From Rugalucina vietnamica (lineage: Eukaryota; Mollusca; Bivalvia; Lucinida; Lucinidae), in the NCBI GenBank assembly GCA_964017185.1, contig OZ024877.1, positions 3,822,006 to 3,886,005 of the forward strand: 64,000 nucleotides of DNA, written 5' to 3'. The notes under the pieces were generated by a model, which was not told the origin of the DNA, did no database searches, and saw only the letters and a program-made list of their open reading frames with translations. Below are positions 1 to 64,000 of this stretch, one piece after another (position 1 is the first letter of the stretch; every line of letters starts with the position of its first letter). The position numbers and the translations under genes were made by a program.

Positions 1-474
1 TATGATGTCATCGCAGCTAACATAATTTTCTGGAAACCGTTGACATGATGACGTTCCGACATGACAGCCATGTAATCCAGGGTTAAGCCAGGAGATTTAA
101 AGCAATCTCGTTGAGACAATTCTGGATTTGCTCAATTCTGTGTCTAGATTTAATTAACTCGCTAGCTGTCAACTCATAACAGCTATTGCAATGTGTGAAC
201 AAAACAGGGGATTTGAAGTTTGTCAAGAATGTTGACATGAAAGTTCATTATCAGACAATGAGCGTATAAAAATACAAGACCATGTGTACGTGTGGCCGAC
301 ATCGACAACAAAGATTATCTGATGTCCTAGTCGTCGCGGGCTTAAAATATTTTGGTGACGGAGGCTGTTAATGTGTAGAATGTTTTTAAAACCAACGAAG
401 TTCACGAAATCACCAAGGTCCTTGTCATAGATGGACTCCTTGGGCCACCAGGCAAAGGTTATACACTACTGATT
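1..474. other. Anonymous AT-rich DNA, no gene seen
   Basis: No convincing exon, RNA gene or repeat boundary is visible. Short open frames here have no recognisable composition or motif. Confidence 0.5.
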
Positions 475-620
475 ACTGGTTAACCGTTCTCCACAACGGG
501 TTCAAGTTTGATATATTTGAAGCACTTTTTAATTGCCATGACATCCAAATTCTATAAAATGGAAGCAACGTCCCGACAAGACCATTGCTGTTAACTGCGA
601 CGTTAAGCTTCAATTCTACC
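475..620 (+). repeat. Dispersed repeat J, copy 1
   Basis: Matches 5515-5710 in the same orientation. Shared blocks include GATTACTGGTTAAC, ATATTTGAAGCAC, AACGTCCCGACA and a final ACGTTAAGC-TCAATTC. The two copies are diverged and carry indels, so this is an old dispersed element of unknown class. The 'gacgttaa' ending resembles the tails of other short molluscan repeats, but I cannot name the family. Confidence 0.55.
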
Positions 621-1243
621 TTGTATGCTTGCTGGCCAGATAAAATGATCCGTTAGAACGTTGAATGTATTGTTTAAGGCTCTTGGATATGAAAAGATAC
701 ACTTTTGATCACTTTTTGTCAAATATGACATTATTGCAGTTCTGGAAAGCTTAATTATTGCAGTTGCTGCTCTACTACCAGAAATGCGGTTTTTCCAGCT
801 TCAATATGTTTTATGAAAAAGGTTGATTACCGCTGTATAACTTTGGCAACGATTTCAGCAATAATCTTGAATAGTGTCACATGTGTTATTGCTTCACAGG
901 TGTGAATAAATTCAAGTAGGCTCAGACTGACAGCCCGTCAACAACGTCGGAGGGCTTAAATAAAATTAAAACTTCAACTGCGTAATATTGCTTACACATT
1001 GTATGAGATGCAAAATCCTACGCAAAATTAAATTTCAGGGACTAAACCATCGAGGACTACGTTTTGCTCTGAGCTCAATACAGTTCTGATAAGCAATCTA
1101 CATGCTATTTTAGAATTGGTTCAATCAGAGACACACTCAAACGAGAAAATAAACACAACAACTAAAAAGAAATAATTCAGATCACACACAAGAGCATGTG
1201 AATAGGCGAAAAATAAGTCATTTTTCAAAAGATGTCATTAAAC
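621..1243. other. No gene seen
   Basis: AT-rich unique-looking sequence with no supported gene. Confidence 0.45.

Positions 1244-1301
<58 letters not shown>
1244..1301 (+). repeat. (TTGA)n / (TGAT)n microsatellite
   Basis: About fourteen perfect tandem copies of the tetranucleotide TTGA, ending at GGGGTTTAACGTCCC. The purity suggests a polymorphic locus. Confidence 0.95.
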
Positions 1302-1303
<2 letters not shown>

Positions 1304-1463
1304 GGTTTAACGTCCCACCATCAGCTAAGGTCATATGGAGACGGGATTTAACTTAAGGCTGCAATGTATACTTTGTACACAGGGTCAGAGGCAACCGACA
1401 TAAACATGAAGTCAGTTTATGAAACCATTACTGCTGTATCTCATTTCAACACCCATTAATACC

Positions 1464-1506
1464 CATTACGAAAACACGCCCATGCAAAATACAGCGATGT
1501 TTTTAA

Positions 1507-1555
<49 letters not shown>

Positions 1556-1585
1556 NNNNNNNNNNNNNNNNNNNNNNNTTTCCTA

Positions 1586-1649
<64 letters not shown>

Positions 1650-1843
1650 CTTAATTTTGCTCAAAACAAAGGTTGTGGGTACACGTTAGAACCGCCTTGC
1701 CGAGGCAGTTCCAACGAGTACCCATAACCTATGTTTTGGAAAAAAAAATAAGAAAACATAGATACACCCTTGTATACCCCAGTTTTGCTATATAAAAGTG
1801 GGGTATACGGGAGTAATCATTTCGCGGACATGTTTTCCAGATG
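1464..1843 (+). mobile_element. MITE family A, copy 1, with TA expansion and assembly gap
   Basis: Begins CATTACGAAAACACGCCCAT and ends GACATGTTTTCCAGATG, the two ends of family A. The inner hairpin is present: GTAGAACCGCC-type arms around GCCGAGGC with flanking GTTGTGGGTAC / GTACCCATAAC. A (TA)n tract interrupted by about 23 Ns has expanded inside the left half between TTTTTAAATG and TTTCTTAATTTTGCTC. True length is unknown because of the gap. Confidence 0.8.
1509..1648. repeat. (TA)n microsatellite around an N gap
   Basis: Pure TA dinucleotides on both sides of a run of Ns (about 1556-1578). The gap was probably caused by the repeat itself. Apparent Tyr-Ile peptides from this tract are not proteins. 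Confidence 0.95.
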
Positions 1844-3900
1844 CCGGCTCGTGATTCCATGTGCTGCTGTAAGCATTAAACTCACACATTGTGACGTCAT
1901 TGATAGTACTGGCAAAGACAATTAAGGATTATTAATTGATAGACTGGCGCTTAATGGTGAGAAATATCAGATAAGCCCAGGATTGCTATTTTGTTGACGA
2001 TGCCATTGAAAGTATATCAGGTTCGCCACGGAATCACAATTGACTCGCCATGGGAAAACTCTGTTGTAAGGAATGGCCATTACATTCAAAGTCCACAGTT
2101 TGAAATTTAGACATGACATTGCAAACTTAAGTCGTACATATATAAAACCTGCATGTTTTAAAAATTAACACCTATTTTAATATGAAATTGCTTGCTTATA
2201 TACAATGTGTATACAGTAAGCATTTCTCCTGACAGCCCACAACTTATATGTGCCCAGATTGAGGGCTTTGTTAAACAGACACACTGTGTCTCAACAGGCA
2301 ATTATAGTTTTCATCAAAATAAACCGTCCATTCGGCTATCTTCGAATTTCAGGGTTTTCCTTTATCCGTTTTATTGTTATCCATACCAAGTAAAGTAATT
2401 TTATTCGCATCTGTCATGATCAAACCTTCAACCCGTAATTGAAACGCCAATGTTTGCAAATGGTTTTACAAAGGGCGCTGCGACGATCGCATAATAATTT
2501 CATTTCGACGCTGGTTCATTTTCATACAATTGATTACCAAGGTTCTCGATTACTTTTACATTGCATCCATTTTCAGTATTATGAAGAAATGTGGATCGGC
2601 TCTGTATGATTGAATATTCGAAAGCTGCCATGAGAAATGCTTCTTGCTTCTATGTAGAAATGACAGGAATATATGCATCAGTCCATGCATGTTTGAAAGT
2701 CAATTTTATATTGATAGAGGAACATATTAGACCTAGTGGCAATCGGTGAATTCGAAACATATCTAAACAGTGGCTGCTCAAAAATATAACAGTGTAAAGA
2801 TCGACATATAATTTGATGTAAGCTGTGTATGTACATGTAACTATTGAAACTGGTTAATACAGATTTACAAATTCACAGCTAGGATGGACTCTCCGCGTCG
2901 GAAAAATTCAGTGTCTGCAGCATTGACACACAAACAGTAAAACTTAAACCGTTGACGTTGGGTTAATTCAGGCATTCTGCAAATAACGTTTTCTCCATTG
3001 ATATGTACACTCATGCGTACCCCGTTTTGAAAATGGTTATTTAGTAAAATTCTATAGAGTGTTGTACAAAAAGTGTCTGCGAAAGTCATAAATTATTTTC
3101 ATATCATTGATGTAATTTCGAAATGTGCTAGTTTAGTTATTGAGAAAAAACATTTACTTATCATTGACGGACGGAAACTATCAAATGGCACATTTCATGC
3201 TTAGCATGCAAGCAGGCTTTTAAGCTTTCAAGTTAACATGAAAGAAAACAGAAGCATCCCTTCATTTCGAATTAGTCAAATAGTGATTCAGATAAAATGT
3301 ATCCGGCATTATGACACTTTAACCGAGTTATGATATGTTGCACAGTAGTAATTATAACTAAAACACGTGACATAATTGGTGAAATCTACATTGATTGACA
3401 GGACTGCACGTGCTTGAGGAGATATGATAGTGAAAGTGTAAATAAAACACAAATATATCATTTTCGGAACTATTTTCAAAAGAATGAATACCAACTGCTA
3501 AGCCAGTTTAAAAATTCAACTTATAGATAAAAATAAAACTGAGATCCTTTAATTAATGAGAAAGGGGATGGACCATTTTGAAGACCACTTTCAATTGACA
3601 ATATAAAACAATTTAACTCGGGCATCATTAATGAAGATTCGTCGATGTATGATCACATATACACTCACATAGACACATGTTGCTTAAAGATTAAACATTA
3701 ATTCAAAGTAATTATGAATATCTTGTGAAGCGTTGACATTCATGACACTTGTATTGTCTATGTTTATAATTGATCTCGAAAGAGAAAAACACAAGAAATT
3801 ATTCGAAGACATGTACATGATGGAGTAGCGAAGTCTAACAATTAACAACTTACAAAAACGAAGATCTTAGTGACAAACATCTTCTGAATCAACCTATAAA
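1844..3900. other. No gene seen
   Basis: About 2 kb of AT-rich sequence without a supported exon, RNA gene or repeat. Open frames of 60-75 codons (for example 2192-2398 +, 2865-3089 -) have no domain signature and no splice context that I could trust. Confidence 0.45.
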
Positions 3901-3901
3901 T

Positions 3902-3936
3902 GTAAAAGTAGGCAATGATCAGGTGCAATCAGAAAG
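3902..3936 (-). mobile_element. PLE 3' tail fragment abutting a microsatellite
   Basis: About 35 bases (GTAGGCAATGATCAGG, GCAATCAGAAAG) match the terminal part of the window's Penelope-like element. The fragment runs straight into a (TCTA)n tract. A tail ending in a microsatellite fits the microsatellite insertion bias described for Naiad-type PLEs. Confidence 0.6.

Positions 3937-3985
<49 letters not shown>
3937..3985 (+). repeat. (TCTA)n microsatellite
   Basis: About twelve tandem TCTA units directly after a PLE tail fragment. Confidence 0.95.
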
Positions 3986-4424
3986 GTAATTAGTATCTGT
4001 GTAAAATTTTGATCCTCAGATCATTTAGTAAAATAGGTAGTAATGAAGAACCCTATTGGAAAAAAGTAAATATGCGAAAATCGTAGAATACTTTCATGCA
4101 TTGATACATTTTAATCTTAGAATTCATCACTTAGAAAAGACATCAGGTGAAAGAATGGACAACACAGGACATAAAAAGCACGGGGGCTAGCTATTTCCCA
4201 TTTAAATTGCCATCCGGCTAGCTTTGACATTACGCAATTACATCTCAGCTACAATGTACCACTTGCATTGTACCCTAGCAGGTAAAAAACTCATGATTTT
4301 CTTTGTTCTTGGAATTGCATTATACCGATTTTGTTTCAACTTCTCTGTGACATGCGTATTTACAGTTAGACTGATTCTGCAGTTGGAATGCAAATATTTT
4401 GACTGCCTGTATATCAATAATAAT

Positions 4425-4659
4425 GAGCCGCATCGTGAGAAAACGGGATTATTGCCTATGCGAAAACAAAGGCGCAGATCAGCTTCGCAGTAACTGCGAA
4501 GCTGATCAGCGCCTTTGTTTTCGCTACTCGGATAGAACAATTCCTCTTCTACTTAAATCCGAAATTTCAAGCTTCTAGCTCTTTTCTGAGCTTGTACAGG
4601 CCGGTTTGTGTCGGACCTGGTCGGAAACCCCGAAGACCGGTTTTCTCGCGTCGCGGCTC
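4425..4659 (+). mobile_element. MITE family C, copy 1
   Basis: Ends are GAGCCGCATCGTGAGAAAAC and the complementary GTTTTCTCGCGTCGCGGCTC. The centre is a long palindrome in which GGCGCAGATCAGCTTCGCAG pairs with CTGCGAAGCTGATCAGCGCC. The right half holds the family block TACTTAAATCCGAAATTTCA and GTGTCGGACCTGGTCGGAAA. No transposase is encoded. Open frames crossing it are translations of the MITE. Confidence 0.9.
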
Positions 4660-5271
4660 ATATTATCATATATTTCAATCTTCATGGTAAATTACTACTC
4701 ACTTAAATTTATGCATTCCGTCTAAATGTGTTTTTGAATTTGCGAAAACAGTTAATCGAAATTGCAACATGGTTCTGCCATTTTTCGGTTGACGCAAGAA
4801 ATTTAGTTTAATTAGTTGTAATAACATAAGCGTGAACCGTGTAAAAGGGTTATGAAAACTGTCTCTGAAGACAAAACATCAGTTAGCAAATTGAAAATTA
4901 ATATCTTAAATGAAAAGAAACTTCTTGTCTTCTGGGTGCGTTTTCAGCAACTTCTCACGAGAAAAGTGAACAAAAATTATTTTTCGGTGTCTTTGACATT
5001 GGGTTCTCGGCGTTCTCATGGTTTTCAAGACATTGCAGAAAATTGCCCTTATAGATGTACCCCTTTATCATGTTTTCGTTTCATTTAACTTTTTTCCATA
5101 TCACCCAGTAGACGACGGAACTCCCACTCCTCTCATGCACATTCTACTATACCGTATAAACATTTTTATGAAAAAAAAAAAAAAAACAAGCACGTGATGG
5201 ACTGAAAGACTGCCTTTTTGCAAAACTTATCTGAATTCATTTGCTTATATACGTTATCTACTGACCAGGAA
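4660..5271. other. No gene seen
   Basis: AT-rich sequence with a poly-A run near 5170-5186. The 78-codon frame at 4852-5088 has no recognisable domain. Confidence 0.4.
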
Positions 5272-5503
5272 CCAGTTGTTCAAAATTAACGACATCGTTT
5301 GTTAACGATACTTTAAAATTTCAAACATGAAAATTACAAATACAAAATGAAATACACTGTTATTTTTTGTTGAAAAATTGTGAGAATCCTTTGCATTGCA
5401 AGGGATTCTCACATTTTATCAACAAAAAATAATAGTGTATTTGCTTATCTAGTCGGCATCCACATACATATTGATGACGTTAAGCTAAGTTTTGAACAAC
5501 TGG
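5272..5503. mobile_element. Hairpin MITE with CCAGTTGTTCAAAA inverted ends
   Basis: The 14-base ends CCAGTTGTTCAAAA (5272-5285) and TTTTGAACAACTGG (5490-5503) are perfect inverted repeats. Inside, about 5350-5443 forms a near-perfect hairpin (AAATACACTGTTATTTTTTG against its complement, loop at TTGCATTGCAA). Non-autonomous, about 232 bp. The ends suggest a TIR DNA transposon derivative, but no superfamily can be assigned. Confidence 0.75.
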
Positions 5504-5514
5504 GCCCATGTGAT

Positions 5515-5710
5515 TACTGGTTAACTGCTAAGGTCTGAGCCTGCCCAGCAAATGTTTCTCAAGTCATACCATCCATACTTACAAGCCTTATATATTTGAA
5601 GCACATTATTGATGTCATGGCATCCTCTTTTTAGGTACTAGTCCCATAAAATACAGGCAACGTCCCGACATGACCAGAGCTATTTAATGGAACGTTAAGC
5701 ATCAATTCAA
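5515..5710 (+). repeat. Dispersed repeat J, copy 2
   Basis: Second copy of the repeat at 475-620, immediately downstream of the hairpin MITE. It shares GATTACTGGTTAACTG, TATATTTGAAGCAC, CAACGTCCCGACATGACCA and GGAACGTTAAGCATCAATTC. Confidence 0.55.
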
Positions 5711-5994
5711 ACAAACAAACAAATAAAGTTGCGCACTACGTAAACACCATTGAAATATCATGAGTCACTGCGCTGGAAGTTCAGTCATTTTGTGTCTAAT
5801 CTCAACTAAAAGCTACATGCCAACCAAAAGCTTTGCGTTTAATATCTGAATTTTGTCTTCTCTGCAGGTGTGGCTGCAAACACATGTCAATGTTTGTTTC
5901 ACCACATTCCGCTCGCTCGTTGTATGAAAATTGCGCCTGTTGCCTGGCTGTTCCTCCATAGTCCATTAGATAGCGGAAGTAAGGTATTTACTTA

Positions 5995-6260
5995 CGATGA
6001 TACTTTCACCCTGTCAGCACATGTCAAACAACTATGCTTTCTGCATATGCGAAAACAAAGATGCAGATCAGCTGCGCAGTAACTTCGCAGCGGATCAGCA
6101 CCTTTGTTTTTGCTACATGGATAGTACAATCCGTCTCCTTCCTTATTCAGAAGCCATCATCTGGGGCTTCACATCCTCGCTTGTGCCGGTCGGAAACCAC
6201 GGATACTTGTTTTCTCTTTTCTGGGCTTACTATGATACTTACATCCTGTCAGCACGTGTC
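5995..6260 (+). mobile_element. Degenerate MITE family C, copy 2, between direct repeats
   Basis: The C palindrome is recognisable at 6044-6113 (GCATATGCGAAAACAAAG; GCAGATCAGCTGCGCAGTAA), followed by the family's right half in decayed form. It lies between imperfect direct repeats of about 30 bases (GATACTTTCACCCTGTCAGC near 6000 and GATACTTACATCCTGTCAGC near 6234). The 142- and 211-codon frames crossing this region (5997-6425, 6034-6669) are concatenated repeat translations. Confidence 0.6.
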
Positions 6261-6410
6261 GGATACTCAACTTTACGTCTTCATTATTTCGATCGAACTA
6301 CTTACAGATCACGTGGAAACACCCATCTTACAGGATTACGACCGCTTTACGGATTCGACATTTTTTCAGATATATGCGGCCATTTCTTTTGGAACATCGA
6401 AGGGCCTGGA

Positions 6411-6665
6411 AAAAGGTACAAGTAGGCAAAGATCAGGAAAAGGCGCAATCAGAAAAAGATTCCCACTCCAAAAACCGAGGTGGGAAAAAACCAAACTAAC
6501 AATCAGGTACTTATACCATGAAACAATCGTAAGCCGAATGGGCAGCTATTTTCCCAATAGGTGGCCACTCAGTTACCTTAACTTAACTAAAAATATGAAA
6601 ACATACATAAGGCGCCAACAGCACAAAAAATTTTTTAAACACCAAGACATAAAACAAAACAAAAG
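6411..6665 (-). mobile_element. PLE 3' tail, 5'-truncated
   Basis: Starts with the terminal AAGGTACAAGTAGGCAAAGA of the Penelope-like family and continues through TAAGGCGCCAACAGCACAAA to about 6665, where homology stops. It is only the last ~250 bp of the retroelement, which reads on the minus strand. Confidence 0.85.
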
Positions 6666-7119
6666 TTAGTACAAAAGAATCGTAGAAACAAAGGCAATAA
6701 ACGCAAATATCCCAGGTTTTTGATGTAAAAAAGCATTTATTTGTCCAATGATGTCATAATCTGGATCCGTGCAACCACCTGGATTATTTGTTTACGCGTA
6801 TGAAACAAGTGCGCATAAATCAGAGAATTTCTGAGTGTTTCAGCACGTGGAAATCATAGCCAATTATTACTTATATTTGCCAGATTCTTGTTTGGCATCT
6901 ATTGCCTTTTTGTGCTTTAATGAGGAAAATCTAGATCTTCACTAGACACGTGTTGATGGCATAAAAATCATATATTTTATGATGAATCTCTTATGTTTAA
7001 TGCTTAAACGTACTCAATTTGAAACAGGTTTCCTTCAGGTTGTCTCGAGACGGTATGCCAGATTTTGACGACTACGTGTATGTTATGCCCCACACCTACA
7101 TTTCACCAGAAAAACATGT
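6666..7119. other. No gene seen
   Basis: AT-rich sequence without a supported feature. Confidence 0.4.
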
Positions 7120-7354
7120 GAGCCTGTGCGCGAGAAAACCAACAATTTGCTTGGGCGAAAACAAAGACGCAGATCAGCTTCGCGGTAACCGCGAAGCTGA
7201 TCAGCGTCTTTGTTTTCGCTACACGGATAGTACATTTCCTCCTCTACTTATTCCCAAATTTTCAAGATTCTGGGTTTCTTCTGTGACTGTACAGGCTGGT
7301 TTGTGTTGGACCTGGTCGGAAACCCAAATTGTTGGTTTTGTCATGCACAGACTC
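7120..7354 (+). mobile_element. MITE family C, copy 3
   Basis: Ends GAGCCTGTGCGCGAGAAAAC and GTTTTGTCATGCACAGACTC are diverged but align with the family. The central palindrome GATCAGCTTCGCGGTAACCG is intact. ATGT flanks both ends (a likely 4-bp target duplication). It abuts MITE A copy 2 on its right. Confidence 0.85.
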
Positions 7355-7591
7355 ATGTCCATGAAATGTATACACCATCAAACCCCACTTTTGTATAGAA
7401 AAGCTGGGGTTTGCAGGGGTATACCTAATTTTCTTATTTTTGATACAGAACGTAGATTGTGGGTACTTGTTAAAACCGCCTCGGCCAATGTTTTGGAGCA
7501 AAAATATTAAAAATATCAACCAAAGAAATGAAAATTTCAACTTCTTACAGCTTAAAAAAATCTCTACTATTGCATAGGCGAGTTTTCGTAA
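7354..7591 (-). mobile_element. MITE family A, copy 2, adjacent to MITE C
   Basis: Reversed family A: AAATGTATACACC, AACCCCACTTTTGTATAGAA, GGGGTTTGCAGGGGTATACC, then half of the hairpin (GATTGTGGGTACTTGTTAAA) and an end at TTTTCGTAATG. One hairpin arm is shortened, and the outermost bases at the C junction are lost. Confidence 0.75.
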
Positions 7592-8350
7592 TGTAGTGCA
7601 GTTGTCGTATGGTAGTAGTGGTGTAGGTAATGTGGTTACTGACAAATCCAAAATGGTTCTGCTTTGATTGATCTTCATGCTCCATCTCTGGTTTGCTCGC
7701 TATCTTTGGTTTTGAGATAGTCTTCTTTCTCTGTATGTGTTTGTTATATTTTATGTTTGGCTTGTGTTGGTCTTGTATGGACTTCAGTGTCTGGCCATGT
7801 AAAGGAATTGCCTGCATTCGATGGAATTACGAATGACACTAAAATGTCTTCAAATGTATATGGTTACAAAAGTGTCCAGAGACACTGATACGCAAATGAT
7901 TCCATCTCAATTATTTCCAAATAAGTTTACCATAAATACAAACAAACCATCTTGTAAGTATGAGCTGGGTAATGTCGCCACTAAATCATGCTCAAAATTC
8001 GTTTTACGCGTGCCTCTGAATTAATTTCAATATTTGTTTTATTGTTCAATTTAAACAAACAGATGTCGGGACGGTCTTAGGATTTAAAAATATCGCTATT
8101 TCATTGACGAAATCACCTTAATCTACTTATTTCGATACTTCAGAATGGGGCAATAAAGGTTTCGGAAAAAAAGCTATTTTCGACATCACCAAGCCGATCA
8201 AAGCTTCGATTTAGACTTCAATAAATGAATACTTCAAAATTGAATTAAAGCTGATTGAAAAACTTCTTAGTTAAGGTCAACTTTGTAGGAAAAACAGATG
8301 ACAAATATGTTTGTGGGTTTAACTTTGTACAAAGACGAAATTGATGTGGT
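7592..8350. other. No gene seen
   Basis: Short frames (7545-7817 -, 7821-8024 +) carry no known motif. The sequence is AT-rich. Confidence 0.4.
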
Positions 8351-8578
8351 TTAACTCATTTAAGCCTGGCGTCCCTTTTATGGGACATAGGCAAACAGCA
8401 TAGCCCCAGATGTAACGCCGCAGAATGCGGCGTCCCATCTGGGGCTATTCTGTTTGCTTAGAGGAATTTCATCAAAAAATGAATAAAAATTAAAAATCAC
8501 TCCTAAAACCCCTAAAACTGAAAGTGGACTCACCCAATTGATAATGATGGGAAAATCCATTCGTCAAATATGGGTTAA
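8351..8578. mobile_element. TTAA-flanked MITE family E, copy 1
   Basis: Begins TTAACTCATTTAAGCCTGGC and ends ATATGGGTTAA, so TTAA followed by CYC lies at both ends. A strong inner palindrome surrounds CGCCGCAGAATGCGGCG (TAGCCCCAGATG ... CATCTGGGGCTA). The TTAA duplication points to a piggyBac-type element. No transposase. Copies also lie at 15799-16027 and 48022-48247. Confidence 0.8.
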
Positions 8579-8859
8579 TTCTAAAAAAGAACTCTTGACG
8601 CTTTCTACCGAGTTGATATCATTATAAGAACATGAAATAGTTTGAATTACTGTAATCGGTAGAATATAGAAGGCTGTAGCTTTGCCTGTGCACCCGCCCA
8701 GATATGTTGTTGTTGTTCCCAAAATTATTTCAGCAAAAAGTTATAAACAATCGATCAATACAACCCTGAAGAATTTCACCGTACACCTTGATGCATAAAC
8801 CTTTGTACATTATCTTCTCTTTACACAATTACTGTTTCCAGTCAACATTGGTGTCTGTG
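8579..8859. other. No gene seen
   Basis: No supported feature. Confidence 0.4.
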
Positions 8860-9010
8860 TGTAATATTGTGTTCGTTGTTTTGGCTGGTGCCAGTTTGAT
8901 GGCTACCTAGCTGGGAAATAGTTAGTCACATTGCTTTTCATACGTGCCGTTAATTTCATATGATGTTTTGTAATGCACCTTCTTTCCTGATTTTATTGTA
9001 TCATCTCCAT
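8860..9010 (+). mobile_element. Diverged PLE-like 3' tail fragment
   Basis: TTGGCTGGTGCCAGTTTGAT and GGCTACCTAGCTGGGAAATA parallel the block found at 47750-47830 and, more distantly, the main PLE tail (GGCCACCTATTGGGAAAATA). Probably an older subfamily. Confidence 0.4.
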
Positions 9011-9120
9011 TTATCTCAATTCTCACTTCTACAGCTCAAAATATAAATGGTGTACATGTGACAAACGCCAGTGCGATCGTTTCTACTGCTCACTCGAGTT
9101 ATGTTATATTTTCTTAGTAT

Positions 9121-9240
9121 ACGTAAGTACCTGATTGTTAATTTAGTTTTTTCCCACCTGGGTTTTTGGAGTAGTAATTTCTTTCTGATTGTGCCGTTTC
9201 CAGATCATTGCATACTTGTACCTTTTTACATTCTCAAGTA
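9121..9240 (+). mobile_element. PLE tail, plus-oriented half of an inverted pair
   Basis: ATACGTAAGTACCTGATTGT through TTTCCAGATCATTGCATACT-TGTACC is the last ~120 bp of the PLE on the plus strand. It is followed 40 bp later by a minus-oriented tail, giving a tail-to-tail arrangement. Confidence 0.75.
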
Positions 9241-9277
9241 CTTAGTAGTAACCGTTTTTACATTTTTTTTATAAATG

Positions 9278-9605
9278 AAAAGGTACAAGTAGGCAACGAT
9301 CAGGAAAAGACGCAATCAGAAAAAGATTCCTACTCAAAAAAAAAAAAAGCCGAAAAAAAAAAAACAAACTAACAATAAGGTACTTATACCATGAAAACAT
9401 TTCGTAAGCCGCATGAGAAGCTATTTTCCCAATAGGTGGCCACTCATTTACCTAAACTTAATTGCAAATATGATAACATACGTAAGGCGCCAACAGCACA
9501 AAAAAGTAAATACCAAGACATAAAACAATAAGAACCAATCACAGAAGTATCGCCTTGGACCGATCAGTAATATAAAATTACTGGCGGGCTTATACCGGTT
9601 TTAAA
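9278..9605 (-). mobile_element. PLE tail, minus-oriented half of an inverted pair
   Basis: AAAAGGTACAAGTAGGCAAC through AATTACTGGCGGGCTTATAC is the PLE 3' region on the minus strand. A poly-A stretch has grown inside it near 9337-9363. Confidence 0.85.
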
Positions 9606-10140
9606 TTTGGTCGCAGCGCTTTTTTTTCTTCAATGCTGCTTTGTATGGGCATCTTGTAGCTTGTACGTTGTGTACCCAATAATAATCAATGGAGGTATTG
9701 TATAAAGCGATTACTGGAAGCTGTTTACAGTGTTAATGAATTTTCTTTTAGATGATAATTCGTTTTTCACTTGATTTACTCTAGACCACTAAACACTGTC
9801 CAATGACTGTTTGATGGCATTGAATTCAAATTATTGCAAGGAATCGTTTCACCTGTGGGACATGATTTTAATCATTAGAACGACAATTTTCTTTTCATGT
9901 TACATCTTTAGCACAAACACTGTCCGAACGACTTGTGCTCTGTAACCTCGGTGTTTAGAAATCTAAAGAAGCTGCGTCAATGAATAACTAAACCCACAAA
10001 TAATTACATTATCCGTCCTTTTTCACTCTTGATATGCGCCGGGTATACATGTACTTTATTTTCATTATTCTGAAGTTTTGAGTAAAGACTTGCAGGTCCT
10101 TTTTGCGTCTTCCTGTCTTATTCGTTCGCTAAACAGATGG
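9606..10140. other. No gene seen
   Basis: No supported feature. Confidence 0.4.
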
Positions 10141-10480
10141 TACGGAAGGCGGCCCTAAAAAGTTTCCCCGTACGTCATCCATAGCGCAGATTATATTTTT
10201 CTTTTGGTCCTTAGAGATCAGTAAGAGTATTCTGAGAAATCAGAAAATTATTATCGGCTTAGAGTCATTTTCTAACCAACGTTTCACATATTTGGCCCCA
10301 TTTGGATTATACTAGTCTTTGTATCGACTACCCTGTTGAAAGTTGCAAAATTACAGTAATTCTCTTTGGCTCCATGTTGCCAAATCTATAGGGTCAATTA
10401 AGAGGCTTAAGTAGCCGAAACCGCGGTATGGCACATCCCCTATCTCATTAATATGTTCACTGCTCTTAAAGGATCACATT
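10141..10480 (+). repeat. Repeat F, dispersed copy
   Basis: Contains GGCGGCCCTAAAAAGTTTCC, CATAGCGCAGATTATATTTT, AAATTATTATCGGCTTAGAG and GAGGCTTAAGTAGCCGAAAC. The same blocks occur at 24460-24890, and the first part recurs in tandem at 41446-42480. Class unknown. Confidence 0.7.
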
Positions 10481-10754
10481 TTTTTTTTATTCTTACCACG
10501 AGACACCATAGACTTTTATTTGAAATTTTTTAAGGGTTGTGGTGAAATCAACACCTTTAATTTGACCACTAACAAACTTATTCGCGGAACAATAGATTAT
10601 CAGCATTGTGAGTCCTTGTGGGAGACGATGGTTAGGACCAGAATGTCGATGTACTCAAACTTATCACGCTCACATACTACAACTCACGCAATAACAATGC
10701 ATTTGTTTCCTTTGGCCAGCCCACCAGCTTCTGTTAACTAAACTATATATATAT

Positions 10755-10991
10755 GAGTCGCTGCATGAGTGAACCAAAAATCTTTTGGTTTCCGACCAGG
10801 TCCGACCCAAACAGGCCTGTACAGTAACAGGAGAAGGCTAGAAGCTTGAAATGTGTGATTTAGAAATTAAAGGAATTGTTCTATCCGAGTAGCGAAAACA
10901 AAGGCGCGGATCAGCTGTGCAGTTACTGCACAGCTGATCTGCGCCTTTGATTTCGCTAATGCAGACTGTTGGTTTTCTGATGCAGCAGCTC
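10755..10991 (-). mobile_element. MITE family C, copy 4
   Basis: Reverse orientation: GAGTCGCTGCATGAGTGAAC at the left, CAGCAGCTC at the right. Contains TTTCCGACCAGGTCCGACCC and the palindrome GATCAGCTGTGCAGTTACTG. Flanked on both sides by ATATAT. Confidence 0.85.
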
Positions 10992-11701
10992 ATATATAAA
11001 GAATGTCAAGGATGTCCAATCTATATGCGTTGCGCTTTCCCTTCCCATGCCTGCAACTTCTCGTGCTCGCAAAAGACCATTTTCTGCAAATGTGATTATG
11101 AATGACAAGTCAAATACAGAGGCCGTTAAGATTTGATATATTAAACGGTGTGACACACAGCATATTACACGATTAATGCATCTCATTTTATGATCATCTG
11201 GTTAATGAACGCCACCGTCTCAATATCAAGTCTCAAAATGATTGAATTAGCAGAAGTAATTAAGAAATTCCCATTCTCGAGCAAACAAAAGATCAAGCGG
11301 AGCGGAATGATAAAGTTCACGTTTGTTTTTATATCTGCAGAAGCTGCCTGTCCACTGGGACACGACATTAGTCTTAAGGCTATGAAATCATCGTTAATCT
11401 GTATTCATGGTTGTCCATCGATGAGATTCGTTAAACATTGTAAGGGAGGATAGAATGACATGACAAAATCCACGTAGGGATTGCCGTTGTCAAATAAAGC
11501 ATGGCGACCAGCTTGTCTGTCAATGATAATAAAGACACTGGTGAGCTCATCATACAGTTCGATGCTACGTTTATACCAAGATAGTACACACTGAACAAGT
11601 GTCATACATACAGAAAAAAATCTAAGGCTTGACAATGTGGACGTATTTTAGCACATATTTAGCGACACGACCAAGTGGTAAAAGAACAATTGCTCGTTTG
11701 A
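10992..11701. other. No gene seen
   Basis: Several overlapping frames of 60-90 codons on both strands, none with a recognisable motif. Confidence 0.35.
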
Positions 11702-11899
11702 CAGATATTAGGTACTAGCTCAGAAAATTCATCAATTCTAAAAGGTGCTTCTCCGAGAGAAATTGAAACACTTGAGAGTTTATCAACGCTCTCTGAAGAA
11801 AACTTGGCTAGATTAAACAAATTGTTTAAGACTATAAAAATAACAAGTGTTACAAGAAGAAATCGTCCCCAAGAACACGGCGACACTTTGATAGATTAG
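11702..11899 (+). other. Unassigned open frame, possible exon fragment
   Basis: A 65-codon open frame (TGA before it at 11699, TAG at 11897) without an ATG. The peptide is rich in Ser, Leu and Glu and reads like a helical segment, with a stretch ENLARLNKL. A second frame downstream (about 11912-12163) contains SENARLNKL in a similar setting, then a hydrophobic run TLVLLVELVSVIVF before it runs into the LINE 3' end. The resemblance between the two suggests a duplicated short exon or a decayed coding fragment. I recognise no family. It could be chance. Confidence 0.2.
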
Positions 11900-12129
11900 G
11901 AGTTGTCACCTTGCTGAACAAGGAGAAGTAATCATTCGGAGAAACTGAATGATGGACGTGAATTGATTCAATTAGCTAATACATTAGAATGCATCCTGGG
12001 ACCGCTCTGCTCGGAAAATGCTAGATTAAACAAATTAACGACACTTGTCTTGCTCGTTGAGCTAGTTTCAGTTATTGTTTTTCGTACAGCAAATGATAGT
12101 TCGTCTCTCACAAATGAGAAAGACCATCA

Positions 12130-12315
12130 TTATTTCTTGAATAGTGCTGATGTGTGTTGGTGAGTTCTTTGATGGCTGACTAGGCCAATTCTGGCTCTAA
12201 ACTGTCGGTTGCAAGTAGAGCAAGTCAATGTCATAGAGTCTGAATGGTGGCACATTTGTTTTGGCTTTGCGCTCTCTTCGCTTTCTTTCAGCTTCACAGA
12301 TTCTCTTCTTTTCAT
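12130..12315 (-). pseudogene. Frameshifted C-terminal C2H2 zinc finger of the LINE ORF
   Basis: In the frame next to the LINE ORF lies TCSTCNRQFRARIGLVSHQR followed by TH: Cys-x2-Cys-x12-His-x3-His. LINE proteins of this group normally end with such a finger. The main frame instead ends FRLYDIDLLYLQPTV. One indel near 12240 therefore cuts the finger off the polyprotein. Confidence 0.75.
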
Positions 12316-15300
12316 AAAGAGCTGCTCCTTTGTTGATGAGACCTCGCCACTTTGATCGCTCCTGTGCAGTCTGTTCCCAGGACTCCATTGGTATTTCGAA
12401 ATCCTTCAGAGAGGCTTTGAGGGTGTCTTTGTAGCGTTTCTTCTGGCCACCTTGAGAGCGCTTTCCCTCCTGTAGTTCTCCATAGAAAACTTTCTTTGGA
12501 AGTCGCGCATCAGGCATTCTTATAACATGGCCAGTCCATCTTAGCTGTGCTAGCTTTAAGACTGTATGCATGCTTTGCATCCCTGCTTTCGTCAGGACCT
12601 CTGTGTCTGGAATCTTGTCCTGCCACTTGATTTTTAACAACTTTCTCAAACAGCTTAAGTGGAAATGGTTAAGTCTCTTTGCATGGCGTTGGTATACTGT
12701 CCAGGTCTCACATGCATACAAGAGGGTTGGCAGCACCACAGCCTTGTAGACTTTCAGCTTGGTGTCAAGCTTGATTCCATTTCGCTCCCAGACATTTGCA
12801 CGGAGTCGTCCGAATGCCACACTAGCCTTTGCAATTCTGGCAGTGATCTCATCATCAATATGCACTGCTCTGGAGAGAGTGCTTCCCAGGTAGGTGAACT
12901 TGTCAACAACTTTCAGTTTTTGCCCATTCACAGTGATGGTTGGTTCAATATATGGCTTTCCGGGCGCTGGTTGGTGTACAACCTCTGTCTTTTTTGTGCT
13001 GATTGTGAGATCATAGTTATCACATGACTGTGAGACTTGATCCATGGCTCTTTGCATTTTTGCCTCTGTGCTGGCATTCTTATCCATATCATCTGCATAG
13101 AGGAGCTCATATAGCACATCAGTCTGGACCTTAGTTTTGGCTTGCAACCTTCTGAGGTTGAATATGTTGCCATCAAAACGGTACCTGATTGGAAAACCAG
13201 TGTCACTGTCCTGAAAAGCATCCATAAGCATGGCAGAAAACATCATGCTGAACAGTGTTGGTGCCAGAACACAGCCTTGTTTGACCCCATTTGTTACTTC
13301 AAATGGTTCAGAGAACTCTCCATCATTTTGCACACGTGCCTGCATGCCATCATGAAACTGCCGCACCATTGCTGTGAATCTGGGTGGACAGCCAAACTTG
13401 GCCATGATTTTCCAGAGTCCATCACGACTAACAGTGTCAAAAGCTTTGGTGAGGTCAACAAACGTCATGTATAGATCTACATTCTGTTCTTGGCATTTCT
13501 CCTGAAGCTGTCTTGCTGTGAAGATCATGTCTATTGTCCCTCTGTCTTTTCTGAATCCACATTGACTTTCTGGGATAAGTCCCGTCTGATCAAGATGAAC
13601 ATTCAGACGATTCAACAGAATTTTTGCAAGTATCTTCCCAGCAATTGATAGGAGGGAGATGCCTCTGTGATTGTCACAGACTTGAGGATTTCCTTTCCGC
13701 TTGTATAGGTGGATTATGGATGCATCCTTAAATTCTTGTGGGATAGCCTCCTTTCTCCACATACAGTGAAACAACTCTGTCAGTTTCTCTGCCATGGGTA
13801 GCCCCCCAGCCTTGTAAACTTCGGCAGGAATTGCATCTGCACCTGGGGCTTTGCCAGATGATAGTTGTTGAACTGCTTTTCTTGTTTCCGTAACGGTAGG
13901 AAATTCATCTAACAGAACATTGCACTCTATCTGTGGAAGTCTGTCGATTGCATCCTCATTGATGCTTGATGGTCGATTAAGCACACTATTGAAGTGTTCT
14001 GCCCACCTTTCCAAGATAGCTTCTTTATCTGTGAGAAGAGTGTTACCATCTGCACTGAGCAATGTGGTGGCTCCAGAACTCTTTGGACCATAAATGGTTT
14101 TCAGTGCATCATGAAATTTCTTCATGTCCTTTCTATCCGCAAAAGACTGAATTTCTTCTGTTTTCTTCCTCAGCCAGGAATCTTGCATGTCCCTAAGCTT
14201 GGTCTGGACTGTCTTACAAATGTTGCTGTAGGCTGCTTTCTTTGATACTGAGCTAGTATCATCTTGATGTGCCTTGTGCAATCGGTGCTTTTCTTCAAGA
14301 AGCCTCTGAATTTCGTCATCGTTCTCATCAAACCAGTCTTGATGTTTGCGAGATGGATGGCCTAAGGTGCTTGCAGCTGAAGAAAGAACTGTTTTATGGA
14401 AAACTGTCCAGTTTTCTTCGGGGTTCTCTGAACTGAGATTCATTGCATCCAGTTGGTTGCAAATGTCTGTTAAGAAATCTTGTCTCATGCTGTCTTTATT
14501 CAGCTTTGAGACATCCAGTCTCTTAGGAGCTTTCTTGCCTTGAGGTCGCCTCACAGGCTGTATTCTTAGGTTGAGTTTGCTGACAACCAGTCTATGATCT
14601 GTCCAACAGTCTGCACCACACATAGTCTTTGTCACTTTAACATCCTGCCTGTCTGTTCTCCGCACTATGACATAGTCTATGAGATGCCAGTGTTTGGAAC
14701 GGGGATGCATCCAGGATGTTTTGTTCCTATTAGGTAGACGGAAGACTGTGTTGGTGATTAGAAGGTCATGTTCAGCACACTTCCTGAGAAGCAAGAGACC
14801 ATTGCTGTTGCACTTTCCAACCCCTTCTGGACCTATGACTCCTTCCCAGGTCTGGTGGTCTGTACCCACTCTGGCATTAAAGTCGCCAAGAAGGATAAGC
14901 TTGTCTGTGCGGGGTGTTGCAGAAATAACATTGTCTAGGTCATCATAGAACTTGTCCTTGACCTCATCTGGATTGGTCATTGTGGGTGCATAAGCACTGA
15001 CAATAGTTGCATGTTTATTGCCTGACAGAGGAAGTCTCAATGTCATTAGACGGTCATTAATACCTTTTGGCAATCCTGACAGCTTACCAACAAGTTCTGT
15101 TTTGATGGCAAAGCCAACTCCTGCATCACGCCTCTCTTCACTTTTGCGTCCACTCCAGAAGAAGGTGTATCCAGCACCAACTTCTTTGATCTCCCCAACA
15201 TCTGCGAACCGAGTCTCACTCAATGCAGCTATCTGTATATCATACCTCCCAAGTTCTCTGCCCACAAGGGCCGTTCTACGCTGTGGTCTATCTGACCCAG

Positions 15301-15406
15301 CATTGTCCATTAAAGTACGCACATTCCATGCGCCAATCCGTAAGGGGATTACTCTAGCTTTTTTCTTTGTATTTCGACCGCTTAAGGGGATCCCCGCTGA
15401 TCGCGG
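12197..15406 (-). CDS. LINE ORF2: AP endonuclease and reverse transcriptase
   Basis: Polyprotein for target-primed reverse transcription. The frame is open from just after a TAA at 15407. It has no ATG at its head but reads IGAWNVRTLMDN, the usual start of the endonuclease domain, so the true start is upstream or eroded. Numbering from the GTG codon at 15322: catalytic Glu in LSETRF at about 36, GDFNARVG at 146-153, then DYVIV and DHRLV of the exonuclease-endonuclease-phosphatase fold. RT motifs follow: LYKRKGNPQVCDNHRGISLL, QCGFRKDRGTIDM, FVDLTKAFDTV, GVKQGCVLAPTLF and YADD at 742-745. The C-terminal part has RWTGHVIRMPDARLPKKVFY, common to this LINE group. The frame ends early after a frameshift near 12240. 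The clade (RTE- or CR1-related) is not certain. Transposition proficiency is doubtful because of the lost C-terminus. Confidence 0.9.
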   Translation of the reverse strand, partial: PRSAGIPLSGRNTKKKARVIPLRIGAWNVRTLMDNAGSDRPQRRTALVGRELGRYDIQIAALSETRFADVGEIKEVGAGYTFFWSGRKSEERRDAGVGFAIKTELVGKLSGLPKGINDRLMTLRLPLSGNKHATIVSAYAPTMTNPDEVKDKFYDDLDNVISATPRTDKLILLGDFNARVGTDHQTWEGVIGPEGVGKCNSNGLLLLRKCAEHDLLITNTVFRLPNRNKTSWMHPRSKHWHLIDYVIVRRTDRQDVKVTKTMCGADCWTDHRLVVSKLNLRIQPVRRPQGKKAPKRLDVSKLNKDSMRQDFLTDICNQLDAMNLSSENPEENWTVFHKTVLSSAASTLGHPSRKHQDWFDENDDEIQRLLEEKHRLHKAHQDDTSSVSKKAAYSNICKTVQTKLRDMQDSWLRKKTEEIQSFADRKDMKKFHDALKTIYGPKSSGATTLLSADGNTLLTDKEAILERWAEHFNSVLNRPSSINEDAIDRLPQIECNVLLDEFPTVTETRKAVQQLSSGKAPGADAIPAEVYKAGGLPMAEKLTELFHCMWRKEAIPQEFKDASIIHLYKRKGNPQVCDNHRGISLLSIAGKILAKILLNRLNVHLDQTGLIPESQCGFRKDRGTIDMIFTARQLQEKCQEQNVDLYMTFVDLTKAFDTVSRDGLWKIMAKFGCPPRFTAMVRQFHDGMQARVQNDGEFSEPFEVTNGVKQGCVLAPTLFSMMFSAMLMDAFQDSDTGFPIRYRFDGNIFNLRRLQAKTKVQTDVLYELLYADDMDKNASTEAKMQRAMDQVSQSCDNYDLTISTKKTEVVHQPAPGKPYIEPTITVNGQKLKVVDKFTYLGSTLSRAVHIDDEITARIAKASVAFGRLRANVWERNGIKLDTKLKVYKAVVLPTLLYACETWTVYQRHAKRLNHFHLSCLRKLLKIKWQDKIPDTEVLTKAGMQSMHTVLKLAQLRWTGHVIRMPDARLPKKVFYGELQEGKRSQGGQKKRYKDTLKASLKDFEIPMESWEQTAQERSKWRGLINKGAALYEKKRICEAERKRRERKAKTNVPPFRLYDIDLLYLQPTV

Positions 15407-15798
15407 TTAACCAGCCAGGGGGTTTGAAGCAGGCAATTGTTTAGGGCACCTTTTCTAGCCCCTTCCCCATGCTACGGGGGTGAGCAGTGCGGTCCTAAAT
15501 AGGTCTGCTCAGTCGCTCAGCCGACTGCCGAATTCTGCTTACTGCTTCTCCTCACAGAAAACGACCATTAGAACTGAGCCGCCTGTGTGCAGGTCTGCAA
15601 CTACAGCTCCCAGTGTGTCCTACACCTGCTGCTTCGCCACTCGCCCATCGCCACAGGACTTTGTAGGTATGTGGGTGCAAATACACACTAGTCGACAAAA
15701 GAAACGAAACACATAAATCTGTGTGTTTCATTGGGATCGAAACGAGAAGATGAATGAGTACATTGGCGAAGCAACCAGAATCCACACTGTTCAAATGT

Positions 15799-16027
15799 TT
15801 AACCCGTATATGACGAATGGATTTTCCCATGATTATCATTTGGATCAGTCCACTTTCATGTTTAGGGGCGTCAGTAGTGATTCTTCAATTTTATTCAATT
15901 TTTCGATAAAAATTCTCTAAGCAAACAGAATAGCCCCAGATGGGACGCCGCGTTCTGCGGCGTCACATCTGGGGCTATTCTGTTTGCCTATGTCCCATAA
16001 AAGGGACGCCAGGCTTAAATGAGTTAA
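15799..16027. mobile_element. TTAA-flanked MITE family E, copy 2
   Basis: TTAACCCGTATATGACGAAT at the left and GGCTTAAATGAGTTAA at the right, with the same inner palindrome as copy 1 (GATGGGACGCCGCG / GCGGCGTCACATC) in the opposite orientation. Confidence 0.85.
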
Positions 16028-16170
16028 AGGAACATTTTACTTTTTGTCGTATCATCGCAATGCAAACTACACCATTTTTTTTCTCCAAATTTGAGGCAAG
16101 CCACAACGGATTAGAATATCCACCTCGTTTGGAAAATTGTTCCAGCCTCCTAGACTCTATAGAATTTTAC

Positions 16171-16442
16171 ATTACGAAAACACGCCCATGCAATATACAG
16201 AGATTTTTTTAGTTGTAAAAAATGAACATTTCATAAGAAAAAAATGACATTTTTCTTATTTTTGCTCAAAACATAGATTGTGGGTACACGTTAGAACCGC
16301 CTCAGCGGTTATAACGCGCACACACAATCTATGTTTTGGAGCAAAAATAAAAAAAAATAAGTATACCCTTGCATACCCCAGTTTTACTATATAAAAGTGG
16401 CGTTTAAGGTGGTATATATGTCACCTGCATGTTTTCCTGATG
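16171..16442 (+). mobile_element. MITE family A, copy 3 (most complete)
   Basis: Begins CATTACGAAAACACGCCCAT and ends GCATGTTTTCCTGATG. The complement of the right end (CATCAGGAAAACATG...) matches the left end at about three quarters of positions, so these are degenerate terminal inverted repeats. Inner hairpin: CATAGATTGTGGGTACACG against CACACAATCTATG. The right end is immediately followed by the TA-target transposon at 16445. Confidence 0.85.
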
Positions 16443-16444
16443 TA

Positions 16445-17035
16445 CAGGGTGTCCCAAAAAAAACGTAGCCGCTACGAAAAAGTGCATAGCTTTGTAAATG
16501 AAACAGATATAATCAAGATATTTTACACAGTGGTAGTGCTGTTATGTTTTAGTCATAATATGACATCAAATTTGCTAGCTGGTGCTTCATTAGCAAGTGA
16601 CGTCATAACAAATCTGTGATGTCACTTCCTGTTATCAGCTGCAACTCGCATTCATGGAAATGAAAAGCAGTACTAAATGCAATATCCAAGCATTTTCAAG
16701 CCTTTATTTTCCCTAAAAAGGTTATTAAGAGGATGAAGTTTCGAGAATTATCCGAAACTAAAAGTGTTTATTAAGAACTGGACAAAAGGTTGTGAAAAAT
16801 GGAAATTTTATTCCAACATGGGGAGTGAACGACCATCAAATGTGTTGTGTAAAATTTGTGTTACTCCAAATGTGGTCATGTACAACAATGGTGGTAGGCT
16901 TAGTACATAATTGCAATTTATATGTATATAAAGACATGGTTTTGAAGCATACTCCTGCTAAGTTTGATTGAGTTATCTGTAAATGAAATAATTAGAAAAC
17001 TTATATTGTAGCGGCTACGTTTTTGGGACACCCTG
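16445..17035. mobile_element. Mariner-like non-autonomous transposon with TA duplication
   Basis: Terminal inverted repeats CAGGGTGTCCCAAAAA...CGTAGCCGCTAC and GTAGCGGCTACG...TTTTTGGGACACCCTG, flanked by TA on both sides (16443-16444, 17036-17037). About 591 bp with no transposase frame. CAGGGTGTCCCA ends and a TA target are typical of IS630-Tc1-mariner elements. It sits directly at the end of MITE A copy 3. Confidence 0.9.
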
Positions 17036-17037
17036 TA

Positions 17038-17688
17038 CATTGCCATGCTTAACCATAGAACGATTATTGCATTCAGTGTTTCTTTAATATACTATGGACT
17101 TAAATTCTGATTGTACCCGATTCTGGTCAGTTCTTACATTTTATTTTCTGTGTCTGGCTGGGTTGGGATTCTTAATTTTATTGGATAAATTCCTGGGTTT
17201 TCTAGGCTAAAACACCAAAGATCAGATTCGTTTCTCACACAAACAAACATATAAAATTTGAAAATAAATGCCTTTATTTTATCATGTTTGATAATGTAGA
17301 TATAAGCAAATAAGATATGTAAAATTTGCAACATCTTATCTCACAAAATGTATTTCCTTATCATGATTTTTAGATAATATTTCTTCGCTTTAAACAAATT
17401 TGATGTATCGGTATATTCATTTTTGTTGCACATATCTAAACATATGTCAGAAAATTAAGAGAGTAATATTTCACTGTTAAATGTTACATATTTCTCCCTT
17501 GGAGGTATGGTACCCAACTGTAGGGCATCCTTATAAAGGCGCTGCATTAATTTAAACATCAGACATCCTTGCATCAAATTCAGATTAAGTATATTTTCGC
17601 CAATAAATGATGTATTGCTTTCTACTATTCTGTCATTATTCATTATCAAATGATCATTATTTTTTTTTTGCTACTTCCCATCAGGAAA
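17038..17688. other. No gene seen
   Basis: AT-rich sequence; short frames without motifs. Confidence 0.4.
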
Positions 17689-17912
17689 ACATGTCCGTGA
17701 AATGTAAACCTTTTAAACCCCATTTTTTTGTATAGAAAAACTGGGGTTTGCAGGGGTATACCTATTTTTCTTATTTTTGTTCCAAAACATAGATTGTGGG
17801 TATCCACAATCAATGTTTTGAGCAAACATATTGAAATTAAACAAATTTTTCCAATAAGATTTTTAATGCTGAAAAAATTTTCTGTAGATTGCATGGGCAA
17901 GTTTTATATTAG
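17689..17912 (-). mobile_element. MITE family A, copy 4
   Basis: Starts CATCAGGAAAACATGTCCGT and contains AAACTGGGGTTTGCAGGGGT. The inner hairpin is shortened to GATTGTGGGTATCCACAATC. The CATTACG end is eroded. Confidence 0.8.
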
Positions 17913-18543
17913 GACGAGAACAATGTATCTGAAATACAAAATCGTCAACAGGTATTTCGGTATACACTTATTCTAGATTTTACTTATCAACGATGCATTT
18001 CTAGTTGCTTTCCTACTGGTGGTACCTGTGGTACCTGTAGTAAGAGCAGGCCGTATACTATCTTGATAATCCCCCTTTTCCTTAAATGGTTGAATTCGTC
18101 TATCATTCAGCATAGTTGGTTCAGTCGCCATACAACTGTCATGTGGTAGAACCGTCTTGTGCAACACGCAATATAGTGCTATAATGGTTGTTTGATTGGA
18201 GCGACAATGCCTTTGGACTCCTGTCTTGCATTACGACAATTTAAACCTCACATTAACACGTTAAAGAAACATTTGCGACATGTGTCAAAGCATTGTCTCC
18301 TTTAAGGAATATATACGTCTTCGGAGACCTCGGTAAGACGGAACTAGACCCATTAATTCTTGAACATATCAAAAAGGTGTTAAAGACTCATGAATATTTC
18401 AGAGCTCATTAGCGTATAAGGACATCATAAACCTAACTAAATTGACTGCGTTTGAAAAGGTGTGAAACGATGTCTCGGGTGTACGTTAGTTGCCGACAAA
18501 ACACGATTACGAATGCACCGACACAAAGCCCTTGGCATCATGT
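17913..18543. other. No gene seen
   Basis: No supported feature. Confidence 0.4.
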
Positions 18544-18778
18544 GAGCCGCATCGTGAGAAAACCGGATTTTTGCCTAGGCGAAAACAAAGGCGCAGATCA
18601 GCTTCGCGGTAACCGCGAAGCTGATCAGCGCCTTTGTTTTCGCTACTAGGATAGTACAATTCCTCTTCTACTTAAATCCGAAATTTCAAGCTTCTAGCTC
18701 TTTTCTGAGTTTGTACAGGCCGGTTTGTGTCGGACCTGGTCGGAAATCCCGAAGACCGGTTTTCTCGCGTCGAGGCTC
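18544..18778 (+). mobile_element. MITE family C, copy 5 (best preserved)
   Basis: GAGCCGCATCGTGAGAAAAC at the left, GTTTTCTCGCGTCGAGGCTC at the right, flanked by ATGT on both sides. The centre reads GATCAGCTTCGCGGTAACCG and its complement, a near-perfect palindrome of about 70 bp between GCGAAAACAAAGGCGC arms. Confidence 0.9.
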
Positions 18779-19239
18779 ATGTGCTAATATGTAGAATTAA
18801 TGGAAGCTGTCGTTGTACATATTAAGTGGTGTTTTGATTATGATTAATGTTCTCGACACACGTAAAAAGCTGGAGACATTGTAAACATGTACTCTACGAC
18901 AAGTGGAACCAGAACTTACCACCTCACCAAATGAGGAGTCTTCTTTCTAATGTTAGCATATCGTGACGTGTTGTGTCCTTGAGCAAGACACATTAACTCC
19001 CTACAGTACTGGTTAAACCCAGGAAGCGTTGGCTCCGTCCCAACATGGCTGAAAAATTGTTGACTGGGACGTTAAACCCCAATACAAAACAAAACGAAAC
19101 AGTACTGAGCCACTGTTTTGCCAGTTCAAAAGGAATGTCTCTCTTTCACACGGAACAAATATTCATTTCGGGTTTAAAATATTCAATTTTAGTTGTATTG
19201 CAGTCTCGATTTGTTTTATACCATACGCCATCTTGGTAT
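18779..19239. other. Short-repeat tail, no gene
   Basis: 18970-19095 contains GACTGGGACGTTAAACCCCA and an upstream GTCCTTGAGCAAGACAC block, which looks like the tail of a short interspersed repeat. Nothing else is supported. Confidence 0.35.
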
Positions 19240-19390
19240 GTTAGCTATCTCTTTGGGAAAGAGCTGGTCTTCTCCTTATGTGTGTTGTTTCATCTTATGC
19301 GATTATGTATTGTTTTGTGATGTATCTGTAATGTCATTTGTTTCCATCCTGCTCCCGGGGTTATTATTATTTCATGCCCATCTCAGCTGA
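19240..19390 (+). mobile_element. Diverged PLE-like 3' tail fragment
   Basis: CTTTGGGAAAGAGCTGGTCT and CTCCTTATGTGTGTTGTTTC match the older tail subfamily also seen at 47750-47850 and 55700-55790. Confidence 0.45.
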
Positions 19391-19759
19391 GCATAAAATT
19401 TAAACTGCTTATAAATACCAAAATAGCCCAAATATATTGAAATCGAAGTTTTAGACTGCTAAAGGCTGTAATTTATCCTGCTTACAAATGGTTGGCATTT
19501 TAACATTTATGAGCATGATAAATTTTAATCTCAGCTGAGCTGAGCATAAAAAATCTTAAAATCTCGGGGCCTGGTGTCTATGTTATGATTATAAATCCGA
19601 TGCTATCAATTCTTGTTCTTTTTACTCTTATTTTTTCAAAATAAAAATGCGCATTCAAATTGGCTAAGAGTTGGTCAGCTCGGAGTTCAAGGATGACGTC
19701 AGTGACATTTATACAATCGCGGCTGCAAGTTGCCCATATGATGATATACAGTAATTTTT
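19391..19759. other. No gene seen
   Basis: No supported feature. Confidence 0.4.
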
Positions 19760-19997
19760 CAGGTCAAAAATCGATAATTTTCATAGGAAAATTTTTGATA
19801 TTTTTCTTATTTTTGCTCAAAACATAGATTGTGGGTACACGTTAGAACCGCCTCGCCGAGGCGGTTCTAACGAGTACCCACAATCTATGTTTTGGAGCAA
19901 AAATAAGAAAAATAGGTATACCCCTGCATACCCCAGTTTTAATATGTAAAAGTGGGGTTTGAGGGGGTATACTTTACACGGACATGTTTTCCTGATG
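19760..19997 (+). mobile_element. MITE family A, copy 5
   Basis: Has the best-preserved inner hairpin of the family: CATAGATTGTGGGTACACGT / TAGAACCGCCTCGCCGAGGC / GTACCCACAATCTATG. Right end GACATGTTTTCCTGATG. The left end is eroded. Confidence 0.85.
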
Positions 19998-20623
19998 AAT
20001 ATACGCTATCATTGAACATATGCTATATAGAATATATGCTATGATTTATGCTTTACAGCCGTAGACAAACTGATTTTAGTTGACATTTTGAAGTATGCAA
20101 GGACAAATAATGACGTTTCCTAGATTGCGTGTTAGATTACTGTTGGGACAAAAGCACAGCCTCAATTAATTGATTAATTTTCGAATCTGGCTCTTGGTCA
20201 AGTGTTTCGTATCTGTCACATTATCAATTACTCTGGTAGCCATTTGCCTTTACAATGTTTATAAAATCTCTTCCCAAGACAACTATATATGCAGATTAAG
20301 AATCGGATAATGAGCAAAAAGATTGAATTAACTCCCAGTGGACCCTACATTGTCACTGAATTGGAGAGTTGTTTTATCACTGATTATTCTGCTAAATTAG
20401 TCTATTGTAAACAGGGGCATAGGCTGTATACATTGATATTGTTTAAGTGTTGAAACAATTCAGTTTGAATTGACTTTGGAATTATGTGAGAATTAATCAA
20501 ACAGTTCACTGAAGCAATAAAGCATCATTGACAGCTTGATTTATTTGCTTCTTTCTATTATGCACTTGCATGAACGTTGGAAAAATGTACCAAGTTTAAC
20601 TCACCAAACATGAATGCACATAT
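19998..20623. other. No gene seen
   Basis: No supported feature. Confidence 0.4.
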
Positions 20624-20857
20624 GAGCCACCTCGTGGAAAAACCAACAATGTGGTTTCCGAACAGGTCTGACACAAACCGATGTGTACAAGCACAGAAAA
20701 GAGCTAGAACCTTGAAATTTCGGATTTAAGTAGAAGAGGGATTGTACTATCCGAGTAGCGAAAACAAATGCGCTGATCAGCTTCGCAGTTACTGCGAAGC
20801 TGATCTGCGCCTTTGTTTTCGCCTATGCAGATTGTTGGTTTTCCCATGTGGCGGCTC
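20624..20857 (-). mobile_element. MITE family C, copy 6
   Basis: GAGCCACCTCGTGGAAAAAC to CCATGTGGCGGCTC, flanked by ATAT on both sides. Contains the palindrome GATCAGCTTCGCAGTTACTG. Confidence 0.88.
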
Positions 20858-22090
20858 ATATCATTGTCGCCGCACTACTGCTTAGTCTTACGGATTTCAA
20901 AGCTCATTTGTACTTTTGAACGTCTGGCAAAATGTTTATGTTCTCTGAGATATATGCACAAGAAAAAAGCATTCCCTTTTTACAAAATCACCCCATCATA
21001 ATGTGTGTATTGTGTACTCAAAGAACCAGAAAATATTTATAAAAAATGATATGAAATAAGGCACTACCTTTGGCGCGACGCTCTGCTCCTATTGCGCCAA
21101 TAATTTCAAAAGTTGATCGATAAGTTCCTCACCCTGGGGCCCTGTCAGGTATTTTGAGGATCTGGGGGAAAAGGACCTTTTATTTTCAAGTACCTAGGTA
21201 GCAAGCATAAACGTTTGGGGATTTTGGGAGCAGGGGACAGGGATAATAGGAAAACAATTTAAAAGTCATTTTTCTTTTCAGGGAACAGGCAGTTAAGACC
21301 CCCCCCCACACACACACACGCACACGCGCGGGAAGGACCTCTCCCAGAGGATCCGGGACAAAAACGGGAATGTGGTATAAAATTCTTCCGTTAGTCGTTT
21401 TGCACAATTTACGATGATTTCCATACAACATAACGTTCTAGATCTGCATTTCTGAGGATACACCATTCCGAAATAAGGGAGATCGTTTTATTTCATAGGC
21501 CCCTACGAACCTTCGCCGCTTGGTGCGACTACGGTGGTGTATAGTGAACGCAACCATATGACGTCATATTAAAGAAAACTGTGACGTCTTGTCATGATCT
21601 ATCGGGAACAGATACGACAGATCTTGAGTAAGTGTTTTTGTTTAATTAGTCCATCTATTAGGGAAGCCGCTGTCGAAAAAAAATTTCAACATAATATTTC
21701 GAATGTTTGTTGCTAGTCGCCGAATTCCGGTTCCGGTTGGCGAAAGATTTTTTTCTATCAATGTATCTAGAACAGAACAGAACATTTTTACCAGCCTTCT
21801 ACCATAAGAGCGACGCAGGAGCGTCGCTATCAATATCAAAAAGTGGCTGTTGGTTTTGAAATTGTAAACATATCTGTAAAAGAAAACAATGTGTACTGTA
21901 CATCTTAAAATGTAGCCTTGCCCAAGGCTTAGAAATTTAAGAAATCAATGTTTCTGACTTTATTTTCAAAATTACAGTTTTCTAGCTTTGTGGCTAGTCT
22001 GTAGACCATGGCTCAATTTTAATTCTCAGCCAGTCCAACATGATAAAAGTACAATAATAGACTAGCAAAGGGATGAAACACTTAAAGAAC
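20858..22090. other. No gene seen; short CA-rich tract
   Basis: About 1.2 kb with a C-run plus (CA)n tract at 21300-21330. Frames of 60-80 codons on the minus strand have no domain signature. Confidence 0.4.
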
Positions 22091-22094
22091 TACA

Positions 22095-22245
<151 letters not shown>

Positions 22246-22675
22246 ACAAAAAGACAATTATTATCCGACTAGTAGCTAGTCTACTTAAAATGCGATCTGC
22301 AACTATTGAATTATCTTCCTGTTCTTCCTTGACTCATCATGTATGTCAAACCCAAAAGTTTGAAATGCTGGTGACAAACTTAAATTACATTTAACAGTAA
22401 ATTTAACAGTAAATGTAGGTTCTCATGGATTTGCAGGTCTCATAAAATTCCTTCATGGGAACCAATTCCTCTGCAGTTAACTAATTAAATTTTCTGCATC
22501 ATCAATATTGTTTATTTTAAAATGTCAAAACTATGATAGATTCTATGCAACTTTTTCTGTGACGAAAGTAAGATGTAATTAGGCGATGTCTTAATTAATG
22601 CTCTTAAGCAAACAACACTTTAAAGCAAATAGCCGTTTTCTCGTGGGAAACCTGTTGATTAAAAACACGGACACT
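22246..22675. other. No gene seen
   Basis: No supported feature. Confidence 0.4.
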
Positions 22676-23292
22676 CATTACGAAAACTTGCCCATGCAGA
22701 ACACAGGTTTTTTTCTGCTGTAAATATTGAAAATTTCATAAAAAAGGTACAAGTAAGCAATGATCAGGAAAAGGCGCAGTCAGAAAAAAATTCCCACTTT
22801 AAAAACCGAGGTGGGAAAAAGAACTAAATTGACAATTAGGTACACGTGGAAAACATATTGTAAGCCGAGTTAGCAGCTTTTTCCCAATGGGCGGCTACTC
22901 AACTAAAACCATGAAAACGTACATAGGTTCAAAAAGCACAAAAATTCGACACCAAAACATAAAACGAATGGAACCACAACAGAAGTATCACATTGGAACG
23001 GTCGGTAATATAAAATCTCTGAGGGGTTTACATCGATTTTACAAGGCCCTAACATCACCTATAGAAAATATAAGAATTTATTTCTATAGTTTTAAATATA
23101 TTTGTTTAAAACATTGCTTGTGGGTATATGTTAAAACAGCCACAATCACGTTAGAATTGCTTCAAAGAGGCGGTTCTAACGAGTGCCCACAACTTATGTT
23201 TTGGAGCAAAAATAACAAAAATTGTATACCCGTGTATATCCCATTGTTACCATAATCATTAAAGTGAGGTATTAACGGACAAGTTATCTTGA
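22676..23292 (+). mobile_element. MITE family A, copy 6, split by a PLE tail
   Basis: Left part 22676-22741 (CATTACGAAAACTTGCCCAT through GAAAATTTCATAAA). Right part from about 23080 (AAAACATTGCTTGTGGGTAT, GGCGGTTCTAACGAGTGCCC) to ACGGACAAGTTATCTTGA. The sequence between them is a PLE tail, so the PLE inserted into an existing MITE. Confidence 0.75.
22742..23075 (-). mobile_element. PLE 3' tail inserted in MITE A
   Basis: AAAAAGGTACAAGTAAGCAA to TTTACATCGATTTTACAAGG. It is more diverged from the consensus than the 32-60 kb copies, so it is an older insertion. Confidence 0.8.
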
Positions 23293-24049
23293 ATTGTTTT
23301 GATTAAACAAATTCTGAATTTTATTCATTTATTTTATTTATACAATATTTTACGAGGGTTACGCTTTAAGCTACATTAAATGTGTACATACATTATGGAA
23401 AAACATAAAATTTACATTAAGTACACAAGTAAAACATATATTAAAGCTATGATTCCTGACCAGCAGGATAAATTGCTTACATGTGAGCGTTTCCGGTTTA
23501 GAGGGGAGTTTCAATTCTTATCTCTCGTTTGCTGCACGTTTTATACGTTTTGTTTTTGTTTTCCTGGCCAGTTTTCGTAAAACTCCCCTCATAACCCGGA
23601 AACGATTATAACAAAAACTGGGAGTGAACGATGTAAACATGTATGACCTAAGTTTTGGCAATATTTTGTAGACACCTGCGTTACAAAAATAAAAGTCACA
23701 ATAAAAATGTTATCACAACATGTCTTCAAGTAATCTTCTTTGAACTGTCGATATAAGTGTAAAGTAATAAGACAAGGAAAACAAACTATAGACAAAGAAC
23801 TACAGGGCGGTAAATGTGATGAGTTCAATGTTGAACATACAATGAGACTCATCATAAAATAGAATGCGAAACATTCATGTATTGCTCCCAGCTGAACGAA
23901 GTTCATTCCTTTTGTCTATCTAATAAGAAGTAGTATATTGTTTCATATGCGGGTTCCTTTAAGTAAGGACATTTTTTGGTCAACGAGACATGTTTTTGGC
24001 CTTTGGTGCCAGTGAACAAACAGTCTTAGTTGCCCTGAGTACTTCACAT
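23293..24049. other. No gene seen
   Basis: No supported exon. 23589-23906 (-) is a 105-codon frame without a known motif. Confidence 0.35.
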
Positions 24050-24370
24050 TTTCAAGACTCGGTAACATGGAAAACTCTGAACGGGAACGTAGAAAATTGC
24101 ATAAGAATCAAATAGGATAACGTAGAGGCGCATGGCGGGTGTAAGGTAACAATAGAGGGACCAGGAATCGATGCAATTAAATTTAAAGTCCCAACATAGA
24201 CACCAGGTGGGAAAGAAAATCCTAAAACATAAGGAAAATTTTTCCGACAACACACACGAAGAGCAGGATGACTAGCTCTTTCCCAACAAGGTAGCCATCC
24301 GGCTAAGTTTTAACCGAAACGAAATGCAACGAGCACGACAGAGAGCACGACAGAGAGGCATGCACAAAAA
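24050..24370 (-). mobile_element. Diverged PLE-like tail fragment
   Basis: ACTAGCTCTTTCCCAACAAG and GTAGCCATCCGGCTAAG are the complement of the older tail block at 47750-47820. Oriented minus. Confidence 0.45.
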
Positions 24371-24459
24371 AGTCTTATAATGAAGATAAACTATTTTACT
24401 GGGACACCGATTACCGTTTTTACTGGGGATAACGCCGAGAACCATTTTTCCTGGGGATT

Positions 24460-24890
24460 CTCGGCTTAAGTAGCCGAAACCACGGTATGGCCCATCCCCT
24501 TTCTCATCAATATGTGCATTGCTCTTATAGGATCACTGCAGCTGATGTTGTGCCATGTGGTGGCCCTAAAAAGTGTCCCCGTACATCAGCCATAGTGCGG
24601 ATTATATTTTCCTTTTGGGCCTTTGAGTTCAGCGAGGATGTTCTGAGAAATAAGAAAATTATTATCGGTTTAAATTCATTTTCTAACCAACGTTTAATAT
24701 ATTTGGCTCCATCTAATTATACTAGTCTTTGTATTGACTATCCTGTTGAAAACTGCAATATTAAACAGTAATTTTCTTTTGCTCCATGTTGCCAAATCTA
24801 TAGGGTCACTGAAGAGGCTTAAGTAGCCGAAACCGCGGTATGACCCATACCCTTTCTCATTAACATGTTCATTGCTTTTAAAGGATCTCA
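24460..24890 (+). repeat. Repeat F, about 1.2 units
   Basis: CGGCTTAAGTAGCCGAAACC at 24464 recurs as GAGGCTTAAGTAGCCGAAAC at 24813, about 350 bp apart, bracketing the GGTGGCCCTAAAAAGTGTCC block. This is the same family as 10141-10480. Confidence 0.7.
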
Positions 24891-25739
24891 GTTTTATTTT
24901 TATAGCAATTTTATAAAGACAGATAAAGAAAGAAACTTAAATAAAAACAAACATAGTGTTCAGCTGGCGAACACTGTTACAAAAACGTTTGTTTTACCGT
25001 TGATGACAAGACACCATTTACCGTTGATGACAATACATTTTTTCCATATTTTCCATTTAAAACTCGATACAGGAGGAGGTTTAGACTGATTACAGCCGTA
25101 GATGTTGAAATATATTCCCAAAGTGCCATACCTTATTTTATATTATGCTGATATGCCATATCATACTTTACACTAAGCTGACTCAAACATCTGAGATAGT
25201 CAGAGAAGCAAAAACATGACCAAGAAGAATAGAGTCTATGGAGTGGAGTGGACTATGGTACCATATATGTAATTTTAAGATTATATAGAAAAAGACATCA
25301 TCTCATCAGACTTTATAAGTCTAGAGGAGGTTCAGTATGACCACTAATTTCGTAGTTCCACAAGTGGTGAACACATGTTTGGTTTCTTGTTAAATATATC
25401 AAATTTAATGCAAAAACCGCGTGGCCCGATAATATATTTTCAAGAAATAATGCTCATTAAAACTATTTAATGTCGGTTTCACTGTTAGATATGCCAGGAT
25501 TCGGCTATACTTTCATCTTTTAATTGGGTATGACTTCAAGCTGCGTCAATAAACCAAACAGTCAGATGTTGTTCTACATGAGGGGTAAAAATAACGAGAT
25601 TTGCGTCTTTGTCTTCCGGAAAAAAAATGTTTGATTTGCATGATGATCAGTTTTACATGCAAGCCGTACACAATCATAAATTTAGTTTGGACAGACAAAT
25701 TCAATTTTTACGTCCAACCACTATGGCTTCACAAAGATG
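24891..25739. other. No gene seen
   Basis: No supported feature. Confidence 0.4.
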
Positions 25740-25860
25740 GGATCATGGTCTTATTTCTCTCCCGAAAGACTCGAAAAGCCAGGAATCGAACTCGTGACGA
25801 CTTATTCTTTACACGGAGAGGACTTCATAATCACATAGATTACTACTTGCACTACGTTTG
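25740..25860 (-). repeat. Possible tRNA-derived SINE fragment
   Basis: On the minus strand GACGAGTTCGATTCCTGG-like sequence (complement of CCAGGAATCGAACTCGTGAC, 25773-25792) matches a polymerase III B box (GGTTCGANTCC) with one change. No clear A box remains. Confidence 0.3.
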
Positions 25861-25889
25861 AGTTGGGTTATTGATTAACATCGCTGTCA

Positions 25890-26090
25890 ACCATTCAGTA
25901 AGATGCTTAACCAAATGCCTCCATGGCGTAATGCTTAAGCCAATTGTCATGTATAGCATGGGTCGTGGTTTGGATCCTGGGCTTCTGCAGTCATTCGGAT
26001 GCGGCAACTGTAAATCGAAATGGGACTCTTCTTCATATGACCCTAGCTGTCGAGTAGAAGGTAAAACAACAAATCAACCAATAGTGTTTG
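25890..26090 (+). repeat. Possible SINE-like sequence
   Basis: CCTCCATGGCGTAATGCTTA followed by GTCGTGGTTTGGATCCTGGG has the spacing of degraded A and B boxes, then a body with GAAATGGGACTCTTCTTCAT. Weak. Confidence 0.3.
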
Positions 26091-26229
26091 TTGTATGCTT
26101 CGCGCAAGAGAAACTAAAATTTGTTTTCTATGTGAAAACTGATGTCTCCCCCTTTCTAAGTGAATGTCAAAATATGCAAGCAAGAGTTATAGTTCTTGTG
26201 CATCACATATCATGTCATTCTGTTTTATA

Positions 26230-27310
26230 AGTGTATCAAGTTTCATAGAAATATCTCTTACCGTTTCTTAGTTATAGAGCAGACATAAAATTGTATGGAA
26301 AATAATCAAAAGGAAATAACTCCAAAAATACACAAGCAAGAGTTATAATTTTTTATGCATGGCACATCGTCTCATTGTGCTTTATGAAGTATCTCTTACC
26401 CTTTTTTAGTTATAGAGCGGACAAGAAAGTATATGGAAAATAATCAAAGGAAAATAACTCCAAAGATATGCATGCAAGAGTTATGGTTCTTAAGCATGAC
26501 ACATTATCTCATTGTGGTTATAAGTGTACCAAGTTTCCTTGAAATATCTCCTACGGTTTTCGAGTTATAGAGCTGACACGACATTGTATTGAAAATAATC
26601 AAAGGAAAATAAATCCAGAGATATGAAAGCAAGAGTTATGGTTCATGTGCATGACACATTGTCTTATCATGCTTTGTAAGTGTATTATGTTTTTTGAGTT
26701 ATGTGCATGACACATTGTCTTATCATGCTTTGTAAGTGTTTTATGTTTTGTTTTTTGAATTATAGAGCAGACACGAAATTGTATGGAAAATAATCAAAGG
26801 GAAATAACTCCAAAGATATGCAAGCAAGAGTTATGGTTCTTAAACGTGACACATTATCTATTGTACTAAGTTTCATTAAAATATCTTTTACGGTTTTTGA
26901 GTGATAGAGCGGACAAAAAATATATAGATAAAAATCAAAGGGAAATGACTCCAAAGATATGCAAGCAAGAGTTATGGTTCTTTAGAATGACACATCATCT
27001 AGTTGTGCTTTTTAAGTGTACCAAGTTTCATTGAAATTTCTCACGGTTATAGAGCGGACAAGAAATTATATGGAAAATAATCAAAGAGAAATAACTCCAA
27101 AGATATGCAAGCAAGAGTTATGGTTCTTCAGCATGACACATCATATCATCGTGCTTTATAAGTGTACTAAGTTTCATTGAAATATCTTTGGCGGTTTTCG
27201 AGATATTAAACGGACACGATTTGTGACGGACAGACGGAAAGACAGACGGACAGACAGACAGACGCACGGGGAAAAACAATATGTCTCCCAACCCTTCGGG
27301 GGAAGACATA
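26230..27310 (+). repeat. Degenerate tandem array H, about 165-bp units, GACGGACA tail
   Basis: At least six units share GGAAAATAATCAAAGGGAAA, TAACTCCAAAGATATGCAAG, CAAGAGTTATGGTTCTT, TGACACATTATCTCATTGTG and GTGTACCAAGTTTCATTGAA. It ends with a GACGGACAGACGGAAAGACA tract and TCCCAACCCTTCGGGGGAAG. Molluscan non-autonomous elements often have such internal arrays and (GACGGACG)n tails; that assignment is inference. Confidence 0.8.
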
Positions 27311-27441
27311 ATAAGAAACGAAAATGAATCTGCATGATTCTCTAAGGAAGATGTTTCTACATGTTATTAAGCCTCAGACCCCATACAGTTGAACGTCCTT
27401 GCCTAGTAATTCATTTGTGCAGACCTGTTCCTTCCAAAATG

Positions 27442-27618
27442 CATCAGGAAAATATGTCCGTGCAAAATATACCCCCTTAAACCCCACTTTTATATAGAAA
27501 AGCTGGGGTATGCAGGGGTATATCTGTTTTTCTTATTTTTGCTCCAAAAATAGATTGTGGGTACTCGTTAGAACCGCCTCGGCGAGGCGAAACACAAGCT
27601 AAGTTTTGAGCAAAAATA
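27442..27618 (-). mobile_element. MITE family A, copy 7 (partial)
   Basis: CATCAGGAAAATATGTCCGT, AAGCTGGGGTATGCAGGGGT and GATTGTGGGTACTCGTTAGA. The far half is missing after AGCAAAAATAAGACC. Confidence 0.8.
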
Positions 27619-27620
27619 AG

Positions 27621-29320
27621 ACCAGAGGACCAATGGTCCTGTAAACGCTCACCTGAGATCTGCTACATATGCCAATAAACATGTTTGAATTTTATGGTAT
27701 TCAGCCCCAGTGCAGGGGCAGATGATGCCCTTGGGCCATTTGTTTTCAGAACAATCAATATTCTGTCCATTTGCCAATTTCTATTTTATTTATTCCCTTT
27801 AAATGACATGTTAACAGTTTTCCCCATTCAAATGCATTGGCAACCTATGTTGACCTTGCCGTAAAATAGGTCAAGGTCACCACAGGATCATCATGATTAA
27901 TATATATACATTGTAGTACTTTAGCCCTCAATGCTTCATGCCAAGTTTCTTTGAAATCAGTCCACCGGTTCCGGAGAAGAAGATTTTTGAAGGGTTTTTA
28001 CCATATATGGGCATGGCGGCCATCTTGGTCATGTGACCTGGATTATTTATATATACATTGATTACCCCATCCTGTAGATGTTTCACATAAAATTTGGCTT
28101 TGATTGGCCAAGTGGTTTCAGAGAAGAAGATGTTTGAATATTCACCATTTTTGCATTAGTGACTGGTTTCCAGCTTACATAAAATCAATATTGGAAATAC
28201 AGGTAACCAAAACCACCCTGACCTCAAGGTCAGGGTGGTTTTGGTTACCCGTATTTCCAATATTGATTATTTCTAAACTGGTAACCAGCCAATAATGCAA
28301 AAATGGTGAATTATGAAAATATACATGTATAATGCCACGGGGTGGGGGCATATGAGCTCCTGGGGACCAATCTTTATCAGAATCATTAATATTCAGTCCT
28401 ACTGTGCATTTCCTGCAAGACTTTCACTTTAAATGACATTTCAAAAGTCTTCCCCATTCAAATGCATTGGCGACCTATGTTGACCTTGCCGTAAAATAAG
28501 TCAAGGCCATCACAGGGTCATGATTTATATACAGATTGTAGTACTTGAGTCATCGATACTTCATGCCAAGTTTCGTTGAAATCGATCAACCGGTTCCGGA
28601 GAAGAAGATTTTTGAAGGGTAATTACCATATATGGGCATGGCGGCCATCTTGGTCATGTGACCTGGATTATTTATATACACATTGGTTACCCCATCCTAT
28701 AGATGCTTTACATAAAATTTGGCATTGATTGGCCAAGCGGTTTCAGAGGAGAAGATGTTTCAATATTATGGAGATATACATGTATATTGCCCTGGGGTGG
28801 GGGCATATGAGCCCCTGGGGTCCATTTTATTTTTCAGAATCATTAATATTCAGTCCTACTGCCCATTTCCTGCAAGACTTTCACTTTAAATGGCATTTCA
28901 AAAGTTTTCCCAATTCAAATGCATTGGCAACCTATGTTGACCTTGCCGAAAAATAAGTCAAGGTCATCACAGGGTCATGATTTATATACACATTGTGGAC
29001 CTTGAGTCCCTTATGCTACATGCTAAGTTTCAATATCCTAGGCCTTTGGGTTCTGGAGAAGAAGATTTTTAAAGGTTTTTACCATATATGGGCATGGTGG
29101 CCATCTTGGTCATGTGACCTGGATTATTTATATACACATTGGTTCCCCCTTCCTATAGATGCTTCATATAAAATTTGGCTTTGATTGGCCAAGCGGTTTT
29201 AGAGGAGAAGATCTTTGAAATTGTGGACGGACGGACGAACGGACGACGGACGGACGGACGCCGGAGCATGGCCATCCTATAAGCTCACCTTGTGAGCCTA
29301 ACGGCTCAGGTGAGCTAAAA
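27621..29320 (+). repeat. Tandem element of about 450-bp units with GACGGACG tail
   Basis: Three units share TATGTTGACCTTGCCGTAAA, CCATATATGGGCATGGCGGC, CATCTTGGTCATGTGACCTG and AAATTTGGCTTTGATTGGCC. The whole array starts near CGCTCACCTGAG and ends with (GACGGACG)n, then GGCTCAGGTGAGC, so short inverted ends (GCTCACCTGAG / CTCAGGTGAGC) bracket it. The first unit is enlarged by a hairpin insertion at 28141-28310. A further piece lies at 41081-41445. Confidence 0.75.
28141..28310. mobile_element. Hairpin MITE inserted in the tandem array
   Basis: Perfect 18-base inverted ends TTCACCATTTTTGCATTA (28141-28158, 28293-28310). Inside is a near-perfect hairpin: CAATATTGGAAATAC, GGTAACCAAAACCACCCTGA and their complements around GACCTCAAGGTC. 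Neighbouring units lack it (TTTCAATATTATGG at the same place), so the empty site is known. The target duplication is at most 2-3 bp and ambiguous. Confidence 0.85.
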
Positions 29321-29575
29321 ATATCAAAAGAACAAATGCATATGTGATGTGCTCATTAACATAATACATGTATTTATGTTTATTTTTGTCATTCAGTTTC
29401 TTTATAAATTTACATCTGTTCATCATTATCATGGCCAAGTCCATGGTCAGATTACAGTTTCCTATAAAATGTCAGATGTAAGTTCTCATTGTTCCATAGG
29501 CTGGATCATGCATACCTGTAAGCCAGCGGCTATGAAATATAACAATTGTATCTAGTCAGTTGTTCATTATTGTCA
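29321..29575. other. No gene seen
   Basis: No supported feature. Confidence 0.4.
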
Positions 29576-31690
29576 TATCAATCATTTGATACCAATTTCA
29601 GCTCTCTAGGACTTTTGGTTGCTGAGATATAACGTTTCCGTTGGTATACCCCCTCTATATTTCTATGCTTTGTATCTGATATTTTAAGTTATCATCAACA
29701 TTGAAACAAAGATAGTTGAAATATTCATTAATCTTATCCCTTGGTTATAGAACATTATCATTTCAATCATTTGATGCCAATTTCAGCTCTCTAGGACATT
29801 TGGTTGCCGAATTATAACATTTTTGTTGGTATACCCCCTCCACGTTTCTGTGATTTTTCTCTAATATTTAAAGTTTTCATCAATATTCGAAAACCAAGTA
29901 AGTCAGATTATTTGTGTGTCTTAGCACATGACTATAGAACATTATCCTAGCAATCATTTGAAAGCAATTTCAGCTCTCTGGAGCAATTGGTCACTGAGAT
30001 ATTAGCACTTTTATTGGTATACCACCTTCGTTTGCCAGTGATTTTTCTCTTATATCTTAAGTTTTCTTAAATATTTGAGCAAGAAGAAAGTCAGCTTTTT
30101 TATATATATTATTACATGGTTATAGAATATTGTTATAGCAATTATTTGATACCAATTTCAGCTCTCTATGGCTTTTGGTTGCTGAGATATATACGTTTCT
30201 ATTGGTATAACCCTTGTATTTTTCTGAGATTTTTATCTAATATTTAAAGTTTTCATCAATATTCGAACACCAAGAAGGTAGTATTTTTTATTTGTCTTAT
30301 CACATGAACATAGAACATTATTATAGCAATCATTTGAAACTAATTTCAGCTCTCTAAAGCTTTTGGCCACTGAGATATTTTCAACTTAATTGGTATATCC
30401 CCTTCGTTTGCCAGTGATTTTTCTCTTATATCTTAAGTTTTCTTAAATATTGGAGCTACAAGACAGTCAGCTTATTTATATCTAAATTTTAATACATGGT
30501 TATTGAATATAGTCATAGCAATCGGTTTGATACCAATTTCAGCTCTCTATGGCTTTTGGTTGCTGAGATATATACGTTTCCATTGGTATTCCACCTTAAT
30601 TTTTTCTGAGATTTTTATCTTATATTTAAAGTTCTCATCAATATTCCAACAACAAGAAGGTGGTATTATTTATGTATCTTATCACATGACTATAATTATA
30701 TTATAGCAATCATTTGAAACCAATTTCAGCTCTCTTGAGCTTTTGGTCACTGAGATATTTTCAATTTTATTGGTATACCCTCTTTGTTTGCCAATGATTT
30801 TTCTCCTGTATCTAAAGTTTTCTTAAATATTGGAGCAAGAAGAAAGTCAGCTTATTTATATATCTTAATACATGGTTATAGAACATAGTCATAGCAATCG
30901 TTTGATACCAATGTTCTCTATGGCTTTTGGTTGCTGAGATGTAAACATTTCCATAGGTATACCCCATCATTTTCTGTGATTTTTCTCTAATATTTTAAGT
31001 TTTCATCAATATGCGAACAGCACGAAAGTCTGATTATTTATGTATTATATTTTGTGGTTGTCATAGCAATTATTTGTTACCAATTTCAGTTCTCTATGGC
31101 TTTTTGTTGCTAAGCTATAAACGTTTATGTAGGTATACCCCTCCATTATTCAGTGATTTTTTCTAATATTGAAAGTTCTCATCAATATTTGAACACCAAA
31201 AAGGTCAATTTATGCCTGCATTTTATCACAATATTATAGAACATTATCATAACAATCATTTGATATAAATTTCAGCTCTCTAGAATTTTTGGTAGCTGGA
31301 CTATCAGCAATGTTGTTGGTATACCCCCTTCATTTATCTGTTATTTTTCTCTAATATCTAGAGTTATCTTTAATGTTTGAGCATCAAGATAGCCAGCTCG
31401 TTTATATATCTTATTATGTGGTTATAGAACATTTTCATAGCAATAACTTGATACCTATTTAAGCTCTCTAGATCTTTTGATTGCTGAGATATAAGCAATT
31501 GTGCTGGTCTACTCCATTTTTATGTGATTTTTTTTTCTAATATATAAAGTTTTCATTGATGTTCAAACACCAGGAAGTCAATTCGATTTTTATATCATAT
31601 TACATGGTTATAGAGCATTGTCAAAACAATCATTTGATACATATTTCTGCTCTCTAGGTCTATCAGTAACCAAGGTACATGCGGTGATAT
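29576..31690 (+). repeat. Degenerate tandem array I, about twelve units of 185 bp
   Basis: The block CCAATTTCAGCTCTCTAGG recurs near 29588, 29775, 29965, 30155, 30340, 30535, 30720, 30910, 31080, 31270, 31457 and 31645. Each is preceded by a TATAGAACATTATCATAGCA-like block and followed by TTTTGGTTGCTGAGATATA and TTGGTATACCCCCTC. Units are diverged, no unit encodes a conserved frame, and no known satellite is recognised. Confidence 0.9.
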
Positions 31691-32301
31691 AGGCATACCA
31701 CATTACTTCCTCTGCTTATTAGGGGTGGGAATGAACACCTTGTTATTTTATGTGACACAAATGGGCATTAAAGTGATCCTCTGACCAAACTGGCACCCAT
31801 GAGCATTTGTTCTGAGGGTGCAAGGTACGCCCTATAGATAACCCACCCCAAACACTTCAAATGGCAATAGATTTTCCTTTTGTAAATCTTGATTTTCATC
31901 ATTTTCATTAATATTCATGACGTCTAATTTGTTGTTTGCGCGTTAAGTACATGTATGCAAGTATACATGCTTAGAGACTGTAGTAAGCCTACTTTGATCA
32001 GATCACATTGTTATTTTTATCAATTTCTTTGCGAGGTGCGCATAGAATGGTGTACATTGAAATACTAAGTCAGTACCTTGCTGTATAATAAAGGTACACC
32101 AACAAGTGTATCACCGATGATTCAATGCTTTTGTTTGCCAAATCGTATAATTGCCGACATTAAGGAATTGATCTGGCATTAAGGTAATTGTGGAAGACCA
32201 TCATGCATATCGAAGTGATTCAAAGGCAGTAGAATTTCTAAGCTCTGATCAGTATCATTATAGTGTACACTAATGAAATACTAGTATGATATTGATATGA
32301 G
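31691..32301. other. No gene seen
   Basis: No supported feature. Confidence 0.4.
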
Positions 32302-33163
32302 AAGGTACAAGTAGGCAAAGATCAGGAAAAGGCGCAATCAGAAAGAGATTCCCGCTCCAAAAACCGAGGTGGGAAAAACCAAACTAACAATCAGGCACTT
32401 ATACCATGAAACATATCGTAAGCCGAATGAGCAGCTATTTTCCCAATAGGTGGTCACTCAGTTACCTTAACTTAATAAAAAATATGAAAACATACATAAG
32501 GCGCCAACAGCACAAAAAAAAATTTAACACCAAGACATAAAACAAAAAACCACCACATCAGTATCGCCTTGGAACGATCAGTAACACAAAGTTACTGGCG
32601 GGCTTAAACCGGTTTTACAGGATCCTAACCTCACCCTCAGCTTCTGCAGTGGTTCATAACATTTAGTAAGTTCTTCGGTCCTCGTGGTGAATCTCTAACT
32701 AGTCAATGAATCATCAAGAACAAACAAATAAATCATGATAAACATCCTGATGAATCAAAAACAAGGACTCACAGATTGAGTAAGCTGCCCGACGATTGAG
32801 ATCCCTGGGCGCCGAATAACCTACTAACTCCGGAGCAAAAGAAAAACACCAGTTGGACCCCTGTGGGCCAAGCAAGGAGCTCCGGCCCCAACCAACTAAG
32901 ATGAATAGCTTTAAGTCGGGGCCATCATAGAGTCTGACGCCCGACACACCGGCGTGCAATTGAAGAAGGTAGCATAGTTATCAACCATGATTGGGTTAAA
33001 AACTAAGCATGCAGACTGTCGCATAACATTCAAGTTATAACCTGTACGTCTGTAACGTGTTATGACTTTTCTAAACTGAAAAAAAAATCATTAATTCCTA
33101 TAAGTTTCTTAAATTTGTAAACTAAGTCACCATAAAATTCAGGTTCCGAAAGGCCCTCACTTA
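32302..33163 (-). mobile_element. PLE copy, 5'-truncated, first of a head-to-tail pair
   Basis: Complete 3' region (GGTACAAGTAGGCAAAGATC to GGGGCCATCATAGAGTC) plus the last ~70 codons of the RT ORF, up to CCTCACTTAAAA. It joins directly to the next copy's tail (33164), so two truncated copies lie head-to-tail with no spacer. Confidence 0.85.
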
Positions 33164-34080
33164 AAAAAGTACAAGTAGGCAAAGATCAGGAAAAGGCGCA
33201 ATCAGAAAAAGACTCCCACTCCCAAAACCAAGGTGGGAAAAAACCAAACTAACAATCAGGTACTTATACCATGAAAACATTTCGTAAGCCGAATGAGCAG
33301 CTATTTTCCCAATAGGTGGCCACTCAGTTACCTTAACTTAACTAAAAATATGCAAACACACATAAGGCGCCAACAGCACAAAAATATCTCAAACACCAAG
33401 ACATAAAACAAAAAGAACCACCACAGAAGTATCGACTTGGAACGATCAGTAACACAAAGTTACTGGCGGGTTTAAATCGATTTTACACGGCCGTAACCTC
33501 ACCCTCAGCTTCTGCAGTGGTTCATAACATTTAGTTAGTTCTTCGGTCCTCGTGGTGAATCTCTAACTAGTAAATGAATCATCAAGAACAAACAAATAAA
33601 TCATGATAAACATCCTGATGAATCAAACACCAGGACTCACAGATTCAGTAAGCTGCCCGACGATGGAGATCCCTGAGCGCCAAATAACTTACTAACTCCG
33701 GAGCTAAAGAAAAACATCAGTTGGACCCCGGTGGGCCAAGCAACAGACATGAAGCTCTGGCCCCAACCAACTAAAACCGTCTTTAATCCAATATTATATT
33801 TGGAAATCAATTCATAGTGTCTACGATAAAATTTAGAAAAGGTTTTTCGAAGTTTCTGATACCGATAGCCCTGTTGGAGAAGTTTTGCCGTTAAACATTT
33901 ATTTCGAGCGTTGAAGTCTGTAACATGATTGCAGACTCTAGCAAACCTAATAAGTTGCGAAATGTAAACACCATAAGAAGGACGACGAGGAATGTCACCA
34001 TCCAAAAAAGGAAAATTTAGTATATGAAAATCAAAGTCGTCGCGCTTATCATAAATTTTAGAAGAAACAAGCCAAGTTTT
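33164..34080 (-). mobile_element. PLE copy, 5'-truncated with internal deletion, second of a tandem pair
   Basis: Tail from AAAGTACAAGTAGGCAAAGA. The ORF part reads VSSKIYDKRDDFDFHILNFP to ISKYNIGLKT and then jumps into sequence that is normally 3' untranslated, deleting about 300 bp that includes the end of the ORF. Homology stops near 34080. Confidence 0.85.
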
Positions 34081-34104
34081 GCTTAAATTAATTTTGGCAG
34101 GCAT
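33637..34104 (-). pseudogene. Truncated PLE reverse transcriptase C-terminal fragment
   Basis: A 155-codon frame. Residues about 13-105 match the PLE thumb/C-terminal region of the copy at 39041 (KIYDKRDDFDF, PFLDGDIPRRPSYGVYISQL, RFARVCNHVTDFNARNKCLT). The first dozen residues come from flanking DNA, and the last fifty from read-through into the 3' untranslated region across the deletion. It lacks all catalytic motifs. Confidence 0.8.
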
Positions 34105-34830
34105 TTTTCCTCATTTACCAATCATTGTGTTGTCTCAACATGAGTAAATAAACTTTGAAAAGGATGTAAACAGAGTAAAGAGCAATAATAATTGTTATAA
34201 AAATAATGATGACATCAACATTTATTGATAAAAATGTACTGATAAAAATATATTGATTCTAGTAATTGCACATAATGTTTTACATATACATAAAGTGGGT
34301 GGAGTAATTCAGTACCTTAAGATGACACTTAGTTTACTCAAATGACACATTTACAGCTTTATACATGGCTAAGACATACTCAGCTGCAATCAGACAAGAT
34401 AAAATGGCATCAGGATAGTATACGATGATGAAGAAACATATACTCGTAAATATGACTGTTCGTAATATAATTGTGTACTGCATTTCAGCTGTATAACAAA
34501 TAATACGTCTAAATACCGCCTGATTAAAGCATCACGCCAAAAACATTTCCAGAGCAGTCCACTTAGACCTTCTTTTGGAAGGTCAGGGCTATCCAAAAAT
34601 GCATTCAAAACAGCAATAGCAGGAGATGTCACCTCCAACCTTTTTTGCGAGATAGAGACTTTTGGCTCCCTGGGTAAAAAGGACTTTTCACAAGAAAAGA
34701 AACAGACGGAACGAAAAAATGATACTGTTCGGTTTCTGGCATTCGAAGCCACTACGTAGTCCGGGACCATCGTTCGCTTCGGCATAAGATTCCCTCTATC
34801 GATTTTTTGTTACCGTAGCTCTTTCGCCGA
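34081..34830. other. Flank of PLE copies, origin unclear
   Basis: A 131-codon minus-strand frame (34390-34785) has no recognisable domain. The right part may already be decayed 5' PLE sequence, because recognisable ORF begins shortly after. I see no gene. Confidence 0.35.
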
Positions 34831-37415
34831 TGCTTCTATAACAAAATCGTTCGACATCGTCTATACCTACGTACTTCCAAAATTCAGAACCTCCTATTAT
34901 TTGTTACAAATATAATAAACCAATCAGCAATACTATTTTTAATTTCAATAAACTTGTTTCTGATCTTGATATCTATGCTAATACTCTAAGTTTTGAGATT
35001 GTAAAGATTCAAAATATGTTTATCAACCAGCCGGACATATAGTTACTGGAAATTTAAAAATAATTTCGGATTCTAGAATTCGCATAATTGTTTCTAAAGG
35101 TCCGAAATATAGATTCCCTTCCTACATTAATTTCGACAAATGTAGAGAGGAGATTGCATCTGCATTGAATGATTTCGGTAATCGATGGTGTAAACGAGCG
35201 GGTGTTGAGGATAATGCTCTTAAAGAATGGAAAAGAAGTGTCTTCACTATCGTGGATAAACGTTTTATTCACAAAATACTAATGGTTTACCTCCTAAACC
35301 CAAATCGTCATTTAGGCATTTGAAGCGGGGTATCCAAGAATTTCATAGAAAGTATGTCTTGGTTCCGGCAGACAAAGCCGCAAACAATGTTGTTGTGGTT
35401 TGAAGGCTTCACTACGTTAACACCTTAAAACAGGAGCTTGATGGTACCAGGAACTTATCTGGGGACAGATACTGATGAAATGTCTGTAGTAAATGCTCAC
35501 TTAAACAATTTACCTGTTAAGTTTTCTGTTTGTGTCAATGAAGGCCAAGACAAACTTCCTATGATGTATTGGTTACCTAAGCTTCACAAAAGACCATACA
35601 AAGCTAGATTTATTGCAAATTCTAGCTCTTGTACTACTACTGAACTTTCTAAATTATTAACTTTCTGTCTTACTGCTATCAAACCTCATGTTATAAGATA
35701 CTGTGAGACAGTGTATGACACTTCAAATAAAAATTGGTTTTGGTCAATAATAAATTCTGGCGAGGTGCTCAGTAAATTCAAGTGTAGAGGGTTCCGTGCG
35801 ACGAGCTTGTCCACATATGATTTTTCTACTTTGTATACAACATTACCACATAGTCTAATTAAAGAAAAACTTCTGGATTTTATAGAGTGGACCTTCAAAA
35901 GGGCACTAAAAAACTATGGTTCACTTTATGTGGCATGTAATGACAGAAAGGCTTTTTTCACTTCCTCTGACCAAAGTCGGTATACTCTTTGGTCATGTCA
36001 GAATGTGTTCGACGCTTTATCCTATCTCCTGGATAATATTTATATTAGAATTTAGAATTGGGACAAAGTTAAACAGACAAATTGTTGGAATTCCGATGGG
36101 TACAAATTGCGCACCTCTCGAAGCTGATTTATTTTTATACTTCTACGAAAGAGATTTCATGGATTCTCTCAACCATGATAATCAAGCTGATGTTGTCGAG
36201 GCTTTTAATTCCAATTCTAGGCCATTATCTCAGATACCGAAGCCCCCTTTTTAGATCTACATCTTTCTGTTTCAAATGGATTTGTTTCTTCTAAAATTTA
36301 TGATAAGCGCGATGACTTTGATTTTCATATAGTAAATTTTCCGTTTTTGGATGGTGACGTTCCTCGTCGTGCTTCTTATGGTGTATACATTTCGCAACTT
36401 ATTAGGTTTGCTAGAGTCTGCAATCATGTTACAGACTTCAACGCTCGAAATAAATGTTTAACGGCCACACTTTTCCAACAGGGCTATCGGTACCATAAAC
36501 TTCGAAAAAACTTTTCTAAATTTTATCGTAGACACTATGGATTGATTTCCAAATATAATGTTGGGAACCTGAATTTTATGGTGTCTTGGTTTACAAATTT
36601 AAGAAACTTTTAGGAAGTAATGATTTTTCTTTTCAGTTCAGAAAAATCATAACACGTTACAGACGTATAGGTTATAACTTGAATGTTATACGACAGTCTG
36701 TATGCTTAGTTTTTAACCCAATCATGGTTGATAACTATGCTGCCTTCTTTAATTGCACGCCGGTTGGTCGGGCGTCAGACTCTATGATGGCCCCGACTTA
36801 AAGCTATTCATTTTAGTTGGTTGGGACCGGATCTTCTTGTCTGTTGCTTGGCCCACCGGGGTCCAACTGGTGTTTTTCTTTTGCTCCGGAGTTAGTAGGT
36901 TATTCGGCGCCCAGGGATCTCCATCGTCGGACAGCTTACTCAATCTGTGAGTCCTGGTTTTTGATTCATCAGGATGTTTATCGTGATTTATTTGTTTGTT
37001 CTTGATGATTCATTGACTAGTAAGTGATTCACCACGAGGACCGAAGAACTAACTACATGTTATAAACCACTGCAGAAGCTGAGGGTGAGGTTATGGTCAT
37101 GTAAAACCGGTTTAAGCCCGCCAGTAACTTTATGTTACTGATCGTTTCAAGGCGATACTTCTGTGGTGGTTCTTTTTATGTCTTGGTGTTTAAATTGTTT
37201 TAGCTGTAGGCGCCTTATGTATGTTTTCATATTTTTAGTTATGTTTTGGTAACTGAGTGGCCACCTATTGGGAAAATAGCTGCTCATTCGTCTTACGATA
37301 TGTTTTCATGGTATAAGTACCTGATTGTTAGTTTGGTTTTTTTCCCACCTCGGTTTTTGGAGTGGGAATCTTTTTCTGATTGCGCCTTTTCCTGATCTTT
37401 GCCTACTTGTACCTT
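34830..37415 (+). mobile_element. Longest PLE copy, plus strand, with candidate selenocysteine TGA codons
   Basis: Runs from decayed N-proximal coding sequence (PTYFQNSEPPII near 34880) through the whole RT ORF in shifted frames and a full 3' region to CTGATCTTTGCCTACTTGTA at 37412. The 5' limit is uncertain. Compared with the copy at 38.4-40.65 kb it has several frameshifts, an 8-base duplication near 36050, an 88-base deletion removing YLDD, and a ~30-base deletion near 36565. It is therefore dead, but it preserves more 5' sequence than any other copy here. Confidence 0.85.
34880..36746 (+). pseudogene. Decayed PLE (Naiad-like) reverse transcriptase ORF
   Basis: Fragments in order: PPIICYKYNKPISNTIFNFN, then after a one-base shift SKF-TGA-DCKDSKYVYQ and PAGHIVTGNLKIISD (34988-35065), KGPKYRFPSYINFDKCREEI, KRGIQEFHRKYVLVPADKAA-NNVVVV-TGA-RLHYVNTLKQEL (TGA at 35401), YWLPKLHKRPYKARFIANSS, YDFSTLYTTLPHSLIKEKLL, GIPMGTNCAPLEADLFLY, then loss of the catalytic YLDD, KIYDKRDDFDFHIVNFPFLD and CTPVGRASDSMMAPT. 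The segment with Cx-C followed by GHxVTG is the short linker I associate with N-terminal-endonuclease PLEs. The first Cys is TGA here. The second TGA replaces a Cys that is TGT in the sister copy. No GIY-YIG endonuclease is visible. Confidence 0.75.
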
Positions 37416-38302
37416 CTCATGCTTACGAATTCTAATGATGAAACATCTCAGAAACGATGCGGTTATATTCGGATGCACACCTTGAATTAAGTTTCATTAC
37501 GTAGTCGCATTATTTCAAATGAATAGCCAAGAATGGACCAATGGTATTCTGACGCTTATTTCCCTAGGCGTCAAATACACTTTATCCTTAAAGACGATCG
37601 TTTCTCGCTGAAAGGCAGGAGAAGTAACGATAGAAACTATTCTTGGTCAAATAGCCATGCCAGGATAGCCTTTGAAAACTTTTTGACCATTTTGACGGCG
37701 ATTACCATTTAAGCATTGATCATTAGCTGCAGTGACCTCAATAACGCTAAAGAACGAAATTCGGTTTTTAAAACATATGTTTTAACAACACATGGCCACG
37801 TATGGATATCCCACTCCATAGCTTATGTGTTGGTATTGCAAAGGAGACTTCCAGTAAATCGAAAAAAGCGATGCCTGATAGACCGGTCCATGAACAGAAC
37901 AGGGATTTTGAGAGGGTTGTATGTTTTCAACAGCATGTCATTTTTCAAGCAGCTGTCTGAATAATTCCATTTCAGCATTTCCGAATGCATAAAAGGTAAG
38001 CAAAAGATATGACCAAGATTTAAAATAATTAAAGTTGTTAATCTTGGCAGTAGGGCGTGTCAATTTTGACTGAGGAGATTTTTGTTTACGTCAGTAAATG
38101 TTCTCAATAATGCGACCTTATGGCGGTAAACAATATATGACCACGTGCTTCATGTAAAACAAACAGGTGCCTCTTTTATCGTCTTTACAAAACTTAATCA
38201 CGTGAGTTCAAGCGGCACGGTCAAAGTATAGGTAAAATACTTTGACTGTGCTGCTTTACCTCTCACATAGATATGCATTTTTGATCGGAGTGCTTAAATA
38301 AG
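37416..38302. other. No gene seen
   Basis: No supported exon. The 82-codon frame at 37716-37964 has no motif. A short inverted pair, GCACGGTCAAAGTATAGGTA / AAATACTTTGACTGTGCTGC, lies at 38215-38255. Confidence 0.4.
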
Positions 38303-38418
38303 AATGTCTTTGCCTACTTGTACCTTTTTAAATAATGCTACGAGGACCGAACAATTGACTAAATGTTATGAACCACTGCAGAAGCTGAGGGTGAGGTTAT
38401 GGCCATGTAAAACCGGGT
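38303..38418 (+). mobile_element. Two PLE fragments in plus orientation
   Basis: TCTTTGCCTACTTGTACCTT (38309-38328) is a PLE terminus. 38338-38418 (GAGGACCGAACAATTGACTA to TGTAAAACCGGGTTA) is an internal tail piece in the same orientation. They directly precede the minus-strand copy at 38419, part of a complex inverted cluster. Confidence 0.7.
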
Positions 38419-40650
38419 TAAAAAGGTACAAGTAGGCAAAGATCAGGAAAAGGCGCAATCAGAAAAAGATTCCCACTCCAAAAACCGAGGTGGGAAAAAA
38501 CCAAACTAACAATCAGGTACTTATACCATGAAACATATCGTAAGCCGAATGAGCAGCTATTTTCCCAATAGGTGGCCACTCAGTTACCTTAACTTAACTA
38601 AAAATATGAAAACATACATAAGGCGCCAACAGCACAAAAAAATTTATACACCAAGACATAAAACAAAAAGAACCACCACAGAAGTATCGACTTGGAACGA
38701 TCAGTAACACAAAGTTACTGGCGGGCTTAAACCGGTTTTACATGGCCATAACCTCACCCTCAGCTTCTGCGGTGGTTCATAACATTTAGTTAGTTATTTG
38801 GTCCTCGTAGTGAATCTCTAACTAGTCAATGAATCATCAAGAACAAACAAATAAATCATGATAAACATCCTGATGAATCAAAAACCAGGACTCACAGACT
38901 GAGTAAGCTGCCCGACGATGGAGATCCCTGGGCGCCAAATAACCTACTAACTCCGGAGCAAAAGAAAAACACCAGTTGGACCCCGGTGGGCCAAGCAACA
39001 GACAAGAAGCTCCGGCCCCAACCAACTAAAATGAATAGCTTTATGTCGGGGCCATCATAGAGTCTGACGCCCGACCCACCGGCGTGCAATTAAAGAAGGC
39101 AGCATAGTTATCAACCATGATTGGGTTAAAAACTAAGCATGCAGACTGTCGCATAACATTTAAGTTATAACCTATACGTCTGTAACGTGTTATGATTTTT
39201 CTGAACTGAAAAGAAAAATCATTAATTCCTTTAAGTTTCTTAAATTTGTAAACCAAGTCACCATAAAATTCAGGTTCCGAAAGACCCTCACTTAAAAGCG
39301 ACTTTAACCCAACATTATATTTGGAAATCAATTCAAAGTGTCTACGATAAAATTTAGAAAATGTTTTTCGAAGTTTATGATACCGATAGCCCTGTTGGAG
39401 AAGTTTTGCCGTTAAACATTTATTTCGAGCGTTGAAGTCTGTAACATGATTGCAGACTCTAGCAAACCTAATAAGTTGCGAAATGTATACACCATAAGAA
39501 GCACGACGAGGAACGTCACCATCCAAAAAAGGAAAATTTACTATATCAAAATCAAAGTCATCGCGCTTATCATAAATTTTAGAAGAAACAAATCCATTTG
39601 CAACAGAAAGATGTAGATCTAAAAAGGGGGCTTCAGTATCTGTGATATTGGCTTTGTTCAACTGAAGTTCAGGTGGATAAATTTGATTGACCATACCTTC
39701 AAAATAAGGGTTGTCAATGTTCAAAAGGTCATCGAGGTACCTAGATGTGGAATTAAAAGCCTCGATAACATCAGCTTGATTATCATGGTTAAGAGAATCC
39801 ATGAAATCTCTTTCGTAGCAGTATAAAAATAAATCAGCTACGAGAGGTGCGCAATTTGTACCCATCGGAATTCCAACAATTTGTCTGTATAACTTGGTCC
39901 CAAATCTAATATAAATATTATCAAGGAGATAGGATAAGGCATCGCATACATTCTGACATGACCAAAGTGTATACCGACTTTGGTCAGAGGAAGTGAAAAA
40001 AGCCTTTCTGTCATTACATGCCAAATAAAGTGAACCATAGTTTTTTAATGCCCTTTTGAAGGTCCACTCTATCAAATCCAGAAGTTTTTCTTTTATTAGA
40101 TTATGTGGTAATGTTGTATACAGAGTAGAAAAATCATATGTGGACAAGCTTGTCGCACGGAACCCTCTACACTTAAACCTACTGAGCACCTCACCAGAAT
40201 TTTTAATTGACCAAAACCAATTTTTATTTGAAGTTTCATACACTGTCTCACAGTATCTTATAACATGAGATTTGATAGCAGTAAGACAGGAAGTTAATAA
40301 TTTAGAAAGTTCAGTGGTAGTACAAGAGCTAGAATTTGCAATAAATCTAGCTTTGTATGGTCTTTTGTGAAGCTTAGGTAACCAATACATCGTAGGAAGT
40401 TTGTCTTGGCCTTCATTGACACAAACAGAAAACTTAACAGGTAAATCGTTTAAGTGGGCATTAACTACAGACACCTCATCAGTATCTGTCTCCAGATAAG
40501 CCCTGGTACCATCAAGCTCCTGTTTTAAGGTATTAACGTAGTGAAGCCTACAAACGACAACAACATTGTTTGCGGCTTTATCTGCCGGAACCAAGACATA
40601 CTTTCTATGAAATTCTTGGATACCCTGCTTCAAATGCCTAAATGACGATT
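38419..40650 (-). mobile_element. Best-preserved PLE copy, 5'-truncated
   Basis: Tail from AAAAAGGTACAAGTAGGCAA, about 620 bp of 3' region, then an uninterrupted RT frame to CGTCATTTAGGCATTTG at about 40650. Beyond that point the next sequence is a second tail in opposite orientation (40653-40998). The element is thus bracketed by inverted copies of its own 3' region, a PLE hallmark. Confidence 0.9.
39041..40633 (-). CDS. PLE reverse transcriptase, 530-residue 5'-truncated ORF
   Basis: Reverse transcriptase of a Penelope-like retroelement; PLE RTs are relatives of telomerase RT. The frame begins at a non-ATG codon because the copy is 5'-truncated; the natural start is missing. Motifs: VPADKAANNVVVVC (Cys28), YWLPKLHKRPYKARF at 83-97, YDFSTLYTTLPH (catalytic Asp, about 167), IVGIPMGTNCAPLVADLF at 252-269, YLDD at 299-302 (the remaining catalytic aspartates), PFLDLHLS, and a long C-terminal region with KIYDKRDDFDFDIVNFPFLD and FNARNKCLTAKLLQQGYRYH. 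It ends CTPVGRASDSMMAPT with TAA. No C-terminal GIY-YIG endonuclease follows, which excludes canonical Penelope/Poseidon order and fits elements with the endonuclease at the N terminus. Frame integrity suggests recent activity of the family. Confidence 0.9.
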   Translation of the reverse strand: MKQGIQEFHRKYVLVPADKAANNVVVVCRLHYVNTLKQELDGTRAYLETDTDEVSVVNAHLNDLPVKFSVCVNEGQDKLPTMYWLPKLHKRPYKARFIANSSSCTTTELSKLLTSCLTAIKSHVIRYCETVYETSNKNWFWSIKNSGEVLSRFKCRGFRATSLSTYDFSTLYTTLPHNLIKEKLLDLIEWTFKRALKNYGSLYLACNDRKAFFTSSDQSRYTLWSCQNVCDALSYLLDNIYIRFGTKLYRQIVGIPMGTNCAPLVADLFLYCYERDFMDSLNHDNQADVIEAFNSTSRYLDDLLNIDNPYFEGMVNQIYPPELQLNKANITDTEAPFLDLHLSVANGFVSSKIYDKRDDFDFDIVNFPFLDGDVPRRASYGVYISQLIRFARVCNHVTDFNARNKCLTAKLLQQGYRYHKLRKTFSKFYRRHFELISKYNVGLKSLLSEGLSEPEFYGDLVYKFKKLKGINDFSFQFRKIITRYRRIGYNLNVMRQSACLVFNPIMVDNYAAFFNCTPVGRASDSMMAPT

Positions 40651-40652
40651 TA

Positions 40653-40998
40653 AATTAAGCCCGCCAGTAATTTTGTGTAACTGATCGTTCCAAGGCGATA
40701 CTTCTGTGCTGGTTCTTTTTGTTTTATGTCTTAATGTTTATTTTTTTTTTTTATTATTATTTTTTATTTTTTTTTTTTTTTTTTGTGCTGTTGGCGCCTT
40801 ATGTATGTTTTCATATTTTTAGTTTAGTTTAGGTAAGTGAGTCGCCACCTATTGGGAAAATAGCTGCTCATTCGGCTTACGATATGTTTTCATGGTATAA
40901 GTACCTGATTGTTAATTTAGTTTTTTCCCACCTCGGTTTTTGGAGTGGGAATATTTTTCTGATTGCGCCTTTTCCTGATCATTGCCTACTTGTATATT
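40653..40998 (+). mobile_element. PLE tail in inverted orientation
   Basis: TTAAGCCCGCCAGTAATTTT to CTGATCATTGCCTACTTGTA on the plus strand, joined within 3 bp to the 5' truncation point of the minus-strand copy. A T-rich expansion lies at 40740-40785. Confidence 0.9.
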
Positions 40999-41080
40999 TT
41001 CTAAATGACAGTAAACAATACATACCCACATGCTTCACATGGCACTGGAAAAATGTGTAAACCAAATATGTGCCCATTTT

Positions 41081-41445
41081 CAGGTGTATACATGGCAGCC
41101 ATCTTGGTCATGTGACCTTGACCATTGATATAAACTTTCATTCCCCCTTCCTTATAAAGTTTGGCTTTGCTTGGCCAAGCAGTTTCAGAGAAGAAGATTT
41201 TTGCATATAATGTTCATATAGATATATTTAGCAGGGGAAGGGGCAGACGACCCCCTGGGGACAAAATGTTTTCATAGACATAAATATTCTGTCAATTTGC
41301 ATACTCCCAGCAAGTTTCCTCCCATTTAAATAAATTTACTAATTTTCCCTATTCAAATACATTGGCGACCTAAGTTGACCTTGCCGTAAAATAAGTCAAG
41401 GTCATCCAAGGGCTATGATTTATATAACTTTTATAGAGGGCTACT
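41081..41445 (+). repeat. Partial unit of the 450-bp repeat
   Basis: GGCAGCCATCTTGGTCATGT, TTTGGCTTTGCTTGGCCAAG and AAGTTGACCTTGCCGTAAAA match units at 27.6-29.3 kb. It joins directly to repeat F. Confidence 0.7.
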
Positions 41446-42480
41446 GATGAGGGTTCATTACCCGAAATTGCGCAGTATAGTCCAAACTATCTCTCTTTGA
41501 ATATTTTTACAGCTTCCAAGAGATCAAACTTTTATATTTTATTTGCGATAACTGCAGCAGGGGTTGTGCCGTGTGGCGGCCCTAAAAATTCTCCCCGTAC
41601 ATCATCTATAGTGCAGATTATATTTTTCTTTCGGTCCTTTGAGATCAATAAAGATATTCAGAGTGTTCAAAACACTTACGTTTATAAACATACTTCTTAG
41701 CAATGTTTAATCGTTTGACCCCGTTTAGGAATGTGTCTTTGATTTAGACATCTCGTATAAATTCTCGAAATTGCAACACAATAGTCTGGCGTTCGTTGCC
41801 AGTTTAAAAACGGCTATTGATGAGGGTTCATTACCCGAAATTTCGCAATATAGTCCATACTATCTCTCTTTGAATATTTTACTGCATCCAACTGATCAAA
41901 CCTTTATATTGTATTTGCTATTACTGCAGCTGGTGTTGTGCCGTGTGGCGGCCCTCAAAGTCTCCCCTTACATCATCCATAGTGCAGATTATATTTTTCT
42001 TTCGGTCCTTTGAGACCAATAAAGATGAGTGCTTAAAACACTTACGTTTATAAACATACTTCTTAACAATGTTTAAATCGTTTGACCCCGATATGGAATG
42101 TGTCTTTGATTTAGAAATCGTATGAATTCTCGAAATTGCAGCACAATAGTCTGGCGTTCATTACCAGTTTAAAAAGAGCTACTGATGAGGGTTCATTACC
42201 CGAAATTGCGCGATATAGTCTATACTATCTCTCTTTGAATATTTTACTGCTCACAAAGGATAAAACTTTTATATTGTATCTGCTATTACTGCAGCTGGTG
42301 TTGTACCGTGTGGCGGCCCTCAAAGTCTCCCCTTACATCATCCATAGTGCAGATTATATTTTTCTTTCGGTCCTTTGAGATCAATAAAGATGAGTGCTTA
42401 AAACACTTACGTTTATATACTATCTCTCTTTGAATATTTTACTGCTCACAAAGTATCAAACCTTTATATTGTATTCATTA
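41446..42480 (+). repeat. Repeat F tandem array, about 365-bp units
   Basis: GATGAGGGTTCATTACCCGA recurs at 41449, 41819 and 42185. CTGCAGCTGGTGTTGTGCCG, GTGTGGCGGCCCT and AGTGCAGATTATATTTTTCT recur in each unit. Units are well conserved, and the array ends just upstream of the heat-shock gene. The two 80-codon frames (41771-42013, 42136-42378) are the same repeat translated twice. Confidence 0.85.
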
Positions 42481-42771
42481 CGTGAGGTAAAACGGCACGG
42501 TCATTGTATTTACCTGCTTTTATACAAAGTACTTTAGCAGTAATTTTGTTTATATATTTTGGAAGTATATCGTTTCTAAAAATAGTTGTGCGTAATTTGA
42601 ACGCAATATTGAATAATATCTTTTACATGTCGAAAAAGGCTATCTATTTATGCCCTACTTTGCGTGTACTTAATAATGCCCGATAAAGGTAGCTTCTTTC
42701 ACCATTTTAGGTTACATCAGAAATATACCTATACGTAATTATGTGTTATATTTTGATTTGTTGATTTCGTA

Positions 42772-42777
42772 TATAAA
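42772..42777 (+). promoter_or_regulatory. Candidate TATA box of the small heat-shock gene
   Basis: TATAAA in CGTATATAAAACG, 102 bp before the ATG. The position is compatible with a short 5' untranslated region. No convincing heat-shock element (alternating GAA/TTC) was found by eye next to it. Confidence 0.35.
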
Positions 42778-42878
42778 ACGATGTCTCCTTAAGCATTGCA
42801 CATGTTCTGTATACGTAGAGATTGGATGATTAAAACGGATCTATTTAGAAGATTTTTTTTATAACTAGAGTAATCATA

Positions 42879-44047
42879 ATGTTAGCAGAAATTGTTCCAA
42901 AACTCGGGCGGAACTGTCAGCCGTTGTATCGAACGTGTCATAATCTGATCACACGCAGCTCAGTTAGACCGATATGTACCTCAAATGCGTTAAGCAAAGA
43001 CAAGAACCCTGCTTGGGATTACATTGTCCCGATGATAATGCGGGCTATACGAACCAACATGGCGAAGAACAAAGAGGCCTGTGGCAGTAAGAGCCATAAA
43101 CACTGGCATGAACATGGTTCTGGAAAGGACTAGGAGAAATGGGAAAAGATAGTTAAAGATGTTGAGAAAGCATTCACAGATGGAGGTCCTAGTGGGTTGG
43201 TTAAAGGAGAGAAGGTAAGTTGTACAGATACGAAAACACAGAGTGAGATAAGAATATTCTCTCCGACATTATTATTGGCTGGAATCAATTCTATTTAGTA
43301 AACAATACAGTGGTTATTGTAAACAATTTCCTAAGTAAACACATTGATGTTCTGACTGTTTGTTGCGATTATTTAACGAATCATCGTCGGAAGTGCATTT
43401 ACTTATCACAAATCCATCAGGATATGTCCGTGTAATATATACCCCCTTATACCCTACTTTTTGTATTGAATAACTGGGGTATACAGAGGTATACCTAATT
43501 TTCTTATTCTTCTTATTTTTGCTCCAAAACATATACTGTGGGTACTCTTTGATGCGGTTCTACGGTTCTAACGTGTACCAACAATCTATGTTTTAAGCAA
43601 GAACAAGAAAAATATCAACATTTTTCTACTGAAAAATTTCAAATTTTACAACTTAAGAAAAATCTGTATATTACATGGGCGCGTTTTCGTAATGGTGTAC
43701 AAAATAACAATGCAGGCAGGATTCCATTTTCGTTTTAGGTACGATATGATGGCTCTGTCTTTGAGGTGAAACTAGATACCCAAACTTTCACACCAGGAGA
43801 ACTACAAGTTAAGGTATCCGGGAACACACTAACAATTAAGGGGAAACATGGGCGCAAGGAAGACGAATTTGGGTCTGTTTCAAGAGAGTTTCACCGGGAA
43901 TTTAATATACCAGAGGATGTAAATAAAGAAACATTTGAATCGTCGATATCCGATGATGGAATCATGACGCTGAAAGCTGATGTATTTGGAGGAGGCAAAG
44001 GTTCAAGAAAAATTGACATTGAATTTGAAACACGAAAAGACTACTAA
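42879..44047 (+). CDS. Small heat-shock protein (alpha-crystallin domain), two exons, in-frame TAG
   Basis: ATP-independent chaperone of the HSP20 family. Exon 1 is 42879-43214, donor AAG|GTAAGT; exon 2 is 43739-44047, acceptor TTTTAG|GTACGA; the junction is in frame. Exon 1 encodes a basic, nearly acid-free start (MLAEIVPKLGRNCQPLYRTC, then HNLITRSSVRPICTSNA) that could be a mitochondrial presequence, then a His-rich stretch and a helix EKWEKIVKDVEKAF. Exon 2 encodes the alpha-crystallin domain: VRYDGSVFEVKLDTQTFTPG, ELQVKVSGNTLTIKGKHGRK, SREFHREFNIPEDVN, SISDDGIMTLKA, ending with an I-x-I motif in RKIDIEFE. A TAG at 43131-43133 interrupts exon 1 between GKD and EKW; one C-to-T change from CAG would make it. 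So it may be a nonsense allele, a young pseudogene or an assembly error. Without the stop the product would be about 213 residues, normal for the family. Confidence 0.85.
43215..43738 (+). other. Intron of the small heat-shock gene, containing a MITE
   Basis: A 524-bp GT-AG intron in phase 0. More than half of it is MITE A copy 8. Confidence 0.8.
43415..43694 (-). mobile_element. MITE family A, copy 8, inside the heat-shock intron
   Basis: CATCAGGATATGTCCGTG to CATGGGCGCGTTTTCGTAATG. It contains the family's AACTGGGGTATACAGAGGTA and hairpin arms. The right end lies only 44 bp before the splice acceptor. Confidence 0.85.
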
Positions 44048-44708
44048 CACTGGTGTCAAATTTCTGTTATTTCATGTTTTGTATTGTTGCGTGCTGTTGC
44101 TGGACACAGTCTAGCTGACCGCAAACATAGGGCTGAGAGATTTATTGGAGGTTTTCGGCAGCAACGACCTAGGTAGGGAAACCACCAAGCCAGACAGTTT
44201 GCTAACGCATGCCATCGACAAGTCTTTCAGCTCTATTTATTTGTATCTTTCATGCAACGGGACAGCTTTTTATGCTTGAGGACACCCAGTATCTTTCCGT
44301 ATCTCATTTAGCAAGTTAATATAAATTTGGCCCCTGTCTGTCGACCAGGAGTCAATAAATATAATGGTTATAGTGAAAAAAGATTTTAGTGAGATAATGT
44401 CAGTGGTCATACACTTACAAAGAAGATAAAATTTACAAATTCTGTATCTTGTTCTCTCGGTAAATCATATATTACCTCAAATCTGTTATCATAAGTATAC
44501 ATGAGTGTCCTTAAGTTATATTTTCATTTCAAATCTATGCCTCATTTAAATGCAATAATTGTATATATTTTATTAGGTCTCACAGACATCACATTTTGTA
44601 CATACACATGTATGTATATAACTATGTTGATATATGTTTTACTCTAAAGAGGACCATATAGGAGATTAGTTTATGTTCTAAATATGTCATCCTCTTTAAA
44701 CAAAGGCA
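44048..44708 (+). other. 3' untranslated and downstream region, no further gene
   Basis: Contains the poly-A signal at 44354. Otherwise no supported feature. Confidence 0.4.
44354..44359 (+). promoter_or_regulatory. Candidate polyadenylation signal of the heat-shock gene
   Basis: AATAAA 307 bp after the stop codon, giving a plausible 3' untranslated region of about 330 bp. Confidence 0.5.
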
Positions 44709-44735
44709 TTATTATTATTTTTGTTATTATTATTA

Positions 44736-44779
<44 letters not shown>
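44709..44779. repeat. (ATT)n microsatellite
   Basis: Imperfect then perfect ATT trinucleotide repeats. Confidence 0.95.
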
Positions 44780-44851
44780 ATATAGTCTATGTCCATTTCA
44801 CTGTTCTTTTATCGATGTTGTCGATTGTTTTTATTGTTTAGCATGCTGTAT

Positions 44852-45126
44852 CATTACGAAACCTTGCCAATGCAATATACAGAGATGTTTTTAGCTGTAA
44901 AAATTGAAAATTTCATTGGAAAATGTTCGATTTTCCAAGATTTTTGCTCTAAACATGGATTGTTGATACATGTTATAACCGCCTCGCGGAGGCGGTTCTA
45001 ACGAGTGACCACAATCTATGTTTTGAAGCAAAATAAGAAAAATATGTTTACCCGTGCAAACCCAAGCTTTTCTGTATAAACGTGGAGTATAAGGGGGTAT
45101 ACATTTACGGACATGTTATCCTGATG
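44852..45126 (+). mobile_element. MITE family A, copy 9
   Basis: CATTACGAAACCTTGCCAAT to GACATGTTATCCTGATG, with hairpin GTTATAACCGCCTCGCGGAG / GCGGTTCTAACGAG. Confidence 0.85.
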
Positions 45127-45938
45127 TGATACTTCTTTTAGTGTGTGTCAGTCTGAGAGAGAATATCGGTTTAATTTCAGTTCTGATCTATCACCGGTGT
45201 TCTAGGCTTTGATGATTTGGTTTCCTGGAATACATTTCAATTATGGTAGATCAATCATAATTTGCCACAGCGTTTGATACACAAAGTACGGCGGCCTGCT
45301 GGCCTAGGTCCGGTTTACCAATTAAGTACTGGGCAACTAACATTTCTACGACGGAAAATAGATCAAAATGTAGAATTGGGCTTGTTGGTACTCGTGTTTT
45401 ATATGAAATTTATTTGATTAATCATGTATTTGACTGTTTTCATATATTTGATTACCGGGTGAAATTGACATCGTTTTCAACAAGTCTCAATCAGTCAGCA
45501 TCCTACTCGTGTATCACCACATGGGTCAACTACAAATACAAACTTAAGGCATACGAAAATACATGAAAATGCAAGGTGAACAATAATTATGAACCGGCAC
45601 AACTGGAGCCAGGGCCAGAACGGCCTTAAATGATCTCAAAAGGGAGATAGGTATTAACTATAATTATAGTCAGATAATTTGTTGTTTTCGTAGACTGGAT
45701 GGAAAATTCTGAGGTATTGACAAAAGACAATACAAGACAAAACTATAACACTACGTATTGCGAACAAAATGACAGACTCTTGCCTGCATTTGTCGTTAAC
45801 GCTTATACATGCACTTATCCTCTCAAATACAAAAGCCAGTTTTCTTTCTACCAGGCACCAACATGAAAGAATCCGAATCAGTGTCAATTTAAGAAAAACA
45901 AAATATTTGGTTAATTATCCGTTTGTCATTACCATGTA
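45127..45938. other. No gene seen
   Basis: No supported feature. Confidence 0.4.
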
Positions 45939-46171
45939 AGCCACCTCGTGAAAAAACCAACAATCTGCATATGCGAAAACAAAGACGCAGATCAGCTTCG
46001 CGGTCACCGCGAAGCTGATCAGCGCCTTTGTTTTCGCTACTCGGATAGTACAGTTCCTCTTCTACTTAAATCCGAAATTTCAAGCTTCTAGCTCTTTTCT
46101 GTTCTTGTACAGGTCGGTTTATGTCGGATCTGGTCGGAAACCACATTGTTGGTTTTCCCACGAGGCGGCTC
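45939..46171 (+). mobile_element. MITE family C, copy 7
   Basis: AAGCCACCTCGTGAAAAAAC to CCCACGAGGCGGCTC, flanked by ATGTAA-like sequence on both sides. Palindrome GATCAGCTTCGCGGTCACCG. Confidence 0.88.
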
Positions 46172-46284
46172 ATGTAATGACTGTCATATTAAGGCGATGA
46201 TTTCATCACAAGTCGATGATTTCTTCCCCATCTATCAGGGTTAAGGAAGGTTTCCAAGACATCTTAATTACCCGAGCTATTGAT

Positions 46285-46520
46285 GTGCCGCGTAATGGGT
46301 AACCCTGTTTTCGGGGTCCCGACAAGGTCCCACAGAAATCGACCTGTACGGTCGCAGAAAAAGACAAGAGGCTTGAAACTTTAGTTATAGAAAGAAGAGG
46401 GATTGTGCTACTCATGTAGCGAAAACAAAGGCGCTGATCAGCCGCGCAGTTACTGCGCAGCTGATCTGCGTCTTTGTTTTCGCATTTGCAAAACACGGGT
46501 TTCATCATGATGCCGCGCAC
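46285..46520 (-). mobile_element. MITE family C, copy 8 (variant ends)
   Basis: GTGCCGCGTAATGGGTAACC at the left and GGGTTTCATCATGATGCCGC-GCAC at the right. Centre GATCAGCCGCGCAGTTACTG. Opposite orientation to copy 7, 114 bp away. The 119-codon frame at 46206-46565 is its translation. Confidence 0.8.
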
Positions 46521-46828
46521 TTCTAGTAGCCACGATTGGTTATCAGCCTGAAAACACAAGAGCATTTATGATTTGTTTTCACTTATTTGAGACAAACGAA
46601 ATTCGATGATGGTAATTTGGAGCTTTAGAAACATTTAGTTGGTTTATCAGAAACCACTCATGTCGTTCTTATCTTAGAAACTTAACTAATACGCTTAAGT
46701 CCGGACGTGTGTCAAGAATGACCCTGCTCATCATTTAGCACAAGTAGATCATTTAGCATTCTGAGAAATGATATAAGAGCCTTGTCGTCCTAAAACCTGA
46801 TATAATATTTTCCGAATATTTCTGTTAC
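46521..46828. other. No gene seen
   Basis: No supported feature. Confidence 0.4.
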
Positions 46829-46992
46829 TATAGGAATGAATTTTATTTTTGTTGATTTTATCGATGTGTAAACTCAGGCGAATCACTCACAAACTAAATA
46901 AAGCCCGAAGGGCTTTATGAAAAAGTTTGTGAGTGGTTCGCCTGAGTTTACACATCCATAAAATCAACAAAAATAATAATTCATTCCTTATA
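46829..46992. mobile_element. Long hairpin element
   Basis: An almost perfect palindrome of about 160 bp: AGGAATGAATTTTATTTTTG, TTGATTTTATCGATGTGTAA, ACTCAGGCGAATCACTCACA against their complements, with the turn at GCCCGAAGGGC. It abuts the TIR of the next element. Confidence 0.85.
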
Positions 46993-47606
46993 ATTCCAAC
47001 TTTGTCCCATTACACTGCATTTATTTACATTGATTTCATGTTTTATAGCCAGCGGAAGGAAAATAGAGCAAAACGGATCTTCATGAGGCAGCCATCTTGA
47101 AAATTTCCAAGGCACAGAACTCACTTCTCGCAATTAATAGAAGCTATAACTGGCTTCCTAAATGCAAGCTGTAAAAGCGGGAGCTTTAAAACATCTCCCC
47201 TTCATTCAAAATTGTTCTTTTGGGAGGAAATGTCGCCGTCTGGGCCGATAGAAAGACATGTCGATTTTGAACTGGGGCTCGGAACATTAGAAATTCAAAC
47301 GTCAAATTTCAACACACAACAAGAAGATAAAAACGCTTACCTTACGATGTTGTATTAAAAGAAAAAGCGTCCATGTTTATTAAAAATTCCAAATATTCAT
47401 TTCGACGCCTTCAAAACGCGTTCATCCATTGTTTTTATGACGTTTAGATTTGGTGACGTCAACGTTTCCTCGAGGAAACGTCACGTAATCAAGAATGAGG
47501 TTTTAAGGTGAAAACCAAGTATTCTTACGCATTGCTTTTATCGCAGTATAAAGTCTTATAAACAACCAATCAGAATGTAGGAAATTAGTGAAGTTGGAAT
47601 TATAAT
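46989..47606. mobile_element. TIR element with TTATAATTCCAACTT ends
   Basis: TTATAATTCCAACTTTG at the left and AAGTTGGAATTATAA at the right are inverted repeats about 617 bp apart. The interior has no transposase frame; it holds a short palindrome GACGTTTCCTCGAGGAAACGTC near 47457-47483. The hairpin at 46829 shares its outer TATA...GGAAT bases, so the two may be parts of one composite element. Confidence 0.55.
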
Positions 47607-47609
47607 GCT

Positions 47610-47900
47610 TTAAGGGGGAGGCAGCTTAAGGGTGAAGATTGTGGCCACGTTAAATCGATTTGAGCCCTTCAGTAATTTCTTTATTGACCGTCCCAATGCG
47701 GTTTTGCTGTGATTTATCCAAACTTTTGCTGTTTATACTGCCTATCTCCTGTTGTACTTGGGTTGAGGCCAGCCGGATGGCCACCTTGTTGGGAAAGAGC
47801 TAGTCATCTTGCTCCTTATGTGTGCTGTAACGTGTGTGATGTTTGTGCCGTACATCCTTTCCCAATTGTTGTCTGGTTTGAATTTTTAATTTGATCCTAC
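47610..47900 (+). mobile_element. Diverged PLE-like 3' tail (older subfamily)
   Basis: Aligns block by block with the main PLE tail: CAGCTTAAGGGTGAAGATTG, GAGCCCTTCAGTAATTTC, CCGTCCCAATGCGGTTTTGC and GGCCACCTTGTTGGGAAAGA correspond to AAGCTGAGGGTGAGGTTATG, AGCCCGCCAGTAACTT, TCGTTCCAAGGCGATACTTC and GGCCACCTATTGGGAAAATA. Confidence 0.6.
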
Positions 47901-48021
47901 TACATGTATCTATGTGCCTTTCATTTTTCATATGCTTAATTATGTGTTGATTTTTTTAAATCATAATGTTTTTAGAAAAAGGGGAACATGTGTCAGAATA
48001 TTTTACACTGGCGCACTTCCT

Positions 48022-48247
48022 TTAACCCATTTTTGTCGAAAGGATCCGCCCATCATTATCAATTGGGTGTCCACTTTTACAGATAGGGGCTTTAGGAGTG
48101 ATTTTGATCTTTTTCTCTCCATTTTGTTTCTATGAAATTCCCTGAGCAAACAGAATAGCTCCAGATGAGACGCCGCATTCTGTCACATCTGGGACTATAC
48201 TGTTTGCCTACGTCTCATAAAAATGACACCAGGCTTATACGAGTTAA
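48022..48247. mobile_element. TTAA-flanked MITE family E, copy 3 (degenerate)
   Basis: TTAACCCATTTTTGTCGAAA to GGCTTATACGAGTTAA. The inner palindrome is shortened (AGATGAGACGCCGCATTCTG then CACATCTGGGACTA). Confidence 0.75.
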
Positions 48248-48611
48248 TTTAACATCAGTTTCATATGTTTTGATAGATAAAAGTTATATACATTACAGAC
48301 AGAAACACTGTTATTGCTTTATCAAAACATTTTCATTTCCACTAATTATCCATGACAACAGGTGAGCCAACTTCCGCTAGGTGATTCTAGTCGCCTGTTG
48401 CTGATGAGCCATGACCACGTGATTGTCTGTGACGTCTGGCACGCGCGGAAGAACGCTTCACTCGCATACTATATGCTTTGAACATCTTGTGTAGAATATT
48501 AATGAACAAACAGCTTCACTGTCTATAGATGACTTGGGTTTTGGTTAAACATGATGGGACAGAACATAATTTTGAAGTACGTGCAAATGTACGAGTGTCG
48601 CGACTTTGTTA
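48248..48611. other. No gene seen
   Basis: No supported feature. Confidence 0.4.
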
Positions 48612-49557
48612 AAAAGGTACATGTAGGCAAAGTTCAGGAAAATGCGCAATCAGAAAAAGATTCCACTCCAAAAACCGAGGTGGGAAAAAACCAAACTAAC
48701 AATCAGGTACTTTTATACCATGAAACATATCGTAAGCCGAATGAGCAGCTATTTTCCCAATAGGTGGACACTCAGTTACCTTAACTTAACTAAAATTATC
48801 AGCTTCTGCAGTGGTTCATAACATTTAGTTAGCTCTTCGGTCCTCGTGGTGAATCTCTAACTACAGAAGGTGGACAAAAGTATTCGTCGCGTTTGTAAAA
48901 CTCCATTGACTTCAATGTATTTTCATGTTTGCGAGAAAAATTATCCTGCTTCTCCTAGTTAACGTATTTTAATGTTTTTGGTGTCATTTGAAAGTTAAAT
49001 GAATAAAGCAATAAACAAGGTATTTTCATTTAATTCCATGCATGCGTTTTCAAGCTACAATTTTTTAAAAACTTGTTAAATATTTTTTGACAATTTTTGG
49101 GCGACGTCACCATTGACGTCAATGGGAAAATGACTTTTTCTAAATTTCCTGAAACTTTAAACTGTTGTTTTTGAAAAATGCAATGTCGGAACTGCGCCAA
49201 AGGACCTTTGTTTATTGCTTTATTTATTTAACTTTTAAATGACACCGAAATCGTGAAAATATGTTGACAAGAAGACGCATGATAATGTTTCTTGTAAACA
49301 TGAAAATACATTGAAGTCTATGGAGTTTTCAAAAGTGACGAATACTTTTGTCCACCCTCTGTAGTCAATGAATCATCAAGAACAAACATATAAATCAAGA
49401 TAAACATCCTGATGAATCAAAACCCAGGACTCACAGATTGAGTAAGCTGCCCGACGATGGAGATCCCTGGGCGCCGAATAACCTATTAACTCCGGAGCAA
49501 AAGAAAAACACCAGTTGGACCCCGGTGGGCCAAGCAACAGACAAGAAGCTCCGGCCC
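48612..49557 (-). mobile_element. PLE tail split by a TA-target MITE
   Basis: 48612-48863 and 49362-49557 are one PLE 3' region (AAAGGTACATGTAGGCAAAG to AAGAAGCTCCGGCCC) with a small internal deletion near 48797. The middle is the MITE at 48864-49361. The right edge joins the local duplication. Confidence 0.85.
48864..49361. mobile_element. Tc1/mariner-type MITE inserted in the PLE tail, TA duplication
   Basis: Ends CAGAAGGTGGACAAAAGTAT and ATACTTTTGTCCACCCTCTG. Inverted similarity continues for about 165 bp (ACTCCATTGACTTCAATGTA; GTGTCATTTGAAAGTTAAAT). TA at 48862-48863 and 49362-49363 is the duplication of the TA in the PLE's CTAACTAGTCAATG. 498 bp, no transposase. Confidence 0.92.
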
Positions 49558-50460
49558 ACAATGCCCATGTACGAAAAAATCCTTCAAGTCTTCTTCTTTA
49601 GAAACGATGCTTCGACAAGAGAATTGCCATGAAACCTTATGCCTTGTGAACCATTGCAGAAGATGAGGGTGAGGTTAGTCGCCTGTAAATCCGGCTAAGC
49701 ACCCCCCCCCCAAAAAAAAAAAAACAAAAAAAAAAACAAAAAAAACACAAACCAGTAATTTTATATTACTGATCGTTCCAAGGCGATACTTTCGTTGTTG
49801 TTCTAATAGTTTTATGTTTTGGAGTCGAATGATTGTGCTGTTTACAATTACGCTGAGTGGCCGCCTTTAGGAAAATAGATTTTCTTAGAACTATAAGTAC
49901 ATGTACCTAATTGATTTTTTTTCGACCTTCATCTTTGTAGTGGTCATTTCTTTCTGATTGTGCCATTGCCTGATCATTGTCTACTTTTAAATTTTTTTCG
50001 TATACCCAAGTGCGCACAACGTTTTTGCTGAGTATACAATCTGAGATTATATATAGTTGAGGCCTGTACTCTCACTGGTAAAAGGGAAATAATGTCAATT
50101 TGCAATTTTTCTCGACTCATTCCAGCTTATGTCCGCTGTCATAGCATTACCCCACGTAATCCTGGTGTCGTATTTGTGACACAACTGTGGCTTTTCTGTT
50201 GTAAAATGGTCCAGAAATTGAAAAATCCAGGCGGAAAAGAAAGGAGGACACGAAAAAAAAACGAAAAAAGATGTACAAACACGCTTGAAGAGAAAGATTA
50301 CTAGTTCTTTCCTAACAAGCTAGCCATCAGCCAAAAACAAAGGTGGTGAGAACAACAGAAGCAGGCAGAATAAATAGAACCCATAGTACATATACACGTA
50401 TTGCGTTTGTATATTGGCAATGGAAGGGAAACAATGCAAATTTTGTATACCGCCAAAAAA
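49558..50460 (+). repeat. Local duplication, unit 1
   Basis: Near-identical to 51000-51798 continued at 52315-52412: CAATGCCCATGTACGAAAAA, TCGACAAGAGAATTGCCATG, AATGTCAATTTGC, CTTGAAGAGAAAGATTACTA and CAGGCAGAATAAATAGAA. It contains a diverged plus-oriented PLE tail (about 49600-49990) and a poly-A/C run near 49700. Unit 1 keeps AATAAATAGAACCCATAG, the site that in unit 2 is broken by a PLE. Confidence 0.9.
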
Positions 50461-50999
50461 AGATGGCAAAATTAGCACTGTACGGTCATCGAAGGGTTAT
50501 CGTAGGCCAAATGTAGAAATAAAAAACAACTTAACAGTTGTAAGCAAGAAAAATATACTGGCTTCTGTTAGAACCGAACCAATTCTTTTTCTTTTTTTTT
50601 TTTTTTTTTTTTATTCAAAGCAGAGTAAGGGCGCGTTGTGGCATTGTAAAGGCGCTTTATGCCCTCTAGTTGTTTTACGTGTTTTCGCATCTCATCTAAC
50701 AGCTCGTTCACAACACAAAGTCTTGTGCCAAGGATATTATAGGTAATAGTAAAAGTGAGCCGTTCCTTTTTCGTGAAAGTGAATTCGCACGTTTTAAGCT
50801 CATCTAAGCCGAAGGCTCACAAAGTGATGTGAACCTAATGGATAGGCAGGGTACCCGTCGTCAATGCGTCGTCCACCATTTAACCAGATCTACTCTGGCA
50901 ACGCTTGGCCAATCAAAGTCAAAATTTGTAAGGAGCATCTTTAGGAAAGAGGAATGGATATGCACATAAATATTCCAGGTCACATGATCAAGATGACCA
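50461..50999. other. Spacer between duplicated units
   Basis: Holds a poly-T run (50590-50612), and at 50800-51000 a reversed, diverged piece of the 450-bp repeat (GGCCAATCAAAGTCAAAATT; GGTCACATGATCAAGATGAC). No gene. Confidence 0.5.
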
Positions 51000-52412
51000 C
51001 AATGCCCATGTATGAAAAAATCAAGTCTTCTTCTTTAGAAGCGCTGCTTCGACAAGAGAATTGCCATGAAACCTTATGCCTTGTGAACCATTGCAGAAGA
51101 TGAGGGTGAGGTTAGGCGCCTGTAAATCCGGCTAAGCACCCCCTCCCCCCAAACACACACAAACCAGTAATTTTATATTACTGATCGTTCCAAGGCGATA
51201 CTTTCGTTGTTGTTCTGATAGTTTTATGTTTTGGAGTCGAATGATTGTGCTGTTTACAGTTACGCTGAGTGGCCGCCTTTTGGAAAATAGATTTTCTTAG
51301 TACTATAAGTACATGTACCTAACTGAAATTTTTTTCGACCCTCATCTTTGTAGTGGTCATTTCTTTCTGATTGTGCCATTTCCTGATCATTGTCTACTTT
51401 TCGTATACCCAAGTGCGCACAACGTTTTTGCTGAGTATACGATCTGAGATTATATAGTTATGTAGTTGAGGCCTGTACTCTCACTGGTAAAAGGGAAATA
51501 ATGTCAATTTGCCATTTTTCTCGACTCATTCCAGTTTATGTCCGCTGTCATAGCATTACCCCACGTAATCCTGGTGTCGTATTTGTGACACAACTGTGGC
51601 TTTTCTGTTGTAAAATGGTCCAGAAATTGAAAAATCCAGGCGGAAAAGAAAGGAGGACACGAAAAAATACGAAAAAAAGATGTACAAACACGCTTGAAGA
51701 GAAAGATTACTAGTTCTTTCCTAACAAGCTAGCCATCCAACTAGCATCAGCCAAAAACAAAGGTGGTGAGAACAACAGAAGCAGGCAGAATAAATAGAAA
51801 GGTACAAGTAGGCAAAGATCAGGAAAAGGCGCAATCAGAAAAAGATTCCCACTCCAAAAACCGAGGTGGGAAAAAAACAAACTAACAGTCAGGTACTTAT
51901 ACCATGAAAACATTTCGTAAGCCGAATGAGCAGCTATTTTCCCAATAGGTGGCCACTCAGTTACCTTAACTTAACTAAAAATATGAAAACATACATAAGG
52001 CGCCAACAGCACAAAAATATTTTAAACACCAAGACATAAAACAAAAAGAACCACCACAGAAGTATCGACTTGGAACGATCAGTAACACAAAGTTACTGGC
52101 GGGTTTAAATCGATTTTACATGGCCATAACCTCACCCTCAGCTTCTGCAGTGGTTCATAACATTTAGTTAGTTCTTCGGTCCTCGTGGTGAATCTCTAAC
52201 TAGTCAATGAATCATCAAGAACAAACAAATAAATCATGATAAACATCCTGATGAATCAAAAACCAGGACTCACAGATTGAGTAAGCTGCCCGACGATGGA
52301 GATCCCTGGGCGCCGAACCCATAGCAGTTTGTGAATTTTATGTACATGTACATGTATTGCGTTTGTTTTGACAATGGAAGGGAAGCAATGCAAATTTTGT
52401 ATCCCGCTATTA
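51000..52412 (+). repeat. Local duplication, unit 2, interrupted by a PLE
   Basis: Same sequence as unit 1 with few differences. It is split at 51798/52315 by a 517-bp PLE tail. Confidence 0.9.
51799..52314 (-). mobile_element. PLE tail with known empty site
   Basis: AAGGTACAAGTAGGCAAAGA to AGATCCCTGGGCGCC, a 5'-truncated tail of 517 bp. Unit 1 shows the uninterrupted target AATAGAACCCATAG. Junctions leave at most a 2-3 bp duplication (GAA). Confidence 0.9.
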
Positions 52413-52710
52413 GTTTTAGTGTTGTTATGCCGAATAAACAAATGAATTGTAATGGAGTGCCTTTCGACAGCAGAAAGTTGGTTTCGGCTTGGGACGGTGG
52501 CAAATGGTGGATTTGATGTACACGTTCTACCGATCATTGGATATTGACAATGGAAGGGAAGCAATGCAATTTAAATATCCGCTTTAAGTTTTAGTGTGGT
52601 TTTGCTGAATTAACAAGTGAGACTAGGGCCTATAGAATGACGTTGTATTGAAGTGCTTTACGTTTTCAGAAAGTTGTGTTCGGCCTGGGACGGTGGTTTC
52701 GTCTAACCAC
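52365..52710 (+). repeat. Repeat K, two copies upstream of the P450 gene
   Basis: GACAATGGAAGGGAAGCAAT occurs at 52370 and 52547, followed each time by a TATCCGCT...AGTTTTAGTGT block and CGGCCTGGGACGGTGG-type sequence. A third copy lies in reverse at 55200-55385, and a partial one at 50412-50455. Confidence 0.75.
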
Positions 52711-53206
52711 TTTTTCAGGGGCGGGATGAATCGAATATATTAACAAATGCGCGTTTTGCGCTTATTCTGTATCAATAGCTGTCATCAAATAAAAATGAAC
52801 AAAATTAGCAAAGATAATTTGCGTCATTTTTGTTTCATATTCACTACAGCAGAACTATTAGAATTTCTGTTAAGGCTTGTAATACAGGTTCTGGTATAGG
52901 ACTAAGGTCGATAATCCCGTATCCCATCTTACGAAATGTGAACATTTGCATTAGATTCGAATACAGAATAAAAGCATCAGTTTAGCCAAAGTTCTCCAAC
53001 GCACCTTCTCATCCCTTGCACATTTCTATCAGTAAGAGGCCAACGGATGTAAAGAAAATCGCTAAACTTACATTACATACATGTAGTATACTTTATTTAT
53101 GATAGACATACATATATGGTTTCAAATTACATTATGTGTAACAAATATAATTTGCTTTGTAAATCTGTGACACACGGACCTTGAAAACGTACTTCATACA
53201 GACAAA
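52711..53206. other. Upstream region of the P450 gene
   Basis: AT-rich; no clear TATA box or response element that I would defend. Confidence 0.4.
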
Positions 53207-54706
53207 ATGCTGGATATATACACTTTAGTAATAGTTTTGATCGTATTTTGGATATCGTTTCACATTGTTCGGAATCTCGCGTCATCTTCGGGTAAATCCT
53301 ACCCACCGACAGTCAGATGGGCGCTCCCCGTTCTAGGTCACCTGCCGTATTTCGGATCGAATCCTCCGATAACGTTCAAGGAATGGCGAAACCAATATGG
53401 AGATATTTACACTATACGCATAGGAAGTTTGAATACAGTAGTTGTGAACGGTCGCCGTCATATCCAGGAAGCGATGTTGAGAAAAGGAGACGAATTATCC
53501 GACAGACCGAGAACCTTTACAAAAGATGCCGTCAAGAAAGTTTATGGCGGGATAGAGAGTTTTATTCTCCATCCATTCAACCAGTCGTACTTACAAACGC
53601 GTAAAATTGTGATAAATGTTCTACACAAAGTAACGCATACAAACCTAACTGAAACCCAAGAACTTATTTTAGAGGAAACAGTGTTGCTACTTCAGGAATT
53701 TTCCCGTTTGAAAAGCAAACCTCAGTGCGTTCATCAAGCTATACGAGTTGCTGTCAACAGAATCATATACCAAATTCTCTTCGGTCGAGGCAAATGTTCA
53801 AGAGACGATACTCGTCTTCAAAATATCGTTGAGAGCGCTAACGAAATCGTAGAATTAAATGGTGGCGGAAACCCTTTCGATGTCATGCCTTGGCTTCAGT
53901 ATTTAATGCCGTGGAGAACTAGACGGTTCCTACGAATAATGGGAACAGCTGTCGGTATCGTACGCCAAGAACTAGAAGAACACTTGAAAGACTTTGATAA
54001 ATCTCACATCAAAGATGTAACAGACATGCTACTGGCAACTGAGCTTCCCAAAGGTACAACTGACGAAACCGTATTAACAAAAGATGGACTTTTACTGCCA
54101 GTTTTAAACGAACTGATGCAAGGAGGGCAAGAAACCGTCTCAGCGACTCTGGAGTGGCTAATACTACACATGGCAGCCTATCCGGATGTTCAGGAAAGGA
54201 TACATACAGAAATAGACGAAACTGTTGGAGCGGATCGGAGCATTGACATTATGGATAAACCACACTTATGTTACACAGAGGCTACAATATACGAAACCAT
54301 GCGCATCTCGAATGCGGACCCATTCGCTTTCCCACACAGTGCTTTAAAGAATACAAAACTTGCTGGATTTGACATTGACAAGGGTACTATGATTTTCATA
54401 AATCAACATTCCGCTAACATGGATGAGAAGGTTTGGAATGATCCTGAAGTATTCAGACCTCAGCGTCTTCTTACTGATCAAAAGGTGCTAGATCATGACA
54501 ACTGTAATAATATACTTCTATTTGGCTTAGGTAGGAGACGGTGCGTTGGAGAACAGTTGGCTCAACTGATGTTGTTTATTGTGTTTTCGAATCTAATGCA
54601 AAGGTTCACATTTCGTAAGGCGGCAGGCGGGATTATCGACCTTACACCTATACCAGGACTCGTATACAAGCCTAAGTTTACAGAAATCATCATAACTGAA
54701 AGATAG
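53207..54706 (+). CDS. Cytochrome P450, clan-2 type, single-exon gene
   Basis: Haem-thiolate monooxygenase, predicted microsomal. 499 residues, the usual length. An N-terminal membrane anchor (about residues 3-25, LVIVLIVFWISFHIV) is followed by a proline-rich hinge (SYPPTVRWALPVLGHLPYFG). The I helix has GGQETVS at 306-312 in place of the common A/G-G-x-D/E-T, the ExxR pair is Glu363/Arg366 (ETMR), the PERF-like segment reads FRPQR, and the haem loop FGLGRRRCVGE carries the axial Cys446. The start has a hydrophobic anchor at the expected distance. Overall sequence (YGDIYTIRIGS, LSDRPRTF) suggests the CYP1/CYP2/CYP17 branch; substrate unknown. All expected motifs are present with no stop or shift. 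Lack of introns is unusual for vertebrate clan-2 genes and suggests a retrocopy or an intronless invertebrate subfamily. Repeat K flanks it in opposite orientations. Confidence 0.95.
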   Translation: MLDIYTLVIVLIVFWISFHIVRNLASSSGKSYPPTVRWALPVLGHLPYFGSNPPITFKEWRNQYGDIYTIRIGSLNTVVVNGRRHIQEAMLRKGDELSDRPRTFTKDAVKKVYGGIESFILHPFNQSYLQTRKIVINVLHKVTHTNLTETQELILEETVLLLQEFSRLKSKPQCVHQAIRVAVNRIIYQILFGRGKCSRDDTRLQNIVESANEIVELNGGGNPFDVMPWLQYLMPWRTRRFLRIMGTAVGIVRQELEEHLKDFDKSHIKDVTDMLLATELPKGTTDETVLTKDGLLLPVLNELMQGGQETVSATLEWLILHMAAYPDVQERIHTEIDETVGADRSIDIMDKPHLCYTEATIYETMRISNADPFAFPHSALKNTKLAGFDIDKGTMIFINQHSANMDEKVWNDPEVFRPQRLLTDQKVLDHDNCNNILLFGLGRRRCVGEQLAQLMLFIVFSNLMQRFTFRKAAGGIIDLTPIPGLVYKPKFTEIIITER

Positions 54707-54845
54707 TAAGGATTCTACTATCGCGTAATTTGAAACAAAAAGACGAAACTGACCTGAGCTAATTCGGTGCATTTTATTTGACGACAGCTACTGGTGAAAG
54801 AATAAGTCTTACCGATATGAAAATTCGTAACTAAGAAATGATGTA

Positions 54846-54917
54846 TAGTTTGACGTCCCTGATGGGATTCGAACTCGGACCGACAGGGTAGACATCCACT
54901 GAGCCAAAGACTTCCCG
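54846..54917 (-). repeat. tRNA-derived SINE head
   Basis: On the minus strand: TTTGGCTCAGTGGATGTCTA (A box TGGCTCAGTGG) and GAGTTCGAATCCCATC (B box) with tRNA-like spacing. The acceptor stem does not close convincingly, so I call it a SINE head or tRNA pseudogene, not a tRNA. Confidence 0.65.
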
Positions 54918-55199
54918 GCGCAGTATGTCAGAGTTTGTACATATGCGATGCATTGTATCGAATAGCTGTGTAATTTATAGAAGCTACGCATCATGTGATC
55001 TGCCAACCCGACCTTCTAACACCACGGCAGTTAATCTCGAATGAATGAGTGGTGCAATGGGACATAACACCCCCACCCCCCGTTTCGAGAGAGTTATCAT
55101 TTATGACTACGCATTTGAATGACTCGGTCCATCCCGGATAAATGAATGAGTGGTGCAATAGGACATAACAAAAAGCAAAGCGCGCATTAACAACTTAAT
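54918..55199. other. No gene; short tandem duplication
   Basis: GAATGAGTGGTGCAATGGGA (55043) and GAATGAGTGGTGCAATAGGA (55145) are direct repeats about 100 bp apart. Nothing else is supported. Confidence 0.5.
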
Positions 55200-55385
55200 G
55201 AAGTCCGTCCCTGAAAAAGCGATTAGACGAATCCACCGCCCAAAACGGAACCCAACTTTCTGCTGACGTAAAGCACTTCAATACGGCGCCATACCGTAGG
55301 TTCACTTGTTTATTCGGCACAACCACGCTAAAACTAATAGCGGATACAAAATTGCATTGCTTCCCTTCCATTGTCAATATCAGAT
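55200..55385 (-). repeat. Repeat K, inverted copy downstream of the P450 gene
   Basis: ATTGCATTGCTTCCCTTCCA and AACCACGCTAAAACTAATAG are the complement of the copies at 52365-52710, with ACCGCCCAAAACGGAACCCA at the far end. It is the downstream partner of an inverted pair around the P450 gene. Confidence 0.75.
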
Positions 55386-55438
55386 GCTAGACTGATCGAT
55401 AGTATGGGTACATGAAATGCAGATGTTTTCTATTATAT

Positions 55439-55672
55439 GAGCCGCCGCATGGGAAAACCAACAATCTGCATAGGCGAAAACAAAGGCGCAGATCAGCTTC
55501 GCAGTAACTGCGAAGCTGATCAGCGCCTTTGTTTTCGCTACACTGATAGTACAGTTCCTCTACTTTCTAAATCCAAAAATTCCAGCCTCTAACCATCTTC
55601 TGTTACTGTACAGCCCGGTTTGTGTCGGATCTGGTCGGAACCCAAATTGTTGGTTTTCTCATTCACAGGCTC
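55439..55672 (+). mobile_element. MITE family C, copy 9
   Basis: GAGCCGCCGCATGGGAAAAC to CATTCACAGGCTC, flanked by ATAT. Palindrome GATCAGCTTCGCAGTAACTG. Confidence 0.88.
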
Positions 55673-55689
55673 ATATTTATTCTGTCTCT

Positions 55690-55810
55690 GTTGTCGGACT
55701 TGTTTTGATTGATACTATGCCTACCTTGTCAGGAAAGAGCTACCTATCTTTCTCCTTGTGTGTGTTGTAAAATCTTATTGGTATTGTTTTGTGCACACCT
55801 TTCTTTACCG
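55690..55810 (+). mobile_element. Diverged PLE-like tail fragment
   Basis: CTACCTTGTCAGGAAAGAGC and CTCCTTGTGTGTGTTGTAAA match the older tail subfamily. Confidence 0.45.
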
Positions 55811-56375
55811 TGACTTTTTTTCATTGTATCAATTTCGAGACCTTATGAAAACAGAAAAGCCACAGACTGGATATCGCGTTTTAGGACGTCACATCTTGCT
55901 CTTGTGCAACAACAATTAAGGACATCGGATAATGGTACGAAAATAACTACGAATCCGAGTATCGAAAATGTAAATTTTATTATTTCACCTTTATCAATGA
56001 GTACGGACTGAGCATTCTTGTTAACTATACACCTCAGAATGTATAGGCCTTCTCAGCAAAACAGTTCGGTGCACTTGGGTATCTGGAGGAATTATGTGGT
56101 TTACAGGATGTTATATTGCACTTAATTCTAAATATCGTTATTTATGGAAATCAATTTGTGACACTTTGATGAACTTCCGTTTATTTTTATATTCAAATTT
56201 TCATCTAAGGAGAAATGTTGGCCTAAAAAGCGCACATGATTCATCATGAAACATTGCAAGTGTTTCAATAACTGAGTTGAAAGTATGAAGCAATAGATAA
56301 AATATAAACATAGATCCATTCTTTGGAAGCAGTGAAAACTTTTAAAGGGAGACAGTTTGGGCCATATTGCGCAAT
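55811..56375. other. No gene seen
   Basis: No supported feature. Confidence 0.4.
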
Positions 56376-56521
56376 TTCGGCGAGGCGGTTCTAACGAGTA
56401 CCCTTAATCTATGCTATGGACCAAAAATAAGAAAAATAGGTAGACCCCTGCAGACCCCAAATTTACTGTATACAAGTGGGATAGGAGGGTGTATACATTT
56501 CACGGACATATTTTCCTGATG
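56376..56521 (+). mobile_element. MITE family A, copy 10 (right half)
   Basis: CGGCGAGGCGGTTCTAACGA to ACATATTTTCCTGATG. The left half is missing. Confidence 0.8.
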
Positions 56522-56551
56522 ATTAAAACAAGAATTTGTACGGTCCCAACA

Positions 56552-56850
56552 GAAGGTACAAGTATGCAATGAAAAGGAAATAGCGCTATGAGAAAGAAAA
56601 TATCACTCCAAAGTCCGCGGTGGGAAAAAACTAAATTGACAATTAGGTATTTTTACTAAAAAAAAACATCGTAATACGAGTGAGCAGCTATTTCCCACCA
56701 GTGGTGGCCACTCAGTTACCCAAACCTAACTTAAATTACGAAAACGCACATAAGGTGCTACCATCACAAGATTCAACTACAATGCATAAAACTTTTGTTT
56801 CTTCTAAAATTTATGATAAACGCGATGACTTTGATTTTGATATACAGGTG
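56552..56850. mobile_element. Chimeric PLE remnant
   Basis: A decayed minus-oriented tail (AGAAGGTACAAGTATGCAAT to CACATAAGGTGCTACCATCA) is joined to about 50 bp of RT coding sequence on the plus strand (56795-56845, encoding FVSSKIYDKRDDFDFDI). The coding scrap is almost unmutated while the tail is old, so they are separate events. Confidence 0.7.
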
Positions 56851-57159
56851 CGGTCAGTTATTGATATACCCCTGCGATATTCAGAAATAAATTGACAACT
56901 TTTCTCGTTTTTGAACAATCGACACTGGCAAGAAATAGACAAATGGATGAATTTGTTTATAAAATAAGTTAAGTATGTCTATATATATTTACTCTGTATA
57001 TAAAACTTTCAGATCTTGTGATGTTGTATGCCTAAATTGATTACATAACACATGGAGCCAAATCTTTAACAAACAATTCGATGATATTCGAGTTTCAAAG
57101 ATTCCACAAGAATCCACGTTTAATGATTTCAAAATTTGTTTGTAAATTAGGAAAGATGC
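56851..57159. other. No gene seen
   Basis: No supported feature. Confidence 0.4.
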
Positions 57160-57370
57160 CATTTTTTGTACTACGGCTGAAAATTTGGTGTCTTTATGAG
57201 CACCATTTACAGAGTTACACCCTGATTTTCATTCATTGTGCATTTTAGAATTTTCATGATTTATCGGTTGTTACAATATCATAATAAGCATATCAGTTTA
57301 TTTTGCAAGAAAACTAATATTCTGCTAGGGCAGTTTTACGACAAAGCTTGCTAGTGGGTTCCTGCATGAG
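57160..57370 (+). repeat. Repeat D, uninterrupted copy
   Basis: ACAGAGTTACACCCTGATTT, TGCATTTTAGAATTTTCATG, AAACTAATATTCTGCTAGG and ACAAAGCTTGCTAGTGGGTT. The reverse complement recurs at 60135-60800, where a PLE splits it. Confidence 0.75.
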
Positions 57371-57427
57371 GTAAGCATGTCTTATAGTACTGTGGGGCCA
57401 GCCATGGCATTTCATCATACAGTTTCA

Positions 57428-57825
57428 TCAGACTAGTTAGAGATTCACCACGAGGACCGAAGAACTAACTAAATGTTATGAACCACTGCAGAAGCTGAGG
57501 GTGAGGTTATGGCAATGTAAAACCGGTTTAAGACCGCCAGTAACTTTGTGTTACTGATCGTCCCAAGGCGATACTTCTGTGGTGGTTCTTTTTGTTTTAT
57601 GTCTTAGTGTTTAAAATGTTTGTGCTGTTGGCGCCTTATTTGTGTTTTTCATATTTTTTAGTTAAGCTTAGGTAACTGAGTGGCCACCTATTGGGAAAAT
57701 AGCTGCTCATTCGGCTTACGATATGTTTTCATGGTATAAGTACCTGATTGTTAATTAAGTTTTTTCCCACCTCGAATCTTTTTCTGATTGCGCCTTTTCC
57801 TGATCTTTGCCTACTTGTACTTTTT
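57428..57825 (+). mobile_element. PLE tail, plus strand
   Basis: GACTAGTTAGAGATTCACCA to CTGATCTTTGCCTACTTGTA, a 5'-truncated tail of about 400 bp with a small deletion near 57770. Confidence 0.88.
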
Positions 57826-58231
57826 CATGATTGTTTCCTACGCTCCGAGGGGCTAAGTAGGCTAAATTTGTTGTCAGGCAATAACTCACATCTCCTCTTC
57901 GTGATATTTCAAACCTTTTCTATGGCGTTTAAGTCATGGAAATTAACATGCCAATAAAGGATGTCAAAAATAGTATCTATGCAATGCAATGTTCTTTGTA
58001 ATCATCCTTAATCCGCAAAACACATGATTGACATTAGAGAATTGTCTGTCTTTGAATGTCCTGGTGATTTCTTTGACTTTATTGCCAATTGCGAAATAGT
58101 GTCTCCATGTGTCAAAATCAAAGACAAACTCAAGATGTTTCAACATCAGACTTCAAAGACTATGAAAACCCTTTGTAGTATAAAGTGAACTAGTTTAACC
58201 TCAAGACAGTGGCAAAGAATTAGCCAATTAT
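57826..58231. other. No gene seen
   Basis: No supported feature. Confidence 0.4.
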
Positions 58232-59602
58232 AAAAAGGTACAAGTAGGCAAAGATCAGGAAAAGGCGCAATCAGAAAAAGATTCCCACTCCAAAAACCGA
58301 GGTGGGAAAAAACCAAACTAACAATCAGGTACTTATACCATGAAACATATCGTAAGCCGAATGAGCAGCTATTTTCCCAATAGGTGGCCACTCAGTTACC
58401 TTAACTTAACTAAAAATATGAAAACACACATAAGGCGCCAACAGCACAAAAAATTTTAAACACCAAGACATAAAACAAAACGAACCACTACAGAAGTATC
58501 GACTTGGAACGATCAGTAACACAAAGTTACCGGCGGGCTTAAACCGGTTTTACAGGTACCTAACCTCACCCTCAGCTTCTGCAGAGGTTCACAACATTTA
58601 GTTAGTTCTTCGGTCCTCGTGGTGAATCTCTAACTAGTCAATGAATCATCAAGAACAAACAAATAAATCATGATAAACATCCTGATGAATCAAAAACCAG
58701 GACTCACAGATTGAGTAAGCTGCCCGACGATGGAGATCCCTGGGCGCCGAATAACCTACTAACTCCGGAGCAAAAGAAAAACACCAGTTGGACCCCGGTG
58801 GGCCAAGCAACAGACAAGAAGCTCCGGCCCCAACCAACTAAAATGAATAGCTTTAAGTCGGGGCCATCATAGAGTCTGACGCCCGACCCACCGGCGTGCA
58901 ATTAAAGAAGGCAGCATAGTTATCAACCATGATTGGGTTAAAAACTAAGCATGCAGACTGTCGCATAACATTCAAGTTATAACCTATACGTCTGTAACGT
59001 GATATGATTTTTCCGAACTGAAGAGAAAAATCATTTATTCCTTTAAGTTTCTTTAATTTGTAAACCAAGTCACCATAAAATTCAGGTTCCGAAAGGCCCT
59101 CACTTAAAAGTGTCTTTAACCCAACATTATATTTGGAAATCAATTCATAGTGTCTACGATAAAATTTAGAAAAGGTTTTTCGAAGTTTATGATACCGATA
59201 GCCCTGTTGGAGAAGTTTTGCCGTTAAACATTTATTTCGAGCGTTGAAGTCTGTAACATGATTGCAGACTCTAGCAAACCTAATAAGTTGCGAAATGTAT
59301 ACACCATAAGAAGCACGACGAGGAACGTCACCATCCAAAAAAGGAAAATTTACTATATCAAAATCAAAGTCATCGCGCTTATCATAAATTTTAGAAGAAA
59401 CAAATCCATTTGCAACAGAAAGATGTAGATCTAAAAAGGGGGCTTCGGTATCTGAGATATTAGCTTTGTTCAACTGAAGTTCAGGTGGATAAATTTGATT
59501 GACCATACCTTCAAAATAAGGGTTGTCAATGTTCAAAAGGTCATCGAGGTACCTAGATGTGGAATTAAAAGCCTCGATAACATCAGCTTGATTATCATGG
59601 TA
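58232..59602 (-). mobile_element. PLE copy, 5'-truncated, with RT C-terminal half
   Basis: Full 3' region (AAAAAGGTACAAGTAGGCAA onward) plus about 250 codons of ORF. Homology stops at GATTATCATGG near 59602. Confidence 0.9.
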
Positions 59603-59614
59603 TAGTTTACTCAA
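58853..59614 (-). pseudogene. PLE reverse transcriptase, C-terminal 249 residues
   Basis: Starts in flanking sequence, then matches the copy at 39041 from DNQADVIEAFNSTSRYLDDL to SDSMMAPT with few changes. It retains YLDD and everything downstream but lacks fingers and most of the palm, so it is non-functional. High identity to the 39-kb copy indicates recent insertion. Confidence 0.88.
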
Positions 59615-60134
59615 GCTGGTAGATAAACCTAAGTCCCGCCCATGTAATTTGTATGACAGCTGGTCAGTTCACTGACTCAGGTGAATTGAAGTAAAATCAA
59701 TTAAATATTTACATGCTTCAAAATATTTAGTCCTCCTATGATTAGATCAAATTGCAAGATTAAATGTTGCTCTTATCTGTTTAAATGTGCTTTTGTAGCT
59801 GTCCACAAAACACATACTTCATGTACTATATTGAAATAAATTCAGCCACTGACAAGTGACAAAACAGTATAATTAGAGGTCAGGTAGTTCTTACTTCAGT
59901 GGTGGCAGGTGGGCGGAGCTGAACTTGTCCTCGGTAAATGGCTATTTGGGTAAATTGATTGTATTGAAAATGAACTGTTATAATGGTCCTATTTTGGGAA
60001 CTCAAATTCTTTGATCTTATGGTGAGACATCATGCAGGTGTTGTGTCAGAAAACAACAAAAGGGGCTGGAATTTCGCAAACAGCCATATGCCTATATAAG
60101 CGGCCGATTAAAATATAAAAAATATGAGCATAAA
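59603..60134. other. No gene seen
   Basis: No supported feature. Confidence 0.4.
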
Positions 60135-60800
60135 GAAACCCACTAGCAAGCTTTGCCTGTAAAACCGTCCTGGTAGAATATTAGTTTTCTTCCAAAATTA
60201 GTTTTATATAGTAAGAACCGCTTTACCATGAAAAGGTTCAAGTAGGCAAAGATCAGGAAAAGGCGCAATCAGCAAAAGATTCCCACTCCAAAAACCCGAG
60301 GTGGGAAAAATCCAAACCAACAATCAGGTACCTATACCATGAAAACATTTCGTAAGCCGAAAGAGCAGCTATTTTCCCAATAGGTGGCCAATCAGTTACC
60401 CTAACTTAACTAAAAATATTATAACATACATAAGGCGCCAACAGCACAAAAATATTAAACACCAAGACATAAAACAAAAAGAACCACCACAGAAGTATCG
60501 ACTTGGAACGATCAGTAACAAAAAGTTACTGGTGGGCTTAAATCGATTTTACACGGCCGTAACCTCACCCTCAGCTTCTGGAGTGGTTCATAACATTTAG
60601 TTAGTTCTTGGGCCCTCGTAGTTAATCTCTAACTAGTCAATGAATCATCAAGAACAAACATAAATCATGATTAACATCCTGATTAATCAAAAACCAGGAC
60701 TCACAAATTCAGTAAGCTGCCCGACGATGGAGATCCCTGAGCGCCGAATGAAATTCTAAAATGTACAATAAATAAAAATCAGGGTGTAACTCTAAATACT
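60135..60800 (-). repeat. Repeat D, inverted copy split by a PLE
   Basis: 60135-60228 (AACCCACTAGCAAGCTTTGC; AGAATATTAGTTTTCTTCCA) and 60749-60795 (GAAATTCTAAAATGTACAAT; AATCAGGGTGTAACTCTAAA) together give the reverse complement of 57160-57370. Confidence 0.75.
60229..60748 (-). mobile_element. PLE tail inserted in repeat D
   Basis: AAAAGGTTCAAGTAGGCAAA to GAGATCCCTGAGCGCCG. 5'-truncated at almost the same point (GGGCGCC/GAGCGCC) as the copy at 51799-52314. Confidence 0.88.
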
Positions 60801-60811
60801 GCACTGTAGCA

Positions 60812-60981
60812 CCGATAACTGTCCATCAACGATAACTGTCCACCATGGACACTTATCGTTGCAGCCGCAACGATAACTGTCCACTGGACAACTATCGTTG
60901 ATTTTTCAACGATAACTGTCTACCATGGACACTTATCGTTACTGTAGTTGATATGACCTGCAGTGTCAACGATAACTGTCC
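60812..60981. repeat. Cluster of CAACGATAACTGTCC hairpins
   Basis: Five occurrences of CGATAACTGTCC within 170 bp. Three of them form hairpins with an inverted partner GGACA(A/C)(T/A)ATCGTTG: 60828-60860 (AACGATAACTGTCCA / TGGACACTTATCGTT), 60868-60900 and 60908-60940. A poly-A run of about 40 bp follows (60989-61031). The same core occurs in reverse at 63602-63936. Confidence 0.85.
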
Positions 60982-60988
60982 ATTTTTG

Positions 60989-61031
<43 letters not shown>

Positions 61032-61032
<1 letters not shown>

Positions 61033-62055
61033 ACAAGGAGTCTATATCTTGACAACCAGTTAGCAGACAAGATTTAAACTTGGATCATATGCCCTCTGTA
61101 CGGTTGGTTTTTAGCTCGACTGCTCGAAGTGCAAAGGGCTGTTGTAGTAACCTCGGTCGTACGCGTTCCCGTTCTTGTGCGTGTCTGTGTCCGCGTCACA
61201 CTGCAGTATATATTTTAGAAGTCCAGATCTTGGCAACTATTAATCAGAGAAATTTCAAACTTGGCCCATAGGTACCCTGTAGGGTTGGCTTACATTCCAT
61301 GACATCGGGTCCCTGGGTCCATGCTTGGGAGTGGGGCTAGGAACCTAACCTTTATAAATTGGTTGTATTGCGGTATAGTTTTCTAGAAGTCCAGAAGTCC
61401 TTTTTCTAGAAGTCCAGATCTTGACAACTAGTTATCAGAGAGGATTCAAACTTGAACCATAGGAATCCTATAGAGGTGGCTTTCATTCCATGACATCCGT
61501 CTTATGGGTCCATGCCCAAGGTTAAAATCAAGAACACCTTCAAAGATTGTGGCTGTACTGTGGCATAGTTTTCTAAAAGTCCAGATCTTGGCAATTATTT
61601 ATCAGACAGGATTCAAACTTGGAGCTGTAGGGTTGGCTTTCATTCCATGACATCCGGCCCCTGGGCCCATGGGTGGGGCCAGAGGCTAAAATCTAGAACA
61701 CCTTCAAAAATTGGCTGTACTACGATATAGTTTTCTAGAAGTCCATATCTTGACAACCGCTTTCCAGAAAGCATTCATACTTGGGCAACATATACCCTGT
61801 CGTGTTGGTTTCCATGCGCTAGCATCAGACTCCTGGGTTCATGCTTGGTGATGGGGATAGAGGTTAAAATCTAGAACACTTTCATAAATTAGCCAAAGTT
61901 TACATTTTAGTCTATATCTTGACAGCTGTTGATCAGAGAGCATTCATACTTGGGCCAATGGTGCACTGTCAACTTAGCTTTTATTGCATGACATCCGATA
62001 CTCAAGGTCCATGCCTGGGGTGGGGCTAGAGGTTGAAAACTAGAACATCTAAAAT
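61032..62055 (+). repeat. Degenerate tandem array, about 160-bp units, molluscan TTTAGCTCGACT element
   Basis: AAGTCCAGATCTTGACAACT recurs about every 160 bp (near 61045, 61222, 61425, 61580, 61740, 61912), each followed by GGTTGGCTTTCATTCCATGA-type and CTAGAACACCTTCAAAAATT-type blocks. 61111-61200 begins TTTAGCTCGACTGCTCGAAG, a start I associate with a repeat common in bivalve genomes. Confidence 0.8.
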
Positions 62056-63175
62056 GTTTTTCTTTTATACCTTGAAACCCAGTTGATATAAAAACATACT
62101 TCTTTCAGATAATGATTGAGTATGACCAGACCTTTGACCCAAAAGTAGCCATAGGTCAAAATGACCTAATTTCATGGTCCAGTGATTTTGCCTTTTATCT
62201 TGGCACTCAGTTGGTATATGAACTTGCTTCTTACAGATAATGAGCGAGTATGACTAGACCTTTGACCTGAAATTAGTTTTAGGTCAGTGTGACCTAATTT
62301 TACGGTCCAGTGATTTTGCCTCGTATCTTGACACTCAGTTGGAATAGGAACATGCTTCTTTCAGATAATGAGTGAGTATGACCAGACCTTTGACCCGAAA
62401 GAAGTCATAGGTCACAATGACCTAATTTCATGGTCCAGTGATTTTGCATTATATCCTGACACTCAGTTGGTATATGAAGATGCTTCTTTCAGATGATGAG
62501 TCAGTATGACCAAACCTTTGATCGGAAAGAAGTCATAGGTCACAGAGACCTAATATCATGGTCTATTGATTTTGTATTATAGCTTGAAATTCAGATGGTA
62601 AAGGAACATGCTTCTTTCAGATAATGAGTAAGTATGACCAGATATTTAACCCAAAATAGTCATTGCTCACAGTGACCTTATTTCATGGTCCAGTTATTTT
62701 GTCATAGCTTTACACACAGTTGGTATATGAACATGCTGCCTTGAGATAGTGAAAGAGTATTACCAGATCTTTGACATGAAAGTTACTATAGATCACAGTG
62801 ACCTAAGTTCATGGTCCAGTGATTTTGCCATATAGCTTGACACTCAGTTAGTATGTAAGAATGCTTCTTTCAGATAATGAGTGACCATACCTTTGGCCCC
62901 AAAGTCCTAGGTTTTTGTGACCTAATTTCATGGTCCTGTGATATTGCCTTATTACTTGATGCTCAGGTAGTACATGTACATGTATGGCCAGACTTTTGAC
63001 CCGAAATTAATCATTGGCAATCTATGGTTCAGTGATTTTGCCTTCTATATCTAACAGCAAGAGATGTGTGAACAAGATGCTATTTGATTGTCAATTATTA
63101 CTAGCCCACATTTGATCCCAAAATAAATATGGGTCACTGTGACCTATATTTCATCGTTCAGTGATTTTGTTTTAT
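62056..63175 (+). repeat. Tandem array with palindromic AGGTCA half-sites, about 125-bp units
   Basis: About eight units share CTCAGTTGGTATATGAACAT, GCTTCTTTCAGATAATGAGT, AGTATGACCAGACCTTTGAC and TCATGGTCCAGTGATTTTGC. Each contains a palindrome of the type AGGTCAnnnTGACCT: perfect at 62153-62167, 62281-62295 and 62409-62423; one mismatch at 62537-62551 and 62791-62805; GGGTCA variant at 63131-63145. That arrangement is the consensus estrogen-receptor element. Confidence 0.9.
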
Positions 63176-63250
63176 ATTTTCTAGACCAGGAGATGTTTGA
63201 ACAAGATGTAACTTGATAATGGGTCGATAGCACCCGATTTCTGTAAACGG

Positions 63251-63475
63251 ATGGCCGTGTGGCTCGGCAGCTCAGGGGTTAGAGCACTCGCACGGTAAGC
63301 GCGGGATCCTGGGTTCGATTCCCAGTTGGGCCGTTCTTTTTCCTTTCCTTTGACATTTGGTGGCCAGTGTGGGTCCCTCCTCGGGCTGCGAACAGCAAAG
63401 GAACTGTCTCGTCAGTTTCCGACATGGTTCCGAGAAGACTCGGGAACGAATCTAATAAAGCAGGGGCAAAATGTA
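63251..63475 (+). mobile_element. tRNA-derived SINE
   Basis: Head 63258-63333 folds as a tRNA: GCTC/GAGC D stem, CTGGGTTCGATTCCCAG T arm with a perfect B box, A-box-like CAGCTCAGGGG, and a 7-bp acceptor stem with several G-U pairs. The anticodon loop ACGGTAA lacks the universal U33. The body (TTTGACATTTGGTGGCCAGT; GGTTCCGAGAAGACTCGGGA) follows to about 63475. SINE rather than a working tRNA gene. Confidence 0.75.
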
Positions 63476-63481
63476 ACGGGC

Positions 63482-63562
63482 TGACCGTGTGGCTCGGCAG
63501 CTCAGTAATTAGAGCACGCACACGGTAAGCGAGGGACCCTGGGTTCGAGTCTCGGTCAGGTC
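63482..63562 (+). repeat. Second tRNA-like SINE head
   Basis: GACCGTGTGGCTCGGCAGCT, TTAGAGCACGCACACGGTAA and CTGGGTTCGAGTCTCGG. Closely related to the head 230 bp upstream but with broken stems. Confidence 0.7.
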
Positions 63563-63569
63563 ACGTTCA

Positions 63570-63960
63570 TTTTCCACTTATTTGAATGATTTAATCTGTG
63601 GTGAACAGTTATCGTTGACAATGCAACCGCTCCTGTCTGTAATGAAGACTTACTATTGCAAACCATACCTATTCTCTCCATCATGTACAATAATCTTTGA
63701 ATGTTTAATGTCTGAATTATACGGCATCATTTCAAGTACTTTAGTGTTTCAGGAACAGTTATTGTTTAAAGTTTGGCTGTTTTGAATCATTTTACCTATT
63801 GTGAACAATTATCGTTGACAAGATGTTGTTTAAACATTTTTCTCTGATTTGAATAATTTCATCTGTGGTGAACAGTTATTGTAGAAGGTTGGCTGTTTTG
63901 AATCATTTTACCTGTCGTGAACAATTATCGTTGACAATGCAATGTACAATGAACTTTAAA
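63570..63960 (+). repeat. Array with GAACAGTTATCGTTGACA blocks
   Basis: GTGAACAGTTATCGTTGACA (63601), GTGAACAATTATCGTTGACA (63801), GTGAACAGTTATTGTAGAAG (63869) and GTGAACAATTATCGTTGACA (63917), each preceded by TGAAT-ATTT-A-CTGT-type sequence. GGCTGTTTTGAATCATTTTA also recurs. The core is the complement of the 60.8-kb hairpin motif. Confidence 0.8.
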
Positions 63961-64000
63961 CTTCTAATGACTGATTAAGGCAGCCTCTTTGCTTAGAAAT

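Follow-up and report, generated by a model that had tools for sequence, protein, structure and literature searches.

Copies of a retroelement in the window

The window, that is the whole stretch of 64,000 nucleotides of Rugalucina vietnamica DNA analysed here, harbours truncated copies of a retroelement on both strands (Table 1). The longest copy starts near residue 409 of a frame that has 1101 residues in intact copies elsewhere in the genome. It differs from the sister copy by 94 substitutions in 2103 aligned bases (46 transitions and 48 transversions), and among the aligned codons 28 changes are silent, 35 are replacements and one is a stop, the TGA. The third copy has no difference from one of the intact genomic copies, L072, over the 248 codons compared. 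Inverted 3' pieces adjoin copies at 38421/38423 and 40651/40655. No further copy spanning any of the four codons discussed below was found in the 200 kb beyond the window, and a 47%-identical endonuclease piece in this flanking DNA is too decayed for its Cys sites to be read.

Table 1. Copies of the element in the window and their features; positions are counted from the first letter of the window.
Feature	Position	Strand	Basis or remark
Longest copy; 5'-truncated, frameshifted, with deletions	34842..37415	+	tblastn and blastn maps
TGA at first residue of the CxC linker (UxC), U3	34994..34996	+	codon context TTT-TGA-GAT-TGT
TGA at a family Cys (TGT) site	35401..35403	+	comparison with sister and genome copies
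SECIS of longest copy	36776..36843	+	RF00031 37.4 bits (gathering 35), independent descriptor, fold z -2.7
Sister copy; 530-codon open RT frame, TGT at second site; 5'-truncated before CxC	38423..40651	-	
SECIS of sister copy	38999..39066	-	37.4 bits
Third copy; C-terminal part of frame and 3' region	58235..59614	-	
SECIS of third copy	58811..58878	-	39.0 bits
Fourth copy; C-terminal end and 3' region	32297..33170	-	partial head-to-tail tandem with 33166-34070
SECIS of fourth copy	32867..32938	-	29.4 bits, under the gathering score; intact core but damaged outer stem

The initial annotation of this DNA had drawn attention to two TGA codons at cysteine positions of the longest copy, and both are where it placed them. 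The first is part of TTT-TGA-GAT-TGT (34991-35002) in the GHIVTGNLKII frame; the second, at 35401-35403, is opposite TGT at 40550-40552 of the minus-strand sister copy. The two sit in different frames of this frameshifted copy. Relative to all 39 relatives fetched from the genome, it lacks one base within 34985-35005, a few nucleotides upstream of the first TGA.

Anatomy of the full-length element

The genome searched comprises 1.09 Gb in 47 contigs, and seven longer copies fetched from it (L072 to L078) served for reading the anatomy of the element. In three of these (L072, L073 and L075) one frame runs from stop to stop over 1101 residues and contains TGA exactly three times and neither TAA nor TAG. 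The TGA codons are found at residues 157 and 168 (U1 and U2, in the endonuclease) and at residue 461 (U3, in the linker), and the other two forward frames of L072 contain 46 and 149 stops. L074 is 5'-truncated and has the same three TGA, while L076, L077 and L078 are decayed or truncated and all keep the TGA at residue 461. L077 has two extra TGA, both at Arg codons, which look like plain decay. The two endonuclease TGA go beyond the initial annotation and belong to a part of the frame that is absent from the truncated window copies.

A single frame of up to 1101 residues would encode an N-terminal region, a GIY-YIG endonuclease, a UxC linker and a reverse transcriptase (RT). An N-terminal GIY-YIG domain had been anticipated in longer copies, and it was found there: the cut-out endonuclease stretches of L072 and L075, around U1 and U2, match PF01541 with 28.3 bits against a cut-off of 22.6, and in both frames the endonuclease is N-terminal to the RT. 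Scanning of the whole 1101-residue frames listed no GIY-YIG match at E up to 1. A GIY-YIG text pattern had no match within the window because its copies are truncated before the endonuclease. The region of the endonuclease with the two putative selenocysteines reads SDLD-U-KSMDLVYVLT-U, and by eye this U-x10-U is followed by several His; U1 and U2 may stand at the sites of the two Cys of the CCHH motif of endonucleases of Penelope-like elements (PLEs). Naiad elements have a CxC linker between endonuclease and RT. The three intact frames read KS-U-DC in the linker, which is UxC at residues 461-463, and U3 takes the position of the first Cys of the CxC. The RT motifs YDFSTLYTTLP, GIPMGTNCAPLVADLF and YLDDLL were recognised by eye; for the RT no Pfam, NCBIfam or PDB match of weight was obtained.

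The full unit measures 4,228 bp. In L072, L073 and L075 the SECIS of an upstream unit is located 4,228 bp away, and the units are therefore arranged head-to-tail in these three loci. Matches at places on contigs C1 and C5 are also spaced by 4,228 bp.

One family-wide and one private TGA

A 531-base query over both TGA sites of the longest copy gave 1763 first-look candidates, the best 40 of which were 95-100% identical to it, 39 along its full length and one along 529 bases. The 39 relatives fetched from outside the window are accordingly a best-scoring and non-random set, representing 14 distinct sequences. The first site was TGA in all 39. It was also TGA at 803 of 803 places genome-wide that carry an exact 31-base pattern allowing TGA, TGC or TGT at this site, a count that leaves aside copies with changed flanks, the window's own included; the 100 places listed were TGA throughout, and a version of the pattern allowing TGC or TGT only had no match in the genome. 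The first TGA is a codon of the family and not a mutation of the window copy, which bears out the proposal of a selenocysteine-type TGA in the CxC linker.

The second site behaves differently from the first. TGT was present in 38 of the 39 fetched relatives and TGA in a single one, L033. In a second sample of 20 copies, hand-picked so as to be spread over the 100 listed places and all on contigs C1 and C2, TGT was found in each of the 18 copies that could be aligned at this site (two could not). The second TGA is a private change of the window copy. A majority of TGA at both sites had been set beforehand as a check of the selenocysteine proposal, and it is seen at the first site and not at the second. 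With the codon usage of the sister frame, about 5.7% of random nonsense changes would be Cys-to-TGA changes, and two of two would occur with a frequency of about 0.3%. As only the first TGA is family-wide and the second is private, the argument that the two were unlikely to have arisen by decay was half right.

Random decay in its full form, which would make both TGA chance mutations of a defunct copy and the SECIS match described below a coincidence, is an extremely improbable explanation. It holds for the TGA at 35401 alone, given the prevalence of TGT among the fetched relatives and the alignable copies; for the first TGA it is ruled out by the fixation of this codon in both the fetched and the pattern-defined sets. 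It could also be imagined that selenocysteine is traded for cysteine within the family and that the second site represents a Sec/Cys polymorphism at the level of lineages rather than a private mutation. The one fetched relative with TGA at this site is the same locus as L078 (C14:42735400-42740900), where the TGT-to-TGA change at residue 599 corresponds to that at 35401, and L078 is a young copy, about 0.2-0.3% from L072 (about 0.3% at replacement sites), while the window copy is 3-6% from it, so that the same TGA occurs on different backgrounds. However, with the window copy included, TGA is found in only two of the 40 compared copies, and in none of the 18 alignable copies of the second sample, and we consider a polymorphism of this kind highly improbable.

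The endonuclease codons were assessed in the second sample, ten copies of which align there: U1 was TGA in ten of ten and U2 in nine of ten, the remaining copy having a gap. A search across the endonuclease codons yielded 798 candidates, and the best 40 were all 100% identical over 201 bases. With at least 40 copies identical over these 201 endonuclease bases, many copies must be very young. The family is apparently large and recently active, and its recent spread seems to have taken place with UGA as a sense codon; at least 803 places have the exact codon context of the linker.

A SECIS at the end of the frame

The initial annotation had found no SECIS by eye and had pointed to the 3' region as the place for a prediction. 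A SECIS is present there in the longest copy, at the very start of the 3' region and overlapping the end of the open reading frame. The Rfam model SECIS_1 (RF00031) scores above its gathering threshold of 35 bits in three window copies and below it in the fourth (Table 1), and these four are all the window copies that span the whole SECIS site. This recurrence speaks against a chance match in a dead copy, even with one of the four scores below gathering. All seven of the longer copies fetched from the genome have SECIS_1 at the frame end with 39.0 bits. Our own descriptor, consisting of AUGA, a helix of 9-12 bp, AA in the loop and GA opposite, selects exactly four places on both strands of the window, which are the same four SECIS; 40 simulated windows gave 0.125 such places on average and at most 1. 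The four stretches fold better than shuffled sequences (z from -2.3 to -4.4); for the long and the fourth copy, the structure of minimum energy deviates from that of a SECIS beyond the main helix.

In 16 aligned copies no variation is seen in the core AUGA or in the GA facing it. The SECIS as a whole is no more conserved than its 100-nt flanks, with 96.2% identity against 97.3% upstream and 96.3% downstream in 15 copies compared with L072 (L022, one of the 16 aligned copies, was left out here as it lies at a locus edge, and L076 was added), and conservation therefore adds no support.

The position of the SECIS relative to the stop codon is unusual. It starts 23 nt before the stop, covering seven codons and two bases of the eighth (SDSMMAPT), and the UAA stop is inside it, in the unpaired AA stretch. 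The SECIS is downstream of the UGA codons but not wholly in the 3' UTR, its first 23 nt being coding. The overlap is odd because a terminating ribosome must open the SECIS. A fowlpox virus GPX4-like selenoprotein has its SECIS inside the open reading frame, and this SECIS is reported in a review to work in mammalian cell lines (PMC6769590). As an in-frame SECIS is reported to work, the overlap lowers the typicality of the present one and not its function. The two cases are alike in that the SECIS reaches into coding sequence; they differ in that the fowlpox gene is a viral GPX with the SECIS within the frame while here a retroelement has it across the frame end and stop. A SECIS placed across a stop codon may be new.

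Replacement changes on both sides of the linker TGA

Compared with L072, two of the decayed or truncated copies show a deficit of replacement changes both before and after U3. Between U2 and U3, L076 has pS 0.066 and pN 0.018 (11 silent changes on 166 sites, 11 replacements on 611) and L077 has pS 0.072 and pN 0.020 (13 silent changes on 181 sites, 13 replacements on 665). After U3 the values are pS 0.034 and pN 0.010 for L076 and pS 0.048 and pN 0.012 for L077. The resulting pN/pS ratios, which are from small counts, are about 0.27 from U2 to U3 and 0.26-0.29 downstream of U3. For the window sister copy pS was 0.052 and pN 0.008 after U3. The deficit is weaker in the window long copy (pS 0.060, pN 0.031, pN/pS about 0.5), as expected because this copy is decayed. 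L073, L074, L075 and L078 are young copies with too few differences for selection to be judged. A deficit on both sides of U3 is what would be predicted for one protein read across the UGA codons, and it would be compatible also with separate internal starts.

The latter is of relevance to an alternative in which the TGA codons are ordinary stops, giving a short N-terminal product, with the RT translated from an internal start after U3 or supplied by other master copies. Such an arrangement could account for the intact sister copy with its open RT frame devoid of TGA, and selenocysteine insertion is itself a prediction. Yet no stop interrupts the 292 codons from U2 to U3, where the replacement rate is low in L076 and L077, three TGA and no TAA or TAG occur in 1101 codons, and the SECIS is found at the end of this same frame, all of which makes ordinary stops a very improbable reading. 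The copies in the window are very probably truncated members of a family of Penelope-like retrotransposons of the Naiad type whose protein would have three selenocysteines, their insertion at the UGA codons being predicted from sequence.

Host machinery and proposed mechanism

Two tRNA-Sec genes with anticodon TCA were identified in the genome, scoring 79 and 71.2 bits with RF01852 and both above gathering; 22 weaker matches below the cut-off were not counted. In the selenoprotein reading, the mRNA of the element would be translated through the N-terminal region, endonuclease, linker and RT, with selenocysteine inserted at U1, U2 and U3 by the host tRNA-Sec machinery as recruited by the element's own SECIS. 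Selenocysteine would then replace cysteine in the endonuclease and linker, at what appear to be sites of metal or redox type, and may alter the metal or redox chemistry there. The result would be a mobile element whose endonuclease and linker need selenium, which raises the question of why a retroelement swaps cysteine for selenocysteine. Gene finders will split such elements at three false stops.

We tentatively put forward, while regarding it as rather unlikely, that SECIS and stop codon constitute one overlapping device, making the element a selenium-gated retrotransposon with built-in negative feedback. If this were true, RNA structure would dictate the C-terminal residues and each terminating ribosome would open the SECIS; translation, and hence transposition, would be coupled to ribosome traffic and to the selenium supply of the host. 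A further question posed by the element is whether a stop-overlapping SECIS is functional and determines how frequently synthesis of the protein is completed.

Relation to known elements

Naiad PLEs with selenoprotein-coding members in clams and spiders have reportedly been described by Craig, Yushenova, Rodriguez and Arkhipova in 2021 (Mol Biol Evol 38:5005). Naiad elements likewise combine tandem units with an N-terminal GIY-YIG domain, a CxC linker upstream of the RT, several UGA codons in frame and a SECIS. The overlap of SECIS and stop codon may set the present element apart from this general plan. That we are dealing with a further example of a kind already known, the selenoprotein Naiad, is well supported, and the element may be one of the published Naiad families. 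The 2021 paper appears as a reference entry in PMC11167929, PMC12477816 and PMC12910113. Among the papers listed by the literature search, none was recognised as being on selenoprotein Penelope-like elements. In canonical Penelope/Poseidon elements, RT and GIY-YIG are joined in one protein, tandem copies form pseudo-LTRs and the endonuclease is C-terminal (PMC11167929). One protein with both domains and tandem copies are thus shared with the present element, whereas its endonuclease is N-terminal.

No protein relatives were found in the collections viral_contigs, genome_contigs, phages and plasmids. A degenerate pattern of RT motifs matched nothing in viral_contigs and a single contig in genome_contigs, JACCHT010000015.1, which is filed under a Bathymodiolus symbiont genome. 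A related RT piece is found at 3246-3585 on the minus strand of this contig (L001), 57% identical over 51 residues and 49% over 37, and the contig has no linker match and no SECIS. It is probably mussel DNA in a bacterial assembly. Three viral contigs retrieved with the linker pattern were judged by protein reading to be chance matches and were rejected; tblastn on the first of these gave a 10-residue match with E 0.005.

Other features of the window

Weak twister-P1 ribozyme matches were recorded at 33415-33478 and 52048-52111 on the minus strand (23.3 bits against a gathering threshold of 67.2), at corresponding positions in two copies of the 3' region of the element; they are perhaps chance matches or a decayed self-cleaving RNA. 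A 1041-residue open frame at 12197-15322 on the minus strand has a weak exonuclease-III match near its start (25 bits) and a match to an NCBIfam group II RT (65.8 bits), both below their cut-offs, and resembles a LINE-type element whose frame is open. Long hairpins at 46860-46959 on the plus strand and at 60827-60900 on both strands are below threshold as microRNA families and are probably, as a guess, inverted-repeat DNA transposons. Four tandem arrays were listed, three of which are located at 29569-31657, 41440-42417 and 62065-62982, with units of about 188, 365 and 128 bp, respectively. The window also contains a cytochrome P450 encoded by a single 499-residue open frame (53207-54706, plus strand; PF00067, 279.5 bits) and a tRNA-Tyr gene with anticodon GTA (63260-63334, plus strand).
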